Positions 1 through 64,000 of a stretch of 64,000 bases of DNA are shown piece by piece. Under the pieces are notes generated by a model, which was not told the origin of the DNA, searched no databases, and saw nothing but the letters and a program-made list of their open reading frames with translations. Numbering within the stretch: position 1 is the stretch's first letter; each line of letters begins with the position of its first letter. The DNA lies in contig CP119753.1 of assembly GCA_029319145.1 (NCBI GenBank), forward strand, positions 2,480,001 to 2,544,000, written 5' to 3'. The translations under genes were made by a program, and so were the position numbers. This stretch comes from Microbacter sp. GSS18. Its GTDB lineage: Bacteria > Actinomycetota > Actinomycetes > Actinomycetales > Microbacteriaceae.

Positions 1-479
1 CTGCGCGTCTTCGCGCCGAAGTCGTACGCCCAGATCAGCTCGTTGAGGAACCGCTCTCTCCCGAAGAGCGCATCCATCAGCACCTTCGCGTAGTGCGCCT
101 CGCGGTAGTCGAGGTGGAGGTAGAGCGTGCCGTCCTCGGCCAGCAGACGCCAGGCCTCGGCGAGACGCGGCTCGAGGAACCCCCAGTAGTCGTCGAACCG
201 GTCGTCGTAGGCGCGCATGTCGCCGCGCAGCCGCTCGTATTCGCGTCCGTGGAACCCCCTGCGCACGATGCCCGGCTTCTCGCCCGCGGGGCGCGCGGTC
301 TCCACGACGCGTTCACGCGGTCGACCGGTGTTGAACGGCGGGTCCAGGTAGACGAGCGTGAACGATCCGTCGTCGAAGGAGCGGGCGATCTCGAGGTTGT
401 CGCCCTCGTGGATCTCGACGGACACGGACGCGTCGCTCGCCGATTCGAGACCCGCTGGATTCGCCGCTGGGCCGCTCAT
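1..479 (-). CDS. Site-specific DNA methyltransferase (N4/N6 type), partial
   Basis: The frame reads leftward from an ATG at 479 and runs off the window edge, so only about the first 159 residues are present. Near residues 42-48 it has DPPFNTG, the catalytic motif IV (DPPF/Y) of N6-adenine and N4-cytosine methyltransferases. An aromatic-rich stretch follows (YDDRFDDYWGFLEPRL, then GTLYLHLDYREAHY), as in the beta class of the N4/N6 methylase family. It would transfer a methyl group from S-adenosylmethionine to DNA. No restriction partner lies on the visible side; the 72 bases to the sulfatase stop look empty. The missing C-terminus prevents assignment of specificity. The family call is firm; the role (restriction-modification or orphan) is unknown. 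Confidence 0.85.
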   Translation of the reverse strand, partial: MSGPAANPAGLESASDASVSVEIHEGDNLEIARSFDDGSFTLVYLDPPFNTGRPRERVVETARPAGEKPGIVRRGFHGREYERLRGDMRAYDDRFDDYWGFLEPRLAEAWRLLAEDGTLYLHLDYREAHYAKVLMDALFGRERFLNELIWAYDFGAKTR

Positions 480-551
480 CCCTCTACAACACCAGATCCG
501 CCCGCGCCCGGGCCGGATTGGTCGTTCCCGGGCGCATCGTGTCGCGTCGCA

Positions 552-2060
552 TCAGCTCGAGGAGCGGATCCCCTCGACATACTTCTGCACCATCTCGAAC
601 AGCTCCTCGTCGTACGGTCCCCATTCGGGTCGGGGGGTGCCGGGGCCGACGTAGGGCTCGTCCCGGTAGTGCTTCTGGTACTCGGCGAGCTTGACCTCCA
701 GCTGCGCCTTGACGTCGGCGTACGCCGGGTCGTCCGCGACGTTGCGCACCTCGGTGGGGTCGGTGTTCAGGTCGTAGAGCTCCCATTCCGGCTCGAACAC
801 CTGGTCCGATGCGCCCGGCACGCCGAGCCCGGCACCGTAGTAGTAGATCAGCTTGTGATCCTTCGTGCGGATGCCGTAGTGCGCGGGCGCGGCATGGATC
901 GGGTCGTCGTGCTCCCAGTAGCGGTAGTACGCCGCATCCGGCCAGTCCTCGACCTCCTCGCCGCGCAGCAGCGGACGGAACGACCGGCCCTGCGAAGTCG
1001 GAAGCGCCTGGTCGGGATCCAGCCCGGCGATGTCGAGGAACGTCGCGGCGAAGTCGGTGTTGGTGATGATGGCCTCGCAGCGGGTGCCGGCGGCGATCTC
1101 GGCGGGCCACTTCATCAGCATCGGCATCTGCAGGGACTGGTCGAACATCAGCCGCTTGTCGAACCATCCGTGGTCGCCGAGGAAGAAGCCCTGGTCGGAG
1201 GTGTAGACCACGAGGGTGTTCTCGGCGAGGCCGTTCTCCTCGAGGTGGTCCAGCAGCCGGCCGACGTTGTCGTCGATGGACTGGATGCACTGCAGGTAGT
1301 CGCGCATGTAGATCTGGTACTTCCAGCTCATGCGCGCCGCGCGGTTCTCCTCGCCGCGGAGGTGCTCGGGGACCTCCTGCTTGAGGTCGTCCGCGCCCAT
1401 GTCGTCGGCGATCGTCATGTGGACTCCGCGCACCGCCTTGCTGCGGGTCTCGTAGTCGTCGAAGAACGTCTCGGGCTCGGGGATGGCGCCGTCCGCGTAC
1501 AGGTGCTTGTGCTTCTCGTCGGGGATCCACGGTCGGTGCGGCGCCTTGTGATGCACCATCATCGCGAACGGCTGATCCGCATCGAGCGAGTCGATCCAAT
1601 CCAGCGACAGGTCGGTGACGATGTCGGTGGCGTAGCCCGGAACCTTCGCCGACCCGCTCTCGTCGATCATCTCGGGGTCGACGTAGTCGCCCTGCCCCGG
1701 GAAGATCTTCCAGGCGTCGAACCCGCGCGGAAGCGACTGCCCGTGCTCGCCGAGATGCCACTTGCCGAACATGGCCGTCTTGTAGCCGTCGCTCTGGAGC
1801 ACATCGATGAACGTCGGGACCCGGTAGTCCATCTCGGTCCAGATCGAGGAGACGCCGTTGACGTGCGAGTACGTGCCGGTGAGGATCGTCGCGCGCGACG
1901 GCGAGCAGATCGAGTTCGTGCAGTACACGGCGTCCAGGCGCATGCCCTCCGCCGCGATGCGGTCGAGGTGCGGCGTCTGATTGACGCGGCTGCCGTACGC
2001 CGAGATGGCATGGGCGGCATGGTCGTCCGACATGATGAAGATGATGTTCGGTCTGGTCAT
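552..2060 (-). CDS. Type I sulfatase (arylsulfatase/glycan sulfatase family)
   Basis: The protein has 502 residues, normal for family S1 sulfatases. It opens with the metal-binding strand NIIFIMSDDH (Asp12, Asp13). It carries the formylglycine signature CSPSRATILTG, in which Cys52 would be converted by the formylglycine-generating enzyme and would attack the sulfate ester. KWHLGEHG and TSDQGFFLGDHG supply further metal and sulfate ligands. There is no signal peptide, so it should act in the cytoplasm on an imported sulfated sugar or aryl sulfate; the substrate cannot be read from the sequence. Its ATG overlaps the lacI stop (ATGA), which implies translational coupling, so it is probably induced when the LacI protein releases its operator. 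An activating enzyme is not encoded nearby. Confidence 0.92.
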   Translation of the reverse strand: MTRPNIIFIMSDDHAAHAISAYGSRVNQTPHLDRIAAEGMRLDAVYCTNSICSPSRATILTGTYSHVNGVSSIWTEMDYRVPTFIDVLQSDGYKTAMFGKWHLGEHGQSLPRGFDAWKIFPGQGDYVDPEMIDESGSAKVPGYATDIVTDLSLDWIDSLDADQPFAMMVHHKAPHRPWIPDEKHKHLYADGAIPEPETFFDDYETRSKAVRGVHMTIADDMGADDLKQEVPEHLRGEENRAARMSWKYQIYMRDYLQCIQSIDDNVGRLLDHLEENGLAENTLVVYTSDQGFFLGDHGWFDKRLMFDQSLQMPMLMKWPAEIAAGTRCEAIITNTDFAATFLDIAGLDPDQALPTSQGRSFRPLLRGEEVEDWPDAAYYRYWEHDDPIHAAPAHYGIRTKDHKLIYYYGAGLGVPGASDQVFEPEWELYDLNTDPTEVRNVADDPAYADVKAQLEVKLAEYQKHYRDEPYVGPGTPRPEWGPYDEELFEMVQKYVEGIRSSS

Positions 2061-3130
2061 GCTGGTCCTCCGGTGGATCTGAGGGGATTCGAGACGCTCG
2101 AGGCGCCCAGGGTCGGGGTGAGCAGCAGATGCTCGGGTTCGGCGCGGCCGGCGGCAGCGGCGGCGATGAGACCCGCACACGCGCGCCCAGCGGCCTCGAG
2201 CGGCAGACGGGAGTAGGCCAGGTCGGGCCAGAGCTCGAGCGCGAGCGAGCCCGCCGCGAGGGAGCCCACGCGGATGCCGCCGCCCACGGCCCGTGCGGCG
2301 CGGTAGGCCGCCTCGGCGTCGGCACCCCAGGCGCAGAGCACGGCGGTGCGGCCGGGCGAAGCGCCCGAGTCGCGCAGCGTGTTCTCGATGCTCGCGGCGA
2401 GTGCCGTCACGTGTCCGGCCGCCGAGCCGGGATCGGCGTCGTAGGACTGAAGCCGCTCGGCGGTGATGCCGTCGGACAGGACGGTCAGATCGATCCGGGG
2501 GCGCGACGCGAGTTCGCCGGTGAGCGCGCTCTCGCGCTGCACCTCGGCACGGGAGCCGAGGTCGGGCCGAACGTACACGAGGTGGTCGATGCCCGGCCCC
2601 TCGAAGTGCTCGATCATCTGACGAACACCGTGGGCGTAGTCGAAGTCGACGCTCGGGTAGGGAGCCTCGGGGTCGCCGCAATCGAGCGCGGCGAACGGGA
2701 TGCCGTGCTTCCGCACGCGCGCGACGAGCTCGGCGGGAGCGCTCAGGTCATCGTGGCCGATGAAGACCAGCCCCGCGAGCAGCCCTCCGCGGGCATCCTC
2801 GAGTGCACTGTCGATGCCGACGCCACTCACGAGAGTGAGGTGGAGCCCCGCTTCGCTCAGGCCCGCACCGAGCCCCTGCACGATGCCTGCGTACCGCGGC
2901 AGCGTCAGCGGCTTGTCGAGGATCACGCCGATCGCGCCACTCGCCCGCGCCTGCAGCGAACGCGCGATGCGGTTGGGAACGTAGCCGATATCGTCGGCGG
3001 CGGCCCGGATGCGCTCCTTCGTCGCTTCGGCCAGCGGGACCGTGCTCTTGTCGTTGAGCGCGTACGACACGGCCGACACCGAGACGCCGGCGCGCTCGGC
3101 GACGTCCTTCAGGGTCGGGCGCCGGGTCAC
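2057..3130 (-). CDS. LacI-family transcriptional regulator
   Basis: The protein has 357 residues with the two-part LacI architecture. The N-terminal helix-turn-helix and hinge helix (TLKDVAERAGVSVSAVSYAL, then NRIARSLQARASGAIGVI) are followed by a periplasmic-binding-protein-like effector domain from about residue 65. It is the first gene of a two-gene operon with the sulfatase and overlaps it by four bases. A perfect 14-bp palindrome 42-55 bases upstream of its start is the likely operator, so it should autoregulate and repress the sulfatase. The effector is probably a sugar or sulfated sugar; this is inference from the neighbour. Confidence 0.92.
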   Translation of the reverse strand: MTRRPTLKDVAERAGVSVSAVSYALNDKSTVPLAEATKERIRAAADDIGYVPNRIARSLQARASGAIGVILDKPLTLPRYAGIVQGLGAGLSEAGLHLTLVSGVGIDSALEDARGGLLAGLVFIGHDDLSAPAELVARVRKHGIPFAALDCGDPEAPYPSVDFDYAHGVRQMIEHFEGPGIDHLVYVRPDLGSRAEVQRESALTGELASRPRIDLTVLSDGITAERLQSYDADPGSAAGHVTALAASIENTLRDSGASPGRTAVLCAWGADAEAAYRAARAVGGGIRVGSLAAGSLALELWPDLAYSRLPLEAAGRACAGLIAAAAAGRAEPEHLLLTPTLGASSVSNPLRSTGGPA

Positions 3131-3171
3131 GTCATCTCCTCGTCGAGCGGGCTTTCGTGCGACTTTAGCTA

Positions 3172-3185
3172 TTCAAACGTTTGAA
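3172..3185. promoter_or_regulatory. LacI-type operator upstream of lacI-sulfatase
   Basis: TTCAAACGTTTGAA is a perfect 14-bp palindrome with the central CG step typical of LacI-family operators. It lies 42-55 bases upstream of the lacI start, in the promoter position. The same palindrome was not noticed elsewhere in the window, which fits a local autoregulatory site. Confidence 0.75.
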
Positions 3186-3235
3186 GTCAAGGCCGGATCC
3201 CACCAGGCCCGCTCGATCGATGCGGAGAAGCGAGG

Positions 3236-4285
3236 TCAGGGAACGCGGTGCAGCCACGTGTCCGTGGCGAACTTCGACTCCACGAGCGCCTCGGCCTCGG
3301 CATACTCGTCCTCGGAGATGCCGCCGGGGACCGCACCGTACAGGTGGGCGAACGTGTCGACGAGCTTCTGGATGATCGCCTCGCGCGGCAGGCCGGTCTG
3401 GCGCCGCAGCGGGTCCACGCGCTTGGCCGCCGACGTCGTGCCCTTGTCGCTGAGCTTCTCGCGCCCGATGCGCAGCACCTCGGTCATCATCTGACCGTCC
3501 ATGTCGTAGCTGAGCGTGGCGTGGTGGAGCACGCCGCCGTTGGCGAGGCGCTTCTGGGCGGCGCCGCCGATCTTGCCCTGGGGTGAGGCGATGTCGTTGA
3601 GCGGCTGGTAGACCGCGTCGATGCCGAGCGAGCGCAGCCCCTGCAGCACCCAGTCGTCGAGGAACGCGTACGAGTCGGCGAACGTCATGCCCGCGACGAG
3701 GGATGCCGGGACGTAGAGCGAGTAGGTGATGATCGCGTTCGCGCCCATCATCATCGCGCCGCCGCCCGAGATCCTGCGCACGACGTCGAAGCCGTGTCGG
3801 GCCGCCCCTTCGGGGTCGACCTCGTTGCGATACGACTGGAACGACCCGATCACGACGGCCGACTGGTCCCACTCCCACACGCGCAGCGTCGGACGTCGCC
3901 GCCCGTCGCCGACGCGGCCGGTGAGGACCTCGTCCAGGGCGAGGTTCATGCGCGGAGACACCGGATGCTCGTGGACGATCTCCCAGTCGAAGTCACGCCA
4001 GCCCGGCGCTGTGACGAGAGCCCGGCGCACCGCCGTGCCGACGGCTTCGGGCGAGAAGCCGAGCAGCTGCGCGCCCTCAGGAAGGGCCGCGCGGATCGCG
4101 GCGGCGATCGCGGCGACGTCGGCCTCGACCGGCAGTCCGTTGACCGCGGCGTCGATGTCGTCCAAGGCGTCGTCGGGCTCGAGGAAGAAGTCGCCCGCGA
4201 GGCGGAAGTCGGCGATGCGCCCGTCGCGCTCCTCGAGGTCGACGACGACCAGCTTTCCCCCGGGCACCTTGTACTCGCCGTGCAT
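3236..4285 (-). CDS. Lipoate-protein ligase family protein, accessory domain at N-terminus
   Basis: The protein has 349 residues. Residues about 1-70 match the LplA accessory domain (GRIADFRLAGDFFLEPDDAL), which in E. coli LplA is C-terminal. Residues about 100-340 form the biotin/lipoyl A/B ligase domain, with RRISGGGAM at 170-178 and GKIGGAAQKR at 237-246, whose lysine contacts the lipoyl-AMP. It would attach lipoate to E2/H-protein subunits in the cytoplasm. It is monocistronic; a strong hairpin separates it from the next upstream gene. The order of domains is reversed relative to the textbook enzyme, but similar actinobacterial proteins are, as far as I recall, built this way. Confidence 0.85.
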   Translation of the reverse strand: MHGEYKVPGGKLVVVDLEERDGRIADFRLAGDFFLEPDDALDDIDAAVNGLPVEADVAAIAAAIRAALPEGAQLLGFSPEAVGTAVRRALVTAPGWRDFDWEIVHEHPVSPRMNLALDEVLTGRVGDGRRRPTLRVWEWDQSAVVIGSFQSYRNEVDPEGAARHGFDVVRRISGGGAMMMGANAIITYSLYVPASLVAGMTFADSYAFLDDWVLQGLRSLGIDAVYQPLNDIASPQGKIGGAAQKRLANGGVLHHATLSYDMDGQMMTEVLRIGREKLSDKGTTSAAKRVDPLRRQTGLPREAIIQKLVDTFAHLYGAVPGGISEDEYAEAEALVESKFATDTWLHRVP

Positions 4286-4310
4286 GGTTTCAGCCTAGTC
4301 ACGCGGCCAC

Positions 4311-4340
4311 GCGGCCCGTCCCCGCGGAGGGGCGGGCCGC
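4311..4340 (-). terminator. GC-rich hairpin, probable terminator
   Basis: GCGGCCCGTCCCC pairs with GGGGCGGGCCGC across a four-base loop with one mismatch or bulge. It lies between the stop of the small membrane protein and the start of the lipoate ligase. There is no T-run, as is common in high-GC actinobacteria. Confidence 0.55.
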
Positions 4341-4357
4341 GCCGCACGGTGGCCGGG

Positions 4358-4687
4358 TCAGCCGTTGACTCCCGGGACGATCAGCCACTCGTTGACGAGC
4401 ACGATCCACGCGGCCAGGACGATGAGCGCCGCGACGGTCAGGGCGAGGGCGGCCCGCCCGCGCAGGATGAGCCCGATCACGAGCACGATGATGACGGCGA
4501 CCGCCAGCACGGTGGAGCCGAACGGGATGCCGGTGACGAACAGGGACAGCAGGAACAGCGCCGCGACGACGACCTCGATGATGCCGAGGACGGTGCCGCC
4601 GCGGCCGCGCAGCCGGAGCACGCCGTCGACGAGGGCGAGCACGCCGCCGACGAGGGCGATGAGGAGGAGCCAGCTGAGAGTGATCAC
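4358..4687 (-). CDS. Small four-helix integral membrane protein, unknown function
   Basis: The protein has 109 residues and is almost wholly hydrophobic. Four transmembrane helices are predicted by eye at about residues 4-24, 33-51, 56-74 and 80-104, with a short basic loop (LRLRGRGG) between helices 1 and 2. The start is a GTG at 4687 preceded by an AAAGG-type ribosome site. Similar short membrane proteins are common in Microbacteriaceae and carry no assigned function. No neighbour suggests a role. Confidence 0.7.
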   Translation of the reverse strand: MITLSWLLLIALVGGVLALVDGVLRLRGRGGTVLGIIEVVVAALFLLSLFVTGIPFGSTVLAVAVIIVLVIGLILRGRAALALTVAALIVLAAWIVLVNEWLIVPGVNG

Positions 4688-4818
4688 GGTGGTGGCCTTT
4701 CTCGTTGACGAACCCGCCGCGGGTTCGGCGAGCGCGGGTCAGCCTAGCCAGCGGGCGCGAAGGACCGGTGATCGGAGGCGGGGGCTGGACAGCACCCGCG
4801 GCGACCTGCTATCCGCTG

Positions 4819-5670
4819 TCAGTCGCGGGCCGCGAAGCGGCGGTCGAGCCACGCGAGAAGGTCTGCGCGGACCTCGGCCTGCATGACCTCGTTGAAGATC
4901 TCGTGGCGCGCGTCGGGGTACACCAGCGTGGTCACGTCGGTCAGTCCCGACCGCTCCCGGTATGCCTTGGCGAGACGGTGCACACCGCGCGGACCACCCA
5001 GAGGGTCGTCGCGGCCGACCATGAGGAGCGCCGGCAGGTCCCGCTCGAGGTTCTTCCGCGGCAGACCCACCAGTCGCAGCGTGTCGAGCGGCCCGAACAG
5101 CTTCTGGAGCGGGGTGAGGGTCGTCAGCGGATCGTCCACGAACACCTGCCCGACGGAGGGGTCGGACGCGAGCCACTCGGCGCCGTGGGCGTCGGGGCCG
5201 TCCCACCGGGCGTTGAGGGCTCCGCTGTTGAGGTAGCCGGGCCAGCGGGCCGAGGTCCCGCTCAGCACGACGGCGTCGTACCCGTCGGGGTGGTCGTCGA
5301 CGAGCATCTGCGCGAGGAAGGAGCCCCACGAGTGACCGAGGAGCACCAGCGGAAGATCGGGGTTCTCGTCGCGGATGATGCCCGTCAGCTGCCACACCGC
5401 CGCGACGGCGGCACGGAGACCGCCGGGGCCGAGGCGTCCGATCTTCTCCACCTCACCGGAGTGCTGTTTCAGCCCGGTCCGCCCGTGCCCCCGGTGGTCG
5501 TCGGCATAGACCGTGTAACCCTCTGCGGTCAGCGCCTCGACCAGCGCCCCGTAGCGACCCGCATGCTCGCCGACGCCGTGGAGCAGCTGGACGACCGCTC
5601 GCGGCGTCGTCCGGGCGGGGTGGACGTCGTAGACGATCGCAATGCCGTGCGCGTCGATGAACTCGGGCAT
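4819..5670 (-). CDS. Alpha/beta hydrolase, monoacylglycerol-lipase-like (serine aminopeptidase S33 type)
   Basis: The protein has 283 residues from the ATG at 5670; an upstream ATG at 5688 would add six residues but fits the family start less well. It shows the oxyanion-hole motif HGVGEHAGRY (31-40), the nucleophile elbow GHSWGS with Ser114, an acidic residue in VGRDDPLGG and the catalytic His in YPDARHEIFNE near the C-terminus. This pattern matches monoglyceride lipase and lysophospholipase-like hydrolases. No signal peptide is visible. It is transcribed away from the MFS gene at 5738. The substrate is unknown. Confidence 0.87.
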   Translation of the reverse strand: MPEFIDAHGIAIVYDVHPARTTPRAVVQLLHGVGEHAGRYGALVEALTAEGYTVYADDHRGHGRTGLKQHSGEVEKIGRLGPGGLRAAVAAVWQLTGIIRDENPDLPLVLLGHSWGSFLAQMLVDDHPDGYDAVVLSGTSARWPGYLNSGALNARWDGPDAHGAEWLASDPSVGQVFVDDPLTTLTPLQKLFGPLDTLRLVGLPRKNLERDLPALLMVGRDDPLGGPRGVHRLAKAYRERSGLTDVTTLVYPDARHEIFNEVMQAEVRADLLAWLDRRFAARD

Positions 5671-5717
5671 GGCCCCGAGTCTAGGCACGCACGGCAGCCC
5701 TGGCGGAATCGGATATT

Positions 5718-5732
5718 GCTAGATAATCTAGC
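5718..5732. promoter_or_regulatory. Palindromic operator before MFS exporter (MarR-like site)
   Basis: GCTAGATAATCTAGC is a perfect inverted repeat with a one-base centre, ending five bases before the ATG of the MFS gene at 5738. Read on the other strand it has the form TTCGCTAG-N5-CTAGC, which resembles the TTCGTTAG-N5-CTA half of the repeat before the nearby marR gene. A MarR protein bound here would block transcription or initiation directly. Confidence 0.6.
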
Positions 5733-5737
5733 GAATC

Positions 5738-7348
5738 ATGACGGACATGTTCGCGCGCCGCTGGATCGGCCTGGTCTTCATCAGCATCGCCGTGTCGCTC
5801 ATCATCGTCGACTCGACGATCGTCAACGTCGCGATCCCCGCGATCGTCGACGATCTCGGCATCACCTCGACGGAGGTGCAGTGGGTGCAGGAGGCCTACA
5901 CCCTGGTCTTCGCCTCACTGCTGCTGCTCTTCGGCAGCTTCGCCGATCGCTGGGGGCGAAAGCGGATGCTGCTGATCGGCGTGGTCATCTTCGCCGGCTC
6001 GTCGATCTTCGCCGCTCTCGCGCCGACCGGCGGCCTGCTCATCCTCGCCCGCCTCGTCCAGGGCGTCGGGGGCGCCATGATGCTCCCGACGACGCTGTCG
6101 CTGATCAACGCGACCTTCCGCGGCCGCGAGCGCGGCATCGCCTTCGCCGTGTGGGGCTCCACCATCGGCGGCATGGCCGCCGTGGGCCCGCTGCTGGGCG
6201 GATGGCTGACCACGGAGTTCTCGTGGCGATGGGCGTTCGGCATCAACATCCCGCTGGGCATCCTGATCCTCATCGGGGTGTCGCTCACCGTGGCCGAATC
6301 GCGGGAGAGAAGCCACAAGGGCATGGACATCCTCGGCGCCGTGCTGTCGGTGCTCCTGTTCGGCTCGCTGGTGTTCGGCCTCATCGAGGGTCGGTCCTAC
6401 GGATGGTGGGAGGCGAACGACCCCATCGACTTCGGCGCATTCACCTGGCCGTGGTCGATCTCGCCGATCCCGTTCGCCTTCGCCGTCGCCGCACTCTCGC
6501 TCGCGGCGTTCGCGGCGTGGGAGATCCGCCGCAGCCGTGCCGGGCGCGGAACGCTGATCGAGCCGTCGCTGTTCGGGATCTCGTCCTTCCGCAATGGCAA
6601 TGTCGCGGCGCTGGTCGTCTCGCTCGGCGAGTTCGGCCTCATCCTGTCGCTGCCGCTGTGGCTGCAGTTCGTGCTCGGCTTCGACGCCCTGCAGACCGGC
6701 TTCATGCTGCTGGCGCTGGCGGGCGGCTCGTTCCTGGCGAGCGGCTTCGCCGGCGGACTCAGCGGACGGGTCGCGCCGGTGGTGATCGTGCGCGCGGGGA
6801 TCATCGCCGAGATCGTCGGCGTGACGTGGGCGGGTTTCGTCATCGCCCCCGACGCGGCATGGGGGTGGCTCATCCCCGCCCTCGCCGTCTACGGCTTCGG
6901 CGTGGGACTGGCTACCGCCCAGCTGACCGGGCTCATCCTGCAGGATGTGCCCGTGGATCTGTCCGGCCAGGGGTCGGGCACCCAGTCGACGTCGCGCCAG
7001 GTCGGCTCGGCCCTGGGCATCGCGATCCTCGGGACGGTGCTGTTCACGAGCACCGGCGGCATCCTCGGCGGACTGCTCGACGACCGGGGCGTCCCGGCCG
7101 ACCAGCGCGATCAGATCGTCGCATCGGTGGTCGACAGCGCCGGCGGGGCGATCGCGGGGCTCGAGGCATCGCCGGACACCCAGGGCATCGCCGACGACGC
7201 GAAGACCGCGTTCAGCGACGGCACGCGCCTCGCGGCGTTCACCGCCGCCGGCTTCCTCACCATCGGGCTGTTCGCCACCCTCTCGCTCGGACGCGGCGAC
7301 CTGCGGCGGGAAGAGGCCGAGGAGTCCGTCGCGAAGCCTCCCGCGTGA
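5738..7348 (+). CDS. MFS drug exporter, DHA2 family (EmrB/QacA type, 14 TM)
   Basis: The protein has 536 residues, the usual length for DHA2 proton antiporters with 14 membrane helices. Motif A is present in the loop between helices 2 and 3 (GSFADRWGRKRML), motif D1 in helix 1 (IIVDSTIVNVAIPAI) and motif C near helix 5 (GPLLGGWL). It should export hydrophobic toxicants or antibiotics across the plasma membrane. A palindrome lies directly before the start and a marR gene follows, so repression relieved by a drug or phenolic ligand is likely. The substrate cannot be inferred. Confidence 0.9.
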   Translation: MTDMFARRWIGLVFISIAVSLIIVDSTIVNVAIPAIVDDLGITSTEVQWVQEAYTLVFASLLLLFGSFADRWGRKRMLLIGVVIFAGSSIFAALAPTGGLLILARLVQGVGGAMMLPTTLSLINATFRGRERGIAFAVWGSTIGGMAAVGPLLGGWLTTEFSWRWAFGINIPLGILILIGVSLTVAESRERSHKGMDILGAVLSVLLFGSLVFGLIEGRSYGWWEANDPIDFGAFTWPWSISPIPFAFAVAALSLAAFAAWEIRRSRAGRGTLIEPSLFGISSFRNGNVAALVVSLGEFGLILSLPLWLQFVLGFDALQTGFMLLALAGGSFLASGFAGGLSGRVAPVVIVRAGIIAEIVGVTWAGFVIAPDAAWGWLIPALAVYGFGVGLATAQLTGLILQDVPVDLSGQGSGTQSTSRQVGSALGIAILGTVLFTSTGGILGGLLDDRGVPADQRDQIVASVVDSAGGAIAGLEASPDTQGIADDAKTAFSDGTRLAAFTAAGFLTIGLFATLSLGRGDLRREEAEESVAKPPA

Positions 7349-7360
7349 CGCATCGCGATT

Positions 7361-7394
7361 TTCGTTAGCATGCCTAATGAGCTAGGCTAACGAA
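7361..7394. promoter_or_regulatory. Inverted repeat before marR-MFS operon
   Basis: TTCGTTAGC (7361-7369) pairs perfectly with GCTAACGAA (7386-7394), with an inner pair GCCTA/TAGGC. The element sits within 40 bases of the marR start at 7399, the normal place for a MarR autoregulatory operator. It shares a half-site pattern with the palindrome at 5718. Confidence 0.65.
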
Positions 7395-7398
7395 TCGC

Positions 7399-7857
7399 AT
7401 GAACGACTCCCCCGCCTCAGCCACCCCCGACGATCACGCGCATCTGGCTCCGGCCGCCGCCGAGCTGAGGATGGCGGTGTTCCGGTTCGCCCGCCGCATG
7501 CGCGCCGAGCGTGCGGTCGACGCCATGAGCGACGGGCAGTTCGCCGTGCTGGCCTCGTTGAAGGTGCACGGCGCCCACACCCTGGGCGAGCTCGCCGAAC
7601 GGGAGCGGGTCACCGCGCCTTCGATGAACCGCACCGTGAACTGCCTCGAGGAGTCGGGGTGGGTCGCGCGCGCGCCCGACGAGGAGGATCGGCGCAAGGT
7701 GAACATCTCGCTCACGGATGCCGGCCTCGACGTCGTCGACGAGACGGTGCGCCGCCGCGACCGGTGGGTCGAGGAAGTCCTCGCCGACCTCGACGAAGAC
7801 GACCGCGCAGCTCTGGCCCGAGCCGCGGCGATCATGGAGCGGGCGGTGGCGCGATGA
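7399..7857 (+). CDS. MarR-family transcriptional regulator
   Basis: The protein has 152 residues with the winged-helix MarR core: TLGELAERERVTAPSMNRTVNCLEESGWV is the recognition region and EEDRRKVNISLTDAG is the wing, whose DxRxxxxxLT pattern is conserved in the family. Its stop overlaps the ATG of the following exporter (ATGA), so the two are co-translated. The inverted repeat upstream suggests autoregulation, and a related palindrome suggests control of the DHA2 exporter at 5738 as well. Confidence 0.9.
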   Translation: MNDSPASATPDDHAHLAPAAAELRMAVFRFARRMRAERAVDAMSDGQFAVLASLKVHGAHTLGELAERERVTAPSMNRTVNCLEESGWVARAPDEEDRRKVNISLTDAGLDVVDETVRRRDRWVEEVLADLDEDDRAALARAAAIMERAVAR

Positions 7858-9212
7858 AGGCGATGTTCCGGTCGTTCTCGGCCTTCAACTACCGCATCTG
7901 GTTCCTCGGCGCCCTCGTCTCGAACATCGGCGGCTGGATGCAGGCGACCGCCCAGGACTGGGTGGTGCTGACCGAGCTGACCAACAACGACGCCACCGCG
8001 ATGGGCGTGACGATGGCGCTGCAGTTCGGCCCGCCGCTCGTGCTCGTGAGCCTCACGGGCTGGGTCGCCGACCGCTTCGACCGGCGGCGGATCCTGATGA
8101 TCACGCAGTCCAGCCTGCTGCTGCTCGCGACAGGAGCGGGCATCCTGCTGCTCACCGGCGTGATGACGCTCCCGATCATGTTCTGCTTCGCCCTCGCGTT
8201 CGGCGTCGCCAACGCGTTCGACGCGCCGGCGCGGCAGGCGTTCGTCTCGGATGTCGTCAGCCGCGAGAACGCCTCGAACGCGATCGCCCTCAACTCCGCG
8301 TCGTTCAACCTGGCGCGGCTCATCGGGCCCGCCGTCGGCGGCCTCCTGATCGTCGTCGTCGGCACCGGCTGGGTGTTCGTCATCAACGCCGCGACGTTCC
8401 TCGCGATGCTGGTGGCCCTCGTGTCGATGCACACGCACGAGCTCGTGCCGCGCGTGCGGGCATCCGGACGCGCGCGACTCTCGGAGGGGTTCCGGTACGT
8501 GTGGGGCAGACCGGACCTCCGGGTGACCTTCACGATGGTGTTCCTGCTGGGCGCATTCGGCATGAACTTCCCGATCTTCGCCTCGACGATGGCGCTGGAG
8601 TTCGGACAGGACGCCGACGGCTACGGCGTGCTGAGCTCGATCCTGGCCATCGGCTCGTTCGCCGGAGCCCTGCTGGCGGCGCGGCGCGACCGCGCTCGCG
8701 TGCGGGTCATGGTGTTCGCCGCCGGCGGTTTCGGGCTCGCGTCCCTCGTTTCGGCGGTCATGCCCGCGTACGGCCTCTACGCCCTCGCCCTGGTGTTCGT
8801 CGGCTTCTCGACGGTCACGATGCTCACCACCGCCAACGGCTACGTGCAGACCACGACCGACCCGGCGCTGCGCGGACGCGTGCTCGCGCTCTACATGGCC
8901 GTCATCATGGGAGCGACGCCCATCGGCGCGCCGATCACCGGCTGGGTGGCCTCGACCTTCGGCCCGCGCGTGGCGATCACGGTGGGAGCCGTCGCGGTGC
9001 TGGCGGGCTTCGCGATCGGTCTGACGTGGATGCTGACGTCGGGACGCGTGCACCGACACGCACAGCGCCGGTTCCGCCTCACCATCGACGAGACGCGGCC
9101 CCTCGAGGTCATCGACACCGTGCCCGAGGACTTCAGCGAGCAGGTCGCGACGACCTCGCCGATCACCCTGCCCGCCCGTCCCGACGTCCGGGAGCCGCGC
9201 GCGGCCGGCTGA
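7854..9212 (+). CDS. MFS exporter, DHA3/enterobactin-exporter-like (12 TM)
   Basis: The protein has 452 residues. It begins RSFSAFNYRIWFLGALVSNIG, the typical start of DHA3-type MFS proteins annotated as EntS or macrolide exporters. Motif A (GWVADRFDRRRIL) and GPAVGG in helix 5 are present, followed by a cytosolic tail of about 60 residues. It overlaps marR by four bases and so is under the same control. It probably exports a small hydrophobic compound; the substrate is unknown. Confidence 0.87.
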   Translation: MKAMFRSFSAFNYRIWFLGALVSNIGGWMQATAQDWVVLTELTNNDATAMGVTMALQFGPPLVLVSLTGWVADRFDRRRILMITQSSLLLLATGAGILLLTGVMTLPIMFCFALAFGVANAFDAPARQAFVSDVVSRENASNAIALNSASFNLARLIGPAVGGLLIVVVGTGWVFVINAATFLAMLVALVSMHTHELVPRVRASGRARLSEGFRYVWGRPDLRVTFTMVFLLGAFGMNFPIFASTMALEFGQDADGYGVLSSILAIGSFAGALLAARRDRARVRVMVFAAGGFGLASLVSAVMPAYGLYALALVFVGFSTVTMLTTANGYVQTTTDPALRGRVLALYMAVIMGATPIGAPITGWVASTFGPRVAITVGAVAVLAGFAIGLTWMLTSGRVHRHAQRRFRLTIDETRPLEVIDTVPEDFSEQVATTSPITLPARPDVREPRAAG

Positions 9213-9239
9213 GCACGGGACCGGTGCGACCGGCCGCGC
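9199..9239. terminator. Bidirectional hairpin between convergent MFS and GH2 genes
   Basis: GCGCGGCCGG (9199-9208) pairs perfectly with CCGGCCGCGC (9230-9239) around a 21-base loop that itself holds a small CCGGT/ACCGG stem. It overlaps the end of the MFS gene and abuts the stop of the GH2 gene, so it can end transcription from both sides. Confidence 0.55.
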
Positions 9240-11657
9240 TCACTCCCGCACGGAGACGACCGCGACCGCGGCGTCCAGCCCCTCCGACATCGCCGAGACG
9301 CTGATCACGCCGGGACCGGTCGGCCGCACGACGGCGAGGGCTCGCCCGTCGTAGGTCGTGACGGACGGTCCGGCGAATGGCTCCTCCGTGCGCGCCCGGC
9401 CGGTTCCGAGGCCCGCGAGCTCGCCAGGACCCTCGATCGCGACCGTGACGAGCCGGTCGGCGTCGCATGCCACGACGCCGGCATCGCCGGCGAGTTCGAC
9501 GACGAGATAGGCAAGCCCGTCCGCGTCGACCGCGGGCTCTTCCGCCCGGATCCGGAGTCCCGGGTGCTCGGCGGTGCGCAGCGCATGCCTGCCGACCTCG
9601 GCGCCGCCGCGACGCGCGACGGCGAGAAGCTCGCCGGGCCGGTACGGCGTCTCGAAGCGCGCGACGAAGGACTTCGCCTCCCCCACCCGCGCGCTGCCCA
9701 GCGACGTGCCGTCGAGGAGCAGCTCGACCTCGTCGGCATCCGCGTAGACGTCGACCAGGACCGATGCGCCGGGCTCGACGTCCCACGTCCACGAGGCCAC
9801 GGTGTCGTCCCACGACCACGGCGTCGTCGCGGTCGGCCGGCCGTGATGGCGCGGCCGGTGCACGGCGATGTACGGCTCCGCTCTCAGCCCGTAGACGATC
9901 TCGCGCCAATACGAGATCGTCCGCCGGTGCCCGGTGATGTCGAGATCGCCGCATTCGGCGGTCAGATACGGGAACGGGCCCGCCGTTCCGGTCGCGACGT
10001 AGCCCTCGGCGTCGGTGTAGTCGACTCGCCCGATGCCCGCTTCGCCGAGATAGTCCCAGCCCGTCCACGTGAAGTCGCCGATGACGTGGGGCAGCTCGGT
10101 GACGAGCGCCCACATCGCGTCGATGTGCGCGGGGAAGGTCTCGGAGCCGACGATCACGCGGTGCGGATGGTCGACGGCGTCCTGCCGGTAGCGCGAGTCG
10201 GCGTAGTTGAAGCCGACGACGTCGAGCGCGGCCGCGGACTCCTCGATGGAGTCGCTGACGAGCTGAGAGGCGTTCATGAGCGCCATCTGCTCTCCCATGT
10301 TCGCCATCATCGTGTTGGGATCCGTCTCGGAGAGCTCCGCCATCGCGTCCGCGATGCGGTCGAGGTTGGCGATGATCCCGTTGATGCCGTTCGTCACCGG
10401 CCGCGTCGGGTCGAGCCGTCGCACCTCCTCGGCGAGGCGACGGCTCCAGGCACCGCCGAGCGGCGTGCCGAGTTCGAGGATCTCGTTGCCGATCGAGTAG
10501 AGCACGACGCTCGGGTGATTGAGATCCTTCGCGACCATCGCCGCGACATCGCTGCGCCAGTGCTCGGGGAACGACGGCGCGCGGTCGAAGGCCGTCTTGG
10601 AGCGCGTCCACACGTCGGCCAGTTCGTCCATGACGAGCACGCCCTGGCGGTCGCACGCCTCGAGCATCGCTCGGCTCATCGGGTTGTGGGCGCTGCGGAG
10701 CGCGTTGAAGCCGGCCTCCTTCAGCAGGCGCACGCGACGATCCTCGGCCGCGTCGATCGTCGCCGCACCCAGGGGCCCGTTGTCGTGGTGGACGCATGCG
10801 CCGCGCAGCAGCACCGGCTCGCCGTCGATGCGCAGACCCCGCGCGGGGTCGACCTGCACGCGCCGGATGCCGAAGGTGGCGGCATCCGTGTCGAGCTCGT
10901 CGCCTGCATCGACAAGTCGCGCGCGCACCTCGTACAGCCACGGGTGATCGGGATGCCACGTCAGCGGCCGCTCGACGGCGACACGCATGCGCGCCGTCGC
11001 CGGCTCGCCGGGCAGCACCGTCACGGGCGCCGTCGCCTCTGCGACGACGTCGCCGCCCGGGCCCACGACCTCCCAGTGCACGCGCAGGCTCCGCGCCCGG
11101 CGGGTCTCGTTCTCGACGATCGTCATGATCTCGACGACCGCGCGGTGTGCGTCGATGTCGGGCGTGGTCACCCGGGTTCCACCCAGCGGAATGTGCACCG
11201 GATCGGACACCGCCAGGTGGACGGGCCGGTAGATGCCGGCGCCGGAGTACCACCGGCTGTCGCGGTGCGCGCGCGCTTCCACGGTGAGCCGGTGGGTCGC
11301 GCCCGGCCGCAGGAACGCGTCGAGCGCCACGGTGAAGGCGCTGTAGCCGTTCGGTTCGTGCGCGACGACGTTCCCGTCGACGAGGACGACGGCATCGCGG
11401 TAGACGCCCTCGAACTCCAGGACGACGGACCTGTCGCGCCATTCCTCGGGGACGTCCAGGATGCGGGCGTACTCGAACACGCCGCCGGGGAAGTAGCCGG
11501 CGGCCGCGCCCTGGTCGCTGTCCGCCGACCGAGGCAGGTCTCGCATGGCGTCGTGGGGAAGGCGCACGGGACGCGGCGCGGTGTCGGGTGTCGGCTGCTC
11601 GAACGCCCCGAGCTTGGGCCCGACGGTCCAGCCGTCGAGCAGGGGCGTGCGGATCAT
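9240..11657 (-). CDS. Glycoside hydrolase family 2 (beta-galactosidase/beta-glucuronidase-like)
   Basis: The protein has 805 residues. The N-terminal sugar-binding domain (about 1-155) is followed by an immunoglobulin-like domain (160-270), the TIM-barrel catalytic domain (275-590, beginning LLRGACVHHDNG) and beta-sandwich tails resembling DUF4982 and a GH2 C-terminal domain. The acid/base is Glu392 in SIGNEI and the probable nucleophile Glu506 in VGSETFP. There is no signal peptide, so it acts on imported oligosaccharides. It overlaps the upstream tetR gene (ATGA) and is divergent from an ABC importer, whose cargo it may hydrolyse. Exact sugar specificity is not readable. Confidence 0.9.
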   Translation of the reverse strand: MIRTPLLDGWTVGPKLGAFEQPTPDTAPRPVRLPHDAMRDLPRSADSDQGAAAGYFPGGVFEYARILDVPEEWRDRSVVLEFEGVYRDAVVLVDGNVVAHEPNGYSAFTVALDAFLRPGATHRLTVEARAHRDSRWYSGAGIYRPVHLAVSDPVHIPLGGTRVTTPDIDAHRAVVEIMTIVENETRRARSLRVHWEVVGPGGDVVAEATAPVTVLPGEPATARMRVAVERPLTWHPDHPWLYEVRARLVDAGDELDTDAATFGIRRVQVDPARGLRIDGEPVLLRGACVHHDNGPLGAATIDAAEDRRVRLLKEAGFNALRSAHNPMSRAMLEACDRQGVLVMDELADVWTRSKTAFDRAPSFPEHWRSDVAAMVAKDLNHPSVVLYSIGNEILELGTPLGGAWSRRLAEEVRRLDPTRPVTNGINGIIANLDRIADAMAELSETDPNTMMANMGEQMALMNASQLVSDSIEESAAALDVVGFNYADSRYRQDAVDHPHRVIVGSETFPAHIDAMWALVTELPHVIGDFTWTGWDYLGEAGIGRVDYTDAEGYVATGTAGPFPYLTAECGDLDITGHRRTISYWREIVYGLRAEPYIAVHRPRHHGRPTATTPWSWDDTVASWTWDVEPGASVLVDVYADADEVELLLDGTSLGSARVGEAKSFVARFETPYRPGELLAVARRGGAEVGRHALRTAEHPGLRIRAEEPAVDADGLAYLVVELAGDAGVVACDADRLVTVAIEGPGELAGLGTGRARTEEPFAGPSVTTYDGRALAVVRPTGPGVISVSAMSEGLDAAVAVVSVRE

Positions 11658-12358
11658 GCGGCGCCCTCGGCGGCGTCGGGCTCCGGCTCGAGCGCATCAA
11701 GCGCCTGCTCGAGCCCATCGAGATCGAAACCCGTGACGAGCCCCCGGAAGAACTCGGCGAGCGCCTCGGCCATGTCGGTCGAGGTCGGGTCGAGGAGCCA
11801 CTGCACCTGCAGGCCGTCCATCATCGCGATCGTCGCGACCGCCGCGCGGTAAGGGTCCACCCCCGGCAGAAGTCGGCCGGCCGCGGCGACCTTCTCGTAC
11901 GCGAGCTTCGTGCTCTCGCGGACGTACTCGTATCTGCGGACGAAGTAATCATGGGCGGGATGGGCCGGATCCGTGGCTTCCGCCGACACGGTGCAGTACA
12001 GCTCAACCACACCGGGGGTGGAGGCGCTGTGATTCGCGAGCGCCACCAGTCCGCGCAGCGATTCCACACCGTCCACCGTGTCGAAATCGACGACTGCGCG
12101 CGACTGGTCGTCGCGGTGGTCCAGCACCGCCTGCAGGAGCGCGCTCTTGTTCTTGAAGTGGTGGAGCAGACCGGCCTCGCTCATCCCGACGCGCGCGGCG
12201 ACCTCGCGCAGTGATCCCTTGCGGTAGCCCGACTGCGCGAACACCTCCAGCGCAGCATCCAGGATCGCCGTGCGGGTCGCGGCGCTCTTCGCATACTCGC
12301 CGCGCGGCTTGCGCGTGCGAGTCACCGCGGGGTTCGCGTCGGAGTCCGTCATCGTCAC
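11654..12358 (-). CDS. TetR-family transcriptional regulator
   Basis: The protein has 234 residues from a GTG at 12358; an ATG two codons later (12352) is equally possible. The TetR helix-turn-helix is at about 28-70 (TRTAILDAALEVFAQSGYRKGSL, then MSEAGLLHHFKNKSALL). The rest is a ligand-binding domain. It leads the operon with the GH2 gene and is divergent from the ABC importer at 12547. The shared intergenic region carries CTAG-containing inverted repeats, so it probably controls both directions in response to a sugar. Confidence 0.9.
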   Translation of the reverse strand: MTMTDSDANPAVTRTRKPRGEYAKSAATRTAILDAALEVFAQSGYRKGSLREVAARVGMSEAGLLHHFKNKSALLQAVLDHRDDQSRAVVDFDTVDGVESLRGLVALANHSASTPGVVELYCTVSAEATDPAHPAHDYFVRRYEYVRESTKLAYEKVAAAGRLLPGVDPYRAAVATIAMMDGLQVQWLLDPTSTDMAEALAEFFRGLVTGFDLDGLEQALDALEPEPDAAEGAA

Positions 12359-12431
12359 ACCGTATCCCGCCCGTGGGCACCCTCATGGGCGCTGCGGGCG
12401 GACCCTTCGGATACCGTTCTATAACGAATTT

Positions 12432-12478
12432 CTAGTACTCGCTAGTTTTTTATCTCAAAAACCTAGCGTTCGCTTGGT
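12432..12478. promoter_or_regulatory. TetR-type operator region between GH2 and ABC operons
   Basis: Two related inverted repeats lie in the divergent promoter region: CTAGTACTCGCTAG (12432-12445) and ACCTAGCGTTCGCTTGGT (12461-12478, 7 of 8 arm positions paired). Both contain the CTAG/CGCT words in opposed orientation. They are placed to control both the tetR-GH2 operon and the importer operon. The binding protein is inferred to be the adjacent TetR. Confidence 0.55.
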
Positions 12479-12546
12479 ATTGCTGTTACGGTCGACCCCC
12501 AGACGGCGCTCCATTGGCGGATCGCCCCCAACGAAAGGGACCAAGG

Positions 12547-14076
12547 ATGTTCCGATGGAAGGCCACAGCAGCCCTCACCGCCATCGCAGCACTCGCGCTC
12601 ACCGGCTGCGCCGGCGGCGGCGAGTCGGACGGCGGCACTGACTCCGGGCGCGCCGACCGGCTCACACTGACCGCGATCGTCGGTCCGACCAGCTACGACA
12701 TCGGGCAGGGCGCCGAGTGGGGCAACCGAAGCGCCTTCTTCCAGGCGGTGTTCGACACACTGCTGATGAACAGCGCGACGGGCGAGATCGAGCCGTGGAT
12801 CGCGACGGACTGGGAGTACAACGACGACAGCACGGTGCTCACGCTCACGATCCGCGACGACGTGACCTTCACCGACGGCACGCCCCTCGATGCGGATGCC
12901 GTCGTCGCCAGCCTCGAGCGATTCCGCGACGGCAGCTCGCCGCAGGCGGCGACGCTCGCCGGCAAGGAGTTCACCGCGGTCGACGCGACCACGGTCGAGA
13001 TCTCGCAGGACGCGCCGGACCCCTCGCTCCTGAGCATCCTCACCAAGACCTCGGGCCTCATCCAGGCGCCGTCGACCTTCGACGACCCGAACGCGGCCAC
13101 CGAGCCGATCGGCTCCGGTCCGTACATCCTCGACACCGCGGCGACCGTGACCGGCACCACATACCAGTACACGGCGAACCCGGACTACTGGAACGCCGAC
13201 GCGGTCAAGTACGACAACCTCACGATCAACGTCATCGAGGACCCGACCGCCACGCTCAACGCGATCAAGGCCGGCGAGGCGAACGGTGCGAAGATCACCC
13301 TCAACGACCAGATCCCCGAGATCGAAGCATCCGGATGGACGATCGAGGCGAACGAGCTGGACTTCCAGGGTCTGCTCCTGCTCGACCGCGACGGAACGAT
13401 GGCCCCGGAGCTCGGCGATGTCCGAGTGCGCCAGGCCATCAACATGGCGTTCGACCGCGAGGCGCTCCTGAGCGCTCTGCAGGCCGGCTACGGCACCGTC
13501 ACGGAGCAGGTCTTCCCGACGAGCTCGGTCGCCTACGACGAGTCGCTCGACAGCACCTACGGGTACGACCCCGAGGCCGCCAAGGCACTCCTCGCCGAGG
13601 CCGGCTACCCGAACGGATTCGACATCGACATGATGTCGACCCCCGCGTTCCAGACCACGTTCGACCTCGTCGCGCAGCAGCTGGCCGACATCGGCATCAC
13701 GGTGAACTACACCGATCCGGGCGCGGCGAACTTCATCGCGGACATGCTGGCTCCGAAGTACCCGGCCACGTGGATGGCACTGGAGCAGAACCCCGACTGG
13801 CAGCTGATCAACTTCATGATCGCGCCCCAGGCGACGTTCAACCCGTTCCACTCGCAGGACCCTCAGGTCGACGAGTACATCAGCACCATCCAGCTGGGCA
13901 CCGAGGACGAAGCCGCGCAGGCGACCAAGGACCTCAACGCCTATCTCGTCGACCAGGCCTGGTTCGCTCCGTTCTTCCGCGTGCAGGGCACGTACGCCGT
14001 GGACGCGAACACGGACCTGGAGATGTGGAGCGTGAACGCCTACCCGTCGATCTTCGGCTTCTCGCCGAAGAACTGA
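12547..14076 (+). CDS. ABC transporter substrate-binding lipoprotein (Opp/Dpp, SBP family 5)
   Basis: The protein has 509 residues. It begins with a lipoprotein signal ending in LTGCAGG, with the lipidated Cys near residue 20, so it is anchored outside the membrane. The body matches SBP_bac_5 (FDTLL, WEYNDDSTVLTLTIRDDVTFTDGTPLDADAV, GSGPYIL). This family binds peptides, nickel chelates or oligosaccharides; the glycosidase setting points to oligosaccharides. The ATG at 12547 follows an AAGG ribosome site. A 14-bp hairpin separates it from the permease genes, often a sign that the binding protein is made in excess. Confidence 0.92.
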   Translation: MFRWKATAALTAIAALALTGCAGGGESDGGTDSGRADRLTLTAIVGPTSYDIGQGAEWGNRSAFFQAVFDTLLMNSATGEIEPWIATDWEYNDDSTVLTLTIRDDVTFTDGTPLDADAVVASLERFRDGSSPQAATLAGKEFTAVDATTVEISQDAPDPSLLSILTKTSGLIQAPSTFDDPNAATEPIGSGPYILDTAATVTGTTYQYTANPDYWNADAVKYDNLTINVIEDPTATLNAIKAGEANGAKITLNDQIPEIEASGWTIEANELDFQGLLLLDRDGTMAPELGDVRVRQAINMAFDREALLSALQAGYGTVTEQVFPTSSVAYDESLDSTYGYDPEAAKALLAEAGYPNGFDIDMMSTPAFQTTFDLVAQQLADIGITVNYTDPGAANFIADMLAPKYPATWMALEQNPDWQLINFMIAPQATFNPFHSQDPQVDEYISTIQLGTEDEAAQATKDLNAYLVDQAWFAPFFRVQGTYAVDANTDLEMWSVNAYPSIFGFSPKN

Positions 14077-14082
14077 TCAGCT

Positions 14083-14117
14083 CGGGCCGTCCGCGCCTCA
14101 TCCGCGCGGACGGCCCG
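14083..14117 (+). terminator. Intercistronic hairpin after the binding-protein gene
   Basis: CGGGCCGTCCGCGC (14083-14096) pairs perfectly with GCGCGGACGGCCCG (14104-14117) around a seven-base loop. There is no T-run. Placed between the substrate-binding protein and the permease, it is probably a partial terminator or an mRNA-stabilising stem that raises binding-protein yield. Confidence 0.6.
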
Positions 14118-14137
14118 CACCAGATGGGAGAGTCACC

Positions 14138-15079
14138 ATGCTCACATTCATCCTCCGCCGCCTCGCCTCGGGCGTCATCCTGCTCTTCGTGATCTCGTTC
14201 CTCGCCTTCGCTCTGCTCTATCTCGGAGGCGGCGACATCGCCCGGCGCATCCTGGGTGAGAACGCCACGGCCGAGACGGTCGCCCAGCGCGCCGAGGAGC
14301 TCGGGCTCAACCGCCCGTTCTTCGTGCAGTACTGGGAGTGGCTCACCTCGGCGCTCACGGGTGACCTCGGACGCAGCTGGTTCACCGGCGAGCTCGTCAC
14401 GGTCGGCGTCTCGGGTCGCGTCGCGGTCACCCTCTCGCTCGTGATCGGAGCAACGCTCCTCTCAGCGATCGTCGCCGTGCTGCTGGGCGTCCTCGCCGCG
14501 CGTCGCGGTGGCGGCGTCGACGCCGGCGTCCAGATCTTCTCGCTCATCGGCTTCGCGATCCCCGGGTTCCTCATCGCGCTCATGCTGGTCCTGGTTTTCG
14601 CGATCAACCTCGGCTGGTTCAAAGCCACCGGGTACATCCCCATCTCGACGTCGGTCGTCGGGTGGCTGTCGTCGGTGACCCTGCCGATCATCGCGCTGTC
14701 GATCGGCGCGATCGCGACCGTCGCACAGCAGGTGCGCGGTTCGGTCATCGACGCCATGTCGCGGGACTACGTCCGCACGCTGCGCTCGCGCGGCCTGCCG
14801 GCGAACTCCGTCGTGTACAAGCACGTGCTGCGCAACGCCGGCGGTCCCGCCCTCGCGGTGCTCGCGGTCCAGTTCATCGGCCTCCTGGGCGGTGCGGTCA
14901 TCGTCGAGCAGATCTTCGCCATCCCCGGCATGGGTCAGCTCTCGGTGCGGGCCACCACTCTCGGCGACATCCCCGTCGTGATGGGTCTGGTGATCGCGTT
15001 CGCGATCATCGTCGTCGTCGTCAACCTCCTCATCGATCTCGCCCAGGCGGCGCTCAACCCGAAGGTGCGACTCTCATGA
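14138..15079 (+). CDS. ABC transporter permease (DppB/OppB type)
   Basis: The protein has 313 residues and six membrane helices. The first helix is typical of DppB (MLTFILRRLASGVILLFVISFLAF is the family start in pattern). The EAA-like cytoplasmic loop that contacts the ATPase is at about 205-235 (DYVRTLRSRGLPANSVVYKH). It forms half of the inner-membrane channel for the cargo of the lipoprotein at 12547. Its stop overlaps the next start (ATGA). Confidence 0.92.
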   Translation: MLTFILRRLASGVILLFVISFLAFALLYLGGGDIARRILGENATAETVAQRAEELGLNRPFFVQYWEWLTSALTGDLGRSWFTGELVTVGVSGRVAVTLSLVIGATLLSAIVAVLLGVLAARRGGGVDAGVQIFSLIGFAIPGFLIALMLVLVFAINLGWFKATGYIPISTSVVGWLSSVTLPIIALSIGAIATVAQQVRGSVIDAMSRDYVRTLRSRGLPANSVVYKHVLRNAGGPALAVLAVQFIGLLGGAVIVEQIFAIPGMGQLSVRATTLGDIPVVMGLVIAFAIIVVVVNLLIDLAQAALNPKVRLS

Positions 15080-16941
15080 CCGCCATCGACGTCCCTCCTG
15101 CCGTTCCCACCGCCCCCGTGAGGGTCGCCCTGTGGCGTCGCCTTCTGCGTCGACCCCTCGGCATCGCCTCACTCGTGTTCCTCGCGTTCGTCGCGGTCAT
15201 CGCCGTCATCGGCCCGGCGATCGCACCCCAGGACGCGAACTTCGCAGACATCCGCAATGTGCTCGCCTCACCCAGCGCCGAGCACATCCTCGGCACCGAC
15301 GGCAGCGGCCGCGACGTGCTCTCACGACTGCTGGTCGCGACCCAGACGACCGTGCTGGCCGCTCTCCTCGCCATCGTGGTCTCGCTGGTGATCGGCGTCG
15401 CAGCAGGCCTCATCGCCGGTTACTACCAGGGGTGGTTCAACACCGCCGCGACCTGGGTGACCGAGCTGACGATGGCGCTCCCCGGCATCGTGGTGCTGCT
15501 GGCCGCACGCGCCGTGTTCGGTCCTTCCGTGTGGGTCGCCATGTTCATCTTCGGCCTGCTGCTCGCCCCGGCGTTCTTCCGTCTCGTCTTCGCCGCGGTC
15601 ACGGCCGTGCGATCCGAGCTGTACGTCGACGCCGCCCGCGTGTCGGGCCTGAGCGACACCCGCATCATCGGACGGCATGTGCTGTCGGTCGTGCGAGCGC
15701 CGATCATCATCCAGGCGGCGATCATCGCGGGCATCGCCCTCGCGATCCAGTCGGGCCTGGAGTTCCTGGGCCTCGGCGATGTGCTGGTGCCGACGTGGGG
15801 CTCGATGCTCAACGACGGGTTCAAGAACATCTACAAGGAGCCGATCCTGATGCTGTGGCCCGCGCTGGCGCTGGGCCTCACATGTATCGCCCTGACGCTG
15901 CTCGCGAACGTGATGCGGGACGAGCTGGAGCGCACTGTCACCGTGCGCCGCAAGCGCCGTCGCGCCGTCGCCACCGCGACCGGATCGATCGCCGCCGTGA
16001 CCACCTCGGTGTCCACGAGCGGTCGCGACGAGATCGTCGATCTCGACGAACCGCCCGTCTTCGATGGTTCCGGCGTCATCGTCCACCGCGAGGACGCGCG
16101 CAGCAAGGTGAGCGAGAAGGTCCTCGAGATCTCGGACCTGCGGGTGGGCTACGACCAGCCCGATGGCTCCCACATCGAGGTCGTGCACGGCGTCTCGCTC
16201 GACATCCGCAAGGGCGAGGTGCACGGACTCATCGGCGAATCGGGGTCGGGCAAGACGCAGACCGCGTTCGCCGTCCTCGGACTGCTCCCCCGCGGGGGTC
16301 ACGTCACCGCGGGGTCGATCGACTACGAGGGGACGCAGCTCGCGGATGCCTCGGACAAGGTCTACGCCGGCGTGCGCGGTGCCCGCATCGGCTACATCCC
16401 GCAGGAGCCGATGTCGAACCTCGACCCGTCGTTCACGATCGGCAGCCAGCTCGTGGAGCCGCTGCGCAAGAACCTCGGCCTGTCGAAGAAGGAGGCCACG
16501 GAGCGGTCGCTCGACCTGCTCGCCCGAGTGGGCATCCCCCACCCGCGGCGCACCTTCGACGCCTACCCGTTCGAAGTATCGGGCGGTATGGCCCAGCGCG
16601 TGCTGATCGCCGGCGCGGTGTCGACCGACCCCGACCTCATCATCGCGGACGAGCCGACGACGGCGCTCGACGTGACGGTGCAGGCGGAAGTGCTGGAGCT
16701 CCTGCGCGATCTGCAGAGCGAGCGCCACATGGCGATGCTCCTCGTGACGCACAACTTCGGCGTCGTCGCCGACCTCTGCGACCGCGTCACCGTGATGCAG
16801 AACGGCCTGTTCGTCGAGCAGGGTCCGGTCCGCGCCATCTTCAACGACGCGCAGCATCCGTACACGAAGACACTGCTGGACGCGATCCTCGACGAGGGTC
16901 CCGCCCGCGGACCGCTTGTCGCGAAGGGAGCACAGGCATGA
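15076..16941 (+). CDS. Fused ABC permease-ATPase (DppC + DppD in one chain)
   Basis: The single uninterrupted frame of 621 residues combines two subunits that are normally separate. Residues about 1-285 are a DppC-type permease with its N-terminal helix, a periplasmic loop (LGTDGSGRDVLSRLL) and the EAA loop (YVDAARVSGLSDTRIIGRH). A basic linker of about 60 residues follows. Residues about 350-621 are a DppD-type ATPase with Walker A GESGSGKTQ, signature VSGGMAQR, Walker B LIIADEPTTALD and the switch His in THNFG. It overlaps both neighbours by ATGA junctions. It imports the same cargo as its operon partners, probably oligosaccharides. Confidence 0.9.
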   Translation: MTAIDVPPAVPTAPVRVALWRRLLRRPLGIASLVFLAFVAVIAVIGPAIAPQDANFADIRNVLASPSAEHILGTDGSGRDVLSRLLVATQTTVLAALLAIVVSLVIGVAAGLIAGYYQGWFNTAATWVTELTMALPGIVVLLAARAVFGPSVWVAMFIFGLLLAPAFFRLVFAAVTAVRSELYVDAARVSGLSDTRIIGRHVLSVVRAPIIIQAAIIAGIALAIQSGLEFLGLGDVLVPTWGSMLNDGFKNIYKEPILMLWPALALGLTCIALTLLANVMRDELERTVTVRRKRRRAVATATGSIAAVTTSVSTSGRDEIVDLDEPPVFDGSGVIVHREDARSKVSEKVLEISDLRVGYDQPDGSHIEVVHGVSLDIRKGEVHGLIGESGSGKTQTAFAVLGLLPRGGHVTAGSIDYEGTQLADASDKVYAGVRGARIGYIPQEPMSNLDPSFTIGSQLVEPLRKNLGLSKKEATERSLDLLARVGIPHPRRTFDAYPFEVSGGMAQRVLIAGAVSTDPDLIIADEPTTALDVTVQAEVLELLRDLQSERHMAMLLVTHNFGVVADLCDRVTVMQNGLFVEQGPVRAIFNDAQHPYTKTLLDAILDEGPARGPLVAKGAQA

Positions 16942-17777
16942 GCGCGCCGCTGCTGGATGTGAAGGACCTGGTCGTCGAGTACCCCGGCAAGGGGTTCCGA
17001 GCCGAGCCCTTCCGCGCCCTCAAGGGCGTTTCGCTCGACATCCTGCCCGGGGAGACCGTGGGTCTCGTCGGCGAGTCGGGCTCGGGAAAGACCACGCTCG
17101 GTCGCGCGGCGCTCGGACTGGCGCCCGTCACCGAGGGGTCGATCATCTTCGACGGGAAGGACATCTCCCACCTCGACCGCCGGGAGCGCAGGGCGCTCAG
17201 CTCCGAGATCCAGGTGGTGTTCCAGGACCCCTACTCGTCGCTGAACCCGTCGATGACGATCGAGCAGATCCTCACCGAGCCGCTGACCGCCGCCGGCACG
17301 TCTTCCTCGGACGCCAAGCGGCGCGTGCGCGAACTGCTCGACCAGGTGGGTCTGCCCGCCGATGCGCGCAGCCGCCTGCCTCGGGAGTTCTCGGGCGGAC
17401 AGCGGCAGCGCGTCGCGATCGCGCGCGCACTGGCGCTGAGCCCGCGGCTGATCGTGTGCGACGAACCGGTCTCGGCCCTCGACCTGTCGACTCAGGCGCG
17501 CGTCCTGGACCTCTTCATCGAGATCCAGGAGCGCACCGGCGTGGCATACCTCTTCGTCACCCACGACCTCGCGGTCGTCCGCCACATCAGCCACCGCGTC
17601 GCGGTGATGTACCGAGGCGAGATCGTGGAGTCCGGCGACGGAGACCGCGTCACCTCCCACCCCGAGCACCCCTACACGCAGCGGCTGTTCATGGCCGCGC
17701 CGGTGCCCGATCCCGACAAGCAGGAGGAGCGGCGCGCAGCACGGCGCGCGATGCTCGCCGCCGAGGCGAGCGCCTGA
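16938..17777 (+). CDS. ABC transporter ATPase (DppF/OppF type)
   Basis: The protein has 279 residues with Walker A GESGSGKTT, Q-loop VVFQDPYSSLNP, signature FSGGQRQR, Walker B LIVCDEPVSALD and switch THDLAVV. The C-terminal HPYTQRLFMAAPVPDP region is the oligopeptide-ATPase tail. It pairs with the ATPase half of the preceding fusion protein. It starts at 16938 in an ATGA overlap and is the last transporter gene before a strong hairpin. Confidence 0.92.
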   Translation: MSAPLLDVKDLVVEYPGKGFRAEPFRALKGVSLDILPGETVGLVGESGSGKTTLGRAALGLAPVTEGSIIFDGKDISHLDRRERRALSSEIQVVFQDPYSSLNPSMTIEQILTEPLTAAGTSSSDAKRRVRELLDQVGLPADARSRLPREFSGGQRQRVAIARALALSPRLIVCDEPVSALDLSTQARVLDLFIEIQERTGVAYLFVTHDLAVVRHISHRVAVMYRGEIVESGDGDRVTSHPEHPYTQRLFMAAPVPDPDKQEERRAARRAMLAAEASA

Positions 17778-17779
17778 TC

Positions 17780-17823
17780 GGAGGCATCGACGGGACCCGT
17801 TTGCCCGTCCCGTCGATGCCTCC
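17780..17823 (+). terminator. Strong hairpin after the ABC operon
   Basis: GGAGGCATCGACGGGAC (17780-17796) pairs perfectly over 17 bp with GTCCCGTCGATGCCTCC (17807-17823) around a ten-base loop. It begins three bases after the ATPase stop and ends 37 bases before the GH3 start. It is a probable terminator or attenuator separating importer and glycosidase genes. No T-run follows. Confidence 0.65.
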
Positions 17824-17860
17824 CGCCTCCCCACCCTCGAGAGAACTGGATGTACCACTC

Positions 17861-20275
17861 ATGACCGCGCCGGTCGACCACCTTCGCCCCTTGCTGGAAA
17901 AGCTCACGCTCGAGCAGAAGGCCGCCCTCGTCCAGGGCGCCGACTTCTGGACCACCGTCCCGATCCCCGAGATCGGCCTGCGCGCGATGACGCTCTCGGA
18001 CGGCCCGGCCGGGGTCCGCGGGCCCCAGTGGGACGAGCGCGACCCGTCGCTCAACCTGCCGTCGGGTTCCGCCTTGGCGGCATCGTGGGACGAGGACCTC
18101 GCCTACCGCTATGGCGCCGCCGCGGCCTCCGAAGCGCGACGCAAGGGCGTGGACGTCGTCCTCGGCCCCACCATCAACCTGCACCGCTCGCCGCTCGGCG
18201 GCCGCCACTTCGAGTGCCTCAGCGAGGACCCGGAGCTCACGTCAGGGCTCGGCTCGGCCTACGTGCGCGGCATGCAGGACAACGGCGTGGGCGCGTGCCC
18301 GAAGCACTACGTGGCCAACGACAGCGAGACCGACCGGTTCACCGTCGACGTCCGCGTCGCCGAGCGGCCGCTGCGCGAGCTCTACCTCGCACCGTTCGAG
18401 CGAACCGTGGAAGAAGCGCACGCGTGGACCGTCATGAGCGCGTACAACTCGGTGGACGGCGTCACGATGACCGAGAACGACCTGCTCGAGACCCCGCTCA
18501 ACAGCGAGTGGGGCTTCGACGGAGTCGTGATCAGCGACTGGACCGCGGTCCGTTCGCTCGATTCGATCCCCGCCGCGCAGGACCTCGCCATGCCGGGTCC
18601 TGCACCCGCGTGGTCGGGCCTGGTCGAGGCCGTCCGCGACGGGCGCCTGGAGGAGGCGGACCTCGACCGCAAGGTGCTGCGCCTGCTCCTGCTCGCCGAG
18701 CGCGTCGGCGCACTCGAGGGGACGGATGCGGTCACGCCGAGCCCCGTCGACGGGATCGCCTTCGCCCGCGAGGCGTCGGTCGAGGGCACGGTGCTCCTCA
18801 GCAACTCCGGCATCCTTCCCCTCGACCCGTCGGCGCTCGCCCGTGTCGCCGTCATCGGCCACAACGCCCGCGACGCGCGCACCCAGGGCGGCGGGAGTGC
18901 CACCGTTCTCCCCGAGAAGGTCGTCTCGCCCGTCGACGGCATCCGCGCGGCGCTCACCGGCGTCGACGTGTCGTACGAGATCGGCGCGATCGTCCAGGAG
19001 GGCGTCGCAGAGTTCTCGCTCGACACCATGACCAATCCGGCCACCGGCGAGCCGGGTGCCCACATCACGCTGCACGACGCCGAGGGCGCCGAGATCTTCG
19101 CCGAGGAGCGTCGGTCGACCGCACTGGTGTGGTTCGGCGGCGATGCGCCGATCGCCTCGACGCGCACGCTCGTGATCGAGACCGACCTCACGCTCCCCGA
19201 GTCCGGCGAGGTCCGCCTCGGGTTCGCCGGCGCCCACCCGGGTCGTCTGTACGTCGACGGCGAGCTGATGCTCGACGACACCCCCGTGATCACCGGCACC
19301 GACCTGGGCGCCGCCTTCCTCAACCCGCCGTCGCTCACTGTGTCGGTCCCGTTCGACGAGGGCACCCCCCGGCGCGTCCGCGTCGAACTCCGCCCCGAGA
19401 GCGGGGGCGCGCTCGCCGGCGCGATGTCGGCGACGGTGGGAATCGCGCCCGAGCAGACCGACCCCGACGCGCTCATCGCGCGGGCCGCGGCCTCGGCGAC
19501 TGCATCCGATGTCGCGATCGTCGTGGTCGGCACGAACTCGAAGGTGGAGTCCGAGGGCTACGACCGCGTGGATCTCGACCTCCCCGGCCGTCAGGACGAC
19601 CTCGTGCGCGCCGTCGCCGCCACCGGGACCCCCACGATCGTGGTGGTCAACGCGGGCTCCCCGGTCGTGCTCCCGTGGGCGGACCAGGTCGGCGCCATCG
19701 TGCAGGGCTACTTCGGCGGGCAGGAGTTCGGCTCGGCACTCGCCGCCGTCCTCACCGGCGCGGCCGAGCCCGGCGGGCGCCTGCCGACCACGTGGCCCGC
19801 GGCTCTCGAGGACGTTCCCGTCACCGAGGTCACCCCGACGGAGGGGCGGCTCGAGTACACCGAGGGCCTTCACATCGGCTACCGCGCATGGCTGAAGGCG
19901 GATGCCGCGCCGGCGTTCCCGTTCGGGCACGGCTTGGGCTACACGACGTGGTCGTGGGGCGCCGCGCAGCGCGACGCCGACGCCGTCGAGGTCACTCTCG
20001 CGAACACCGGAGGCCGCGCGGGCAAGCAGGTCGTGCAGGTTTACGCCGAGCGACCGGAGTCGGCCGTCGAGCGGCCCGTCCGGTGGCTGGTCGGGTTCGC
20101 GGTGGTCCGCGCCGCGGCCGGCGAGACCGTCACCGCGCGCATCCCGCTGCCGCCGCGACGCTTCGCCCACTGGGACTCCGGCTGGAGCGTCGAAGAAGGC
20201 GAGTTCACGCTGCGCGCCGGCGCGTCGGCCGTAGAGCTGCCGCTGTCGCTGTCGTGGGAGGTCGCTGCCCGATGA
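17861..20275 (+). CDS. Glycoside hydrolase family 3 with PA14 insert (beta-glucosidase-like)
   Basis: The protein has 804 residues. The (beta/alpha)8 domain spans about 10-285 with the KHYVAND motif at 148-154 and nucleophile Asp226 in GVVISDW. The second, alpha/beta sandwich domain contains an inserted PA14-like module at about 390-520 (VRLGFAGAHPGRLYVDGELM). A fibronectin-III-like end domain starts after FPFGHGLGYTTW. This matches PA14-bearing GH3 beta-glucosidases. There is no signal peptide, so it is intracellular. It starts a four-gene glycosidase operon downstream of the importer and overlaps the next gene by four bases. Confidence 0.92.
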   Translation: MTAPVDHLRPLLEKLTLEQKAALVQGADFWTTVPIPEIGLRAMTLSDGPAGVRGPQWDERDPSLNLPSGSALAASWDEDLAYRYGAAAASEARRKGVDVVLGPTINLHRSPLGGRHFECLSEDPELTSGLGSAYVRGMQDNGVGACPKHYVANDSETDRFTVDVRVAERPLRELYLAPFERTVEEAHAWTVMSAYNSVDGVTMTENDLLETPLNSEWGFDGVVISDWTAVRSLDSIPAAQDLAMPGPAPAWSGLVEAVRDGRLEEADLDRKVLRLLLLAERVGALEGTDAVTPSPVDGIAFAREASVEGTVLLSNSGILPLDPSALARVAVIGHNARDARTQGGGSATVLPEKVVSPVDGIRAALTGVDVSYEIGAIVQEGVAEFSLDTMTNPATGEPGAHITLHDAEGAEIFAEERRSTALVWFGGDAPIASTRTLVIETDLTLPESGEVRLGFAGAHPGRLYVDGELMLDDTPVITGTDLGAAFLNPPSLTVSVPFDEGTPRRVRVELRPESGGALAGAMSATVGIAPEQTDPDALIARAAASATASDVAIVVVGTNSKVESEGYDRVDLDLPGRQDDLVRAVAATGTPTIVVVNAGSPVVLPWADQVGAIVQGYFGGQEFGSALAAVLTGAAEPGGRLPTTWPAALEDVPVTEVTPTEGRLEYTEGLHIGYRAWLKADAAPAFPFGHGLGYTTWSWGAAQRDADAVEVTLANTGGRAGKQVVQVYAERPESAVERPVRWLVGFAVVRAAAGETVTARIPLPPRRFAHWDSGWSVEEGEFTLRAGASAVELPLSLSWEVAAR

Positions 20276-21405
20276 CCCTGGACAGCATCAGCGGGCTCAC
20301 CCGCGGGTGTGCGGATCCGCGCCTGTCGGCGGTCGTCGAGCGCCTCGACGGCTTCCTCGCGGCGGATCCCGACTACTCGTTCCAGGTGGCGGCGTTCCAT
20401 GGCGGCGAGCCCGTGCTCGACGCGTGGGGCGGTCCACACCTGGGCGAGCAGTCGCTCATGGTGCCCTTCTCGGTGACGAAGAACACCATCGGCCTCTCGG
20501 TCGGCCTGCTCATCGAGCGCGGCATCCTGGACCTCGACGAGCCGGTCTCGCGATCGTGGCCCGAGTTCGCCGCCAAGGGCAAGGGCGACGTCACGATCCG
20601 CCAGCTCCTGTCGCATCAGGCAGGACTGCCGCAGGCGACGCCGGCGCTGACGTGGGCGGACCTGCTCGACCACCACGCCGCGGCGGAGAAGCTCGCCGCC
20701 AGCCGGCCGTTCTGGCAGCCCGGCAGCGCCTTCGGGTACCACGCGGTCACGATCGGCAACCTGGCGTCGGAACTGATCTTCCGGCTCACCGGGTCCACGC
20801 TCCACGAGTTCTACGAGCAGGGGATCCGGTCGCCGCTGGGCGTCGACTTCCATCTGGGGCTGCCTGAGTCGGAGCGGGAACGCCGCGTTCCCGTGCTCCC
20901 GATGATCAAGCCGGTCTCGGACACCTCGACGATCCACTTCTCGCCGCTGCTCCCGGTCGTCATGACGATGGCGGGTCCCCCGGTGGACTTCGCGAACGAC
21001 GAGGCGAGCTGGCGGTTCGGACATCCCGCCGGGTCCGGCACCGGATCCGCCCGCGGCCTCGCGCGCCTGCTTGCCGGGATGGTCACCGGCGTCGACGGCG
21101 CAGCCCCCGTCCTCGGCGCCGACACCGTCGAGGTCATCGGACAGCAGCAGGTGCGCGGCTACGACGAGGTGCTCGGCCAGCAGAACCGCGCACACGCGAT
21201 CGTGTTCCAGAAGCCGAGCCCCACTCTCGCGTTCGGCGGCCCCCGGTCGTTCGGGCACGACGGCGCCGCCGGGGCTCTGGCGTGCGTCGACCCCGACACC
21301 GGCGTCGCCCTCGCCTACACCGTGGCACGCGGCCCGTGGCCCGGCGGCGCGGATCCGCGGGCGGTCGCCCTCGCCGCCGAACTGGGCTCCCTGCTGTCCC
21401 GCTGA
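20272..21405 (+). CDS. Serine hydrolase, beta-lactamase family (esterase-like)
   Basis: The protein has 377 residues. The SxxK catalytic motif is SVTK at 67-70 in the setting MVPFSVTKNTIGLSVGLLIERG. YHA at about 160 takes the Tyr-x-Asn position and FGHDG near the C-terminus takes the K/H-x-G position, as in class C beta-lactamase-like esterases (EstB type). There is no signal peptide, so an antibiotic role is unlikely. Its place inside a glycosidase operon, with ATGA overlap to GH3, suggests it removes acyl groups such as acetyl from imported oligosaccharides; that is inference. Confidence 0.85.
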   Translation: MTLDSISGLTRGCADPRLSAVVERLDGFLAADPDYSFQVAAFHGGEPVLDAWGGPHLGEQSLMVPFSVTKNTIGLSVGLLIERGILDLDEPVSRSWPEFAAKGKGDVTIRQLLSHQAGLPQATPALTWADLLDHHAAAEKLAASRPFWQPGSAFGYHAVTIGNLASELIFRLTGSTLHEFYEQGIRSPLGVDFHLGLPESERERRVPVLPMIKPVSDTSTIHFSPLLPVVMTMAGPPVDFANDEASWRFGHPAGSGTGSARGLARLLAGMVTGVDGAAPVLGADTVEVIGQQQVRGYDEVLGQQNRAHAIVFQKPSPTLAFGGPRSFGHDGAAGALACVDPDTGVALAYTVARGPWPGGADPRAVALAAELGSLLSR

Positions 21406-21443
21406 CACTCCTTCCACCCCCCGACGGCCTGCCGAGGATTGCG

Positions 21444-22955
21444 ATGACCACCCTGCACAACCCCCTGATCAACGGCTTCCACCCCGACCCGTCGGTCGTG
21501 AAGGTCGACGACGCCTGGTACCTGGCGACGAGTTCGTTCGAGTACCTGCCCGGCATCCCGATCCACCGATCGACCGACTTCGAGACGTGGGAGCTGATCG
21601 GCCATGTCGCCACACGTCCGGGGCAGCTCGGCGTCGAGGGCGTGCCCACCGGCGGCGGCGCGTGGGCGCCGACGATCCGCCATCACGGCGGGCTGTTCCA
21701 CCTCGTGATCACCGACGCGCTGGGGCGAGGGATGCTGCACTTCACCGCCGCGGATGCTGCGGGTCCGTGGAGCGACGGCGACCTGATCCTCACGCAGGAC
21801 GGGTCCGCGAACGTCGCGGGCATCGATCCCGACATCGCGTGGGATGCCTCCGGCACCACCTACGTGACGTTCTCGGGTCTTCACTTCGACGCCGAGATGG
21901 ACCCCACCGCACCCACGCACCTGGGCATCCAGCAGGTGAAGGTCGATCTTGCCACCCACCGCGCCCTCGAAGCGCCGCGCTCGCTGTGGTCGGGTACGGG
22001 GCTGATGTTCCCCGAGGCCCCGCACCTCTACGAGGTGGACGGGACGTGGTACCTGATGATCGCGGAGGGCGGCACCGAGCGCGGCCACACGATCTCGATC
22101 GCGCGCGGCGCCTCCCCCGAGGGACCCTTCGAGGGCGCCCCGGGCAACCCGCTCGTCTCGGCCCGTTCGACGCCCCGCCCGGTGCAGAACACCGGGCACG
22201 GCGACCTCGTCGTGGGGCCCGACGGCGACTGGCTCTGCGTCCTGCTGGGCGTCCGTCCGCGCAGCGGCACCCGCGCGTTCTCGGCCCTCGGCCGCGAGAC
22301 GTTCGTGACGCCCGTGACGTGGGAGAACGGCTGGCCCGCCATCGCTCCTGTCGAGCTCGACCCACGCGACGGGACCAACGTCGACATCCGCTTCGACGGA
22401 CCCTTGGAAGACGAGTGGATCGGCGTCCGCCGTTTCCCGTCGGAGTTCTCCGAGGTCGCCGGCGACCGCCTCGTGCTCGCGGCGGACGGGAGCACTCTCG
22501 CCGACCCGAAGCCGGTCTTCGCCGGCCGCCGCCAGGAACACCTCACCAACGAGGTGACGGTGACGATCGACGTCTCCGACGGGGTGGGCGGGCTCGCAGT
22601 GCGCTACGACGAGCAGTTCCGTATCGAGATCGAGGCGGGCCGCGGCGCGGTCGTCGCGCGCGCACACGTCGGGGGCCTGCATCAGGAGTGGTCGCACCCC
22701 TTCACCGGGGACACGATCGACCTGCATCTCGCCTCGCAGGCGCCCACGGGCCCCACGAGCGGCATGCTCCCCACCAGCGACGTCTTCCACCTCGCCGCCA
22801 CGATCGACGGCGAGCGGGTGGAGCTCGCGCAGATCGACGGGCGCTTCCTGTCGTCCGAGGTCACGGAGTCGTTCACGGGCCGCGTCATCGGCGTCTACGC
22901 CGTCGAGGGCCGCGTCGCCGTCACCCGATGGGTCGCCGAGGGCCACGACCGATGA
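21444..22955 (+). CDS. Glycoside hydrolase family 43 (beta-xylosidase/alpha-arabinofuranosidase)
   Basis: The protein has 503 residues. The five-bladed propeller occupies about 1-310 and a beta-sandwich of the GH43 C-terminal type follows. The catalytic triad is readable: base Asp15 in GFHPDPS, the pKa-modulating Asp near 128 in AGIDPDI, and acid Glu191 in MFPEAPHLY. These features match intracellular GH43 xylosidases and arabinofuranosidases. Its product range would suit xylan or arabinoxylan fragments. It lies between the serine hydrolase and a second GH3 gene in the same operon. Confidence 0.92.
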   Translation: MTTLHNPLINGFHPDPSVVKVDDAWYLATSSFEYLPGIPIHRSTDFETWELIGHVATRPGQLGVEGVPTGGGAWAPTIRHHGGLFHLVITDALGRGMLHFTAADAAGPWSDGDLILTQDGSANVAGIDPDIAWDASGTTYVTFSGLHFDAEMDPTAPTHLGIQQVKVDLATHRALEAPRSLWSGTGLMFPEAPHLYEVDGTWYLMIAEGGTERGHTISIARGASPEGPFEGAPGNPLVSARSTPRPVQNTGHGDLVVGPDGDWLCVLLGVRPRSGTRAFSALGRETFVTPVTWENGWPAIAPVELDPRDGTNVDIRFDGPLEDEWIGVRRFPSEFSEVAGDRLVLAADGSTLADPKPVFAGRRQEHLTNEVTVTIDVSDGVGGLAVRYDEQFRIEIEAGRGAVVARAHVGGLHQEWSHPFTGDTIDLHLASQAPTGPTSGMLPTSDVFHLAATIDGERVELAQIDGRFLSSEVTESFTGRVIGVYAVEGRVAVTRWVAEGHDR

Positions 22956-23007
22956 CGATCTCGGCCCCGCCGCCGAAGCCCTCACGCGCCTCAGAAGGAG
23001 TACTGCC

Positions 23008-24795
23008 ATGAACGACGAGACCGCCGCCCCCAAAACCCCCGGCGAGCGCCCGTGGATGGACGCGTCACTGCCGATCGACACGCGCGTCGAGCTGCTGCTG
23101 TCGGCGATGACGCCCGAGGAGAAGGTCGGGCTGATGTTCCAGCCCATGATCATGGTCGGGCCCGACGGCGCACTGTCGGACGGCGAGCCCGCGTTCGGCA
23201 TCCCATCGACGAGCGACTACGTCGAGACCAGGCACCTGGCGCACTTCAACCTCCTGGGCGGCGCCGGCTCGGCCGGTGAGATCGCGCGCTGGAACAACCG
23301 GCTGCAGGAGCTCGCTGCTTCGACCCGCCTCGGCATCCCGATCACGGTCTCGACCGACCCGCGCCACTCGTTCAGCGAGAACCCCGGAGCGGCGATCGTC
23401 GCCGGCGCGTTCTCGCAGTGGCCCGAGCCCCTGGGACTCGCGGCCACGCGGGACGCCGAGCTCGTCCACCGGTTCGCCGACATCGCACGCCGGGAGTACC
23501 TCGCCGTCGGTCTTCGGGTGGCGCTGCATCCGCAGCTCGACCTCGCGACGGAGCCCCGCTGGGCGCGGGCGCTCCAGACCTTCGGCGAGGACGCCGACCT
23601 CGCCGGCGACCTGGGGGCGGCGTACATCCGTGGGTTCCAGGGCGACGAGCTCGGCCCGGACTCGGTCGCGACGATGACCAAGCACTTCCCCGGCGGCGGC
23701 CCGCAGAAGGACGGCGAGGACCCGCACTTCGCCTACGGCCGTGAGCAGGTGTATCCGGGCGGCGCGTTCGAGCAGCACCTCGAGCCGTTCGCCAAGGCCT
23801 TCGCCGCCGGGACGAGCCAGATCATGCCCTACTACGGCATGCCCGTGGGCACCGAGCACGAAGAGGTCGGGTTCGGCTTCAACCGCTCGGTCATCACCGG
23901 GCTGCTGCGCGAGCGGTTCGGGTTCGACGGCATCGTGTGCACCGACTGGGGGTTGATCAGCGACGCGAACATCATGGGCGACCACCATCCCGCCCGCGCG
24001 TGGGGCGCTGAGCATCTGTCCCGCGGCGAGCGCGTCGCGAAGGTGCTGGACGCGGGCGTCGACCAGTTCGGCGGGGAGCACTGCACCGACGTGCTCCTCG
24101 ACCTGGTCCGCGCCGGCGACGTGACCGAGGAGCGCCTGGACGTCTCGGCGCGGCGCCTGCTTCGCGAGAAGTTCGTGCTCGGGCTCTTCGACGACCCCTA
24201 CGTCGACGCAGACCGCGCGGACGAGATCGTCGGCGCGGCGGACTTCCGCGCCGCGGGAGAGGCAGCGCAGCGCGCCTCGATCACGGTGCTGTCCACGTCA
24301 TCCGCGCTGCCGATCCGCTCCGGCGCGCGCATCTACGCCGAGGGGATCGCCGCGGAGTCGCTGGCCCCGTACGGAACCGCGGTGAACTCGCCCGCCGACG
24401 CCGATATCGCGATCCTGCGCATCCACGCCCCCTACGAACAGCGCGAGACGGCCTTCGAGAACTTCTTCCACGCCGGATCGCTCGAGTTCGGCGACGAGAC
24501 CCTCGCCCACGTGCGCGAGATCGCCGAGGTCGTGCCGACGGTCGTGGACGTCTTCCTCGACCGCCCCGCGATCCTCGCGCCGATCGTCGAGACGGCGGCG
24601 GCGGTCACGGCGAACTGGGGAGCGTCGGCGGCGGCGCTGCTCGACGTCCTCACCGGCGCGGTGCCGGCGACCGGGAAGCTGCCATTCGACGTGCCCCGCT
24701 CCATGGAGGCCGTCGAGGCGTCGAGCCCCGATCTCCCGTTCGACACGGCGAATCCGCTCTTCCGGTTCGGCCACGGGCTGTCGCTGACGGACTGA
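23008..24795 (+). CDS. Glycoside hydrolase family 3 (short, exo-glycosidase)
   Basis: The protein has 595 residues, shorter than the other GH3 proteins here, and has no PA14 or evident fibronectin-III module. The barrel carries TKHFPGGGPQ (224-233) and nucleophile Asp313 in GIVCTDWGL. The second domain ends FRFGHGLS. The extended KHFPGGG motif is typical of beta-glucosidase/xylosidase-like GH3 enzymes. A GGAG ribosome site precedes the ATG. A 19-codon open frame (22952-23011) bridges the GH43 stop and this start with overlaps at both ends, which may aid translational coupling. Confidence 0.9.
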   Translation: MNDETAAPKTPGERPWMDASLPIDTRVELLLSAMTPEEKVGLMFQPMIMVGPDGALSDGEPAFGIPSTSDYVETRHLAHFNLLGGAGSAGEIARWNNRLQELAASTRLGIPITVSTDPRHSFSENPGAAIVAGAFSQWPEPLGLAATRDAELVHRFADIARREYLAVGLRVALHPQLDLATEPRWARALQTFGEDADLAGDLGAAYIRGFQGDELGPDSVATMTKHFPGGGPQKDGEDPHFAYGREQVYPGGAFEQHLEPFAKAFAAGTSQIMPYYGMPVGTEHEEVGFGFNRSVITGLLRERFGFDGIVCTDWGLISDANIMGDHHPARAWGAEHLSRGERVAKVLDAGVDQFGGEHCTDVLLDLVRAGDVTEERLDVSARRLLREKFVLGLFDDPYVDADRADEIVGAADFRAAGEAAQRASITVLSTSSALPIRSGARIYAEGIAAESLAPYGTAVNSPADADIAILRIHAPYEQRETAFENFFHAGSLEFGDETLAHVREIAEVVPTVVDVFLDRPAILAPIVETAAAVTANWGASAAALLDVLTGAVPATGKLPFDVPRSMEAVEASSPDLPFDTANPLFRFGHGLSLTD

Positions 24796-24815
24796 TCCCG
24801 TCCTCCCACGTCGAT

Positions 24816-24851
24816 GCCCCCGGGCCCGGTCCTCGCGACCGGCCCGGGGGC
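24816..24851. terminator. Bidirectional terminator hairpin
   Basis: GCCCCCGGGCC-CGGTC pairs with GACCGGCCCGGGGGC around a five-base loop with one bulged base. It lies between the convergent GH3 (plus strand) and PAP2 (minus strand) genes. Confidence 0.7.
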
Positions 24852-24863
24852 GTCCCACGCGGC

Positions 24864-25625
24864 TCAGGCCGCGGCCGACGCGCGGCGCCCGCGGTGCAGG
24901 AACCAGACAGGGCGGCCGTAGTCCTTCTGAAGCCACGGCCAGAACGCCCACCACATCAGCAGGACGGCGGCCGAGCCGGCGATCGCGCCGAAGACCGCGT
25001 CCGAGACCCAGTGCGCGTTGATCAGCGTTCGCTGCCAGATCATGCCGAGCATGATGAGGCCGCCGACGACACCCCATACGATGCGCAGCACGCGGTGGGT
25101 GGCGGGGATGAGCGCGAGCACCGCGACGGCGAGGACACCCGCCGAGACGGCATGGCCCGAGGGGAACGAGCCGTGATCGACCGAGAACAGCGGGCCGAAC
25201 AGCCCCAGGGCTTCGTCCGCCGCCGGGCGCGGGCGGTCCACGAGGTTCTTCATGCCCTGGGAGTACAGGCCCATGCCGGTCATGCACGCGGCGATGAAGA
25301 ACAGCGCGGACCGCCAGCGGCCGACGATCGCGAGTCCGGCGGGCAGGAGGATCAGCATCACGAGCGCCCCAGGTCCCTCGCCGAGGAGCTGGAAGAACAT
25401 CGCGAGCGGCTGGCGGTAGGCGACGCCGTCGGGTGAGGCGCCCACGAACGCTCGCCACACGTCGTCGAGGGCCTGGGTGAACGGCCGCTCGGCGTCGAGC
25501 GCCACCAGCACGCCCATCAGGGTGAAGGCGCCCGTCAGGCCGAGCGCCCACCACAGCAGGCGAGCCGGGCGGCGCCGCGCGAGGGCACCGCTGGACGTCG
25601 TGGCGGAGGGGGATGTCGTCGTCAT
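24864..25625 (-). CDS. PAP2-family membrane phosphatase
   Basis: The protein has 253 residues and six membrane helices. The three phosphatase motifs are complete: KNLVDRPRP (KxxxxxxRP), FPSGHAVS (PSGH) and QRTLINAHWVSDA (the SRxxxxxHxxxD motif with Gln in place of Ser). Such enzymes dephosphorylate phosphatidic acid, undecaprenyl pyrophosphate or related lipids at the outer membrane face. The start at 25625 was chosen because the frame upstream has no hydrophobic pattern and a purine-rich site precedes this ATG. It is not obviously linked to the sugar genes. Confidence 0.88.
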   Translation of the reverse strand: MTTTSPSATTSSGALARRRPARLLWWALGLTGAFTLMGVLVALDAERPFTQALDDVWRAFVGASPDGVAYRQPLAMFFQLLGEGPGALVMLILLPAGLAIVGRWRSALFFIAACMTGMGLYSQGMKNLVDRPRPAADEALGLFGPLFSVDHGSFPSGHAVSAGVLAVAVLALIPATHRVLRIVWGVVGGLIMLGMIWQRTLINAHWVSDAVFGAIAGSAAVLLMWWAFWPWLQKDYGRPVWFLHRGRRASAAA

Positions 25626-25687
25626 CGTCGATATCTCTTTCGTGTGGGTGGTGCTGCCGAGGTCGGGTGAACGGCGCTTCCGGGCGC

Positions 25688-26698
25688 TCAGTCGCCGAGG
25701 AAGAAGTCGACCGCCGCGAGCGGGCCGTCGAGGTGGGCGGTCGTCGCGCCCATCGCCCGGGGCTGCGCATAGATCGGGTTGGGCACGACGTGCCCGCCGC
25801 CCTCGACGGCGTAGAGCACCACGGGCGCCCCGCCCTCGTAGAGCGTGCGCGTCACATCCGTCTCGCCCTCGGCGGCCGTGTTGGTGAACGGCGCCGTCTC
25901 GGCCCGGGTCGCGTCGCCGGCACGCTCCGCGAGGAACGCGGCGCTGTCGTCGGCGGACATCACCGTGCCGAGGGTCCCGCCGAAGGTTCCCGCCTCGCCG
26001 CCCTCGAACGGGTTGATGGGGTCGGCGGTCCCGAGCACGAGCATGGCGGGGACGGACGCGCCGGCCCACGTGCACACGCTGCTCTCGTCCGCGGGGTACG
26101 CCGCGGCGAACGCCGCGATCCCCTGCACGAGGTCGGGCGCCTCGGTGGCGAGGCGGAACGCGAAGTGGCCCCCGTTCGAGAGCCCGGCGGCGAACACGCG
26201 GTCGGTGCTGGTGCCGTGGGCCGACGCGAGGTCGCCGATGAGCGCGTCGACGAACGCGACGTCGTCGACGCCCTCCAGCCGCGCCGGGTACGGCGTCTCG
26301 GCGCGACAGTCGTGCCACGTCGACTCGTACCCCTCGGGGTAGACGGCGACGAATCCGCGCTCGACCGCGAGCTCGTCGAAGCGATACCCGGATGCCGCGC
26401 GCATGCCCGCGGCATCCATGCGCGAGCCGTGGAACGCCATCACGACCGGGGCATCCTCGGGCAGGTCGTCGGGGACGACGGCGAGGTATTCGCGCGTCAT
26501 CCCGCCGACCCTCACCGAGCCCTCGACGACCTGCGCATCCAGCTCCGGCTCCGCCGGTGCGGGCGCGTAGAGGAACCAGGCGCCCAGGGCGCCGGCGGTC
26601 AGCACGAGTGCGCCGACGACGGAGCCGAGGACGATCAGCGTCCGCCGCAGCCACAGGCGCCGCGGGCGTGCGGGAGCGGGACGGGTGGTCTCGATCAT
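25688..26698 (-). CDS. PHB depolymerase/feruloyl-esterase-like alpha/beta hydrolase (LpqC-like), membrane-anchored
   Basis: The protein has 336 residues. A basic start (PARPRRLWLRR) precedes a transmembrane anchor at about 20-42, so the enzyme faces outward. The esterase domain has the oxyanion motif AFHGSRMDA, nucleophile GLSNGGH, an acid in LGTADPINPF and His in EGGGHVVPN. This matches the extracellular depolymerase/acetylxylan- and feruloyl-esterase group. In this setting it could release acyl groups from plant polysaccharides at the cell surface. It lies between the PAP2 gene and a membrane-anchored GH3, all on the same strand. Confidence 0.85.
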   Translation of the reverse strand: MIETTRPAPARPRRLWLRRTLIVLGSVVGALVLTAGALGAWFLYAPAPAEPELDAQVVEGSVRVGGMTREYLAVVPDDLPEDAPVVMAFHGSRMDAAGMRAASGYRFDELAVERGFVAVYPEGYESTWHDCRAETPYPARLEGVDDVAFVDALIGDLASAHGTSTDRVFAAGLSNGGHFAFRLATEAPDLVQGIAAFAAAYPADESSVCTWAGASVPAMLVLGTADPINPFEGGEAGTFGGTLGTVMSADDSAAFLAERAGDATRAETAPFTNTAAEGETDVTRTLYEGGAPVVLYAVEGGGHVVPNPIYAQPRAMGATTAHLDGPLAAVDFFLGD

Positions 26699-26727
26699 GG
26701 TAGGGGCCTTCCTCGAAGCCGGACGGA

Positions 26728-29475
26728 TCACTCGAACAGGTCCGTCTGGAGCACCGCGTACAGCACCGCGTGGACGCGGTCGCGCAGACCCCCGCCGACG
26801 CCGACCGGGTCGGCTTCGAGGGCCTCTTCGGTCGCGGATGCCGTCGAGCTCGGGAGCATCGCGAGCATCAGGTCGTTGCCGTAGCGCACCGCGAGGGCCG
26901 GGTCCATGAAGCCGCCGAGGACGGCATCCGTCGACACGACGCCCTCGAAGCCCCACTCGCCGCGGAGCACCTCCTGCAGCAGCTGCTCGTTGCCGCCGGA
27001 CCAGCGGCCGCCGATGTTGATGAACGACGACATGACACCCGAGACGCCGCCCTCCTTGACGGTGATCTCGAAGGGGCGCAGGTAGAGCTCGCGCAGCGCC
27101 TGCTCGTCGACGAAGACGTTCACGCCGGGAGCGCGGGCGTTGACCTCCTGCTCGTTGAGCGCGAAGTGCTTCATGAAGGTCAGCACGCCCTGGCTCTCGG
27201 CGCCCGAGACCATCGCGGCGCTCATCGTGCCCGACAGCAGCGGGTCCTCCGAGAAGTACTCGAAGTTGCGGCCGCCCATGGCGGTGCGGTCGAGGTTCAT
27301 GCCGGGGGCGTACCACCCCTGCACGCCGTACGCGTTCGCCTCGGCGCCGATCGCCAGGCCCAGCTCGTGTGCGAGGTCGGTGTTCCACGTCGCCGAGACG
27401 ACAGCCTCGGTGGCGAACGACGCGGCGGTCATGTCGCCGAAGAGGTAGTTGAGGCCGGCGGGGCCGTCGAGCAGGATCGCCGAGGGGATGCCGAGACGCT
27501 CGATCTCCTCGGTGATGTAGGCACCGCGCGCGAACAGCGCGATCTGCTCGTCGACGGTGAGCTGGTCCAGGAACAGCTCCCACTGCGGGTCATCGTAGGC
27601 GAGACCCTTCAGGTCCTCGAGCATCAGGCCGTTGTCGGCGCCGTACGTCGGCGCTTCGCCCTCGGCGGGCTCGATCTCGGGATCCATGATCGCGAGCAGC
27701 TCGTCCGATGCGGTCAGGTCCATGTCGGAGCTGTCGGGGTAGGTGCCCTCCCAGTCGGCGCGCGACAGGGAGGTCAGGTCGCCGTCGGCGTAGCCGAAGC
27801 GGTTCTCGTATGCGACGCCGGTCACCTCGTCGGCGGCGTAGACGACGTCCTCGGCCACGGTGGTCTCGAACGTGAACAGCGGGCTGTGCACGTCGGTGCC
27901 GACCACGATGTCGTAGTCGCCCGCCTCGAGCACGTACGCCTGACGGTCGTCCTGATCCCACGACGCCATGTCGCGCACGGCGAAGTCGACCGTAACGGTC
28001 TCGGCCTGACCGGGCTCGAGGAGCGAGGTCTTGGCGTAGCCGGCGAGTTCGATCGCCGACTTCTCGATGCCGCCCGGCGTGTAGGGGGCCGCGTAGTAGA
28101 CCTGGACGACGTCCTTGCCGGCGACGTCGCCGGTGTTGCGCACCGTCACGTCAATCGAGACCTCGTCGGCATCCACCGTCGGCTGCGCCGCGGCCCAGTC
28201 GAAGGTGGTGTAGCTCCGGCCGTGGCCGAACGGGTACTGGACGACTTCGTCGTAGGCGGCGTCGTCGGCGTAGCGCGTCTCGTAGTAGCGGTAGCCGACG
28301 TAGATGCCCTCCTCGTACTCGAGCACGCCGCGGCTGACGTTGTCGTAGCGGTGGTCGCCGAGGTTCTCGGTGGCGGGAGCGCTCGTGACGTCGTACGCAT
28401 AGGTGTCCGCGAGGTGGCCCGACGGGTTGACCTCTCCCGTGAGCACCTTGGCGAGCGACACGGCGCCCGCGGGGCCGGGCGTGCCGATCCAGACGGCGCC
28501 CGTGATCTGCGGGTACTCCTCGATGAAGCCGAGCTCCATCGTGTTGCCCGAGTTGATGACGACGACGACGTCGTCGAAGTTCGCGGTCAAGACGTCCAGC
28601 AGAGCGCGCTGCTCGTCGGTGATGCGCAGGCTCTCGGCGGTCATGTCCGCAGCCTCCGAGGCGCCGGCGCCGATGACGACCATCGCGACGTCCGAGAATT
28701 CGCGCGCCTGGGCGAGGACGTCCTCGGTGAGGTAGTCGGGCTCGGGCTCGGCGCCCTCGTCACCGCTCAGCAGCATCTCCGCGATCGCGATGAGTCCGTT
28801 GCTCGAGCCGGCCGCGGTCTCGGCCCCGGCCTCCTCCATCGCCGCGTACAGCTCGCGGTTGTAGTCGATGCCCTGGGCCTCGAGCGCGTCGTAGAGCGTC
28901 ACGGCGCTCGACTGGTTCGCTCCTCCCGATCCGGCGCCGCCGTAGTGGAGGTTGAACGAGGCGAAGCTGAAGACGTTCACGGTGCCGTCGGTCAGCGGCA
29001 GGACGTCCCCGGTGTTCTCGAGCAGCACGATGCCCTCGTCCGAGATCGCCTCGGTGACCTCGGCGCCCGTCTCACGTGCGGCGGCGCCGGCGGCCGTCGC
29101 GCTGTCGACGTCGATCGAGAACAGTCGCCCGATGTCGCGCACGACCGGGGTGATCAGCACGGCGATCACGGTGACGATCGCGACGGCCACACCCCACCCG
29201 GCGATGCGGCGCGGGCGGGCCTTGAGCCGGCAGTAGGCGCGCTCGCGCCGCTTCGCCTCGCGGCGCTCGGCGCGGCTCATCGACGCGCGCGCGGCCTTGC
29301 GCTCCTGCTTCGCGGCCTTCTTGGCGGCGCGCGCCTCGGCGCGGTCGGCGGCCCTGGCCGCCGTGCGCTCGGCGGGCGGCATCGCCTTCAGCTCGGCGCG
29401 ACGCTGCTTCACGGCCGCCTTCTCCTCGGCGAGGCGTGCGCGGGCGTCGGTCTTGATCTCTTTCCGTGTTGCCAT
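26728..29475 (-). CDS. Membrane-anchored GH3 with reversed (permuted) domain order
   Basis: The protein has 915 residues from the ATG at 29475, which follows a GAGAGAG ribosome site. Residues 1-90 are a Lys/Arg/Ala-rich cytosolic segment, and one transmembrane helix follows at about 92-111. After it comes the GH3 C-terminal domain (EGIVLLENTGDVLPL, then GPAGAVSLAKVLTGEVNPSG, then PFGHGRSYTTF) and a fibronectin-III-like domain. Only then comes the catalytic barrel (about 600-915), with MKHFALNEQE and nucleophile Asp850 in GVVSTDAVLG. This is the reverse of the usual order, as known for Ruminococcus albus beta-glucosidase. The enzyme would face outside the membrane. It overlaps the same transcript as the GH3 gene upstream. 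Confidence 0.9.
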   Translation of the reverse strand: MATRKEIKTDARARLAEEKAAVKQRRAELKAMPPAERTAARAADRAEARAAKKAAKQERKAARASMSRAERREAKRRERAYCRLKARPRRIAGWGVAVAIVTVIAVLITPVVRDIGRLFSIDVDSATAAGAAARETGAEVTEAISDEGIVLLENTGDVLPLTDGTVNVFSFASFNLHYGGAGSGGANQSSAVTLYDALEAQGIDYNRELYAAMEEAGAETAAGSSNGLIAIAEMLLSGDEGAEPEPDYLTEDVLAQAREFSDVAMVVIGAGASEAADMTAESLRITDEQRALLDVLTANFDDVVVVINSGNTMELGFIEEYPQITGAVWIGTPGPAGAVSLAKVLTGEVNPSGHLADTYAYDVTSAPATENLGDHRYDNVSRGVLEYEEGIYVGYRYYETRYADDAAYDEVVQYPFGHGRSYTTFDWAAAQPTVDADEVSIDVTVRNTGDVAGKDVVQVYYAAPYTPGGIEKSAIELAGYAKTSLLEPGQAETVTVDFAVRDMASWDQDDRQAYVLEAGDYDIVVGTDVHSPLFTFETTVAEDVVYAADEVTGVAYENRFGYADGDLTSLSRADWEGTYPDSSDMDLTASDELLAIMDPEIEPAEGEAPTYGADNGLMLEDLKGLAYDDPQWELFLDQLTVDEQIALFARGAYITEEIERLGIPSAILLDGPAGLNYLFGDMTAASFATEAVVSATWNTDLAHELGLAIGAEANAYGVQGWYAPGMNLDRTAMGGRNFEYFSEDPLLSGTMSAAMVSGAESQGVLTFMKHFALNEQEVNARAPGVNVFVDEQALRELYLRPFEITVKEGGVSGVMSSFINIGGRWSGGNEQLLQEVLRGEWGFEGVVSTDAVLGGFMDPALAVRYGNDLMLAMLPSSTASATEEALEADPVGVGGGLRDRVHAVLYAVLQTDLFE

Positions 29476-29482
29476 TTCTCTC

Positions 29483-31942
29483 TCAGTTCTCACCGGCGAC
29501 GCGCGCCTCGGTGCGGCGCGTGCGCCAGGCCGACCATGCGTGGCGGACGCCGCGCAGGAATCGGCCGTTGACCATCAGCAGGAGGCCGTCGAGCATGCCG
29601 GCGTCGACGCGGCCTCCTGACATGCGCTCGACCGACCGGAAGGGCAGGTCGAGCACGAAGAGCACGTTGTTCGCCGCGTGGGGGCGCCCCACCAGCAGCA
29701 GCATGCGGCTCGTCGTGACGATGAGCGTGTGCAGCACGCTCGCGAAGCCGCCGCGCCCCTTCGTCTGCGCGATGATGTCATCGCGCGTCAGGGGTCGATC
29801 GGTCGGCCAGGTGGATGCCGGGACCGGGCGTCCCAGCAGGGCTTCGTACTCGCTCTGACCGACCTGCTCGACGTGCCCGCTCGCGTAGTGCGGGAGGGCG
29901 TCGGCGGCATCGGACTCGACGGCTTCGCCCTCGACGTCGATGCGTGAGCTCACGCGGATGTCGCGCGACGAGGCACCCGCCATGACGGTGTACGCGCCGG
30001 GCTCGACGCGCCAGTCGTGGATGCGGGTGTCGAAGATGTGGAAGGCGTGCTCGGCGATCGCGATCTCGACGGTCGCGCTCTCGCCCGGAAGCAGTCGCAC
30101 CTTCGCGAAGCCGGCCAGCTCGCGCGGCGCGCGGAAGCGGCCGCGCGCGGCGTCCGGCGCCTCGACGTAGAGCTGGACGACCTCGTCGCCCTCGCGCTCG
30201 CCGGTGTTCGCGACCGTCACGCGCGCGGAGGTCCGGGTCGCCGTCAGGTCCGAGTACGCGAAGGTCGTGTAGCCGAGCCCGTGGCCGAACGGATAGCGGA
30301 CCGCCGCGCCGACCTTGTCGTAGTAGCGGTAGCCGAGATAAATGCTCTCGCGGTGCTCGCTCGTCGCCTCGGTGCGCCCGAAGGATGCCGAACTCGGCAC
30401 GTCCGCGTAGCGCAGCGGATACGTCTCGGCCAGTCGGCCGCTCGGATCGACCCGCCCCGTGAGCACGTCGGCGAGTGCGGGGCCGAGGCCCTGTCCGCCG
30501 AGGTAGCCGAGCACGACGGCGTCGACGTCGTCGGCGAACGGCAGCTCGACCGGCGCGCCACCGGCGAGCACCGCGACGACGCGGACGCCGAGGGCGACCA
30601 GTTCGCGCGTGAGCGTGAGCTGGTTCTGCGCGAGGCGCATGTGCGCGCGGTCGACGCCCTCGGCCTCGGCGGACTCGTCGAGGCCCAGGAACAGCAGCAC
30701 GACGTCGGCGCGGGCCGCGAGGCGCAGCGCGCGGTCGCGCAGGCGCCGCGAGGCGACGTCGCGCCGGCGGAAGCCCGGCTCGTAGCCGACGATGTCGAGG
30801 TCGGTGCGTCGCAGGGCGTCGAGCGGCGAGTCGACGCGCGTGGGGTTGACCAGCGAGCTGCCGGCGCCCTGATAGCGCGGCCGGGCCGCGAACTCGCCGA
30901 CGACGGCGATGCGCCCCGATCGGGGGCCGAGCGGGAGGGTGCCGCGGTCATTGGCGGCGAGCACGATGGAGCGGCGGGCGGCGTCGATCGCGAGCTCGTG
31001 GTGCCGGGCGTGGTCGGCGGGCGGCGCATCCACGACGGCGGTGCGGTCGATGAGCGCGAGCATCTCGCCCACGCGCGCGTCGAGGATCGATTCATCGAGC
31101 GCACCGCTCTCGACGGCGCGGACGATCTCGCGGTCGGTGACGCCGTTCGTCGACGGCATCTCGAGCGCGTTGCCCGCGACGATCCCGGCGACGCGGTCGT
31201 TGTTCCCGCCCCAGTCGGTGACGATGAGTCCGTCGAAGCCCCAGCGGCGCCGCAGGATGTCGTCGAGCAGGTCGCGGTTCTCGTTCGCGTAGGTGCCGTT
31301 GACCTTGTTGTACGAACTCATCACGGTCCAGGCGCCGCCGCGCGTGATGGCGATCCGGAACCCTTCGAGGTACAGCTCGTGCAGCGCCCGCTCGTCGACG
31401 ATCTCGTCGATCGACATGCGGTGGGTCTCCTGGCTGTTGACCGCGAAGTGCTTGGCGCTGGCGGCGACCCCGCGCGACTGGATGCCGCGGATCATCGACG
31501 CCGCCATCGAACCCGACAGCAGCGGGTCCTCCGAGAAGTACTCGAAGCTGCGGCCCGCGAGCGGGTTGCGCTTGATGTTCAGACCAGGGCCGAGCAGGAC
31601 GCTGACGTTCTCGGCGGCGGCCTCGGCGCCCAGGGCTTCGCCCACACGGACGGCGAGGTCCTCATCCCAGCTGTTGGCCAGGGTGGCCGCGGTCGGGAAG
31701 CAGGTCGCGGGCAGGCTCGCGTTCAGGCCGAGGTGGTCGGCGGCGCCGCCCTGCTTGCGCAGTCCGTGCGGGCCGTCGGTGAGCATGATCGAGCGGATGC
31801 CGAGACGCTCGATCGCCTTCGTGTTCCAGAAGTTCGCGCCCGACATCAGTGACGCCTTCTCGGCGAGCGTCATCGCCGAAATGCGCGGGTCTGTCACAGC
31901 GTCGTCCCGCGTGTCGAGCAGTCGCAGATCAGCATCGGTCAT
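29483..31942 (-). CDS. Glycoside hydrolase family 3 (beta-glucosidase-like), conventional order
   Basis: The protein has 819 residues. The barrel comes first, with TDGPHGLRKQ, SAKHFAVNSQE (162-172) and nucleophile Asp243 in LIVTDWGG. The second domain and fibronectin-III domain follow (YPFGHGLGYTTFAYSDL). An extra C-terminal region of about 130 residues begins near SEYEALLGRPVP and contains helices of unknown role, seen in many bacterial GH3 enzymes of this length. There is no signal peptide. It leads a minus-strand operon with the permuted GH3 and is divergent from a TetR gene with a palindrome between them. Confidence 0.92.
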   Translation of the reverse strand: MTDADLRLLDTRDDAVTDPRISAMTLAEKASLMSGANFWNTKAIERLGIRSIMLTDGPHGLRKQGGAADHLGLNASLPATCFPTAATLANSWDEDLAVRVGEALGAEAAAENVSVLLGPGLNIKRNPLAGRSFEYFSEDPLLSGSMAASMIRGIQSRGVAASAKHFAVNSQETHRMSIDEIVDERALHELYLEGFRIAITRGGAWTVMSSYNKVNGTYANENRDLLDDILRRRWGFDGLIVTDWGGNNDRVAGIVAGNALEMPSTNGVTDREIVRAVESGALDESILDARVGEMLALIDRTAVVDAPPADHARHHELAIDAARRSIVLAANDRGTLPLGPRSGRIAVVGEFAARPRYQGAGSSLVNPTRVDSPLDALRRTDLDIVGYEPGFRRRDVASRRLRDRALRLAARADVVLLFLGLDESAEAEGVDRAHMRLAQNQLTLTRELVALGVRVVAVLAGGAPVELPFADDVDAVVLGYLGGQGLGPALADVLTGRVDPSGRLAETYPLRYADVPSSASFGRTEATSEHRESIYLGYRYYDKVGAAVRYPFGHGLGYTTFAYSDLTATRTSARVTVANTGEREGDEVVQLYVEAPDAARGRFRAPRELAGFAKVRLLPGESATVEIAIAEHAFHIFDTRIHDWRVEPGAYTVMAGASSRDIRVSSRIDVEGEAVESDAADALPHYASGHVEQVGQSEYEALLGRPVPASTWPTDRPLTRDDIIAQTKGRGGFASVLHTLIVTTSRMLLLVGRPHAANNVLFVLDLPFRSVERMSGGRVDAGMLDGLLLMVNGRFLRGVRHAWSAWRTRRTEARVAGEN

Positions 31943-31963
31943 GATGCTCTATCCTAGTCGAAC

Positions 31964-31981
31964 TTCCACCATGTGGTGGAA
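31964..31981. promoter_or_regulatory. TetR operator between GH3 and tetR
   Basis: TTCCACCA-TG-TGGTGGAA is an 18-bp inverted repeat with perfect 8-bp arms. It is 22-39 bases from the GH3 start and 39-56 bases from the tetR start, so one bound dimer could control both promoters. Confidence 0.7.
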
Positions 31982-32019
31982 TTCTCCCAGCGTCCCATAA
32001 GCTGCCCCAGGATGGAGCC

Positions 32020-32679
32020 ATGACAGACGCTCGCTCGACGACCGCGCACGGAGCGGGCTACGCCACCGGCCGCGCGACGAAGCGCGCCATCGTCGCCCGC
32101 GCCGCCGAGGCGTTCGCGCAGCACGGTTTCTACGGCGCCTCCCTGCGCAGCATCGCCCGAGAGGCCGGCATCGATCACTCGACGCTGCTGCACCATTTCG
32201 GGAACAAGACCGCGCTGCTCCTCGCCGTCCTCCATTGGCACGACGAGCAGAACGTCCCGCCCGACTCGCCCGATCTGTCGGCTGTCGCGGACGAGCTGAC
32301 GCCCGAGCAGCTGATCGAGGGCTTCGTCTCGACGGCACGGCGCAACGCAGAGAACCCCGGCCTCGTGCAGCTGCTGTCGATCCTGACCGCCGAGGCGGGG
32401 TCGCCCGATCACCCCGCACGGGCGGCGCTGAAGGCCCGGCACGACCAGCTGACGCGCATCATCGGCACGATGATCCGTCGGCAGCGCGACGCCGGCCGAG
32501 CTGCGGCGGACGGACTCAGTCCTCAGGAGCGGGCGGCGCTCGTCGTCGCGACGTGGGAGGGGCTTCAGGTGTACGACGCGCTGCATCCCGGCGAGCTGGA
32601 CGTCCCCGCGCTGGTCGAGCGCGAGTTCCGAGCAGCCCTGGGCCTTCCCCCGGCTCCCCCCGGCGTCAGCGAACCGTGA
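32020..32679 (+). CDS. TetR-family transcriptional regulator
   Basis: The protein has 219 residues. The DNA-binding domain is at about 18-65 (KRAIVARAAEAFAQHGFYGASL, then GIDHSTLLHHFGNKTALL), followed by an all-helical ligand domain. It is divergent from the GH3 pair and should regulate it through the palindrome at 31964. Its 3' end overlaps the convergent DUF1593 gene by 14 bases. Confidence 0.9.
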   Translation: MTDARSTTAHGAGYATGRATKRAIVARAAEAFAQHGFYGASLRSIAREAGIDHSTLLHHFGNKTALLLAVLHWHDEQNVPPDSPDLSAVADELTPEQLIEGFVSTARRNAENPGLVQLLSILTAEAGSPDHPARAALKARHDQLTRIIGTMIRRQRDAGRAAADGLSPQERAALVVATWEGLQVYDALHPGELDVPALVEREFRAALGLPPAPPGVSEP

Positions 32680-34129
32680 GCACCACCCGACGGTAGGCCA
32701 CGAGCGGATGCCGCTCGGCATCGTCCCGCGCCTCGGCGATCACGTGGATCGAATCCCCGGATCGGGCGTCGGCCGGCACGGCGACGGAGGTCTCCGCACC
32801 CCGGACCGATGAGAGGGACACATCGCCCTGACACGTGCAGGCCTCGCCGTAGACCCACCACCGGCACACGACGCCATTGCCGTCCGGATCATCCGCGGCC
32901 GCCGACAGCCGGACGACCTCGCCGGCCTCGACCGACAGGTCCTCGCCCTGGACGATCTCGAGGGTCGGATGATGGTTCGCGTCGGCGTACGACGGCGTCA
33001 CCGACCACTCCAGGCGCGCGGCGAAGTCGGCCTGCGCGTCGGCGAACCAGCGCGTGACCGAGGACTCGTCCCCGTCGCCGCCGAATCGGGAGTCGGCGAT
33101 CGCCCACGTGTCGGGACCGACGTCTGTGCGCGCAGCCCGCCCGCCCCAGCCGCCGAACGCCGGATGCTCGTGGCCGCGGAGGCTCGGCACGATGAGGTTC
33201 AGCATGTTGGTGGTGTCGCCCTCCGAGATCCATTCGCCGGCGGGCTGCGGATCCATCCACACCTGATATCCCTGCTCGCGCAGCTCGTCGGCCGTCAGGC
33301 CCGACAGGTGGAAGAAGTCGGTGACGTCTCCGGGCACCATCTGCCGCCCGTCACCCCACGTCCGGTACAGCGCACCGAGCGGGCCGACGCTCGTGATGTT
33401 GTCGCGCATCCACCCGGCGCTCAGCAGCGGCAGATCCTCGGGGCGGATCGTCTGCCGGATCATGTAGCCCCACGCCATCGTGGCCACCTCGATGACCCGG
33501 ATGCCGGGCCAGCGCGCAAGGATGTAGTCGTCGTACGTGGCGTCCTGCGACGCGAACTTCGTGATGACCGCCTTCGCGGAGACCTCGGCGCGGATACGCT
33601 CCCACTCCGCCGTTCCCGCAAAGCGCTCCTCGATCGACATCAGCGCGCGGGCGACCGTGCTCGGCCCCGCCCACAGCTGGATGAAGACCGGTCCGGGGCG
33701 GTCGTCGAGCAGGACGTCCGCGATCAGCCTCGAGCCCGGGGACTCGTGCGACGTGTCACCCTCGAAGTCGACGTTGCCCTCGCGGATGAGCGAGCGCAGT
33801 CGCTGCGGCGACGGATAGCGCGGGTCGTGCACGACGAGATGCCCGTGCACCTGCTCGTACGCGTCGACGGCATCGTCGATGAACCGTTCGCCGGGCGCCC
33901 AGCGCCATGAGGTCTGGGGTCGGTCGTACTCGCGCTCGGGCAGGAAGAACTCCGTCCCGGCGCCGTCACCGCGCCAGTGGAACCGGCTCGACGCGTACAC
34001 GAGCCCTTCGACCTCGACCTCGTTGCTGTACAGCAGGAAGCGGATCATCGAGTTGAGGTCGTCGAGCTCGGGGTCGGCGGTGACAATGGTGCGCGGTCGC
34101 GGAATGCGCGGCACCGTCCCCCCGGTCAC
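32666..34129 (-). CDS. DUF1593 (Sde182-type nucleoside-hydrolase-like) protein
   Basis: The protein has 487 residues from a GTG at 34129, chosen because GGAGG lies six bases upstream and no ATG fits. The N-terminal domain starts RTIVTADPELDDLNSMIRFLLYS, the Asp-rich motif of nucleoside-hydrolase-like folds, and continues to about 310. The C-terminal beta domain (about 350-487) has the pattern found in Sde182-like proteins. There is no signal peptide. Its start overlaps the stop of the next nucleoside-hydrolase-like gene, so both form one operon behind a GntR-type operator shared with the apionate genes. The substrate is unknown; hydrolysis of a furanoside is possible. Confidence 0.8.
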   Translation of the reverse strand: MTGGTVPRIPRPRTIVTADPELDDLNSMIRFLLYSNEVEVEGLVYASSRFHWRGDGAGTEFFLPEREYDRPQTSWRWAPGERFIDDAVDAYEQVHGHLVVHDPRYPSPQRLRSLIREGNVDFEGDTSHESPGSRLIADVLLDDRPGPVFIQLWAGPSTVARALMSIEERFAGTAEWERIRAEVSAKAVITKFASQDATYDDYILARWPGIRVIEVATMAWGYMIRQTIRPEDLPLLSAGWMRDNITSVGPLGALYRTWGDGRQMVPGDVTDFFHLSGLTADELREQGYQVWMDPQPAGEWISEGDTTNMLNLIVPSLRGHEHPAFGGWGGRAARTDVGPDTWAIADSRFGGDGDESSVTRWFADAQADFAARLEWSVTPSYADANHHPTLEIVQGEDLSVEAGEVVRLSAAADDPDGNGVVCRWWVYGEACTCQGDVSLSSVRGAETSVAVPADARSGDSIHVIAEARDDAERHPLVAYRRVVLTVR

Positions 34130-35184
34130 GATGCACCTCCGGCATCCGTCGCGGCCAGCCAGTCTTCGAATTCGGCGAGCTTGAGGAAGAAGTCCTCGAA
34201 CATCAGGCGCGTGCTCACCCACGTGTACACGCGCATCGGCCTCGCCCCGTCCACGTCCGAGTAGCGTCCGTCGTCGCCGATCGCCGGCGTCGGGCGCTCG
34301 ATGTGGCGACTCGAGGAGGAGTCCGGCTCGAACACCGATTGGAGCGCCGTCAGCAGCACCAGGGGCGAGTCCCCCATGGCGTAGGTCTCGCCCGCGCCGC
34401 CGAGGTGCGTGCCGACGAGCGCGAAGACCTGCGCGACCTCGTCGTACAGGTAGCGCCCGAGCGCCCCGGTCGCCGCGACGCGCAGCCGCAGCTCGGCGTC
34501 CGACACCAGGCACTGCCGATAGACGTCACGCGGCACCTGCCACACCGGGATGGTCGAGTCGTTGAAGACCACCTGGGCCGCGATCGGGTCGATCAGCAGG
34601 TTGTACTCGATCGGCATGGCGTTCGGCGGCGGCACGGCCAGCCCGTCGTGCTCGGCTCCGCCGATCCAGACGAGGGTGAGGCGCTCGGCGATACGGGGCT
34701 CGACGAGATATGCCGAAGCCAGGTCGGTGAGTCCGCCGCCCGCCGCGTAAAACAGGGGCCGAGGGTCCTCGCGCATGGCCTCGTCGATGATCGCCTGGAC
34801 GGCGGGCGCGGCGCGAGGGGTCGTCCGGTCGGCGAGGCCCTCGCTCGCGCCGGTGCGGATCACCTCGGTCGAGGTCAGCCCCATCCGCGCGAACAGGTCG
34901 CGCACGACGAGCGCCGCGTTCTCGGCGCTGCGGCCAGACGAGTCGAAGGGGTCATCGGCGCGCAGATGCGACGCCACGATGAGCGGGATCTCCACGCTCG
35001 GCGAGAGCACGTGGTGCACCAGCTGGTACAGGTCGTCGGGGTCGCCCGAGAAGTCGTTGTCGATGATGACCCGAGCCCGTGGAGCGGATGCCGGCGGGAT
35101 CGCCTGCCAGGGCGCCGTGCCGAGCACCCACGCGACGCGGGCCGGGTGCGCCGCGCGCGAGTCGGGTAAGGGGATGCGGGTCAT
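34126..35184 (-). CDS. Nucleoside-hydrolase-like protein
   Basis: The protein has 352 residues. IIDNDFSGDPDDLYQLVHHVL (about 40-60) is a variant of the DxDxxxDD calcium-binding start of inosine-uridine nucleoside hydrolases. A later ENAALVVRDLF and an NxxIDP segment (EYNLLIDPIAAQVVF) support the fold. It differs enough from true nucleoside hydrolases to leave the substrate open. It is the first gene of the two-gene operon driven by the promoter at 35185-35284 and carries a copy of the operator found before the apionate kinase gene. It may cleave a furanosyl bond. Confidence 0.8.
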   Translation of the reverse strand: MTRIPLPDSRAAHPARVAWVLGTAPWQAIPPASAPRARVIIDNDFSGDPDDLYQLVHHVLSPSVEIPLIVASHLRADDPFDSSGRSAENAALVVRDLFARMGLTSTEVIRTGASEGLADRTTPRAAPAVQAIIDEAMREDPRPLFYAAGGGLTDLASAYLVEPRIAERLTLVWIGGAEHDGLAVPPPNAMPIEYNLLIDPIAAQVVFNDSTIPVWQVPRDVYRQCLVSDAELRLRVAATGALGRYLYDEVAQVFALVGTHLGGAGETYAMGDSPLVLLTALQSVFEPDSSSSRHIERPTPAIGDDGRYSDVDGARPMRVYTWVSTRLMFEDFFLKLAEFEDWLAATDAGGAS

Positions 35185-35225
35185 CGTCGACGTCCTTTCG
35201 CCGGTTCGAGAGTAGCGGGCAGGGC

Positions 35226-35257
35226 GACATATTGGCAAACCGGTTGACCAATATGTC
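35226..35257 (-). promoter_or_regulatory. GntR-type operator before the nucleoside-hydrolase-like operon
   Basis: Arms GACATATTGG and CCAATATGTC flank an inner AACCGGTT. Read in the direction of the operon it contains TTGGTCAACCGGTTTGCCA, which matches 18 of 19 bases of the site at 40041-40059 in the gntR/kinase promoter. It is 42-73 bases before the start at 35184. The shared sequence implies one regulator. Confidence 0.75.
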
Positions 35258-35284
35258 GAGGCAGATCTGCCCCGCCCCGCCGTG

Positions 35285-35770
35285 TCATGCGGGCCGGCTC
35301 GACGACCCGATCCGCTCGCGCAGCGCTTCGACGACCAGCGCGTGGTCCTCCTCGGATGAGAGGCCCGACACCGTGACCGCGGCCACGACGCCGGCACCGC
35401 GGACCCTCACGGGGACCGACCCGCCCGCCAGTGCGTACTCACGCGGGTCGAACCACCCCGCCGCGGCGACATCCACGCCCTCGAGCCGCGCGACGACGCC
35501 CGCCGAGCTGCGCTCGAACCGGAAGACGACGGCAGCCTTGCGCCGGATCCAGTGCTCCTGATCCGCCGTGGCCCCGGGCAGGGCGGCGCGGAACAGGATC
35601 AGCCCCGAGGGCCGCCGCACGTCGATCGCGACGCCATGGCCGCGCTCCACCGCCCAGCGCCGCAGCAGGCTCCCCAGCTGCCACGCCTCCTCCTCATCGA
35701 AGGCGGCGTACGCCAGGTGCTCCTCATCCACATCCTGCGGGGTCGTGCTCTCGGTCTCGTCGGCCATCAT
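35285..35770 (-). CDS. UPF0303 family protein (heme-degrading-domain fold)
   Basis: The protein has 161 residues from 35770; a start one codon later (35767) is equally good given the AGGAG site. It shows the family features GVAIDVRRPSGLILFRAALPG, DQEHWIRRKAAVVFRFERSS, the glycine-rich GGSVPVRVRGAGVVAAVTVSGL and EEDHALVVEALRE. Such proteins share the GlcG/HbpS fold and are often found beside sugar catabolic genes, but their reaction is not settled. It is the last gene of the gntR-led minus-strand operon. Confidence 0.85.
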   Translation of the reverse strand: MMADETESTTPQDVDEEHLAYAAFDEEEAWQLGSLLRRWAVERGHGVAIDVRRPSGLILFRAALPGATADQEHWIRRKAAVVFRFERSSAGVVARLEGVDVAAAGWFDPREYALAGGSVPVRVRGAGVVAAVTVSGLSSEEDHALVVEALRERIGSSSRPA

Positions 35771-36041
35771 TCACTCCTCTCGTCGGTGAGCAGTTCCGGG
35801 GAACCACGATCGTGCTGAAGGAATCGGCGGGGAGATCGACGGAGACCACCCGCTCGCCGACGAGGAGGGACACCGGCATGTCCTCGCTGACGCAAGCGCC
35901 GAACCCCTCCATCCGCTGCGCCGGCCTATCCAGCTGCACGAGGACATCGGGCACCCTCGTCGGCTCGGCGACGGTCACGCCGTCCTGTCGACGCCACGGC
36001 ACGCTCCGCGTCGTCACCATCCAGCGGATGTCCGCGCTCAT
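35724..36041 (-). pseudogene. GH30 glycosidase remnant with large internal deletion
   Basis: The frame encodes 105 residues. Residues about 8-50 match the start of GH30 glucosylceramidase/xylanase-type enzymes, including the hallmark RMEGFGACVSE. The text then jumps directly to what looks like the very end of a GH30 beta-domain (VSLLVGERVVSVDLPADSFSTIVV). A complete enzyme has roughly 400 residues between these parts, including both catalytic glutamates, all absent here. The remaining frame runs past the expected end into the UPF0303 start. Its ATG overlaps the upstream gene (ATGA), so it still sits in the operon. It is either a pseudogene or a relic kept for coupling. Confidence 0.7.
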
Positions 36042-36928
36042 TGCTGCCCCTCCATCGGGTAGTCCACGAACGCGAAGAACGCGCCGTCGGGCGACCAGCT
36101 GTTGACGTTGATCGTGCCCTGTCCTCCGAAGACGTCGAGCACGACGGCCGGCTCACTCCAGCGACCCTCGGCGATCACCTTCAACTGCACCGGAAGGTCG
36201 GCCGGGTGCCCCTCGGTGCCGGGCGGGAAGCTGAGGTGCACGGCGCGCGTGCCGTCGGGCGAGACGTGCGGGAACCAGTTCACACGCTCGTCGAAGGTCA
36301 GCTGCTCGATGCCCGTCCCGTCCGGACGGACGCGCGCGATCTGCGCGTGACCCGGCACCGTCGAGAATCGCTCGGTGTTGAAGTAGATCCAGGCGCCATC
36401 GGGCGAGTACTCCGGTCCGTCGTCGGGCCCGGGCGGCACGGTGACCGGCGCATCCTCCTCGCCGTCGACGCCGACCGTGCGGACGACGGCGCTCTGCCAT
36501 CCGGCGTCCAGGTGCAGCGAGACGTATGCCAGCCGCTCGCCGTCCGGGCGGACCCCGTGGAGGAAGTGGTAGCGGTCGTCGGGAGCGCGTGTGATGCGCG
36601 CGGCCGTGCCGCCGGCGATCGGCGCGGCGTAGATGTTCCCATCGTTCGCCGACAGGTAGACCGTCTCGCCGTCCGGGGCGAGCACATGGTCGTTGTTGAG
36701 CTCGGGGAGCTGCTCGATGGCGATCTGCTCGAGCCCCCCGGACGCGTCGGCGGCGAGCCGCCACAGCACTCCGTCGCCGTTGAGCACGAGGTCGCCCGCT
36801 CGCGACCAGTTCGGAGCCTCGAGGAGCACGCTCCGATCGATGTGGACCGTGCGCACCTCGCCCGTCGCCGCATCCGCGACGCGTACGCGGCAGCTCTGTC
36901 CCGGCGCCAGCCGCCGCGCCCAGCCCAT
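36038..36928 (-). CDS. PD40/TolB-type beta-propeller protein (oligogalacturonate-lyase-like fold)
   Basis: The protein has 296 residues. Repeated WD40-like PD40 blades are visible: LNNDHVLAPDGETVYLSAND, FLHGVRPDGERLAYVS, GPEYSPDGAWIYFNTER, WFPHVSPDGTRAVHLS and SWSPDGAFFAFVDY. There is no signal peptide, which sets it apart from periplasmic TolB. Similar intracellular propellers near sugar genes are often annotated as oligogalacturonate lyase-like or TolB-like. The HxxH-type metal site of the lyase is not clear here. It is co-translated with both neighbours. The function is unassigned. Confidence 0.75.
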   Translation of the reverse strand: MGWARRLAPGQSCRVRVADAATGEVRTVHIDRSVLLEAPNWSRAGDLVLNGDGVLWRLAADASGGLEQIAIEQLPELNNDHVLAPDGETVYLSANDGNIYAAPIAGGTAARITRAPDDRYHFLHGVRPDGERLAYVSLHLDAGWQSAVVRTVGVDGEEDAPVTVPPGPDDGPEYSPDGAWIYFNTERFSTVPGHAQIARVRPDGTGIEQLTFDERVNWFPHVSPDGTRAVHLSFPPGTEGHPADLPVQLKVIAEGRWSEPAVVLDVFGGQGTINVNSWSPDGAFFAFVDYPMEGQQ

Positions 36929-37959
36929 CAGCGGGCTCCGAGGCGGCGACGCGCGGTGTCGATCGTCTCGAGGATCGACACCGTCTCGGCGTGGGTGTGC
37001 AGCGGAGACTCGGCCCGGCCCTCCCCGACGTAGGTCGCGAACGCCGTCGCCTCCCACGCCAGTCCGTCCATGAGCGCCACCCCGGTGGCATCCGCCCACT
37101 CCTGCGGAGGCTCGAACAGATCGTTGCTGCGCACCGTGATCGCGGTCGGCACATGGAAGGGCCCTGCGATCTCGATGCGCGCCTCGGCGCCGCAGATCGC
37201 GGCGACGGTCGGCGTGCGCGTGAGGATCGAGGTCATGAGCGTCGACTGCTCCGCCCCGTGGCCGAGGACGAGCGTCGACGTCGCGTCCACGCCGGAATCG
37301 GTCAGTGAACCGGTCACCTCGATGCGGTCGGGCGCGCCCAGCACCATCGAGTCCAGCTGCACCGGGTAGATCCCGAGGTCCAGGAGCGCGCCGCCGCCGG
37401 TCCCCGGCGCGAGCAGCCGGTGATGCGGGTCCTTGGCGAGCGGCTGGCCGTGATCGGCGATGACGGACATCGGGTCGCCGATCACGCCCTCCTCGATCAG
37501 CCGCCGGATCAGCAGCGACTGCGGCTGGTAGCGGCTCCACATCGCCTCCATGAGGAAGACGCCCGCGCGAGTCGCGGCCTCGATCAGAGTTCGCGCGTCG
37601 GCCGGTGTGATCGCCAGCGGCTTCTCGACGAGCACGTCCTTGCCGGCCGCGATGGCCCGCAGCCCGAGGTCGAGGTGCTCGCTCTGGGGCGCCGCGATGT
37701 ACACGACGTCGACGTGCGGATCGGCCAGCAGCGCGTCGACGTCCGTGTGGGACCGCTCGATGCCGTGGCGGACGGCGAAGTCGGCCGCGCGCTCCGGCGA
37801 GCGCGCCGCGACCGCCGTAATCCGCTGCGCGGTGTGGGCTGAGACGGCATCGACGAAGAACCCGGCGATCCAGCCGGCGCCGATCACGCCCCAGCGCAGC
37901 GCCGGCTCGCCGCGGGCGGGGAGGAAGGTGTCGAACTCGGGAAGGGATGACGGCAGCAT
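36928..37959 (-). CDS. Gfo/Idh/MocA oxidoreductase, candidate D-apiose dehydrogenase
   Basis: The protein has 343 residues. The NAD(P)-binding Rossmann motif is GVIGAGWIAG (24-33) and the family motif is EKPLAITPADA near 117. The C-terminal beta-sheet domain contains GGGALLDLGIYPV, where Asp and Tyr take the catalytic positions. D-apiose dehydrogenase (ApdH) belongs to this family, and the divergent operon encodes the rest of an apionate pathway, so oxidation of D-apiose to its lactone is the favoured role. Other sugar dehydrogenase activities cannot be excluded. It overlaps the downstream propeller gene (TGATG). Confidence 0.85.
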   Translation of the reverse strand: MLPSSLPEFDTFLPARGEPALRWGVIGAGWIAGFFVDAVSAHTAQRITAVAARSPERAADFAVRHGIERSHTDVDALLADPHVDVVYIAAPQSEHLDLGLRAIAAGKDVLVEKPLAITPADARTLIEAATRAGVFLMEAMWSRYQPQSLLIRRLIEEGVIGDPMSVIADHGQPLAKDPHHRLLAPGTGGGALLDLGIYPVQLDSMVLGAPDRIEVTGSLTDSGVDATSTLVLGHGAEQSTLMTSILTRTPTVAAICGAEARIEIAGPFHVPTAITVRSNDLFEPPQEWADATGVALMDGLAWEATAFATYVGEGRAESPLHTHAETVSILETIDTARRRLGAR

Positions 37960-37979
37960 GCGGAGCTCCTGGTGCGGGG

Positions 37980-39230
37980 TCAGCGCGGCTCTCGCACGCC
38001 GACGCGCACGAGGTGGTCGTTCACGAAGCGGCCGTCGGGGTCGAGCCGCTCGAACACGGCGCGGGCGTCCGCCAGCCGTGGCACGACGCGCTCGATCGCG
38101 GCGCGGTCGAACCGGTGGACCTTGCCCCAGTGCGGGCGGGCCGAGAACGGCGCGAGGGCGTCTTCGATGGCCGGGAGCAGACCCCATACGGCATCCGGGT
38201 GGTCGTACCAGGTGAAGTGGATGATGACGCTGTCGCGCTCGTACGCCGGGCTCAGCCACAGGTCGTCGGCGGAGGCGGTGCGCACCTCGGTCCAGATGAG
38301 GTGCGGGCGGATGGCATCGGCCAGCGCGTGCACCGCACGAAGGGCGCCCACCGCGTCGGCGCGCGAGACGAAGTACTCGGTCTGGATCTCCTCGCCGAAG
38401 GACGGCTGGGCGTCGAGGCGGAAGTGCGGCAGGCGCAGCATCCACGGGCCCGGGACGCCGTCGAGCTCGGTGACGTTGTCGTCGCCGCTGAGCGGCGACT
38501 CGTCGCCGGTCGCGCGCACGCCGTCGAGGATCGTCTCGGGCACGGAGTCGTCGTCGGATTCCAGCCGGGTCTTCACCCAGACGTGCGCGATGGTGTCCGG
38601 CTCCCAGCGCGAGAACAGCGACACGCTGTACCCGGCACCGGTGACGGCCCCGAGATCCGCGAGCGCGGCGTCCCATGTCACGCCCGTGTAGAGGTCCTGG
38701 CGCACACGGAAGGCGGGCACGATGTCGAGGGTCACCGCCACGACGATGCCGAAGGCGCCGAGGCCCACCACGAGGGCGGCGAAGTCGGTGTCCCCGCGCC
38801 GCACCTCGTGCAGCTCGCCGTCGGCGCCGACGTAGGTCAGTGCGCGCACGGATGCCGACAGCACCGGATTGGCGTCCCCCGAGCCGTGCGTGCCGGTCGC
38901 CGTCGCGCCGGCGACGTTGATGTGCGGCAGGGAGCCCATGTTGCGCAGCGCCCACCCCCGCTCGTCGAGCCACACCGCCAGCACCCCGTACCGGGTGCCG
39001 GCCGCGACCGTGACGGTCGCCGCATCCTCGTCGAGCGCGAACACCGGCGGGAGCCCGGTGACGTCGATCAGCGTGCCGGTCGTGTCGGGCAGATCGGTGA
39101 ACGAATGACGCGTGCCGAGCGCGTGGACGCGCCCGGTCCCGGCGACCGCCGCCCGCACGTCGGCGACGGACGTCGCCTCGACGATGCGGGGCGCGGTGTA
39201 TTCGTAGGTCCCGGCCCAGTTCCTCGCCAT
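37980..39230 (-). CDS. FAD-linked alditol oxidase (AldO family)
   Basis: The protein has 416 residues. The covalent FAD site is in LGTRHSF, with His42 at the position that binds flavin in Streptomyces alditol oxidase. MGSLPHINVAGATATGTHGSG is the family FAD-binding segment and ARPHWGKVH near residue 370 is the conserved C-terminal motif with catalytic Lys. It would oxidise the primary alcohol of a sugar alcohol to an aldehyde and make hydrogen peroxide in the cytoplasm. In this cluster it may feed an alditol, possibly a branched one such as apiitol, into the same pathway; that is inference. It lies 32 bases from gntR. Confidence 0.87.
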   Translation of the reverse strand: MARNWAGTYEYTAPRIVEATSVADVRAAVAGTGRVHALGTRHSFTDLPDTTGTLIDVTGLPPVFALDEDAATVTVAAGTRYGVLAVWLDERGWALRNMGSLPHINVAGATATGTHGSGDANPVLSASVRALTYVGADGELHEVRRGDTDFAALVVGLGAFGIVVAVTLDIVPAFRVRQDLYTGVTWDAALADLGAVTGAGYSVSLFSRWEPDTIAHVWVKTRLESDDDSVPETILDGVRATGDESPLSGDDNVTELDGVPGPWMLRLPHFRLDAQPSFGEEIQTEYFVSRADAVGALRAVHALADAIRPHLIWTEVRTASADDLWLSPAYERDSVIIHFTWYDHPDAVWGLLPAIEDALAPFSARPHWGKVHRFDRAAIERVVPRLADARAVFERLDPDGRFVNDHLVRVGVREPR

Positions 39231-39262
39231 GGGACTCCTCTCGCCCGCGGCGGGCCGCGGTG

Positions 39263-40000
39263 TCAGGGGGTGGCTTCGGCGGCGAGCCGCGCCGAAGCGG
39301 TGGTCATGTGCTCCGCCATCGCAGCGGCCGCCTCGTTCTCGTCGTGGGCGGACACGGCGGCGAAGACCGCCTGATGCTCGGCGATGGCGGCCCTCGCGGA
39401 TGCCTCGTCCTGCACGGCACGGTCGGCGTACACCTGCAGCAGCGAACGGACGACCGCGAGCAGATCCACCAGGGTGTCGTTGCCGGCGGCGGCGGACAGC
39501 GCGGTGTGGAAGTCCAGGTCGGCGCGCGCCAGAGCCTTGAGATTGTCGGTTCCGGCCCGCATGCGATCCAGCGTCGACGACAGCGCGTCGAGGTCGGCGG
39601 CGGTCGCGCGGGACGCCGCGAGGCGCGCCACGTAGATCTCCAGCCCCGACCGCAGCTCGAGCAGCTCGACCGTGCTCTTGCGCCCGATCAGCAGCCCCCA
39701 GCGGAGAGTCTGCGGCAGCAGGTCGCTCGCCGTGCCGCGCAGGTACGTGCCCGAGCCGGGGCGCACATCGACGATGCCCAGGATCTCGAGGGCGGCGAGC
39801 GCCTCGCGCACGGCCGACCGTCCGACTTCGAGGGTGAGCGCGAGCTGGCGCTCGGGGGGCAGGCGCGTGCCGGGCTCGATGGATCCGCTCGTGAAGAGGT
39901 CCATGAGGCGACGCGCGACCTCGGACACCGGGGTCCCCGCCGGCAGTGCGCCGAGCGATGCCGTGATCTCGGCCGAGCGGTCGTCGCGATAGGCGGGCAT
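39263..40000 (-). CDS. GntR-family regulator (FadR subfamily, FCD domain)
   Basis: The protein has 245 residues from the ATG at 40000; an open frame continues upstream but would include the operator. The winged helix is at about 28-90 (EVARRLMDLFTSGSIEPGTRLPPERQLA, then VGRSAVREALAALEILGIVDVRPGSGTYL). The helical FCD domain follows, with Asp/His ligands (DLDFHTALSAAAGN, then EHQAVFAAVSAHD). It is divergent from the erythrulose kinase gene. The operator between them recurs before the nucleoside-hydrolase-like genes, which suggests it governs three operons. Confidence 0.9.
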   Translation of the reverse strand: MPAYRDDRSAEITASLGALPAGTPVSEVARRLMDLFTSGSIEPGTRLPPERQLALTLEVGRSAVREALAALEILGIVDVRPGSGTYLRGTASDLLPQTLRWGLLIGRKSTVELLELRSGLEIYVARLAASRATAADLDALSSTLDRMRAGTDNLKALARADLDFHTALSAAAGNDTLVDLLAVVRSLLQVYADRAVQDEASARAAIAEHQAVFAAVSAHDENEAAAAMAEHMTTASARLAAEATP

Positions 40001-40040
40001 GCGAACAAGATACCCCGCGAGTGCCGTCCATGTCTTGCAA

Positions 40041-40059
40041 TTGGTCAACCGGTTTGTCA
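40041..40059. promoter_or_regulatory. GntR operator in the gntR/kinase divergent promoter
   Basis: TTGGTCAACCGGTTTGTCA holds the inner palindrome AACCGGTT with TTGGTC/TTTGTCA flanks. It lies 41-59 bases from the gntR start and 70-88 bases from the kinase start. It is one base different over 19 from the site before the operon at 35184. Confidence 0.75.
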
Positions 40060-40128
40060 CACTGGTGTCCATTCACCCGTCCCCCGCGCCCGGTGGGACC
40101 CCGATGCGAACGAACCGAGGAGCCGCGA

Positions 40129-41873
40129 TGACGCGACTGTGGAACGAGCCCGCCGACTTCGCGGACGAGATGATCGAGGGCTTCGTGGCTGCGAACAGCC
40201 GGTATGTGCGTCGCGTGACCGGCGGTGTGGTGCGGTCGACGGTCGTGCCCGCGGGCCAGGTCGCGGTGGTCGTGGGCGGTGGATCGGGCCACTACCCGGC
40301 GTTCGCGGGCTTGGTGGGTCCGGGGTTCGCGCATGGCGCGGCGATGGGGAATCTGTTCGCGTCGCCGTCGACGCAGCAGGTGCACGCGGTCGCGAAGGCA
40401 GCAGATGCCGGCGGCGGCGTGTTCTTCTCGTACGGCAACTACGCCGGCGACGTGCTGAACTTCGACGCGGCCCAGGAGCGGCTCCGCGCCGAAGGCATCC
40501 CGTGCGAGACGGTCACAGTGACCGACGACATCTTCTCCGCACGCGTGGCCGAGAAGCACAAGCGTCGCGGCATCGCCGGGGACCTGACGGTGTTCCGCAT
40601 CGCGGCCGCTGCGGCGGAGTCCGGTGCGGACCTCGCGGAAGTGACCCGCCTGGCACGGCTGGCGAACGAGCGGACCCGGTCGTTCGGGGTCGCGTTCACC
40701 GGCTGCACCCTCCCCGGCGCTGAGCAGCCGCTGTTCTCCGTCCCGGAGGGACGCATGGCCGTGGGGCTCGGGATCCACGGCGAGCCCGGCATCGACGAAA
40801 CCGACATCCCCACCGCCGACGGCCTGGCCGAGATGCTGGTTTCCCGCCTTCTCGAGGAGCTGCCCGAGGGGGTCGAAGACGCCGCCGGCGCGCGGGTGAT
40901 CCCGGTGCTGAACGGACTGGGGTCGCTGAAGTACGAGGAGATGTTCGTCGTTTACCGGCGCATCGCGCAGCTGCTCGAGAACGCCGGGCTCGAGATCGTC
41001 GACCCGCACGTGGGCGAGTACTGCACGAGCTTCGACATGGCCGGCACCTCGCTCACCCTCTTCTGGCTCACCGACGAGCTCGAGCAGCTGTGGGAGACCC
41101 CCGTCGACACCCCCGCCTACCGGCGCGGCGCGGTCGCCGCCGCCGCGCGCGCCGATGTCACGACGGATGCCGCGGCCGCCGCATCCGAGATCCCGCCCAC
41201 CGATGCCGAGTCGCGTGCGCTCGCGGCGACGGTGCAGCATGCCCTGAAGACGATCGCGGACACCGTCGATGCGCACGTCGACGAGCTCGGCCGCATCGAC
41301 GCGATCGCCGGCGACGGCGACCACGGCATCGGCATGCAGCGCGGCTCGCACGCGGCCGTCACCGGCGGCACGGCCGCCTTCGAGGCCGGCGCGGGCGCCC
41401 GCACGACCCTCGAACGGGCGGCGGATGCCTGGTCCGACCGCGCCGGCGGCACCTCGGGCGCCCTGTGGGGTGTCATCCTCACCCGCCTCGCCGCCGCGCT
41501 CGGCGACACCGCCCGGCCCGGTGCCGCCGAGGTCGCCGCGGGCGTCGCCGACGCCGTCGCCGCGGTGATGTCGTACGGCAAGGCCGAGGTGGGCGACAAG
41601 ACGATGGTCGACGCCCTCGTCCCCTTCTCGCAGGCGCTCACCGACGCCGTCGAGCAGGGCGCACCGTTCACCGAAGCGTGGTCGGTCGCCGCCGCTGCCG
41701 CCACCAGCGCCGCCACCGCGACCGCCGACCTTCTCCCCCGCATGGGCCGTGCACGCTCGCACGGCGAGCACAGCGTGGGCACTCCTGACCCGGGGGCGAT
41801 CTCGTTCGCCCTCATCGTGACCGCCGTGGGCGATGTGCTCGCGGCCGACCTCGTCCCGGAGGACCGAGCATGA
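40129..41873 (+). CDS. lerK: Dihydroxyacetone-kinase-family enzyme, probable L-erythrulose kinase
   Basis: The protein has 581 residues and fuses both kinase domains. The DhaK-like domain (about 1-330) has [16 protein letters not shown] and GIHGEPG, whose His217 forms a covalent hemiaminal with the ketose. The ATP-binding DhaL-like domain (about 370-580) has the magnesium motif [11 protein letters not shown] and GGTSGALWG. The ATP-dependent type phosphorylates dihydroxyacetone or erythrulose. Linked erythrulose-phosphate isomerases favour L-erythrulose as the substrate, giving L-erythrulose 1-phosphate. D-erythrulose kinase is the main alternative. It opens the seven-gene plus-strand operon and overlaps the next gene by ATGA. 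Confidence 0.85.
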
Positions 41874-42352
41874 CCGACATCACTCCCGCTCCGCTTCGCA
41901 TCGTCATCGGCTGCGACGACGCCGGCTACGACTACAAGGAGATCCTCAAGAAGGACCTCGAGAACAGCGCCGGCGTCGCGTCGGTGGTCGACGTGGGCGT
42001 CGACGCCGACGGGCACACCCCGTACCCGAAGGTCGCGATCGAGGCCGCCCAGCAGGTCGCCGCGGGCGACGCCGACCGGGCGCTGCTGATCTGCGGCACG
42101 GGCCTGGGGGTCGCGATCGCGGCGAACAAGGTGCCCGGCATCCGCGCCGTCACCGCGCACGACTCGTTCTCGGTCGAGCGGGGCGTGCTGTCCAACAACG
42201 CCCAGGTCCTCACCATGGGCCAGCGCGTCGTCGGCATCGAACTCGCCCGCCGCCTCGTCCGCGAGTGGCTCACCTACCGCTTCGACGAGACCAGCGCATC
42301 GGCGGCGAAGGTCGCCGTGATCGGCGAGTACGAGACCACCGGCTCCTGCTGA
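41870..42352 (+). CDS. derI: RpiB/LacAB-type isomerase, probable D-erythrulose-4-phosphate isomerase
   Basis: The protein has 160 residues, the normal length for RpiB. It has [11 protein letters not shown] at the start, [20 protein letters not shown] with the family Cys, and a later [25 protein letters not shown]. In mycobacterial tetritol pathways an RpiB homologue (DerI) converts D-erythrulose 4-phosphate to D-erythrose 4-phosphate, and the kinase and TPI homologue beside it make that the most likely role. Ribose-5-phosphate isomerase activity is the alternative. ATGA overlap upstream and TGATG downstream. Confidence 0.82.
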
Positions 42353-43119
42353 TGCCCGGACCCGTCACCGTCGGGGTGAGCCTGAAGACCTACTTCGGCC
42401 ACCAGCAGGCCCGCGACTGGTTCGACCTCGTCGCCGGCCGCGTCGCCGCGCACCCCGCGGTCACGGCCGGGGCGGTCAGCTTCTTCGTCATCCCGACCTA
42501 CCTGCAGATCCCCGCCGCCCTCGACGCGTTCGCCGGGACGCCGGTGCTGATCGGCGCGCAGGACGTCTCGGAGTACGAGCCGGGGGCGTACACCGGCGAG
42601 GTCTCCGCCGCCGAACTCGCCGAGGCGGGCGTCCGCGTCGCCGAGATCGGTCACGCCGAGCGCCGCCGCCTGTTCGGCGAGACCGACGAGGTCACCGCCG
42701 CGAAGGCCGCGGCATCCCTCCGCCACGGGCTGACGCCGGTGCTGTGCCTCGGCGAGAGCGAGCGGATGCCGGTCGCCAACGCCGCGGCAGCAACGGTCGC
42801 GCAGCTGCACGCCGACCTCGTCGGCGCCCCGGCCGGACCGGTCACCGTCGCCTACGAGCCCGTGTGGGCGATCGGAGCCGCCGAGCCCGCGCCCATCGAC
42901 CACATCGCCGGCGTCGCCCTCGCCCTCCGGGAGGCCCTCGACGCGCAGCCGGGACGGGAAGGGTCTGCGGTGATCTACGGCGGATCGGCCGGCCCCGGCC
43001 TGCTCACGCGTCTCGACGACTCCGTCGACGGGCTCTTCCTCGGCCGCTTCGCCCACGACTCCGGCAATCTCCTCGCGGTCCTCGACGAGGCGGCGGCCCT
43101 CGCGGAGGCCCGCGCATGA
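42352..43119 (+). CDS. lerI: Triose-phosphate-isomerase homologue, probable L-erythrulose-1-phosphate isomerase
   Basis: The protein has 255 residues. The TPI catalytic set is intact: Lys12 in VSLKTYFG, His101 in EIGHAERR and Glu169 in VAYEPVWAIG, with the phosphate-binding YGGSAGPG near the end. Divergence from housekeeping TPI and the operon context match LerI, which converts L-erythrulose 1-phosphate to D-erythrulose 4-phosphate. It is translationally coupled to both neighbours. Confidence 0.82.
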   Translation: MPGPVTVGVSLKTYFGHQQARDWFDLVAGRVAAHPAVTAGAVSFFVIPTYLQIPAALDAFAGTPVLIGAQDVSEYEPGAYTGEVSAAELAEAGVRVAEIGHAERRRLFGETDEVTAAKAAASLRHGLTPVLCLGESERMPVANAAAATVAQLHADLVGAPAGPVTVAYEPVWAIGAAEPAPIDHIAGVALALREALDAQPGREGSAVIYGGSAGPGLLTRLDDSVDGLFLGRFAHDSGNLLAVLDEAAALAEARA

Positions 43120-43910
43120 TCGGCCTGGGAACTTACGCCTACTTCTGGCAGCACTCCGACCGCGTTCCCGCGCCGTTGTCGCTCATCGGCGCCTTCGAGG
43201 ACACGAAGGCGCAGGGCGTCGACCTGTTCCAGATCTGCGACTACGCGCCGCTCGAGTCGATGACGGATGCCGAGCTGCGCGATGCCGCCGCCGCCGCTCG
43301 CGACCTCGGCCTCACGATCGAGCTCGGCACGAAGGGCATCGAGCCCGAGCGGCTGGCGCGCTTCCTCGAGATCGCCGGCGTCTTCGATGCCCGCCTCGTG
43401 CGGAGCATGCTCTACAGCCCCGACACCCGGCCCACGCTCGCCGAGGGCGAGGCGTGGCTGCGGCAGGCGCTGCCCGCGTACGAAGCGGCCGGGGTGACCC
43501 TCGCCCTGGAGACGTACGAGCAGCTGGCGACCGCCGACCTGGTCGGGCTCGTCGAGCGCGTCGGCAGCGAGCAGCTCGGGATCTGCCTGGACCCCGGCAA
43601 CGTCGTGGCGCGGCTCGAGCGCCCCCGCGACTGCGTCGAGGCCACGGCATCCCTCGTGAAGAACGTCCACGTCAAGGACTTCGCCTTCGCGCGCCAGCCC
43701 GGGTGGGTGGGCTTCACCTACAGCGGCGCCCGCATGGGCGAGGGCCTGCACGACTACCTGCACCTGCTCGAGACCGTCCGCCCGCGCGAGCGCGGCGTCA
43801 ACGAGATCGTCGAGCACTGGCTGCCCTGGCAGGGCGATGCCGAGACCACCATCCGAACCGAGCGGGACTGGACCCGCGCCACGATCGATTACCTGAGGAG
43901 CACACGATGA
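43116..43910 (+). CDS. oiaC: TIM-barrel protein, probable 3-oxo-isoapionate decarboxylase
   Basis: The protein has 264 residues of the xylose-isomerase-like TIM-barrel family. Metal ligands are expected at Glu in LALETYEQ, Asp in ICLDPGN, His in VHVKDF and Glu in NEIVEHW. OiaC from apionate pathways belongs to this family and decarboxylates 3-oxo-isoapionate to L-erythrulose, the substrate of the kinase encoded first in this operon. A generic sugar isomerase/epimerase annotation would be the fallback. It overlaps neighbours by ATGA at both ends. Confidence 0.75.
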   Translation: MIGLGTYAYFWQHSDRVPAPLSLIGAFEDTKAQGVDLFQICDYAPLESMTDAELRDAAAAARDLGLTIELGTKGIEPERLARFLEIAGVFDARLVRSMLYSPDTRPTLAEGEAWLRQALPAYEAAGVTLALETYEQLATADLVGLVERVGSEQLGICLDPGNVVARLERPRDCVEATASLVKNVHVKDFAFARQPGWVGFTYSGARMGEGLHDYLHLLETVRPRERGVNEIVEHWLPWQGDAETTIRTERDWTRATIDYLRSTR

Positions 43911-44770
43911 GCACCACCACCGACACCTACAAGATCGCCGTCATCGGCGCCGGCGGCAAGATGGGCATGCGCGTGTCCAACAATCTCGTCAAGACCGGCC
44001 ACACCGTCTGGTACGTCGAGAACTCCCCCGCCGGCCAGGAGCGCACCGTCGCCGCCGGTCGCGAGTTGAGCGACGCGCCCACCGCCGTCGCCGACGCCGA
44101 CATCGTCGTGCTGGCCGTCCCCGATCTGGCGCTCGGCCCGGTCACCGCCGACCTCGTGCCGCAGATGAAGCCCGGCGCCATCGTGCTGACGCTCGACCCG
44201 GCCGCCGCCTACGCCGGGCTCCTCACCACGCGCGACGACGTCATCCAGGCCGTCGCCCACCCGTGCCACCCGTCGGTGTTCCTCGAGCGGACCACCAAGG
44301 AGGAGTGGGCCGACACGTTCGGCGGCATCGCCGCCCCGCAGGACGCCATCGCCGCCGTCGAGAGCGACGACCCCGCGCACAAGGCGATCGTCGAGGCCAC
44401 CGTCCGCGCGATCTACGCGCCCGTCATCGACGTGCACTTCGTGACCGTCAAGCAGCTCGCCCAGCTCGAGCCGACACTCGTCGAGACCGTCGCCTGCATG
44501 ATCGGCGCGCTCCTGAACGAGGCCCTCGACGAGGCGATCAACACCATGGGCGTCCCCGAGGCCGCAGCCCGCAGCATCCTGTACGGCCACACGCAGGTGG
44601 CGCTCGCCAACGGCCTGCGCGGAGACAACCCCTTCAGCGACGCGTGCCTGATCGCCATGGACTATGGCCGCGAGAGCATCGTCAAGGAAGACTGGAAGAA
44701 GATCTTCCGCGACGACGAGCTCGACAAGAACCTCGCGCGGATGCTGCACCTCGACCACATCGAGCGCTGA
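43907..44770 (+). CDS. apnO: Probable D-apionate oxidoisomerase (PGDH_C-type Rossmann protein)
   Basis: The protein has 287 residues. The Rossmann start AVIGAGGKMGMRVSNNL binds NAD. VTADLVPQMKPGAIVLTLDPAAAYAG and AHPCHPSVF follow, and the C-terminal half is the helical domain of phosphogluconate-dehydrogenase-like proteins (EPTLVETVACMIGALLNEALDEA). From memory this order of motifs matches ApnO, which oxidises and isomerises D-apionate to 3-oxo-isoapionate. Its neighbours (OiaC-like, ApnL-like) are the preceding and following steps, which supports the call strongly. Confidence 0.8.
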   Translation: MSTTTDTYKIAVIGAGGKMGMRVSNNLVKTGHTVWYVENSPAGQERTVAAGRELSDAPTAVADADIVVLAVPDLALGPVTADLVPQMKPGAIVLTLDPAAAYAGLLTTRDDVIQAVAHPCHPSVFLERTTKEEWADTFGGIAAPQDAIAAVESDDPAHKAIVEATVRAIYAPVIDVHFVTVKQLAQLEPTLVETVACMIGALLNEALDEAINTMGVPEAAARSILYGHTQVALANGLRGDNPFSDACLIAMDYGRESIVKEDWKKIFRDDELDKNLARMLHLDHIER

Positions 44771-44791
44771 GGTCATCGGAGACACGGACTC

Positions 44792-45547
44792 ATGGGACAG
44801 CTTGAAGGCAAGACCGCGCTGATCACGGGCGGGGCACTGGGGATCGGCCTCGCCGTCGCCCAGCGCTTCGCCCGCGAGGGGGCGCGCGTCATCCTCGCCG
44901 ACCGGAACGGCGAGGGCGCCGCCGCCGCGGCCGCCGAGATCGGCGCGCAGGCGCGCGCCGTCACGATGGACATCTCGGACGAGGACGCGGTTGCCCGCGC
45001 CTTCGCCGAGGTCGAGGAAGCGGGCTGGGCGCCCGACGTCGTGGTCGCGAACGCCGGGGTCCAGCTGTTCGGGCAGGACGCGCAGATCGCCGACCTCGAC
45101 CTCGACGTCTGGAAGCGCACGATCGACATCAACCTGACCGGCGCGTTCCTGACGATCAAGTACGCCGTTCGCACGATGCTGAAGCTCGGCGGCGGGTCGA
45201 TCATCCTCACCGGCAGCCCCACCGCCGTCAACGGCGAAGGCAAGGATTTCACGGCCTACAGCGCATCGAAGGCCGGCATGCACGGCCTCGGCCGCACCGT
45301 CGCCGCCGCATATGCCGACCGCGGCATCCGGGTCAACACCGTGCAGCCCGCGTACACCGAGACGCCGCTGGTGGCCGCCATCAGCGAGGACCCCGCGTCG
45401 CGTGCGGCGATCATCAGTCGCATCCCGATCGGCCGCGCCGGCACGCCCGACGACGTCGCCGGGATCATGGTCTACCTCGCGAGCGACGACGGCGCGTTCG
45501 CGACGGGAGCGACCTTCCAGGTCGACGGCGGGATGACCTCGCTCTGA
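44792..45547 (+). CDS. Short-chain dehydrogenase/reductase
   Basis: The protein has 251 residues, a classical SDR. The cofactor motif TGGALGIG is at 12-19, NAG at 87-89, and the catalytic Ser142, Tyr156 and Lys160 are present. VDGGM near the end is typical. It may oxidise D-apiose to its lactone, in place of or beside the Gfo/Idh/MocA enzyme, or act on a tetritol or alditol. The operon position between the apnO and apnL candidates shows it belongs to the pathway. Its stop overlaps the next start (TGATG). Confidence 0.88.
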   Translation: MGQLEGKTALITGGALGIGLAVAQRFAREGARVILADRNGEGAAAAAAEIGAQARAVTMDISDEDAVARAFAEVEEAGWAPDVVVANAGVQLFGQDAQIADLDLDVWKRTIDINLTGAFLTIKYAVRTMLKLGGGSIILTGSPTAVNGEGKDFTAYSASKAGMHGLGRTVAAAYADRGIRVNTVQPAYTETPLVAAISEDPASRAAIISRIPIGRAGTPDDVAGIMVYLASDDGAFATGATFQVDGGMTSL

Positions 45548-47289
45548 TGACCTGGCTCTCCCCCGGCCGACGGTGGCGCAGCGGCCCGTGGTCGCTCGAA
45601 CTTCGCGATGACGAGCTCGCCGACGTGGCGTTCGACGGCGGCACGGTGCTGCGCAGCATTCGTGCCGTCGTCCGCGACCGCAATTGGGACACCGCGCCCC
45701 TCGTCGTCGACGACATCCGCGAGACCGACACGACGCTCACGCTGCACGTGCACTCCGAAGCGCTCGGGTCGAGCTTCGCGGGGGTCGTGCGGGTCGAGGC
45801 GCGCGCCGACACCCTCGTCGTCGTCGCCGATCTGGAGTCGGCCGGGGACTTCCAGACCAACCGCACGGGGCTCGTGGTGCTGCACCCGCCCCAGCTGGCG
45901 GGGGTCGCGCTCGACGTGACGCATTCCGACGACACGACCGAGCACACCGCCTTCCCGGTGGCGATCAGCCCCCATCAGCCGGTGCTCGACATCGCCGGGC
46001 TCGTGTGGCACGACGGACGAGCCGTCTCGGTCGGCTTCGAGGGCGACGTGTTCGAGATGGAGGACCAGCGCAACTGGACCGATGCGTCGTACAAGACCTA
46101 CAGCAGGCCCCTGGCGCTGCCGTTCCCCTACCCGATCGCGGCGGGCGAGCGCGTGCGGCAGTCGATCACGGTGCGCGTCGCCGGGGCGGTCGAGGGTGCG
46201 CCCACGGATGCCGGTGCCACGCGGATCACCCTGGCACCCGCCGGCGCGGTGCCAGCGTTGGGGCTCGGCGCGTCGACCGCGCCCGATCCTGCTCCGGTCG
46301 GTCTTCCTCGCATCGGCGAGACGCTCCTGGTCGAGCTCGATCTGGGCACGCGCAACTGGCGCGCAGCCCTCGGGCGCGCGGCTTCGCGCGGCCTCCCGCT
46401 CGATGTACGGTTCGTGCTCGACCACAACACGTCGCGCGAGCTCGATGCACAGCTGGCCGACGGCGTCGCCGCCCTCGCGGATGCCGACGTGAGAAGGGTC
46501 GCGGTGTTCCAGATCGTCGGTCCGGCGCGGCATGTCTCGGACGAACCGGCTGTCGAGGCGCTGCGCACCGCGCTCGCGGACGCGGGCCTGGATGTCCCGG
46601 TCATCGGCGGCGCCCGGTCGCACTTCACCGAGCTCAACCGCGAGCGGCAGCGCCTTCCTGCCGACCTCGATGGTCTCGCCGTCACCACGACACCCCTCTT
46701 CCACGCCCTCGGCACCGAGCAGCTGATCGAGTCGGTCGCGATGCAGCGCCTCGTCGCACAGCAGTCGTTCATGTATGCCGACGGCCTGCCGGTGCACATC
46801 GGCCCGGTGTGCCTGCGGCCGCGCTTCAACGACGTCGCGACGACGCCCCAGCCGGGTCCCGCGCGCGACGACCTCGCAGGCGGCTACGGCGCCGAGGTCA
46901 TGGGCGCGAACGATGAGCGCCAGTCCGCCCGCGAGCTCGCCGCGTGGCTGATCGCCAGTGCGGCGGCGCTCGCAGTGCCCGGAGTGGCTTCGCTGACCTA
47001 CTTCGAGGAGTGGGGGCCGCGCGGCATCCGCTCCTCGACGGGCGAGCCGTACCCGGTCGCCGCCGCCGTGGAGGCTCTTGCCGCGTTGGCGGGCGGGGAG
47101 CTGCTCAGCGGCGACAGCCCCGACGGGCTCGTGTGGGCGATCGGAGCGGTGGGTCCTGATGGCACGACCACCGTCCTCGCGGCCAATCTCGACTCCGTCG
47201 CTCGGGACGTGCACATCGCGACGCCGGCGGGCCAGATCGACGTCCACCTCGCCCCGTTCGGACACGCCGTCGCGCACGCGGCTGACTGA
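45547..47289 (+). CDS. apnL: Probable D-apionolactonase
   Basis: The protein has 580 residues and no signal peptide. Recognisable segments include FQTNRTGLVVLHPP, then EGDVFEMEDQRNWTDASYKTY near 165-185, and a late SLTYFEEWGPRGI. As I recall, these are typical of the apionate lactonase family (ApnL), which opens D-apionolactone to D-apionate. The middle and C-terminal part looks like a glycosidase-type barrel (acidic YFEEWG) with a short beta end domain. It ends the operon. No other family is suggested by the motifs. Confidence 0.75.
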   Translation: MTWLSPGRRWRSGPWSLELRDDELADVAFDGGTVLRSIRAVVRDRNWDTAPLVVDDIRETDTTLTLHVHSEALGSSFAGVVRVEARADTLVVVADLESAGDFQTNRTGLVVLHPPQLAGVALDVTHSDDTTEHTAFPVAISPHQPVLDIAGLVWHDGRAVSVGFEGDVFEMEDQRNWTDASYKTYSRPLALPFPYPIAAGERVRQSITVRVAGAVEGAPTDAGATRITLAPAGAVPALGLGASTAPDPAPVGLPRIGETLLVELDLGTRNWRAALGRAASRGLPLDVRFVLDHNTSRELDAQLADGVAALADADVRRVAVFQIVGPARHVSDEPAVEALRTALADAGLDVPVIGGARSHFTELNRERQRLPADLDGLAVTTTPLFHALGTEQLIESVAMQRLVAQQSFMYADGLPVHIGPVCLRPRFNDVATTPQPGPARDDLAGGYGAEVMGANDERQSARELAAWLIASAAALAVPGVASLTYFEEWGPRGIRSSTGEPYPVAAAVEALAALAGGELLSGDSPDGLVWAIGAVGPDGTTTVLAANLDSVARDVHIATPAGQIDVHLAPFGHAVAHAAD

Positions 47290-47696
47290 CCCGCGCACCC
47301 TCTACCGCCGTGCGAAGGATCGACGGTGACACTGCGTTCGTATGGCAACCCGCCTGCGTGCATGGGCCCGGGCGGGTCGTGCGGAACAGACCGCGATTCC
47401 GCGGCCACCGGTTCGCATGGGGACTTACATCGCCAGATGAACCGCCCGATCAGGGCCCGGGCTGCGGACACGTCAGCTGCGGGTCCCTCCTTCGGCTCCC
47501 GGCCGGCGCTTGCCCCCGCCGTTGCCTCATCCCTGACCTCAGGTTCCGTCCGCGCCACCCGCTACGCCCGCCCATGCGGGTGACCTCGGCTTCGTCGGGA
47601 ACGGGAGACGTATGCCGGTCGACCGACGTGACGGCGGGGCGGTTCAGCCTCGATCACTCGAGCGAGCGGAGCCGGTCAGCTCGTACGCTCGCTTGG
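47290..47696. other. Intergenic stretch without a supported gene
   Basis: About 400 bases follow the apnL stop. Several short open frames exist on both strands, but none has a ribosome site, a recognisable domain or actinobacterial codon bias. No tRNA-like cloverleaf or strong terminator was seen. It marks the edge between the sugar cluster and the accessory patch. Confidence 0.5.
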
Positions 47697-48257
47697 TCAA
47701 AGCTCGCGCCGCATCACCCAGCGCTCGGCGCCGCCCGAGTGGGCGTCCGTTGCCTGCACCCGGACGAACCCGTGGGCCTCGAACAGGTGGACCGTTCCCA
47801 CATAGCCGGAGATCTGATCGACCCGTCCGCCGGTATCGACCGGATACCCCTCGACAATCGTCGCGCCGCCGGAGCGCGCATGGTGGACCGCCCCTTCCAG
47901 CAGGTCGTGCATCAGCCCGCGCTTGCGGAACCCGGCCCGGACGACGAAACAGACGATCGACCACGGGTCGCGCTCCTCATCCAGATGCGGGATCGTGCGG
48001 GACTTCATGAGCCGCCGGTAAGTGGATTTCGGAGCCACCGAGCACCAGCCCGCGACCTGGCCGTCGACATACACGAGTACTCCCGGGCCCGGATTCGTCG
48101 AGCACTCGGCGCGCATGTACTCGATGCGCTCCGGCATCCCCAGCCGCGAGTCCCGGTACGACATGCATACGCACCCACCGGCGCCCGGTCGGCGCGGCAC
48201 CATAAAGGTCGCGAAGTCGTCCCAGCGACCCGTGGCGGGCAGCACCTGAACGGACAT
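47697..48257 (-). CDS. GNAT-family N-acetyltransferase
   Basis: The protein has 186 residues from the ATG at 48257; a TTG two codons earlier is less likely. The acetyl-CoA-binding region is CFVVRAGFRKRGLMHDLLEGAVHHAR (a variant of the Q/RxxGxG/A motif). GWCSVAPKSTYRRL and YPVDTGGRV resemble the small family of GNAT proteins often annotated only as such in actinobacteria. The acetyl acceptor is unknown. It stands alone on the minus strand. Confidence 0.82.
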   Translation of the reverse strand: MSVQVLPATGRWDDFATFMVPRRPGAGGCVCMSYRDSRLGMPERIEYMRAECSTNPGPGVLVYVDGQVAGWCSVAPKSTYRRLMKSRTIPHLDEERDPWSIVCFVVRAGFRKRGLMHDLLEGAVHHARSGGATIVEGYPVDTGGRVDQISGYVGTVHLFEAHGFVRVQATDAHSGGAERWVMRREL

Positions 48258-48353
48258 GCACAAACGCTAACGGACTGGAGACGCGCGATGGCCAACCGGC
48301 AGACCTCTGCTTCCTGCCGGGCGTCGCCCCCTATCCCCCGGCATACTCTGGGT

Positions 48354-48587
48354 ATGACTACGACCATCAAGGTCAGCAACGAACTCCGCGACCGGCTCAA
48401 GGCGCAAGCCGCACGTGAGGGGCTCACGCTCGGCGCACACCTTGCGCACCTCGCGGACGCCGAGGACCGGCGCTGGCGCCAACGCCTGCTGAAGACCGCG
48501 ATCAGCGCTTCAACCAGTTCGGATGCCGATTCGTACGCAGAGGAGACCGCCGAATGGGAGCGCACCGAACTGACTGACGTGTCGTGA
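48354..48587 (+). CDS. Antitoxin-like protein (ribbon-helix-helix type)
   Basis: The protein has 77 residues. TTIKVSNELRDRLKAQAAREG is the N-terminal strand and first helix of a ribbon-helix-helix protein, and the acidic C-terminus (YAEETAEWERTELTD) would wrap a toxin. Its stop overlaps the GTG of a truncated MazF-like frame, the usual arrangement of type II toxin-antitoxin operons. It likely autoregulates if still expressed. Confidence 0.75.
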   Translation: MTTTIKVSNELRDRLKAQAAREGLTLGAHLAHLADAEDRRWRQRLLKTAISASTSSDADSYAEETAEWERTELTDVS

Positions 48588-48778
48588 CCGCACTGGACCT
48601 TGGCGGGCCGAACGACGTCCGGGTGGATGGCATCGCCAGCCTCGATCGACCGTCGTGGATCCTGACCGAACAGCCCCGCACGCTCTCACAGGACACGCTC
48701 ACCGAGATCGCGGGCGAGGTGTCGTTTGAGTGCCTCACTGCGGTCCGTACCAGGCTCGGCGACTGCCTCGATCTCTGA
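48584..48778 (+). pseudogene. MazF/PemK-like toxin, N-terminally truncated
   Basis: The frame encodes 64 residues from a GTG that overlaps the antitoxin stop. From about residue 12 it resembles the C-terminal half of actinobacterial MazF/PemK endoribonucleases: RVDGIASLDRPSWILTEQPRTLS followed by a final helix ending LGDCLDL. The expected first 40-50 residues, which carry the RGDI/V-type start and part of the active site, are missing. Only a dozen unrelated residues precede the match. A functional RNase is unlikely, so the antitoxin is probably an orphan. Confidence 0.6.
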
Positions 48779-49018
48779 GCCCAGCGTTGCCCGGTAGCGG
48801 CCCGGTTTGCCCGCGCGACGCACGCCACCGAGCGGAGCGAGTCAACGACGTCCGATGCCCGCCTTCCACGGCTACGCCCTGCGCGGTGTGGGCTGATTGA
48901 CCAGGATGCGTGGGCTCCAGGACGCGCTACCGCGCGGGTCACGCCGTTGGCGGACGACCTGGGAATCCGGGCCTGCGTAACCAGTGGCCGACAGACGCGG
49001 GTAGCACTACGTGGGCCT

Positions 49019-49468
49019 CTACGCCGACTCGATCGCGTCGCGGTAGGCCTCAACCATTGCCTCGAGTTGAGGCTCCTCGCTCGTGGCGGTGCGGTCGAGA
49101 ATCGCGTTGATGACCCCTGACCTCGTTTCAGGGGCGAAGCTCACCGTGAGTCGCGTAGCGGGTCCTTCCGCTGCGGTCTCGAAGGTCCACGACATGCCCG
49201 TCGATGCATGATCGACGATTCGGTTGTTCCGCTGGAACTCCCGACGCGTCCATCGGGCGTGCACAGGCATGCCCGCAACCCGGAAGGACGTCTCCCAGGT
49301 TGAGCCGCTGCCTTCGGCCTTCATCTCGACATTCGTCAGCTCAACGTTCGCCGGATCGGCGGCGACGAAGTTGCGAGGTTCAGAAATGTGATCAAACACC
49401 TCTGCCACAGGTGCGCTGACCAGGATGCTCCGTACATGTCGGTGCTCTGAAGCGCGCCCTGCTCCCAT
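49019..49468 (-). CDS. SRPBCC (START-like/polyketide cyclase) family protein
   Basis: The protein has 149 residues from the ATG at 49468. The opening HVRSILVSAPVAEVFDHISEPRNF is the first strand and helix of SRPBCC proteins, and VELTNVEMKAEGSGSTWETSFRVAGMP and SWTFETAAEGPATRLTVSF are consistent with the curved beta-sheet. The family binds hydrophobic ligands in a cavity; the ligand here is unknown. It stands alone in the accessory patch. Confidence 0.75.
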   Translation of the reverse strand: MGAGRASEHRHVRSILVSAPVAEVFDHISEPRNFVAADPANVELTNVEMKAEGSGSTWETSFRVAGMPVHARWTRREFQRNNRIVDHASTGMSWTFETAAEGPATRLTVSFAPETRSGVINAILDRTATSEEPQLEAMVEAYRDAIESA

Positions 49469-49656
49469 GTCCCCACTCTCGCACGCGGGCAATGTCGAGA
49501 CCAGCACCGGGGTCGGCGGCTGGCACCGAATGCCCGAACACGCCCGCTTTGCGCGCGGCCGCTCCAGCGTCAGCGCCGCCTCCCTTCCTGCGTCAGCGGG
49601 CGAAACCGTGCGACCGGATTGGCGAGGAGTCTCGGCGGTGTGCGCTTGACCACCGA

Positions 49657-50328
49657 CTATTGCAGCTGCGCCGCGAGGGAGCCGAAGTCTCGTTCGACGA
49701 GATACTTCCGGAGATACTGCTTGTGCCCGGCGTGGTCTCCGATGCTCACAGCCTCCACGTATGAGGCGAGAAGCGCTCGCGCGTCCTCGCGCCGGTTACG
49801 AGAGATGAGCAGATCAGCAACGTCAAGAGCCGCCGCTTTTGGGGTGATGGGGCCAAACGCGGGCGGGCCCTCCGCTTCCCAAGCTTCAAGAACGCGATCT
49901 GCGTTGTCGAAGTAGTCGAGGCGAGGGAGTGCCTCGTCGGTGAGCACCCGAGACACCTCCTCGACCGAGAGCCGGTCTCGGAGGTCCCACCACCGATCGA
50001 AGCCGCCGGGCAAGAAGTTGCCCAGCCCCCATCGCAGTTGGCAGTTGTAGTCGTTGGTCCACGAGCTCCTCGGAGAACCCATCCGGTTCATCTCTGGAAC
50101 GTACACGCCGAGATTAATGCGGTATCGCCCGTAGAGGTCGGGAAGTAGCCCTGGCACCGCGTGCTTCCCGCTGGGGTCGTATGAACCGAGCTGGACCGAG
50201 ACGTGGTGAACAAGCCCGTCGCTGACACTCCGGTTGAAGCTATTGGCTCGCTTGCGGAACCCAGCAGGCTTGAGGACCTCGTGCAGCGCAGTGGAGATCG
50301 ACTTCGCTAGCTGGCCGTTCTCGGTCAC
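49657..50328 (-). CDS. DUF4304 domain protein
   Basis: The protein has 223 residues from a GTG at 50328. The N-terminal part (LHEVLKPAGFRKRANSFNRSVSDGLVHHVSVQLGSY) is the pattern of DUF4304: a helix, the GFxKxxxxF turn and a beta-strand. Tryptophan-rich WGLGNFLPGGFDRWWDLRD follows. GC content is lower than in the flanking clusters, which suggests transfer. The function is unknown; relatives occur singly in many genomes. Confidence 0.75.
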   Translation of the reverse strand: MTENGQLAKSISTALHEVLKPAGFRKRANSFNRSVSDGLVHHVSVQLGSYDPSGKHAVPGLLPDLYGRYRINLGVYVPEMNRMGSPRSSWTNDYNCQLRWGLGNFLPGGFDRWWDLRDRLSVEEVSRVLTDEALPRLDYFDNADRVLEAWEAEGPPAFGPITPKAAALDVADLLISRNRREDARALLASYVEAVSIGDHAGHKQYLRKYLVERDFGSLAAQLQ

Positions 50329-50480
50329 GCTGCTCTACTCCGTCCCAGGCTCCCGCGACGCGGCGGTCATTGCCGATTCTCTTCAGGAAGCGGCTGCTCG
50401 TCCACTTTGCCTGCGCATGCAAAGGGACCCGGCTCCGGTCAACCGTAGTCCGGTCCGCATTTTCGTATTACGATGTCGCC

Positions 50481-50744
50481 ATGGGTGACAAGGAGACGAT
50501 CAACGGCGTTCCGGTGACGGAAGAGCAGATCGCCGCGTGGGCGGAGGAGGCCGAGGCCGGCTTCGACGTCCAGGCTCTCAAGCGGCGCGGGCGGGGACGT
50601 CCCGGGCGCGGAGCTGAGCCCGCGCAAGTGGTTGCGCTCCGGCTCACATCCGAGGAGCTCGCCGCTCTCGACGCTCGCGCCGAGCGGGAGCACAAGACCC
50701 GCTCGGAGCTCATTCGCGAAGCGATCGCTGCGTACGCGGCGTGA
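50481..50744 (+). CDS. CopG-type (ribbon-helix-helix) antitoxin
   Basis: The protein has 87 residues. An acidic start (VTEEQIAAWAEEAEAGFDV) precedes a basic RRGRGRPGRG stretch and the ribbon-helix-helix motif QVVALRLTSEELAALDARAE, ending HKTRSELIREAIAAYA. This matches actinobacterial CopG antitoxins. Its stop overlaps the GTG of the next frame, which completes a toxin-antitoxin-like pair. Confidence 0.8.
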   Translation: MGDKETINGVPVTEEQIAAWAEEAEAGFDVQALKRRGRGRPGRGAEPAQVVALRLTSEELAALDARAEREHKTRSELIREAIAAYAA

Positions 50745-50980
50745 AGGTCCACGACTCTGCGCTCAAGCACGGCATCGCGCCCGAAGACATCATCCAGGCT
50801 GCATCGTGGCCGCTGTGGATCGACGATCTCGACGACGACTCGCCCGCACGCCAACTCCGGCTCGGGTTCGACAGGCAAGGACGGCTGCTTGAGCTGGTGG
50901 TGCTGGTCTTCGACAGCGGCAACGAACTCGTGATCCACGCCATGAAGGCCAGACCGCAGATGCTCGACCTCCTGCCGTAG
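50741..50980 (+). CDS. Small toxin-like partner of CopG antitoxin
   Basis: The protein has 79 residues from a GTG that overlaps the antitoxin stop (GTGA). It reads KVHDSALKHGIAPEDIIQAA at the start and then GFDRQGRLLELVVLVFD and LVIHAMKARPQMLDLLP at the end. This resembles the BrnT/DUF4258-like short toxins common after CopG genes in actinobacteria, although the exact family is not certain. Such toxins are ribonucleases. Both genes appear intact. Confidence 0.7.
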   Translation: MKVHDSALKHGIAPEDIIQAASWPLWIDDLDDDSPARQLRLGFDRQGRLLELVVLVFDSGNELVIHAMKARPQMLDLLP

Positions 50981-51161
50981 GTCGAATCGAGCCACAGCGA
51001 ACGCTCACGGGGCGCCATGCGCACGGGCCGGTCTCGACGCCGCGGGATGACTGGAGTGCCGACGAACGCACGCGGTTCAACGCCCAGATGTGTTCGCTCG
51101 CCGACCGGTTTGCGGCCGTGACCTGGGCGACTTCCAGACCGTGTCGCGCGATAGACGCGCC

Positions 51162-52109
51162 CTATCCAGGCACGACGGCCAACTGGAGCGCGATGGCTCG
51201 TCGCTCCTCAACGGGCGAGCTCGGCGAGCCTTCGGCCACGGACATCGCGTAGAGACTGGCGAGCTCGTCATCCGTCAGCTCCGGCTGATGTGAGAGCCAC
51301 AGAGGGTCGGTGAGCGGCATCGATAGTTCGGCGCGGTGGAGATCGATCGTGACGTCAGCGCTAGCCGGGAGCGCATCGAACATCGATGGCCACGGTAGCG
51401 CGCCGGCGCCGATGGGTCTCATCAGTCGCGATAAGCCCTCGGAAGTTCGCGCCAGGGCGCAGTCGTCGACGAATACTGTGTGCACGAAAGGAGACGATCG
51501 CCGCGCTGCCGACAGCGGATCTTCAAGTCGGGCCACGACGTTGACTGGGCTGAAACCGAGCCAAAGCCCAGAGACACGATCACACAGTCGAATGGCCTCG
51601 AAGGTGGTCATCTCTTCGTGCGTCTTGAGAACGATCGGGCATGACGCCCATGACACAAGGCTGGTCAGAACCCCGCTCGTCCTGTCGAGTTGATCTGCCC
51701 ACGAAGGTGTCTCGCGGAACCTGTCTTCGTCAACGCCGACGACCACGTGGAACGAGGCGATCCCAAGGCTGTCGCCTGCATCGATCTGGGCAAACGGATG
51801 CTGCGGAGCATGCCGATCAAGTCCCCAGCTTCGCTCTACGCGATCGGGGTGGGCCGAGGGCAGCGCAGCCGTCAAGGTGATGCCCGAGGCGATTGCGAGC
51901 GCACCGATCTCCGAGAGCTCCCCCTTGTCGAGCGTGGGGCTGACTAGTCGAACCGACGGCAGCTGGATCGTGCCGAATCCCAATCTGGCCGCAGTTGCGA
52001 TCGCCGCCGGGAGATCGACACCCCCACCAGGAGGCGGTTGGTCGGGCAAGTCACGAAGGCAGATTCCCATCGGTCTGCTCCCACGAGCCCGCTCCCCGAG
52101 CTCAACCAT
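51162..52109 (-). CDS. Degenerate xylose-isomerase-like TIM-barrel protein
   Basis: The protein has 315 residues from 52109; a later ATG at 52070 (MGICLRDL) also fits. It aligns by eye with the OiaC-like protein at 43116: NVVARLEDPLSAAR against NVVARLERPRDCVE, and VFVDDCALAR against VHVKDFAFAR. Expected metal ligands are changed (Glu to Lys in VLKTHEE, Asp to Ser in FSPVN, His to Phe in VFVDD), so it may not bind the usual metal or may not be catalytic. It lies 74 bases after the ABC ATPase stop on the same strand and is probably the last gene of that operon. Confidence 0.65.
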   Translation of the reverse strand: MVELGERARGSRPMGICLRDLPDQPPPGGGVDLPAAIATAARLGFGTIQLPSVRLVSPTLDKGELSEIGALAIASGITLTAALPSAHPDRVERSWGLDRHAPQHPFAQIDAGDSLGIASFHVVVGVDEDRFRETPSWADQLDRTSGVLTSLVSWASCPIVLKTHEEMTTFEAIRLCDRVSGLWLGFSPVNVVARLEDPLSAARRSSPFVHTVFVDDCALARTSEGLSRLMRPIGAGALPWPSMFDALPASADVTIDLHRAELSMPLTDPLWLSHQPELTDDELASLYAMSVAEGSPSSPVEERRAIALQLAVVPG

Positions 52110-52183
52110 GGCCAGCGAGACTGAAGCCCGTCTCCAACGACATACGGGGCGGCAGGGCGCCTGAGTCGGAGAACTCGATCACT

Positions 52184-53017
52184 TTACGGCTGAGGCGCAC
52201 TTGTTACTCCTTCTGTAGTGTGGGAGTTCCCGCGCGTAAGCCAGTCACTCGATGGGTCGGGAATCGGAACAGCTTCAAGGAGTTCACGAGTGTAGGGATG
52301 ACGAGGCGCGGCGAAGATCGTCTCAGCGGGCCCGCTCTCGACAATCCGTCCAGACTGCATGACGTACACGTGGGAGCACAGGTAGCGGACCACCGCGAGG
52401 TCGTGGGCAATGAACAGGATCGACAGTCCCAGTTCACGGTGCATTTCCTTGAGCACATTGAGCACCTGAGCCTGCACGGAGACATCGAGGGCGGAGACTG
52501 CTTCGTCGCATACGAGGAGGTCGGGCTCCACGGAAAGGGCGCGTGCGATGGCGATACGTTGACGCTGTCCCCCCGAGAATGATGCGGGATATCGGCTCGC
52601 GTCCGCCGCGTTCATCCCGACCATCTCGAGGAGCTCCCCGACGCGGCGTCGGCGGGCGCTCGATGTCGGGTGCAGTCCGTGGACGCGCATGCCTTCTTCG
52701 ATGATCTGGGCCACGGTGAGGCGCGGTGAGAGGCTACCCATCGGGTTCTGGAAGACCATCTGCGTCTTGCGTCGATAAGCCTTGAGATCCGCCCCGCGCG
52801 CGGTCAGGACGGACGCGCCATCCTGGACAACCTTGCCCGCGTCGGCACGTTCGAGCCTCATCACGATGCGCAGCAGGGTCGATTTCCCGGACCCTGATTC
52901 GCCGACGAGGCCTACGACCTGTCCCGTCTGGACCTCCAGACTCACGTCGTCGAGTGCAACGACGTCCGGTTTTCCGAGGGTGCGGAACCGCTTGCTCACA
53001 TTGTTGATTTCCAGCAT
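52184..53017 (-). CDS. ABC transporter ATPase (OppF type)
   Basis: The protein has 277 residues with Walker A GESGSGKST, Q-loop MVFQNPMGSLSP, signature FSGGQRQR, Walker B LLVCDEAVSALD (Ala in place of the usual Pro after Glu) and switch AHDLAVV. The C-terminus HPYTRELLEAVPIPDP is typical of this group. It pairs with the ATPase upstream, to which it is joined by a TGATG overlap. It powers import of the cargo of the SBP at 55911. Confidence 0.92.
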   Translation of the reverse strand: MLEINNVSKRFRTLGKPDVVALDDVSLEVQTGQVVGLVGESGSGKSTLLRIVMRLERADAGKVVQDGASVLTARGADLKAYRRKTQMVFQNPMGSLSPRLTVAQIIEEGMRVHGLHPTSSARRRRVGELLEMVGMNAADASRYPASFSGGQRQRIAIARALSVEPDLLVCDEAVSALDVSVQAQVLNVLKEMHRELGLSILFIAHDLAVVRYLCSHVYVMQSGRIVESGPAETIFAAPRHPYTRELLEAVPIPDPSSDWLTRGNSHTTEGVTSAPQP

Positions 53018-53928
53018 CAGTCGACCACTCCCGCGACAAGGCCCGAACGGGCGACGAAATGACCTTCGGCAACTTCCACCAGGAGCGAGTTCTCGTCATC
53101 AGGTTCGGGGATGGTGGACCGGTCGAGTGGGGACAGGGGCGCGTCGGAATCGATGCGCGGGACGGCTCGGAGAAGCGCCTGCGTGTACGGGTGCCGAGGG
53201 TTGCCGAAGAACGACTCGACGGGCGCGTGCTCGACAATGCGTCCGCGGTACATGACAGCGACGCGGTCTGCGAAGCCAGCAACGATGCCGACGTCGTGGG
53301 TGATCAGGAGGACCGCCAGACCTCGGGACGCGGCGGCGTCGGACATGACTTGGAGCACCTGCTTCTGCACGCGTACGTCCAGCGCCGTCGTCGGTTCGTC
53401 TGCGATGAGGAGGTCAGGCTCGCCTGCGAGCGCCATCGCGATGACGACTCGCTGGCGCATTCCGCCGGAGAACTCGTGCGGGTATGAGATTGCCCGAAGG
53501 CCCGGTTCGGGGACGCCGAGCTCGGCGAGGATTCTCACTGTCGCCGCCCGCGCCTCGCGGGGGTTCATTCCGCGGGCTCGGTACAGAGGGGTGAGGTGCT
53601 CGCCGATGCGGCGCAGCGGGTCGAGCGAGCCCAGGGGGTCCTGGAATACCATGCCGACTTTGCGTCCACGCACCCGGCGCAGCTCACGTTCTGACATGGC
53701 GAGCACCTCCGCGCCGTCCACAAGGATGCGGCCGGTTGCATCGATACCGTCATCCAGCCCGAGGACTGCGCGGGCGGTTACGGACTTGCCTGAACCGGAT
53801 TCGCCGACTAGCGCGACGCGCTCGCCGCGATCGACCGAGAGATCGACGCCGTGAACGAGCGGAACCGGTCCGCGCGGGCTGCGCGCAGTCAACCGCAGGT
53901 CTTCTATTCGCAGAATCGAGTCATCCAC
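53017..53928 (-). CDS. ABC transporter ATPase (OppD type)
   Basis: The protein has 303 residues from a GTG at 53928. Walker A is GESGSGKSV, Q-loop MVFQDPLGSLDP, signature FSGGMRQR, Walker B LLIADEPTTALD and switch THDVGIV. It is one of two ATPases of the importer. One base separates its start from the permease stop upstream. Confidence 0.92.
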   Translation of the reverse strand: MDDSILRIEDLRLTARSPRGPVPLVHGVDLSVDRGERVALVGESGSGKSVTARAVLGLDDGIDATGRILVDGAEVLAMSERELRRVRGRKVGMVFQDPLGSLDPLRRIGEHLTPLYRARGMNPREARAATVRILAELGVPEPGLRAISYPHEFSGGMRQRVVIAMALAGEPDLLIADEPTTALDVRVQKQVLQVMSDAAASRGLAVLLITHDVGIVAGFADRVAVMYRGRIVEHAPVESFFGNPRHPYTQALLRAVPRIDSDAPLSPLDRSTIPEPDDENSLLVEVAEGHFVARSGLVAGVVD

Positions 53929-53929
53929 G

Positions 53930-54865
53930 TCAGTGTCCTCTCATGCGCGCGACCTGTCGGTGGTGGAACGCATCCCCGACGAGGGCGAAGCCCATCGATG
54001 TCACCGCGATGGCGAGCCCGGGAAAGAATGCCGCCCACCACGCGGTCGTTATGTAGCTCTTCGCGGAGAGCACCATCGCACCCCATTCGGCAGACGGCGG
54101 CTGGGCACCGGCTCCGATGAACGACATCGCACCGATGAGCAGGATCGTCATTCCCATGTCCCCGGCCCATTTGACCCACAGTGCCGGCAGGGCATTCGGG
54201 AGCACGTGTCGCGTCATCAGTGCGGGGGTATGGACGCCGAGCGTGCGTGCCGCCTCCACATAGGGCTCGTGCATCGTTTCGCGCATGATCCCCGCGAGCA
54301 ACCTGGCTGTGATCACCCAGCCTGTTGCGGCAAGCGCGACGATGGATGACCAGAGGGACGGCCCCATCAGGGCGGCGATCAGGAGGGCGAAGATGAGTGC
54401 AGGGAATGCCTGCATGACGTCGACACCACGCATGATCAGGTCACCGAGCCACTTCGGCGAAAGGACGGCGCCCACAGCGACCATGACGCCGATGATCGAG
54501 TAGAGCACGACGATTGCACCGGCTGCGAACAGTGTCGTCCGGGCTCCGACCAGTACGCGCCAGAAGATGTCACGACCCTGGTCGTCAGTGCCGAACCAGT
54601 GCTCCGCGCTGGGCGGAAGCCGTGCGTCCATGATGTGGGAGGTATAAACATCGGGCGCGATGAGCGGTCCAATGATCGCCGCCAGTACAGCCACGATGAC
54701 GATGACCGCTCCGAGAGCATCAAGGAAGCGTCCGGTGGTCTGGTGGCCGCCGCGCCATCGGCGCCGGGTCTCCGTGAGCCGGGCGAACCGTTCGTGGGCG
54801 TTCATTCGCCGCGGAGCGGACGATTCGTCCGGACTCGTCACGGGAGGAGATTCAAGCTGGGTCAT
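53930..54865 (-). CDS. ABC transporter permease (OppC/DppC type)
   Basis: The protein has 311 residues. A long cytosolic N-terminus precedes the first helix (ALGAVIVIVAVLAAIIGPLIAP), followed by the LGTD/FGTDDQGRDIFWRVL loop and the EAA motif EPYVEAARTLGVHTPALMTRHVL. It forms the second half of the membrane channel. It belongs to the minus-strand five-gene importer. Confidence 0.92.
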   Translation of the reverse strand: MTQLESPPVTSPDESSAPRRMNAHERFARLTETRRRWRGGHQTTGRFLDALGAVIVIVAVLAAIIGPLIAPDVYTSHIMDARLPPSAEHWFGTDDQGRDIFWRVLVGARTTLFAAGAIVVLYSIIGVMVAVGAVLSPKWLGDLIMRGVDVMQAFPALIFALLIAALMGPSLWSSIVALAATGWVITARLLAGIMRETMHEPYVEAARTLGVHTPALMTRHVLPNALPALWVKWAGDMGMTILLIGAMSFIGAGAQPPSAEWGAMVLSAKSYITTAWWAAFFPGLAIAVTSMGFALVGDAFHHRQVARMRGH

Positions 54866-54866
54866 G

Positions 54867-55907
54867 TCAGATTCCCATCTCCGCGCGCCGCAGCTGAGGG
54901 TCGCGGGCCGTCTGAACGATGTCGACTAGGACATTGGTGACAACGACGATGACGCCGATGGCGAGAACCCCGCCGATGACGACAGCCGAGTCCTTCTGTG
55001 CGACGGCGTTCGTCAGCATGGACCCGAGACCATCGCGCGCGAAGACCGACTCGACCAGGACAGCGCCACCGAAGAGGCTTCCGAACTCGATGCCGACCAA
55101 GATGAGCGTGGGCGTCACGACGTGCGGGACGATGTTTCTTCGCAGGACCTGGGATCGGCTCTGGCCGCTTGCGCGCGCGACCATGACGAAGTCGCGCTGG
55201 GCGATCGACATGAACTCGGCGCGCAGAATCCGGTAGGCGGGTCCGATGAACGCGAGGCTGAGCACGGTGGCAGGAAGAATGATGTGCGCGAGAGCATCGC
55301 TCACGGCTAGCGCGTCGCCGGCGAGCATCGCGTCCAGCAGTGTCGAGCCGGTGACCCTCGGGACGGAGACAGCGCCGATCGTGTAGCGGCCCGAGATGGG
55401 GAACCAGCCCAACAGCGATCCGAACAGTCGCTGGAACATCAGGGCGAGCCAGAATGTCGGCAGACCGCAGATGAGAATGATGAGGAATCGCCGCCAGGAC
55501 TCTCCGCGCCCCGTCTGACGAAGGGCCGAGAGCGCAGCCAAGGGGAGAGCGATCGCGATCGACAGGATGACGCTGACGACAACGAGCTCTGCGGTGATCG
55601 GAAGCGCTGCGGCGATCTCGTCCCCTACCGGGCCACGGCTCGCGCTGGATATTCCGAGGTCACCTGTCCCGATTCGGCCGAGGAATGCGATGTATCTCTG
55701 GAGGAGCGGCCCCGAGAGACCGAGCTGCTCGCGGAGCTGCTCGATCTGCTCGGGGCTCGCCCCCGGGCCGGCCGCCGCCACCGCTTCGTCACCGGGCGTG
55801 ATCTGGATCAGCACGAAGACGGCTGTCAGCAGCACGAAGATGGTGAGCGCAGCGCCCGCGAGCTTGCGCAGCGAGAAGATGGCGATGCGTGCCGGTGCGG
55901 TGGTCAT
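54867..55907 (-). CDS. ABC transporter permease (OppB/DppB type)
   Basis: The protein has 346 residues and six membrane helices. The first part LVQITPGDEA-like motif (VLIQITPGDEAVAAAG) and the EAA loop FVMVARASGQSRSQVLRRNIVPH are typical of DppB. It is separated from the neighbours by one and three bases, so the operon is compact. Confidence 0.92.
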   Translation of the reverse strand: MTTAPARIAIFSLRKLAGAALTIFVLLTAVFVLIQITPGDEAVAAAGPGASPEQIEQLREQLGLSGPLLQRYIAFLGRIGTGDLGISSASRGPVGDEIAAALPITAELVVVSVILSIAIALPLAALSALRQTGRGESWRRFLIILICGLPTFWLALMFQRLFGSLLGWFPISGRYTIGAVSVPRVTGSTLLDAMLAGDALAVSDALAHIILPATVLSLAFIGPAYRILRAEFMSIAQRDFVMVARASGQSRSQVLRRNIVPHVVTPTLILVGIEFGSLFGGAVLVESVFARDGLGSMLTNAVAQKDSAVVIGGVLAIGVIVVVTNVLVDIVQTARDPQLRRAEMGI

Positions 55908-55910
55908 CGG

Positions 55911-57473
55911 TCAGTCAGCGACCCTGAGGTCGGCGATCGCGAGCTGGCCGGACGGCAGGCGCGGTGCGCTCGACGGAGCAGCGATCGCGTCGCTGAACGC
56001 CCACGAGCTGTCAGTCGAGTACAGAGGTAGCGACGCGTTGTCCGCATCCAGGATCGTCTCGATCTCCTGGATGAGCCCGCACTGCGCATCCGCGTCCGGC
56101 GTCGCCTTGACCTCTGCGATCAGCGCGTCCACATCCGGGTTGCTGTAGGCAGGCTTGTTCGTGCCCACCGCGGCCGAGTCGTACACCTGCGTGATCATCA
56201 CTCCAGGATTCGGGACGGGTAGCCCCTCCCCGGCAAGCATCATCTCGGGAATCGTCGACCAGTCGGTGAGCGAGGTGAGGTAGTCCGCGTAGGCGATCGG
56301 CTCGAGGGTGAGCTCGACGCCGATCTCGGCCAGGTTGGACTGAAGAAGTGTCGCCTCCTGCACCTGCTCCTCGAAGGCGGGCTGGTAGCTGAGGGTCAGG
56401 GTCAGATCCGAAAGCCCAGCATCGGCAAGGATCTGCTGCGCCTCGACGAGATCCTGATGCACCTCGGGCAGATCGGCCTCACAGGACAGTCCCGCAGGGA
56501 GCATGGTCGTGTTGAGCTGTCCGGCACCATTTCGGATGCTCGCGAGCCCGCCTTCATAGTCGTACGCGAGGCGAAGGGCTTCCCGCACTGCAGGGTCGGC
56601 TGTTGCACCGGTGGCGTTGTTGAGCCACACGATGACCATCGAGGAGCCGACTGGCACGACTGTGTAGCCTGCGTCCTCGACCGACGCAATGTCGGCCGCG
56701 GAGACACTCGTCGCGTCGACCGTACCAGCCAGCAGCTCGTCACGAGATGCCGACAGCTCGTCGATGCGTCGGAGAACGACAGTCCCGGGACGGTCGTCCG
56801 CGAACTCGAAGTAGTCATCGAATCGGGCGTACGTGATCGTCCCGGAATCGCTCGACTCCAGCGAGTATGGACCAGATCCGGCATCGTTGTTGAGCAACCA
56901 ACTCTGTGCGTTGTCCGAGCCTTCGTTCTCGGACACGAGTGCGGAGTTCACGATGTACACCCGCGAGAGCTTGGAAGCGAAGAGGGCGTCCGGCGCTTCG
57001 AGGGTGATGGTGAGCGTCGCGTCGTCAACCGCCTCGGAGCTGGAGTAGCCGGCCATCTGCCCGACGATTCCGGTTCCGATGGTCTGGATCCGGTCGAGGG
57101 TGTACTTCGCATCGGCCGCGGTAAACGGCGTGCCGTCGTGGAACACGACATCGTCGCGCATCGTCAGTGTGATCTCGGTGGCGTCGTCGTTGTACGTGAA
57201 GTCGCTTGCAAGCGAGCCAACGAGGGCGCCGGTGTCGTCGTACGTGAGGAGGGTGTCGTACATGGGGCTGACGGCCGTGTCCACCTGGAGGTAGCTCGAC
57301 TGCGAAGGGTCGAGTGTCGTGACCTCGTTGCGGTTGGAAACGACGATCGTGCTCCCGGCGGCGTCGGACCCGTCTTCGGCGGCTGGGGCTTGGGCGGCGC
57401 ATGCAGAGATGACAAGGGCGGATGTCAAGAGCAGAGGCACGGAGGCGAGGTAGCGATTGCGTGACTTCGGCAC
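55911..57473 (-). CDS. ABC transporter substrate-binding lipoprotein (SBP family 5)
   Basis: The protein has 520 residues from a GTG at 57473, chosen because AAGGA lies upstream and the first residues form a lipoprotein signal ending VISAC. The body has YDTLLTYDDTGALVGSLA, RDDVVFHDGTPFTAAD and AGSGPYSLES, all SBP_bac_5 motifs. It should capture the small-molecule cargo outside the cell. The linked amidohydrolases suggest the cargo is an amide-rich N-heterocycle or its conjugate rather than a peptide. A GTATAC-centred operator sits 50 bases upstream. Confidence 0.9.
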   Translation of the reverse strand: MPKSRNRYLASVPLLLTSALVISACAAQAPAAEDGSDAAGSTIVVSNRNEVTTLDPSQSSYLQVDTAVSPMYDTLLTYDDTGALVGSLASDFTYNDDATEITLTMRDDVVFHDGTPFTAADAKYTLDRIQTIGTGIVGQMAGYSSSEAVDDATLTITLEAPDALFASKLSRVYIVNSALVSENEGSDNAQSWLLNNDAGSGPYSLESSDSGTITYARFDDYFEFADDRPGTVVLRRIDELSASRDELLAGTVDATSVSAADIASVEDAGYTVVPVGSSMVIVWLNNATGATADPAVREALRLAYDYEGGLASIRNGAGQLNTTMLPAGLSCEADLPEVHQDLVEAQQILADAGLSDLTLTLSYQPAFEEQVQEATLLQSNLAEIGVELTLEPIAYADYLTSLTDWSTIPEMMLAGEGLPVPNPGVMITQVYDSAAVGTNKPAYSNPDVDALIAEVKATPDADAQCGLIQEIETILDADNASLPLYSTDSSWAFSDAIAAPSSAPRLPSGQLAIADLRVAD

Positions 57474-57520
57474 GGTGTGGTCCTTCGGGCAGAGGGATGG
57501 ATGTTTGGTGGAGCGGTGGC

Positions 57521-57534
57521 AACTGTATACAGAT
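57521..57534. promoter_or_regulatory. GTATAC operator, site 1
   Basis: CTGTATACAG (57523-57532) is a perfect 10-bp palindrome, 50 bases upstream of the binding-protein start. It shares GTATACAGWT with three other sites in this cluster and has the TnGTATACnA form used by FCD-type GntR regulators. Confidence 0.7.
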
Positions 57535-57630
57535 CGGTGTTTCGAGTGTGGGGCGCATTGTTTCGTTCGGATGAACAAAGCAGTCAAAAGGGGCTAAGAG
57601 CGGCGCCACGCACATCCGCACCGATTCCGC

Positions 57631-57644
57631 CGGTATACAGTTCT
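57631..57644. promoter_or_regulatory. GTATAC operator, site 2
   Basis: GGTATACAGTTC lies about 30 bases upstream of the racemase-family start at 57668. It is the second copy in the 194-base divergent promoter region. Confidence 0.65.
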
Positions 57645-57667
57645 GTGACATCCAAGCCGGAGAGAGC

Positions 57668-58450
57668 ATGAAGATCCTTGTCGTGAACTGCAATACGTCG
57701 ACCGACACCAGTCGCGCCATCGGCGCGATCGCCCGCGCCACGGCTTCTGCCGGCACCGAGATCGTGATGGTCCAGCCCGGGTGGGGTGTCTCCTCCGCAG
57801 AGGGCTATTACGAGAGCTACGTCAGCGCCGCGGCGGTTCTGGATGCGCTATCGGAACACGGCCCCGTCGCGGATGCGATCGTGTTGGCCGGGTTCGGCGA
57901 ACACGGACGCGAAGGTGCTAGGCAACTGTTGACTGCCCCGGTGGTCGACATCACGGAGGCTGCCGCGATTGCGGCACAGCTGGTCGGCCACCGCTACGGT
58001 GTCGTCACCACCCTGTCCACGACGGTTGCCGGAATCTGGGACAGCCTGACACTGTCGGGGATGAGCGCCCGATGCGTCGGCGTACGCGCCGCAGGCATCC
58101 CCGTGCTCGACATCCACGATGACGTCCACGAAACGGCGGCAGCCCTCGCGACCGAAGCGGAGATCCTTGTCGCGACCGGCGCCGATGCCATCGTGCTGGG
58201 CTGCGCGGGAATGGCCGGACTCGACGTCGCACTCGAGCAGCGCGTAGGGGTGCCGGTGATCGATGGCGTTCAGGCGGCGATCGGACTGTCGGAGACGCTT
58301 GTACGAATGGGAAAGAGCACGAGCAAGGTAGGCCCATACGCACCGCCCAATGCACACAAGCCGCGGCCCGGCTGGCCCCTCCGCCAATCCGCGATCGTCG
58401 CTCTAGACATCGACGCGCTCACGACGACCAACACACCTGGGAGCTCCTGA
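57668..58450 (+). CDS. Asp/Glu/hydantoin racemase superfamily protein with one catalytic Cys
   Basis: The protein has 260 residues. The fold motifs are ILVVNCNTST at the start, IVLAGFGEHG at 71-80 and IVLGCAGMAG at 176-184. Racemases of this family use two cysteines; here the first is Gly75 and only Cys179 remains. Arylmalonate decarboxylase, a member of the superfamily, has the same arrangement, so decarboxylation or a one-base isomerisation is more likely than racemisation. It is coupled to the next gene by TGATG and sits in a cluster with a ring-opening amidohydrolase, whose product may be a malonate derivative. Confidence 0.8.
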   Translation: MKILVVNCNTSTDTSRAIGAIARATASAGTEIVMVQPGWGVSSAEGYYESYVSAAAVLDALSEHGPVADAIVLAGFGEHGREGARQLLTAPVVDITEAAAIAAQLVGHRYGVVTTLSTTVAGIWDSLTLSGMSARCVGVRAAGIPVLDIHDDVHETAAALATEAEILVATGADAIVLGCAGMAGLDVALEQRVGVPVIDGVQAAIGLSETLVRMGKSTSKVGPYAPPNAHKPRPGWPLRQSAIVALDIDALTTTNTPGSS

Positions 58451-60240
58451 TGATCAACCCCGACCGGATGGCCTCCGCGCCCGGGAGATTTCACGTCTCC
58501 GAGGCGAACCACTGGCCCGAAGCGCGCGCGCTGGCACAGTTCCCAGAGCGACTCAGCATCCTCGACTCCACGATCCGAAAGACCTACTTCACCGCTGGGA
58601 ACGCGACCAGCCAACTGGGATTCGCACGCATCGCGGAGGCCCTGGTCGAACTCGGTGTCTCAGAGACATGTCTAAACGTGACCTGGGCAGGGGATGACGT
58701 ACCGACACCCCAGGACTGGGAGCTGATGACCACGGTTCTGGACGCGAAACTCCCCCTGCGAGTCAACGTGTGGTCTGATGCATTGCTCGGCAACGGGAGG
58801 GATCCGCAGCCGATCCACCACCTCGACGCGCTGCGAACGCTCGTCGACGCAGGCGCAACCCAGATCGCCCCGGGAATCGTGCCAGCCCCGGATCCCGATG
58901 CCGAGAAGCGGCAGATGCAGCAACTCGATGAGCATCTCGCGCTGGCCGCCGAACTCGGCGTGACGACAACGATCACACTCGCGCAAGTCGGACTGCGCAA
59001 CTTCGACGACCTCGTTCGTGTAGCCAAGCACGCGGTCTCCGCCGGCGCCGCACGCCTCGACCTCATGGACTCGACGAGCTCCATGTCACCCGAGGCCATG
59101 CGCATATTCGTGCGCCGGTTTCGGGCGCACGTCGGCGACGTCGATGTGACGATGCATGTCCACGACGAATTCGGACTCGCTACCGCGGCGGCCCTCGCGG
59201 CCGCCTCCGAAGGCGCCTCCCCCGATGTCTCGATGAACGGGATGTCCTACCGCGCCGGTTTCGCTCCACTTGAGGAAGTCGTCCTCGCACTCGAGGTCCT
59301 CTACGGCGTGGACACGGGTATCGCGCTGGAGAAGATCGCACACGTCTCACGCGTCGTAGCGGCGGAATCCGGGCTTCCCATCCCTCAGCTCAAACCGCTC
59401 ACCGGATCCTTCGCACATCTCAAGCACATGCCCGGCGACGCAGCATCCGCAATCCAATCCGGAGACAGCGCGTTTCCGCCCATCTCTCACGGCATCGTGC
59501 CGTCACGGATGGGAGCTCACGTCGAATGGGTGTGGGGTGCTTCGAGCAGCCTCGCGCAGACCCGGGCGCTGGCATCGGACGCTGGCATGGATCTGACTCT
59601 CGCCGAGACGCGCGCGGCACGCGCCGCCCTCGACGCGGCTGTTGCGGGGATACCGAGGTATCCCCGCTGGCTACGGCCCGAGGACGCAAGGGCGGTGCTC
59701 GTTCGAACCGTGACAGGCATGCGTGGGGGCGCCGAGGCACGCGCCGCCCAGGACGTGGTTTCGGATGCAGTGGCGGCTCCTGACATCGCCGCGGCGATCG
59801 TCGATGCGCTGGGACAGTCCGCGTTCGACGCGGTGCAAGTGGACAGCGTCCGTCCCACCGTCGAGGCCGTCATCGGCGCCCTAACCGTTGGTCGGTTCAT
59901 AGATCTACTCGAGGACTTCCGCCGATTCGGCGAGCACGCAGGCGGGGCACGACCCGCACTCTCCGACGCGGAGGAAAGCGCCATCAACCACTCAGATGAT
60001 CAGGAACGTCGCCGGCTCGCCGAGACGGCACGAGAGTACGAGGCACGGTTCGGATTCCGGGCGGTTGCTCTTGCCGACGGGCGAACCGCACAAGAGGTGA
60101 CCCGAGAACTGGTGGCGGCCCTGAGCCGCAACGCCGCAGAAGAGCTTGCCCGAAGTCGTGCAGCCGTCACGGATATTCTGTCCGCACGCATTACCCGAGC
60201 AGCCGGGGCCCATTCGACGAGTATGGCAGGGGGAGCCTGA
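58450..60240 (+). CDS. HMGL-like lyase/aldolase with UraD-like C-terminal region
   Basis: The protein has 596 residues. Residues about 35-330 match the HMGL-like/pyruvate carboxyltransferase barrel: ILDSTIRKT (Asp39, Arg43), and metal-binding HVHDE with His236 and His238, followed by MNGMSYRAGF. Such enzymes cleave or form carbon-carbon bonds with an acyl-CoA or keto acid. A second region follows, and about 528-580 (YEARFGFRAVALADGRTAQE, then LSRNAAEELARSRAAVTDIL) resembles the C-terminal helices of OHCU decarboxylase (UraD). The catalytic HP motif of UraD is not seen. The fusion is unusual. It overlaps both neighbours. Confidence 0.7.
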   Translation: MINPDRMASAPGRFHVSEANHWPEARALAQFPERLSILDSTIRKTYFTAGNATSQLGFARIAEALVELGVSETCLNVTWAGDDVPTPQDWELMTTVLDAKLPLRVNVWSDALLGNGRDPQPIHHLDALRTLVDAGATQIAPGIVPAPDPDAEKRQMQQLDEHLALAAELGVTTTITLAQVGLRNFDDLVRVAKHAVSAGAARLDLMDSTSSMSPEAMRIFVRRFRAHVGDVDVTMHVHDEFGLATAAALAAASEGASPDVSMNGMSYRAGFAPLEEVVLALEVLYGVDTGIALEKIAHVSRVVAAESGLPIPQLKPLTGSFAHLKHMPGDAASAIQSGDSAFPPISHGIVPSRMGAHVEWVWGASSSLAQTRALASDAGMDLTLAETRAARAALDAAVAGIPRYPRWLRPEDARAVLVRTVTGMRGGAEARAAQDVVSDAVAAPDIAAAIVDALGQSAFDAVQVDSVRPTVEAVIGALTVGRFIDLLEDFRRFGEHAGGARPALSDAEESAINHSDDQERRRLAETAREYEARFGFRAVALADGRTAQEVTRELVAALSRNAAEELARSRAAVTDILSARITRAAGAHSTSMAGGA

Positions 60241-60908
60241 TGGACTCGCGCCTCTCGACCCAGATCTACGACACGCTTCGAAAGCGAATCATTGTCGGAG
60301 AGATTCCGCAGGGGACGCGCCTCGCTGAGGAGCGTCTGGCCAAGGAGCTCGACGTTTCCCGCGTCCCCCTGCGCGAGGCCATTCCGCAGTTAGAGGTCGA
60401 TGGCTTCGTCGCGTCTCTTCCGCGTCGGGGGTCCGTTGTCACACGGTGGCGCACGGCCTTGGTGCACGATCTGTTCGATGCCCGCCTCGCACTTGAGCCG
60501 GCGGCGGCACGTCGCGCTGCCGCCCGTGCGCGCGAAGGAGCGTCGATGGAGGCGCTCCTCAAGGTGCAGAGCGAATCGGAGCTCGAGCTTGCCGCGGGCG
60601 ATGAGCTGGGAATGGCGACGGCCAACACGCGCTACCACCAGGCCCTCGTCGACGCCGCCGGCAACGAGCTGCTCTCCGGGCTCATGAGAGCGACGAGCGG
60701 GCGCATGTCGTGGCTGTTCTATCTCACGAGGCAGCGCGACCAGAGTGTCGCATGTGAGGAGCATCGAGAGATCACGAGCGTCATCATGTCTGGGAACGAG
60801 CGACTCGCCGAGGCTGTCGTGTACGCCCACATCGAGGCGGGCCGTGTTCCCTCACTCGCTGCGATGAAGACGATCTTGGCCGCGGAACCGGCCGACACCG
60901 TCGCCTGA
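60240..60908 (+). CDS. GntR-family regulator (FCD domain)
   Basis: The protein has 222 residues. The winged helix is at about 5-70 (QIYDTLRKRIIVGEIPQGTRLAEERLAKEL, then SRVPLREAIPQLEVDGFV), followed by a helical FCD-type domain (HDLFDARLALEPAAARRAA, then NTRYHQALVDAAGNELL). It is third in the plus-strand operon (TGATG overlap). FCD-type regulators often bind TnGTATACnA, and four such sites lie in the two promoter regions of this cluster, so it is the likely controller. Confidence 0.88.
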   Translation: MDSRLSTQIYDTLRKRIIVGEIPQGTRLAEERLAKELDVSRVPLREAIPQLEVDGFVASLPRRGSVVTRWRTALVHDLFDARLALEPAAARRAAARAREGASMEALLKVQSESELELAAGDELGMATANTRYHQALVDAAGNELLSGLMRATSGRMSWLFYLTRQRDQSVACEEHREITSVIMSGNERLAEAVVYAHIEAGRVPSLAAMKTILAAEPADTVA

Positions 60909-60925
60909 CAACGGGCCGACCGGGA

Positions 60926-62383
60926 TTACTCTGCGTGTGCCGTCTGGTAGCTCGGCGGGAACAGCTCATCAGGCGGAGAAGGTTCCGCGGTGCGCGCTCC
61001 ATAGCCGGCGCGAAGCTTGCGGAAGATTCGCTGCGCCGCGTCCTGCAGCGAGGCCATGTCGACGCCGACCAACTCGCCGTCGAGGACGCGCACCTCGCCA
61101 CCGACCATGGTCATCGTCACTGCGCGCGCGGAGGAGTGCTGGATCATCGTTCGGATCGGATCGTCCACGATCCCATCCCGAACGTTACCGAGTCTGACTG
61201 CTGTCAGGTCTGCTGTAGCACCCGCGCTGATTCGTCCGAGGTCCGGGCGGCGGAGGGCCGTCGCTCCGCCGAGCGTTGCCGCATCGAGATAGTCACGATG
61301 TGAACCGGCATCGAGCCGCCCCGCGAGGATCTTCGCCACGGAGGAACCCATGTCCATGCCACGCAGCAGATCTGGCGGAAATGAGTCGGTGCCGAGGGCA
61401 ATCTTCACTCCAGCCGCCCGGTATTCGTCGAAGCTCTCTAAAGCCGCGCCGTAGTGCGCAGACGTGAGGGGACAGTGAACCACCGTTGCCCCCGCATCCG
61501 CGATGCGCTGCACCGATCCACCACCAGCCGATCCAACCCGCGAGTTCTCATCGGTGTAGATACCGTGCGGAATGAGCAGACGTTCCGTGAGCAGGCCTGC
61601 GCTCTCCAGGAGGTCGAGCGGTGTCGTCCCGCGCTCGCGCAGCAGGCGGAGTTCCTCCAGGCCCTGCAGGCAATGAAGGCGCACCAAAGTGTCGAGGGCG
61701 TTGGCTGACCTTCCCGTGCGGACAAGCACCTCGTCCGTCAGCGTCTCGATGCGGCACGGCAGCAGGACACCGGTGATGAGGGGTGACTCGAACTGGCGCG
61801 TCCACTCGATGAACCGGATCGCATCGTCCAGGCCATCCTCGCCGCGCCTCGGTTCCCAGTGCAAGTGCAGCTCGTCGTCGTCGACGACCGGCACGGCGCT
61901 GCGATAGCTCGGCCCAAGGAAGACCCGGAGCCCCAGGTCTTGCGCCTCCTGCGCCATCTGGAGCGCGTCTTCGAACGTCTCAGCCCACTCCGAGTGCACC
62001 TCGGAGGCGATGGGCATCGCGGTTGTGACACCGTGGAGCAGCAGTTGCGCGAATGCGTATCGCCGCATCATGGCGCGTTCGCCGCTTGTGAGCACGTGCT
62101 GTCGCTCGGGGTCGGCGGCATGCCGCGACGACCACTGCAGTCTGCGGGCGTCGGATGGAGAGTGCCACGAATCGAGGATGGCGTGGTCGATGTCACTCAG
62201 TGCATCCAGATCTATGAATCCTGGCAGAAGCACAGCATCGCCCAAGTCGATGTCGACATCCTCGCCGCGCGATGGACGGACTTCCGCGATCTGGTCGCCG
62301 GCGACGATGACGTCGCCGTTCTCCAGCATGCGGTGCTCGCCATCCTCGTGGGTAAGCACCCAACGTGCGCGCACGACCGTCAT
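60926..62383 (-). CDS. Amidohydrolase (TRZ/ATZ deaminase-like) with altered metal motif
   Basis: The protein has 485 residues with the amidohydrolase frame: a beta-sandwich start (VRARWVLTHEDGEHRM), PGFIDLDALSDIDHAIL at 54-70, RLHCLQGLEELRLL, and GTDSFPPDLLRGMDMG in the barrel end. The usual PGF(I/V)xxHxH metal motif lacks both histidines here. The later His in LHCLQG, HGIYT and Asp in GTDS could still bind one metal. It may be a deaminase, a metal-poor hydrolase or inactive. It overlaps the upstream amidohydrolase by ATGA. Confidence 0.8.
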   Translation of the reverse strand: MTVVRARWVLTHEDGEHRMLENGDVIVAGDQIAEVRPSRGEDVDIDLGDAVLLPGFIDLDALSDIDHAILDSWHSPSDARRLQWSSRHAADPERQHVLTSGERAMMRRYAFAQLLLHGVTTAMPIASEVHSEWAETFEDALQMAQEAQDLGLRVFLGPSYRSAVPVVDDDELHLHWEPRRGEDGLDDAIRFIEWTRQFESPLITGVLLPCRIETLTDEVLVRTGRSANALDTLVRLHCLQGLEELRLLRERGTTPLDLLESAGLLTERLLIPHGIYTDENSRVGSAGGGSVQRIADAGATVVHCPLTSAHYGAALESFDEYRAAGVKIALGTDSFPPDLLRGMDMGSSVAKILAGRLDAGSHRDYLDAATLGGATALRRPDLGRISAGATADLTAVRLGNVRDGIVDDPIRTMIQHSSARAVTMTMVGGEVRVLDGELVGVDMASLQDAAQRIFRKLRAGYGARTAEPSPPDELFPPSYQTAHAE

Positions 62384-63585
62384 CGGAGCGATCCCTTGTC
62401 CGCGACGACGCGCCCCTCGTGGATAACTGTGCGGTCGGTCGGACGATCCATGACAGCCGACGTCGCTGTCTCCGCGTCAAGCAGCACGAAGTCGGCGGCA
62501 TCCCCAACCCCGAACCCGCGTTCCGGACCCGTTGGCGTATCGGAGTCGATCACCGCTGCGCCACCGAGCGTCGCCGACAGCAGCGCGCCCTCGATGTGTT
62601 CGTCGCGACGCATCCCATTGGTGTAGGCCAGCATCCACGTGCGTTCGAGCATGTCCGTGTTCCCGTACGGCGACCAGTAGTCACGCTGTCCGTCCTGACC
62701 GAGACCGAAGCGGATTCCATACTCGGCGATCTCCAAGAATGGCAGTGGTGATCGACCCGCGGGCGCCACAGTGGTGAGGGCGATGTCCAGTTCGGCGAGG
62801 TCTTCCAGGACTTGCTGTCGGGCCACGTTCGGCAGATCCGCGAGGAAGAAGGCGTGCGCGATGGTCACCCGTGACCGATAGTCCAGCGCACGCACCCGCT
62901 CGATGATCTTCCGCGCCGTGAAGAGCCCCAGCTCTCCCGGCTCGTGAAGATGGATGTCGACCCGCGCATGATGGCGCTCCGCGAGCTCGAACACGATGTC
63001 GAGGTGCTGCCGCGGGTCGCCATCCAAGGCGCACGGGTCGATCCCGCCGACGATGTCGGCGCCGCTTCGCAGCCCGGCTTCCATCAGTGCGGGAACCCCC
63101 GGCTCGAGAAGGAGCCCTGCCTGCGGGAATGCGACGATCTCGACCCGGCTGCGTAGGGCGTGCTCGTCGCGCGCGGCGAGGACACCCTCAAGGCGCTCGA
63201 GGCGACAGTCCGCATCGACCTGAGCATACGAACGCGCCCGAGTCATCCCGTTCGCAATGGCGCGCCCCAGGGTCTCTGTCGCGCGATCAGCGACCGAGGC
63301 TTCCGCAGAACGCCAGTTGGCGCGGTCGTTCATGATCTGATTCCAGATCGGCCCCGGTTCAGCCGAGTGCGGCCGGAACGGAAGACCTATGCGCGTCGAG
63401 TCCAGGTGAACGTGCGCATCGGTGAACGAAGGGACGATGATCCGACCGGCTCCATCGACATCGACATCACTACGCGCGGCCGATACGTCATGAGGCTTGA
63501 TCTCGACCACACGTCCATCGCGAACGGAGATGTCGCGGGCAGCGCCTCCCCATGGTCGAGCATTCCAGATGGTGATGTCTGACAT
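62380..63585 (-). CDS. Cytosine-deaminase-like amidohydrolase
   Basis: The protein has 401 residues from the ATG at 63585. Metal ligands are His58 and His60 in TDAHVHLD, His in DIHLHEPGELG, and Asp in GLGQDGQRDYWSPYG, the last a close variant of the GQDDI..PWYPLG loop of cytosine deaminase (CodA). AHAF supplies a further His. It would deaminate or hydrolyse a pyrimidine, triazine or related ring in the cytoplasm. It leads a two-gene operon; the GTATAC site 3 lies nine bases before its start. Confidence 0.85.
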   Translation of the reverse strand: MSDITIWNARPWGGAARDISVRDGRVVEIKPHDVSAARSDVDVDGAGRIIVPSFTDAHVHLDSTRIGLPFRPHSAEPGPIWNQIMNDRANWRSAEASVADRATETLGRAIANGMTRARSYAQVDADCRLERLEGVLAARDEHALRSRVEIVAFPQAGLLLEPGVPALMEAGLRSGADIVGGIDPCALDGDPRQHLDIVFELAERHHARVDIHLHEPGELGLFTARKIIERVRALDYRSRVTIAHAFFLADLPNVARQQVLEDLAELDIALTTVAPAGRSPLPFLEIAEYGIRFGLGQDGQRDYWSPYGNTDMLERTWMLAYTNGMRRDEHIEGALLSATLGGAAVIDSDTPTGPERGFGVGDAADFVLLDAETATSAVMDRPTDRTVIHEGRVVADKGSLR

Positions 63586-63591
63586 TCCAGC

Positions 63592-63606
63592 TCCGTATAC
63601 AGTTTC
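63592..63606. promoter_or_regulatory. GTATAC operator, site 3
   Basis: CCGTATACAGTTT is centred about 12 bases upstream of the amidohydrolase ATG and abuts its GGAG ribosome site, so a bound regulator would block elongation or initiation. Confidence 0.65.
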
Positions 63607-63653
63607 TCGTTCAGTTCGATGGTCTACGGAAGAATAGGGCACGAATGTTGCGC

Positions 63654-63668
63654 GCTTGTATACAGATC
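63654..63668. promoter_or_regulatory. GTATAC operator, site 4
   Basis: TTGTATACAGATC lies 63 bases beyond site 3. On the minus strand a possible -10 box TATTCT (63631-63636) lies between the two sites, so site 4 falls near the -35 position. Confidence 0.65.
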
Positions 63669-63818
63669 CGCCATCACGTCGCCCTCGACGAGCGATCCGC
63701 CGAATCCCTGCAGTCCCGATGAGGACCCGGGGCCGCGAGCGACGCAGCCGCTGTGTGGCATGCGCGCCAGATAGCGCCAATCGAGCGGTTGGAGGGGTTC
63801 GCTTTCCTCACGACCGGC

Positions 63819-64000
63819 TCAATCGCCGACGTCGACGATGACCGCGAGAGTTCCACCTCCAGGCGGCCCCTGATGGGTCGCCGATCCCGAGATGTAGATG
63901 AGATTGTCCTGCAGGTGTCCCGCGAACATGCCAGCGACTGCCGCCTTGACTTCGTTGCCGTAGTTGCGGTTCTCGACAACCTGGCGACGTCCGCGCAACT
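63819..64000 (-). CDS. Ring-opening amidohydrolase (cyanurate hydrolase/barbiturase family), C-terminal part
   Basis: The last 60 codons are inside the window, and the start lies beyond base 64000. The visible end reads LIYISGSATHQGPPGGG and then TLAVIVDV before the stop. The SGxxxHQGPxGGGPVAVI pattern is the C-terminal signature of the cyanuric acid hydrolase/barbiturase family, whose members open s-triazine or pyrimidine-trione rings through Ser-Lys pairs. Barbiturase yields ureidomalonate and cyanurate hydrolase yields carboxybiuret; the fragment cannot tell these apart. It is on the same strand as the two amidohydrolases and 234 bases upstream of them. Confidence 0.75.
   Translation of the reverse strand, partial: LRGRRQVVENRNYGNEVKAAVAGMFAGHLQDNLIYISGSATHQGPPGGGTLAVIVDVGD

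Follow-up and report, generated by a model that had tools for sequence, protein, structure and literature searches.

A probable regulon for import and degradation of a cyclic N-heterocycle, with a separate clade of cyclic amide hydrolase

In the AtzB-AtzC-AtzD lower pathway of atrazine, two amidohydrolases act before the ring is opened. The Asp or Glu following the catalytic Arg is a metal ligand in DRE-TIM metallolyases, and the His of the HP motif is catalytic in UraD. Family-5 importers carry peptides and also other solutes. The Ser-Lys dyad is described as the only absolutely conserved one in the cyanuric acid hydrolase (CAH)/barbiturase family (PMC4051656), for which the roles of the dyad and of Arg52 are described as well (PMC4051656, PMC6557486). 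The FCD-type GntR regulator Atu1419 is described as binding pairs of ATGTATACAT and looping the DNA (PMC7797058).

The locus studied here occupies the end of the window, which is the whole 64-kb stretch of DNA that was analysed. Every gene named in the initial annotation was found again, with profile matches for the importer, RAC, HMGL-UraD, GntR, AMH1, AMH2 and BARB, and the features were as follows.

51162 to 52109, minus strand: TIM, AP_endonuc_2, a sugar-epimerase-like TIM barrel
52184 to 53017, minus strand: ABC ATPase, DppF-type, ABC_tran and oligo_HPY
53017 to 53928, minus strand: ABC ATPase, DppD-type, ABC_tran and oligo_HPY
53930 to 54865, minus strand: ABC permease, DppC-type, BPD_transp_1
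54867 to 55907, minus strand: ABC permease, DppB-type, BPD_transp_1 and BPD_transp_1_N
55911 to 57473, minus strand: SBP, family-5 solute-binding lipoprotein, SBP_bac_5 at 191.1 bits, with start codon and lipobox-like N terminus picked by eye
57668 to 58450, plus strand: RAC, allantoin-racemase-like member of the Asp/Glu/hydantoin racemase family, PF01177 at 145.4 bits
58450 to 60240, plus strand: HMGL-UraD, fusion of an HMGL-like lyase/synthase domain and a UraD-like (OHCU_decarbox) domain
60240 to 60908, plus strand: FCD-type GntR regulator, PF00392 and PF07729
60926 to 62383, minus strand: AMH1, PRK06151 'chlorohydrolase family' amidohydrolase, 536.6 bits with a cut-off of 416
62380 to 63585, minus strand: AMH2, PRK05985/AtzC-like amidohydrolase, 414.7 bits with a cut-off of 408
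63819 to 64000, minus strand: 3′ end of BARB, the PF09663 cyclic amide hydrolase, which runs on to window-equivalent position 64961

This gene set was found described nowhere in the open-licence literature searched, in keeping with the earlier remark that the combination matches no known pathway. The GC content of the cluster was found to be 0.65-0.66 against 0.705 (sd 0.021), and acquisition from outside fits this lower GC. No tRNA and no Rfam family at gathering scores was found in the 64-kb window. The cluster is considered likely, though by no means certain, to be one catabolic regulon that imports a cyclic ureide/imide N-heterocycle and degrades it to ureide/glyoxylate-level products.

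The motif TGTATAC was found at six strand matches in the 64 kb against 0.22 expected, a number reached in 0 of 100 shuffles. The longer motif WCTGTATACVR was found at eight places in the 4.03-Mb genome, of which six formed pairs at the SBP/racemase, AMH2 and BARB promoters and the remaining two lay near the start of one ABC permease ORF, present in two copies.

57522 to 57532: divergent promoter of SBP and racemase, first operator (ACTGTATACAG)
57631 to 57641: divergent promoter of SBP and racemase, second operator, 109 bp from the first
63593 to 63603: AMH2 promoter, first operator
63656 to 63666: AMH2 promoter, second operator, 63 bp from the first
65095 to 65105 and 65158 to 65168, window-equivalent: BARB operators, pair spacing 63 bp

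The enrichment of the motif in the window and its pairing at three cluster promoters bear out the shared operators claimed earlier and back an importer-plus-hydrolase regulon, and a single regulon seems to comprise the importer, the racemase, the HMGL-UraD fusion, the FCD GntR, both amidohydrolases and BARB. We infer that the FCD GntR is paired with these sites, probably as a repressor acting via paired TGTATACA-type operators.

The earlier reading had been staked on a ring-opening amidohydrolase lying beyond base 64000, and on extension of the contig a complete gene of the PF09663 ring-opening amidohydrolase family was found there, BARB, at window-equivalent 63819-64961. It matched PF09663 at 209.9 bits (cut-off 25), the sole match in the genome, and its best PDB match was barbiturase 5hwe (E 4.2e-53). 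In the alignment of 25 proteins (the tree contained 41, both taken from the best 120 of 180 found plus two PDB sequences), BARB was found to keep the catalytic dyad K170/S238 and R63 at the position of the family Arg52, with the dyad kept in 19/19 clade rows and the Arg in 18/19. An insert of about 6 residues was found in 16/19 clade rows, and in the window BARB the LDDSDVHWHR segment was altered and 3 residues shorter. The tree placed 29 rows on one side of a branch with 5hwe outside (support 100/98), so that BARB falls outside the barbiturase clade. The label 'cyanurate hydrolase/barbiturase' thus held for the family and not, given the separate clade, for the function.

Ordinary s-triazine (cyanurate) catabolism would be suggested by family names, which give a trio like AtzB, AtzC and AtzD, and is nevertheless very unlikely. 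The three Ser-Lys-Arg sets of a cyanuric acid hydrolase, which suit a three-fold symmetric substrate, were not found in BARB, where the position of CAH Arg193 was occupied by Ser in 19/19 clade rows and that of CAH Ser83 by Thr in 14/19, the third set being assessed by motif only. Against cyanurate stand also the lack of a biuret/allophanate gene of AtzE/F/H type among the cluster genes, the need of the racemase and HMGL for a carbon-bearing substrate, and the lack of any match to HMGL or BARB in 72,556 plasmid records searched at E 1e-30 and 1e-20.

Presence in relatives was counted by tblastn, because the home-made GC3 gene caller applied to the relative loci missed or misframed some genes. 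Similar sets of genes were found to recur in bacteria that are quite unrelated. Among 24 HMGL-family loci, TIM was found in 22, SBP in 18 and BARB in cis in 7; 4 more had BARB elsewhere in the genome, in two cases still on the same contig at distances of about 20 and 34 kb. Clade BARB was absent from 13/24 HMGL genomes (in 5 of these an ordinary member at about 35% was present, in 8 no member), and BARB ring opening is therefore not obligatory; the BARBs of L020 and L024 (44-45%) were assigned to the clade by identity, not by tree. The UraD-like domain was fused to HMGL in 9/24 loci and was the next gene in 4/24. The family-5 binding protein was absent from the Actinomadura/Actinocrispum loci L017, L018, L021, L023 and L027 and from L035, and in L137 and L138 a BARB of 44-45% was found alone, the 18 kb retrieved containing none of the other cluster genes. 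Among 396 genomes of the order, in which first-look candidates were scored, HMGL and clade BARB were each found in one, the genome studied here, and 30 other genomes contained only family members of 32-36% identity.

TIM, SBP/racemase and BARB were preceded by matching sites in Devosia loci. In L032 and L033 the operator-class motif was found ahead of TIM, of the SBP/racemase-family gene and of BARB (4/4 places each), in L030 ahead of TIM and SBP/racemase (3/3 places), in L012 between SBP and RAC (2/2 places) and in L014 ahead of HMGL (2/2 places). The match of L031 fell within SBP, that of L020 preceded an M24 gene itself upstream of SBP, and 17/24 HMGL-family loci contained none. These sites bear on the reading of the locus as one for uptake of a peptide, opine or sugar acid, with the hydrolases as incidental neighbours. 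It would account for the DppBCDF-type importer and for the folds found on a second look at Foldseek matches, where TIM was nearest sugar 3-epimerases and HMGL nearest homocitrate/citramalate synthases, and is judged improbable, since the paired operators of the importer also stand at BARB and AMH2 and since importer, TIM and BARB recur jointly in the Devosia loci with those operators.

Visual reading of its alignment showed AMH2 to contain the canonical metal motifs HxH, H, H and D, and its best PDB match was 6nbo (E 2.4e-73), with AtzC structures at E about 1e-40. AMH1 contained no HxH, with D-A-L-S-D in the window copy and D-A-(L/V)-(S/A)-D in place of HxH in 6/6 proteins (the window AMH1 and 5 relatives); AMH3 of L022, a relative, contained D-A-H-G-H at the same place. 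The 'two deaminase-like amidohydrolases' proposed initially are borne out at most in part, the canonical metal motifs being kept by AMH2 only. Because AMH1 and BARB were never within 10 kb of each other in the 24 loci, AMH1 had been considered as a substitute for BARB; this was dropped, as L135 and L136 hold both and the count is weak (5 and 7/24, none shared, P 0.15). TIM was found to be a variant subtype, having Lys/Ser at two positions that are Glu/Asp in most of the relatives aligned, and its PDB sequence search gave no match at E 0.1. A CMP/dCMP-type deaminase was found to adjoin BARB in L134.

A special case of the proposed regulon is an amino-pyrimidine/barbiturate route like AtzB-AtzC-AtzD, in which the amidohydrolases would remove amino groups, BARB would open a 5-substituted barbiturate, and racemase and HMGL would process the substituted ureidomalonate; 5-hydroxybarbiturate from plant divicine or isouramil may serve as an illustration of such a substrate. 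AMH1 and AMH2 adjoin BARB, AMH2 is closest to AtzC-type structures and BARB to barbiturase in the PDB, and a substituted ureidomalonate would carry a stereocentre and a beta-keto-type carboxylate and therefore give roles to racemase and HMGL. This route is held to be rather unlikely, for BARB lies outside the barbiturase/CAH clade, AMH1 is without HxH, and the amidohydrolases are uncommon near HMGL in relatives (AMH2 in just 2/24 loci, AMH1 in 5/24).

In the HMGL alignment of 36 rows (128 HMGL proteins were found, the best 120 of 128 being listed), Lys44 was found at the Asp/Glu metal-ligand position, aligned with a Glu of 6ktq and invariant in 36/36 rows, and the HxH (H236, H238) was invariant and the Arg kept too. 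That Lys44 has this place in the active site is deduced from the sequence alignment, the two structure models having served only to assign the fold; absence of a family from the second-look Foldseek lists was not counted as evidence. The tail matched OHCU_decarbox at 58.4 bits (cut-off 24) and NCBIfam UraD_2 at only 39.7 bits, below the cut-off of 139.4. The HP-motif His was replaced by Phe in the window protein, with the Glu retained, and was lost in 38/49 fusions and present in 11/49, proteins of 540 aa or less being excluded from this count. The 'HMGL-like lyase' with a 'UraD-like tail' accordingly survives as family and Pfam domain, not as an ordinary metal enzyme or as a decarboxylase.

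The best PDB match of RAC was the allantoin racemase 5lfd (E 3.9e-67), with which it shares, in the alignment, Gly at the first Cys position, Glu three residues on and the second Cys, so that the racemase with a single cysteine predicted at the outset was found as described. A catalytic role for the Glu three residues downstream was reportedly assigned in work on AllR by Cendron in 2016. The bases of allantoin racemase are given as Cys/Cys in PMC8142540, which agrees with the Cys type (3qvj) but not with the Gly/Glu type seen in 5lfd. A second AllR-like racemase, 58% identical to RAC, was found in the own genome (L091, at 3.01 Mb).

The relative locus L012 with its extension L130 lies inside an allantoin/glyoxylate island and was found to contain, with scores above cut-off, AllB, glyoxylate carboligase, tartronate semialdehyde reductase and carbamate kinase, and by Pfam also glycerate kinase and UraD. 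Elsewhere in the own genome, a full urate-to-allantoate route was found, comprising HpxO, a gene of HIU-hydrolase type, UraD, AllB and an amidase of the hydantoinase/carbamoylase family; uricase PF01014 was not found in this genome, which contains the HpxO-type urate hydroxylase instead. The purine locus of the same genome, at a distance of 0.64 Mb from the cluster, was found to contain one AtzH-amidase fusion. A purine side route, likewise a special case of the main proposal, would start from an oxidised or substituted purine, with BARB acting on a urate-like intermediate at its six-membered ring in the manner of a 5-hydroxyisourate hydrolase, an OHCU-like product passing to the UraD-like domain and an allantoin-like hydantoin to the racemase. 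The UraD domain fused to or adjoining HMGL, the AllR-like racemase and the setting of relatives (the L012/L130 island, a stand-alone UraD in L028, a purine/cytosine-type permease in L019, the L134 deaminase) point to it. This route is regarded as doubtful, as most fusions, that of the window included, have lost the HP-motif His, the genome already has the purine enzymes elsewhere, and to our knowledge no purine route has a place for an HMGL step.

In the preferred reading of one catabolic regulon, the substrate ring is probably pyrimidine-trione-like or purine-derived, carrying exocyclic amino groups as well as a carbon substituent. Gene content, shared operators, recurrence and the kept or lost catalytic residues were observed, whereas the substrate class and the order and chemistry of all steps are inferred. 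The compound would be taken up by the family-5 ABC importer, its exocyclic groups stripped by AMH2 (AtzC/cytosine-deaminase type) and perhaps AMH1 too, and the ring opened by BARB through the Ser238-Lys170 dyad to a ureido acid with a stereocentre, which the AllR-like racemase would set. The HMGL/UraD-like protein, with Lys44 replacing the usual metal ligand, may then cleave a C-C bond or decarboxylate, followed by isomerisation of one product by the TIM-barrel protein and entry into allantoin/glyoxylate metabolism. Against this reading count the 13 HMGL genomes without clade BARB, the solitary BARBs of L137 and L138, the scarcity of both amidohydrolases near HMGL, the loci that have no operator match or no family-5 binding protein, the urate-to-allantoate route that the genome has elsewhere, and the range of solutes that family-5 importers carry. 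From the earlier interpretation, the importer/hydrolase regulon and the ring-opener family stand, a triazine substrate is unlikely, and s-triazine and plain barbiturate alike fit poorly. A further proposal, possible and offered tentatively, is a new natural cyclic-ureide pathway of Actinobacteria and Rhizobiales, with a third functional Toblerone clade that opens a ring other than cyanurate or plain barbiturate and an HMGL whose metal ligand is replaced by an invariant Lys, be it free, carbamylated or present as a Schiff base, and which is coupled to a UraD domain devoid of its decarboxylase His. Such a clade, if true, would hint at the natural role of the enzyme family. With a distinct BARB clade in a recurrent regulon with an importer and six operators, the question is testable with one GntR, one SBP and one hydrolase, and the Lys-for-ligand HMGL and the His-less UraD add two more active-site rewirings in a common genetic context.

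Compared with CAH (AtzD/TrzD) and barbiturase of the PF09663 'Toblerone' fold, BARB was found to contain the same Ser-Lys dyad (K170/S238), Arg63 and Lys52, whereas it differs in its separate clade, the Ser for Arg193, the insert and the altered segment. The AtzB-AtzC-AtzD pathway shares with the cluster an order of logic in which amidohydrolases precede the ring opener, but the cluster has its own importer, racemase, HMGL/UraD and TIM and no biuret/allophanate genes. RAC shares the Gly/Glu pattern and second Cys with AllR of Pseudomonas fluorescens (5lfd). HMGL shares fold, HxH and Arg with the DRE-TIM enzymes (homocitrate/isopropylmalate/citramalate synthases, HMG-CoA lyase, hydroxy-oxovalerate aldolase), whereas Lys44 in place of the metal ligand and the UraD-like C-terminal domain set it apart, and the tail resembles OHCU decarboxylase (UraD) in its Pfam domain above cut-off and kept Glu but not at the replaced HP-motif His. 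The Atu1419 regulon of Agrobacterium fabrum is alike in its palindrome ATGTATACAT, with paired sites described as 190 or 109 bp apart (PMC7797058) against 109, 63 and 63 bp here, whereas it governs hydroxycinnamate genes.

The cluster, which spans 51162..64000 of the window and the remainder of the gene cut at its end, is a real and recurrent catabolic regulon, of which we know no earlier characterisation. It was found to contain genes for an AP_endonuc_2 TIM barrel (TIM), five importer proteins, a racemase (RAC), an HMGL-like/UraD-like fusion (HMGL), a GntR-FCD regulator, a PRK06151-family amidohydrolase (AMH1), a PRK05985/AtzC-like amidohydrolase (AMH2) and a PF09663 cyanuric acid hydrolase (CAH)/barbiturase-family protein (BARB). 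These parts belong to known families, and the catalytic motifs are altered in four of them (BARB, HMGL, the UraD tail and AMH1). The substrate is most likely a cyclic ureide.

The genome was found to be one contig of 4,033,441 bases. All genes named in the initial annotation were present in the window, and the gene cut at the window end was complete beyond it, with its terminus at 64961 in continued window numbering. The cluster seems to end at BARB, as the called gene that follows (L002 2265-2972) appears by eye to be unrelated. The GC content of the cluster was 0.65-0.66 versus 0.705 (sd 0.021, 2-kb windows) for window 1-51000, and was 0.687 in the 15 kb past BARB. The locus is rare: at E 1e-30, HMGL was found in 1 of 396 genomes in the order and 1 of 396 in the phylum, in both cases the own genome, and was absent from the 17 same-genus genomes listed in the order-level survey. 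A separate sugar-acid-like catabolic block, judged by eye, was observed at window 39263-47289, with FCD-GntR-like, dihydroxyacetone-kinase-like, triose-phosphate-isomerase-like, TIM isomerase and dehydrogenase genes.

The cluster genes are considered co-regulated because of the operator evidence. The motif WCTGTATACVR gave 9 strand matches at 8 places genome-wide, and the backwards-read pattern gave 1. Six of the 8 places form three pairs:

57522 and 57631, spacing 109 bp: operator pair between the family-5 binding protein (SBP) gene and RAC
63593 and 63656, spacing 63 bp: operator pair upstream of AMH2
65095 and 65158 (continued window numbering), spacing 63 bp: operator pair upstream of BARB

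The other two fall close to the beginning of an ABC permease ORF present in two copies, one match in each, where it adjoins the permease ORF before it; they are presumably coding sequence. An ABC permease/permease/ATPase block was observed in two copies about 28 kb apart (contig ~2848000-2851000, L095; ~2876000-2879000, L096), with identical printed protein starts for the 285-aa permease and 294-aa ATPase.

Among the 24 HMGL loci of relatives, all motif places were directly upstream of TIM, the SBP/racemase-family gene and BARB in the Devosia loci L032 and L033 (4/4), upstream of TIM and SBP/racemase in L030 (3/3), in the SBP-RAC gap in L012 (2/2) and upstream of HMGL in L014 (2/2). Single places were found in L020, preceding an M24 gene that itself lies upstream of SBP, and in L031, within SBP, and 17 of the 24 loci contained no match. 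One match was present 28 bp upstream of the called TIM start in L136; those of L130, L134 and L135 were intragenic. The available text of PMC7797058 describes a crystallographically studied FCD GntR that binds ATGTATACAT pairs at 190 or 109 bp spacing, with DNA looping; the pairs of the present cluster are spaced 109, 63 and 63 bp, and its GntR probably binds them as candidate operators.

These 24 loci (L012-L035), the close family, were the first of 79 retained from 173 relatives; the remainder, whose matches cover part of the query with 27-41% identity, look like ordinary synthases. By tblastn with the window proteins, TIM was present in 22 of the 24, SBP in 18, BARB in cis in 7 (L015, L025, L028, L031-L034), AMH1 in 5 (L013, L014, L022, L026, L029) and AMH2 in 2 (L012, L029); HMGL was matched only in part in L035, which lacked the cluster. 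Of the 17 genomes without cis BARB, four contained one of at least 44% identity elsewhere (L012 60%; L030 59%, ~20 kb away on the same contig; L024 59% and 45%, ~34 kb away on the same contig; L020 44%), five contained only ~35% family members and eight gave none in the genome search. TIM was present at the second BARB loci L134, L135 and L136, together with importer genes at 50-60% identity in L134 and, at lower identity, in L135 and L136, which also contained AMH1 and an FCD GntR; L137 and L138 contained BARB without other cluster genes. Among the matches listed, 7 of 85 clade BARB proteins (the window's own counted) and 0 of 33 non-clade family proteins came from a contig equal in length to that of an HMGL protein.

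Several further genes were observed in these loci. DUF6282 amidohydrolase-like genes were found near HMGL (L014 7742-8875) and near BARB (L135 1279-2286, its neighbour 272-1267 being similar by eye). Arylmalonate-decarboxylase-like genes were found in L019 and L030 (PF17645 confirmed) and in L029, L032 and L033 (by similarity clustering), and creatinase/M24-type genes were repeatedly near HMGL or BARB (L012, L020, L024, L033). The TIM protein (window 51162-52109) occurs in two subtypes, with Glu/Asp versus Lys/Ser at putative metal-ligand positions, which are adjacent in L014 14757-16837.

In the L012/L130 island, the genes after the RAC-HMGL-GntR block were a second GntR, an AMH2 relative (33%), carbamate kinase, UraD, M24 and glycerate kinase, and further on an AP_endonuc_2 gene that by eye resembles hydroxypyruvate isomerase, glyoxylate carboligase, tartronate semialdehyde reductase, DUF3830, a carbamoyltransferase-like gene scoring below cut-off, and allantoinase. 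Because of this island, the racemase and the UraD relatives, a ureide is the likeliest intermediate class. A ring of nitrogen and carbonyl carbon alone, as in cyanurate, is unlikely because the cluster contains a racemase and a C-C lyase. The own genome contained a urate-to-allantoate set at 3.18 Mb: HpxO, UraD and AllB scored above cut-off, and the set also includes an HIU-hydrolase-type gene (PF00576), a permease (PF02133) and an amidase of the hydantoinase/carbamoylase family. An AtzH-like and amidase domain fusion was observed within the purine/allantoin locus (L092 14703-16328, 3.186 Mb), a link from cyanurate-type to ureide chemistry.

RAC and the allantoin racemase 5lfd were found by alignment to contain a common G-x-G-E-H-G-R-E stretch, unlike 3qvj, which has Cys at its first position. 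A RAC paralogue of 58% identity was present at 3.01 Mb, and the HMGL-adjacent racemase-family genes of L029, L030 and L033 were only 25-30% identical to RAC. The HxH of AMH1 was missing in 6 of 6 aligned copies; AMH2 retained its metal motifs.

In a 43-row tree, the cluster-type BARBs grouped together in a clade (support 100/98) that excludes barbiturase 5hwe and CAH 6dhj. The window BARB was found by alignment to retain K52, R63, K170 and S238 and, judged by motif, both the Lys and the Ser of the third domain; the excerpt of PMC6557486 names Ser231-Lys161 as the dyad in the Moorella enzyme. The Ser83 equivalent was Thr in 14 of 19 clade rows. Thirty other genomes of the order contained a family member at 32-36% identity to BARB (genome search), and in 19 loci fetched from them (28-35% by tblastn) the Arg193 equivalent was Asn (17) or Gly (2). 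Arg193, a ligand of one substrate carbonyl according to the same excerpt, was replaced by Ser in 19 of 19 aligned clade rows, and the barbiturase subgroup contains Gln at this position in the available text of PMC4051656, versus Asn for 5hwe in the present alignment.
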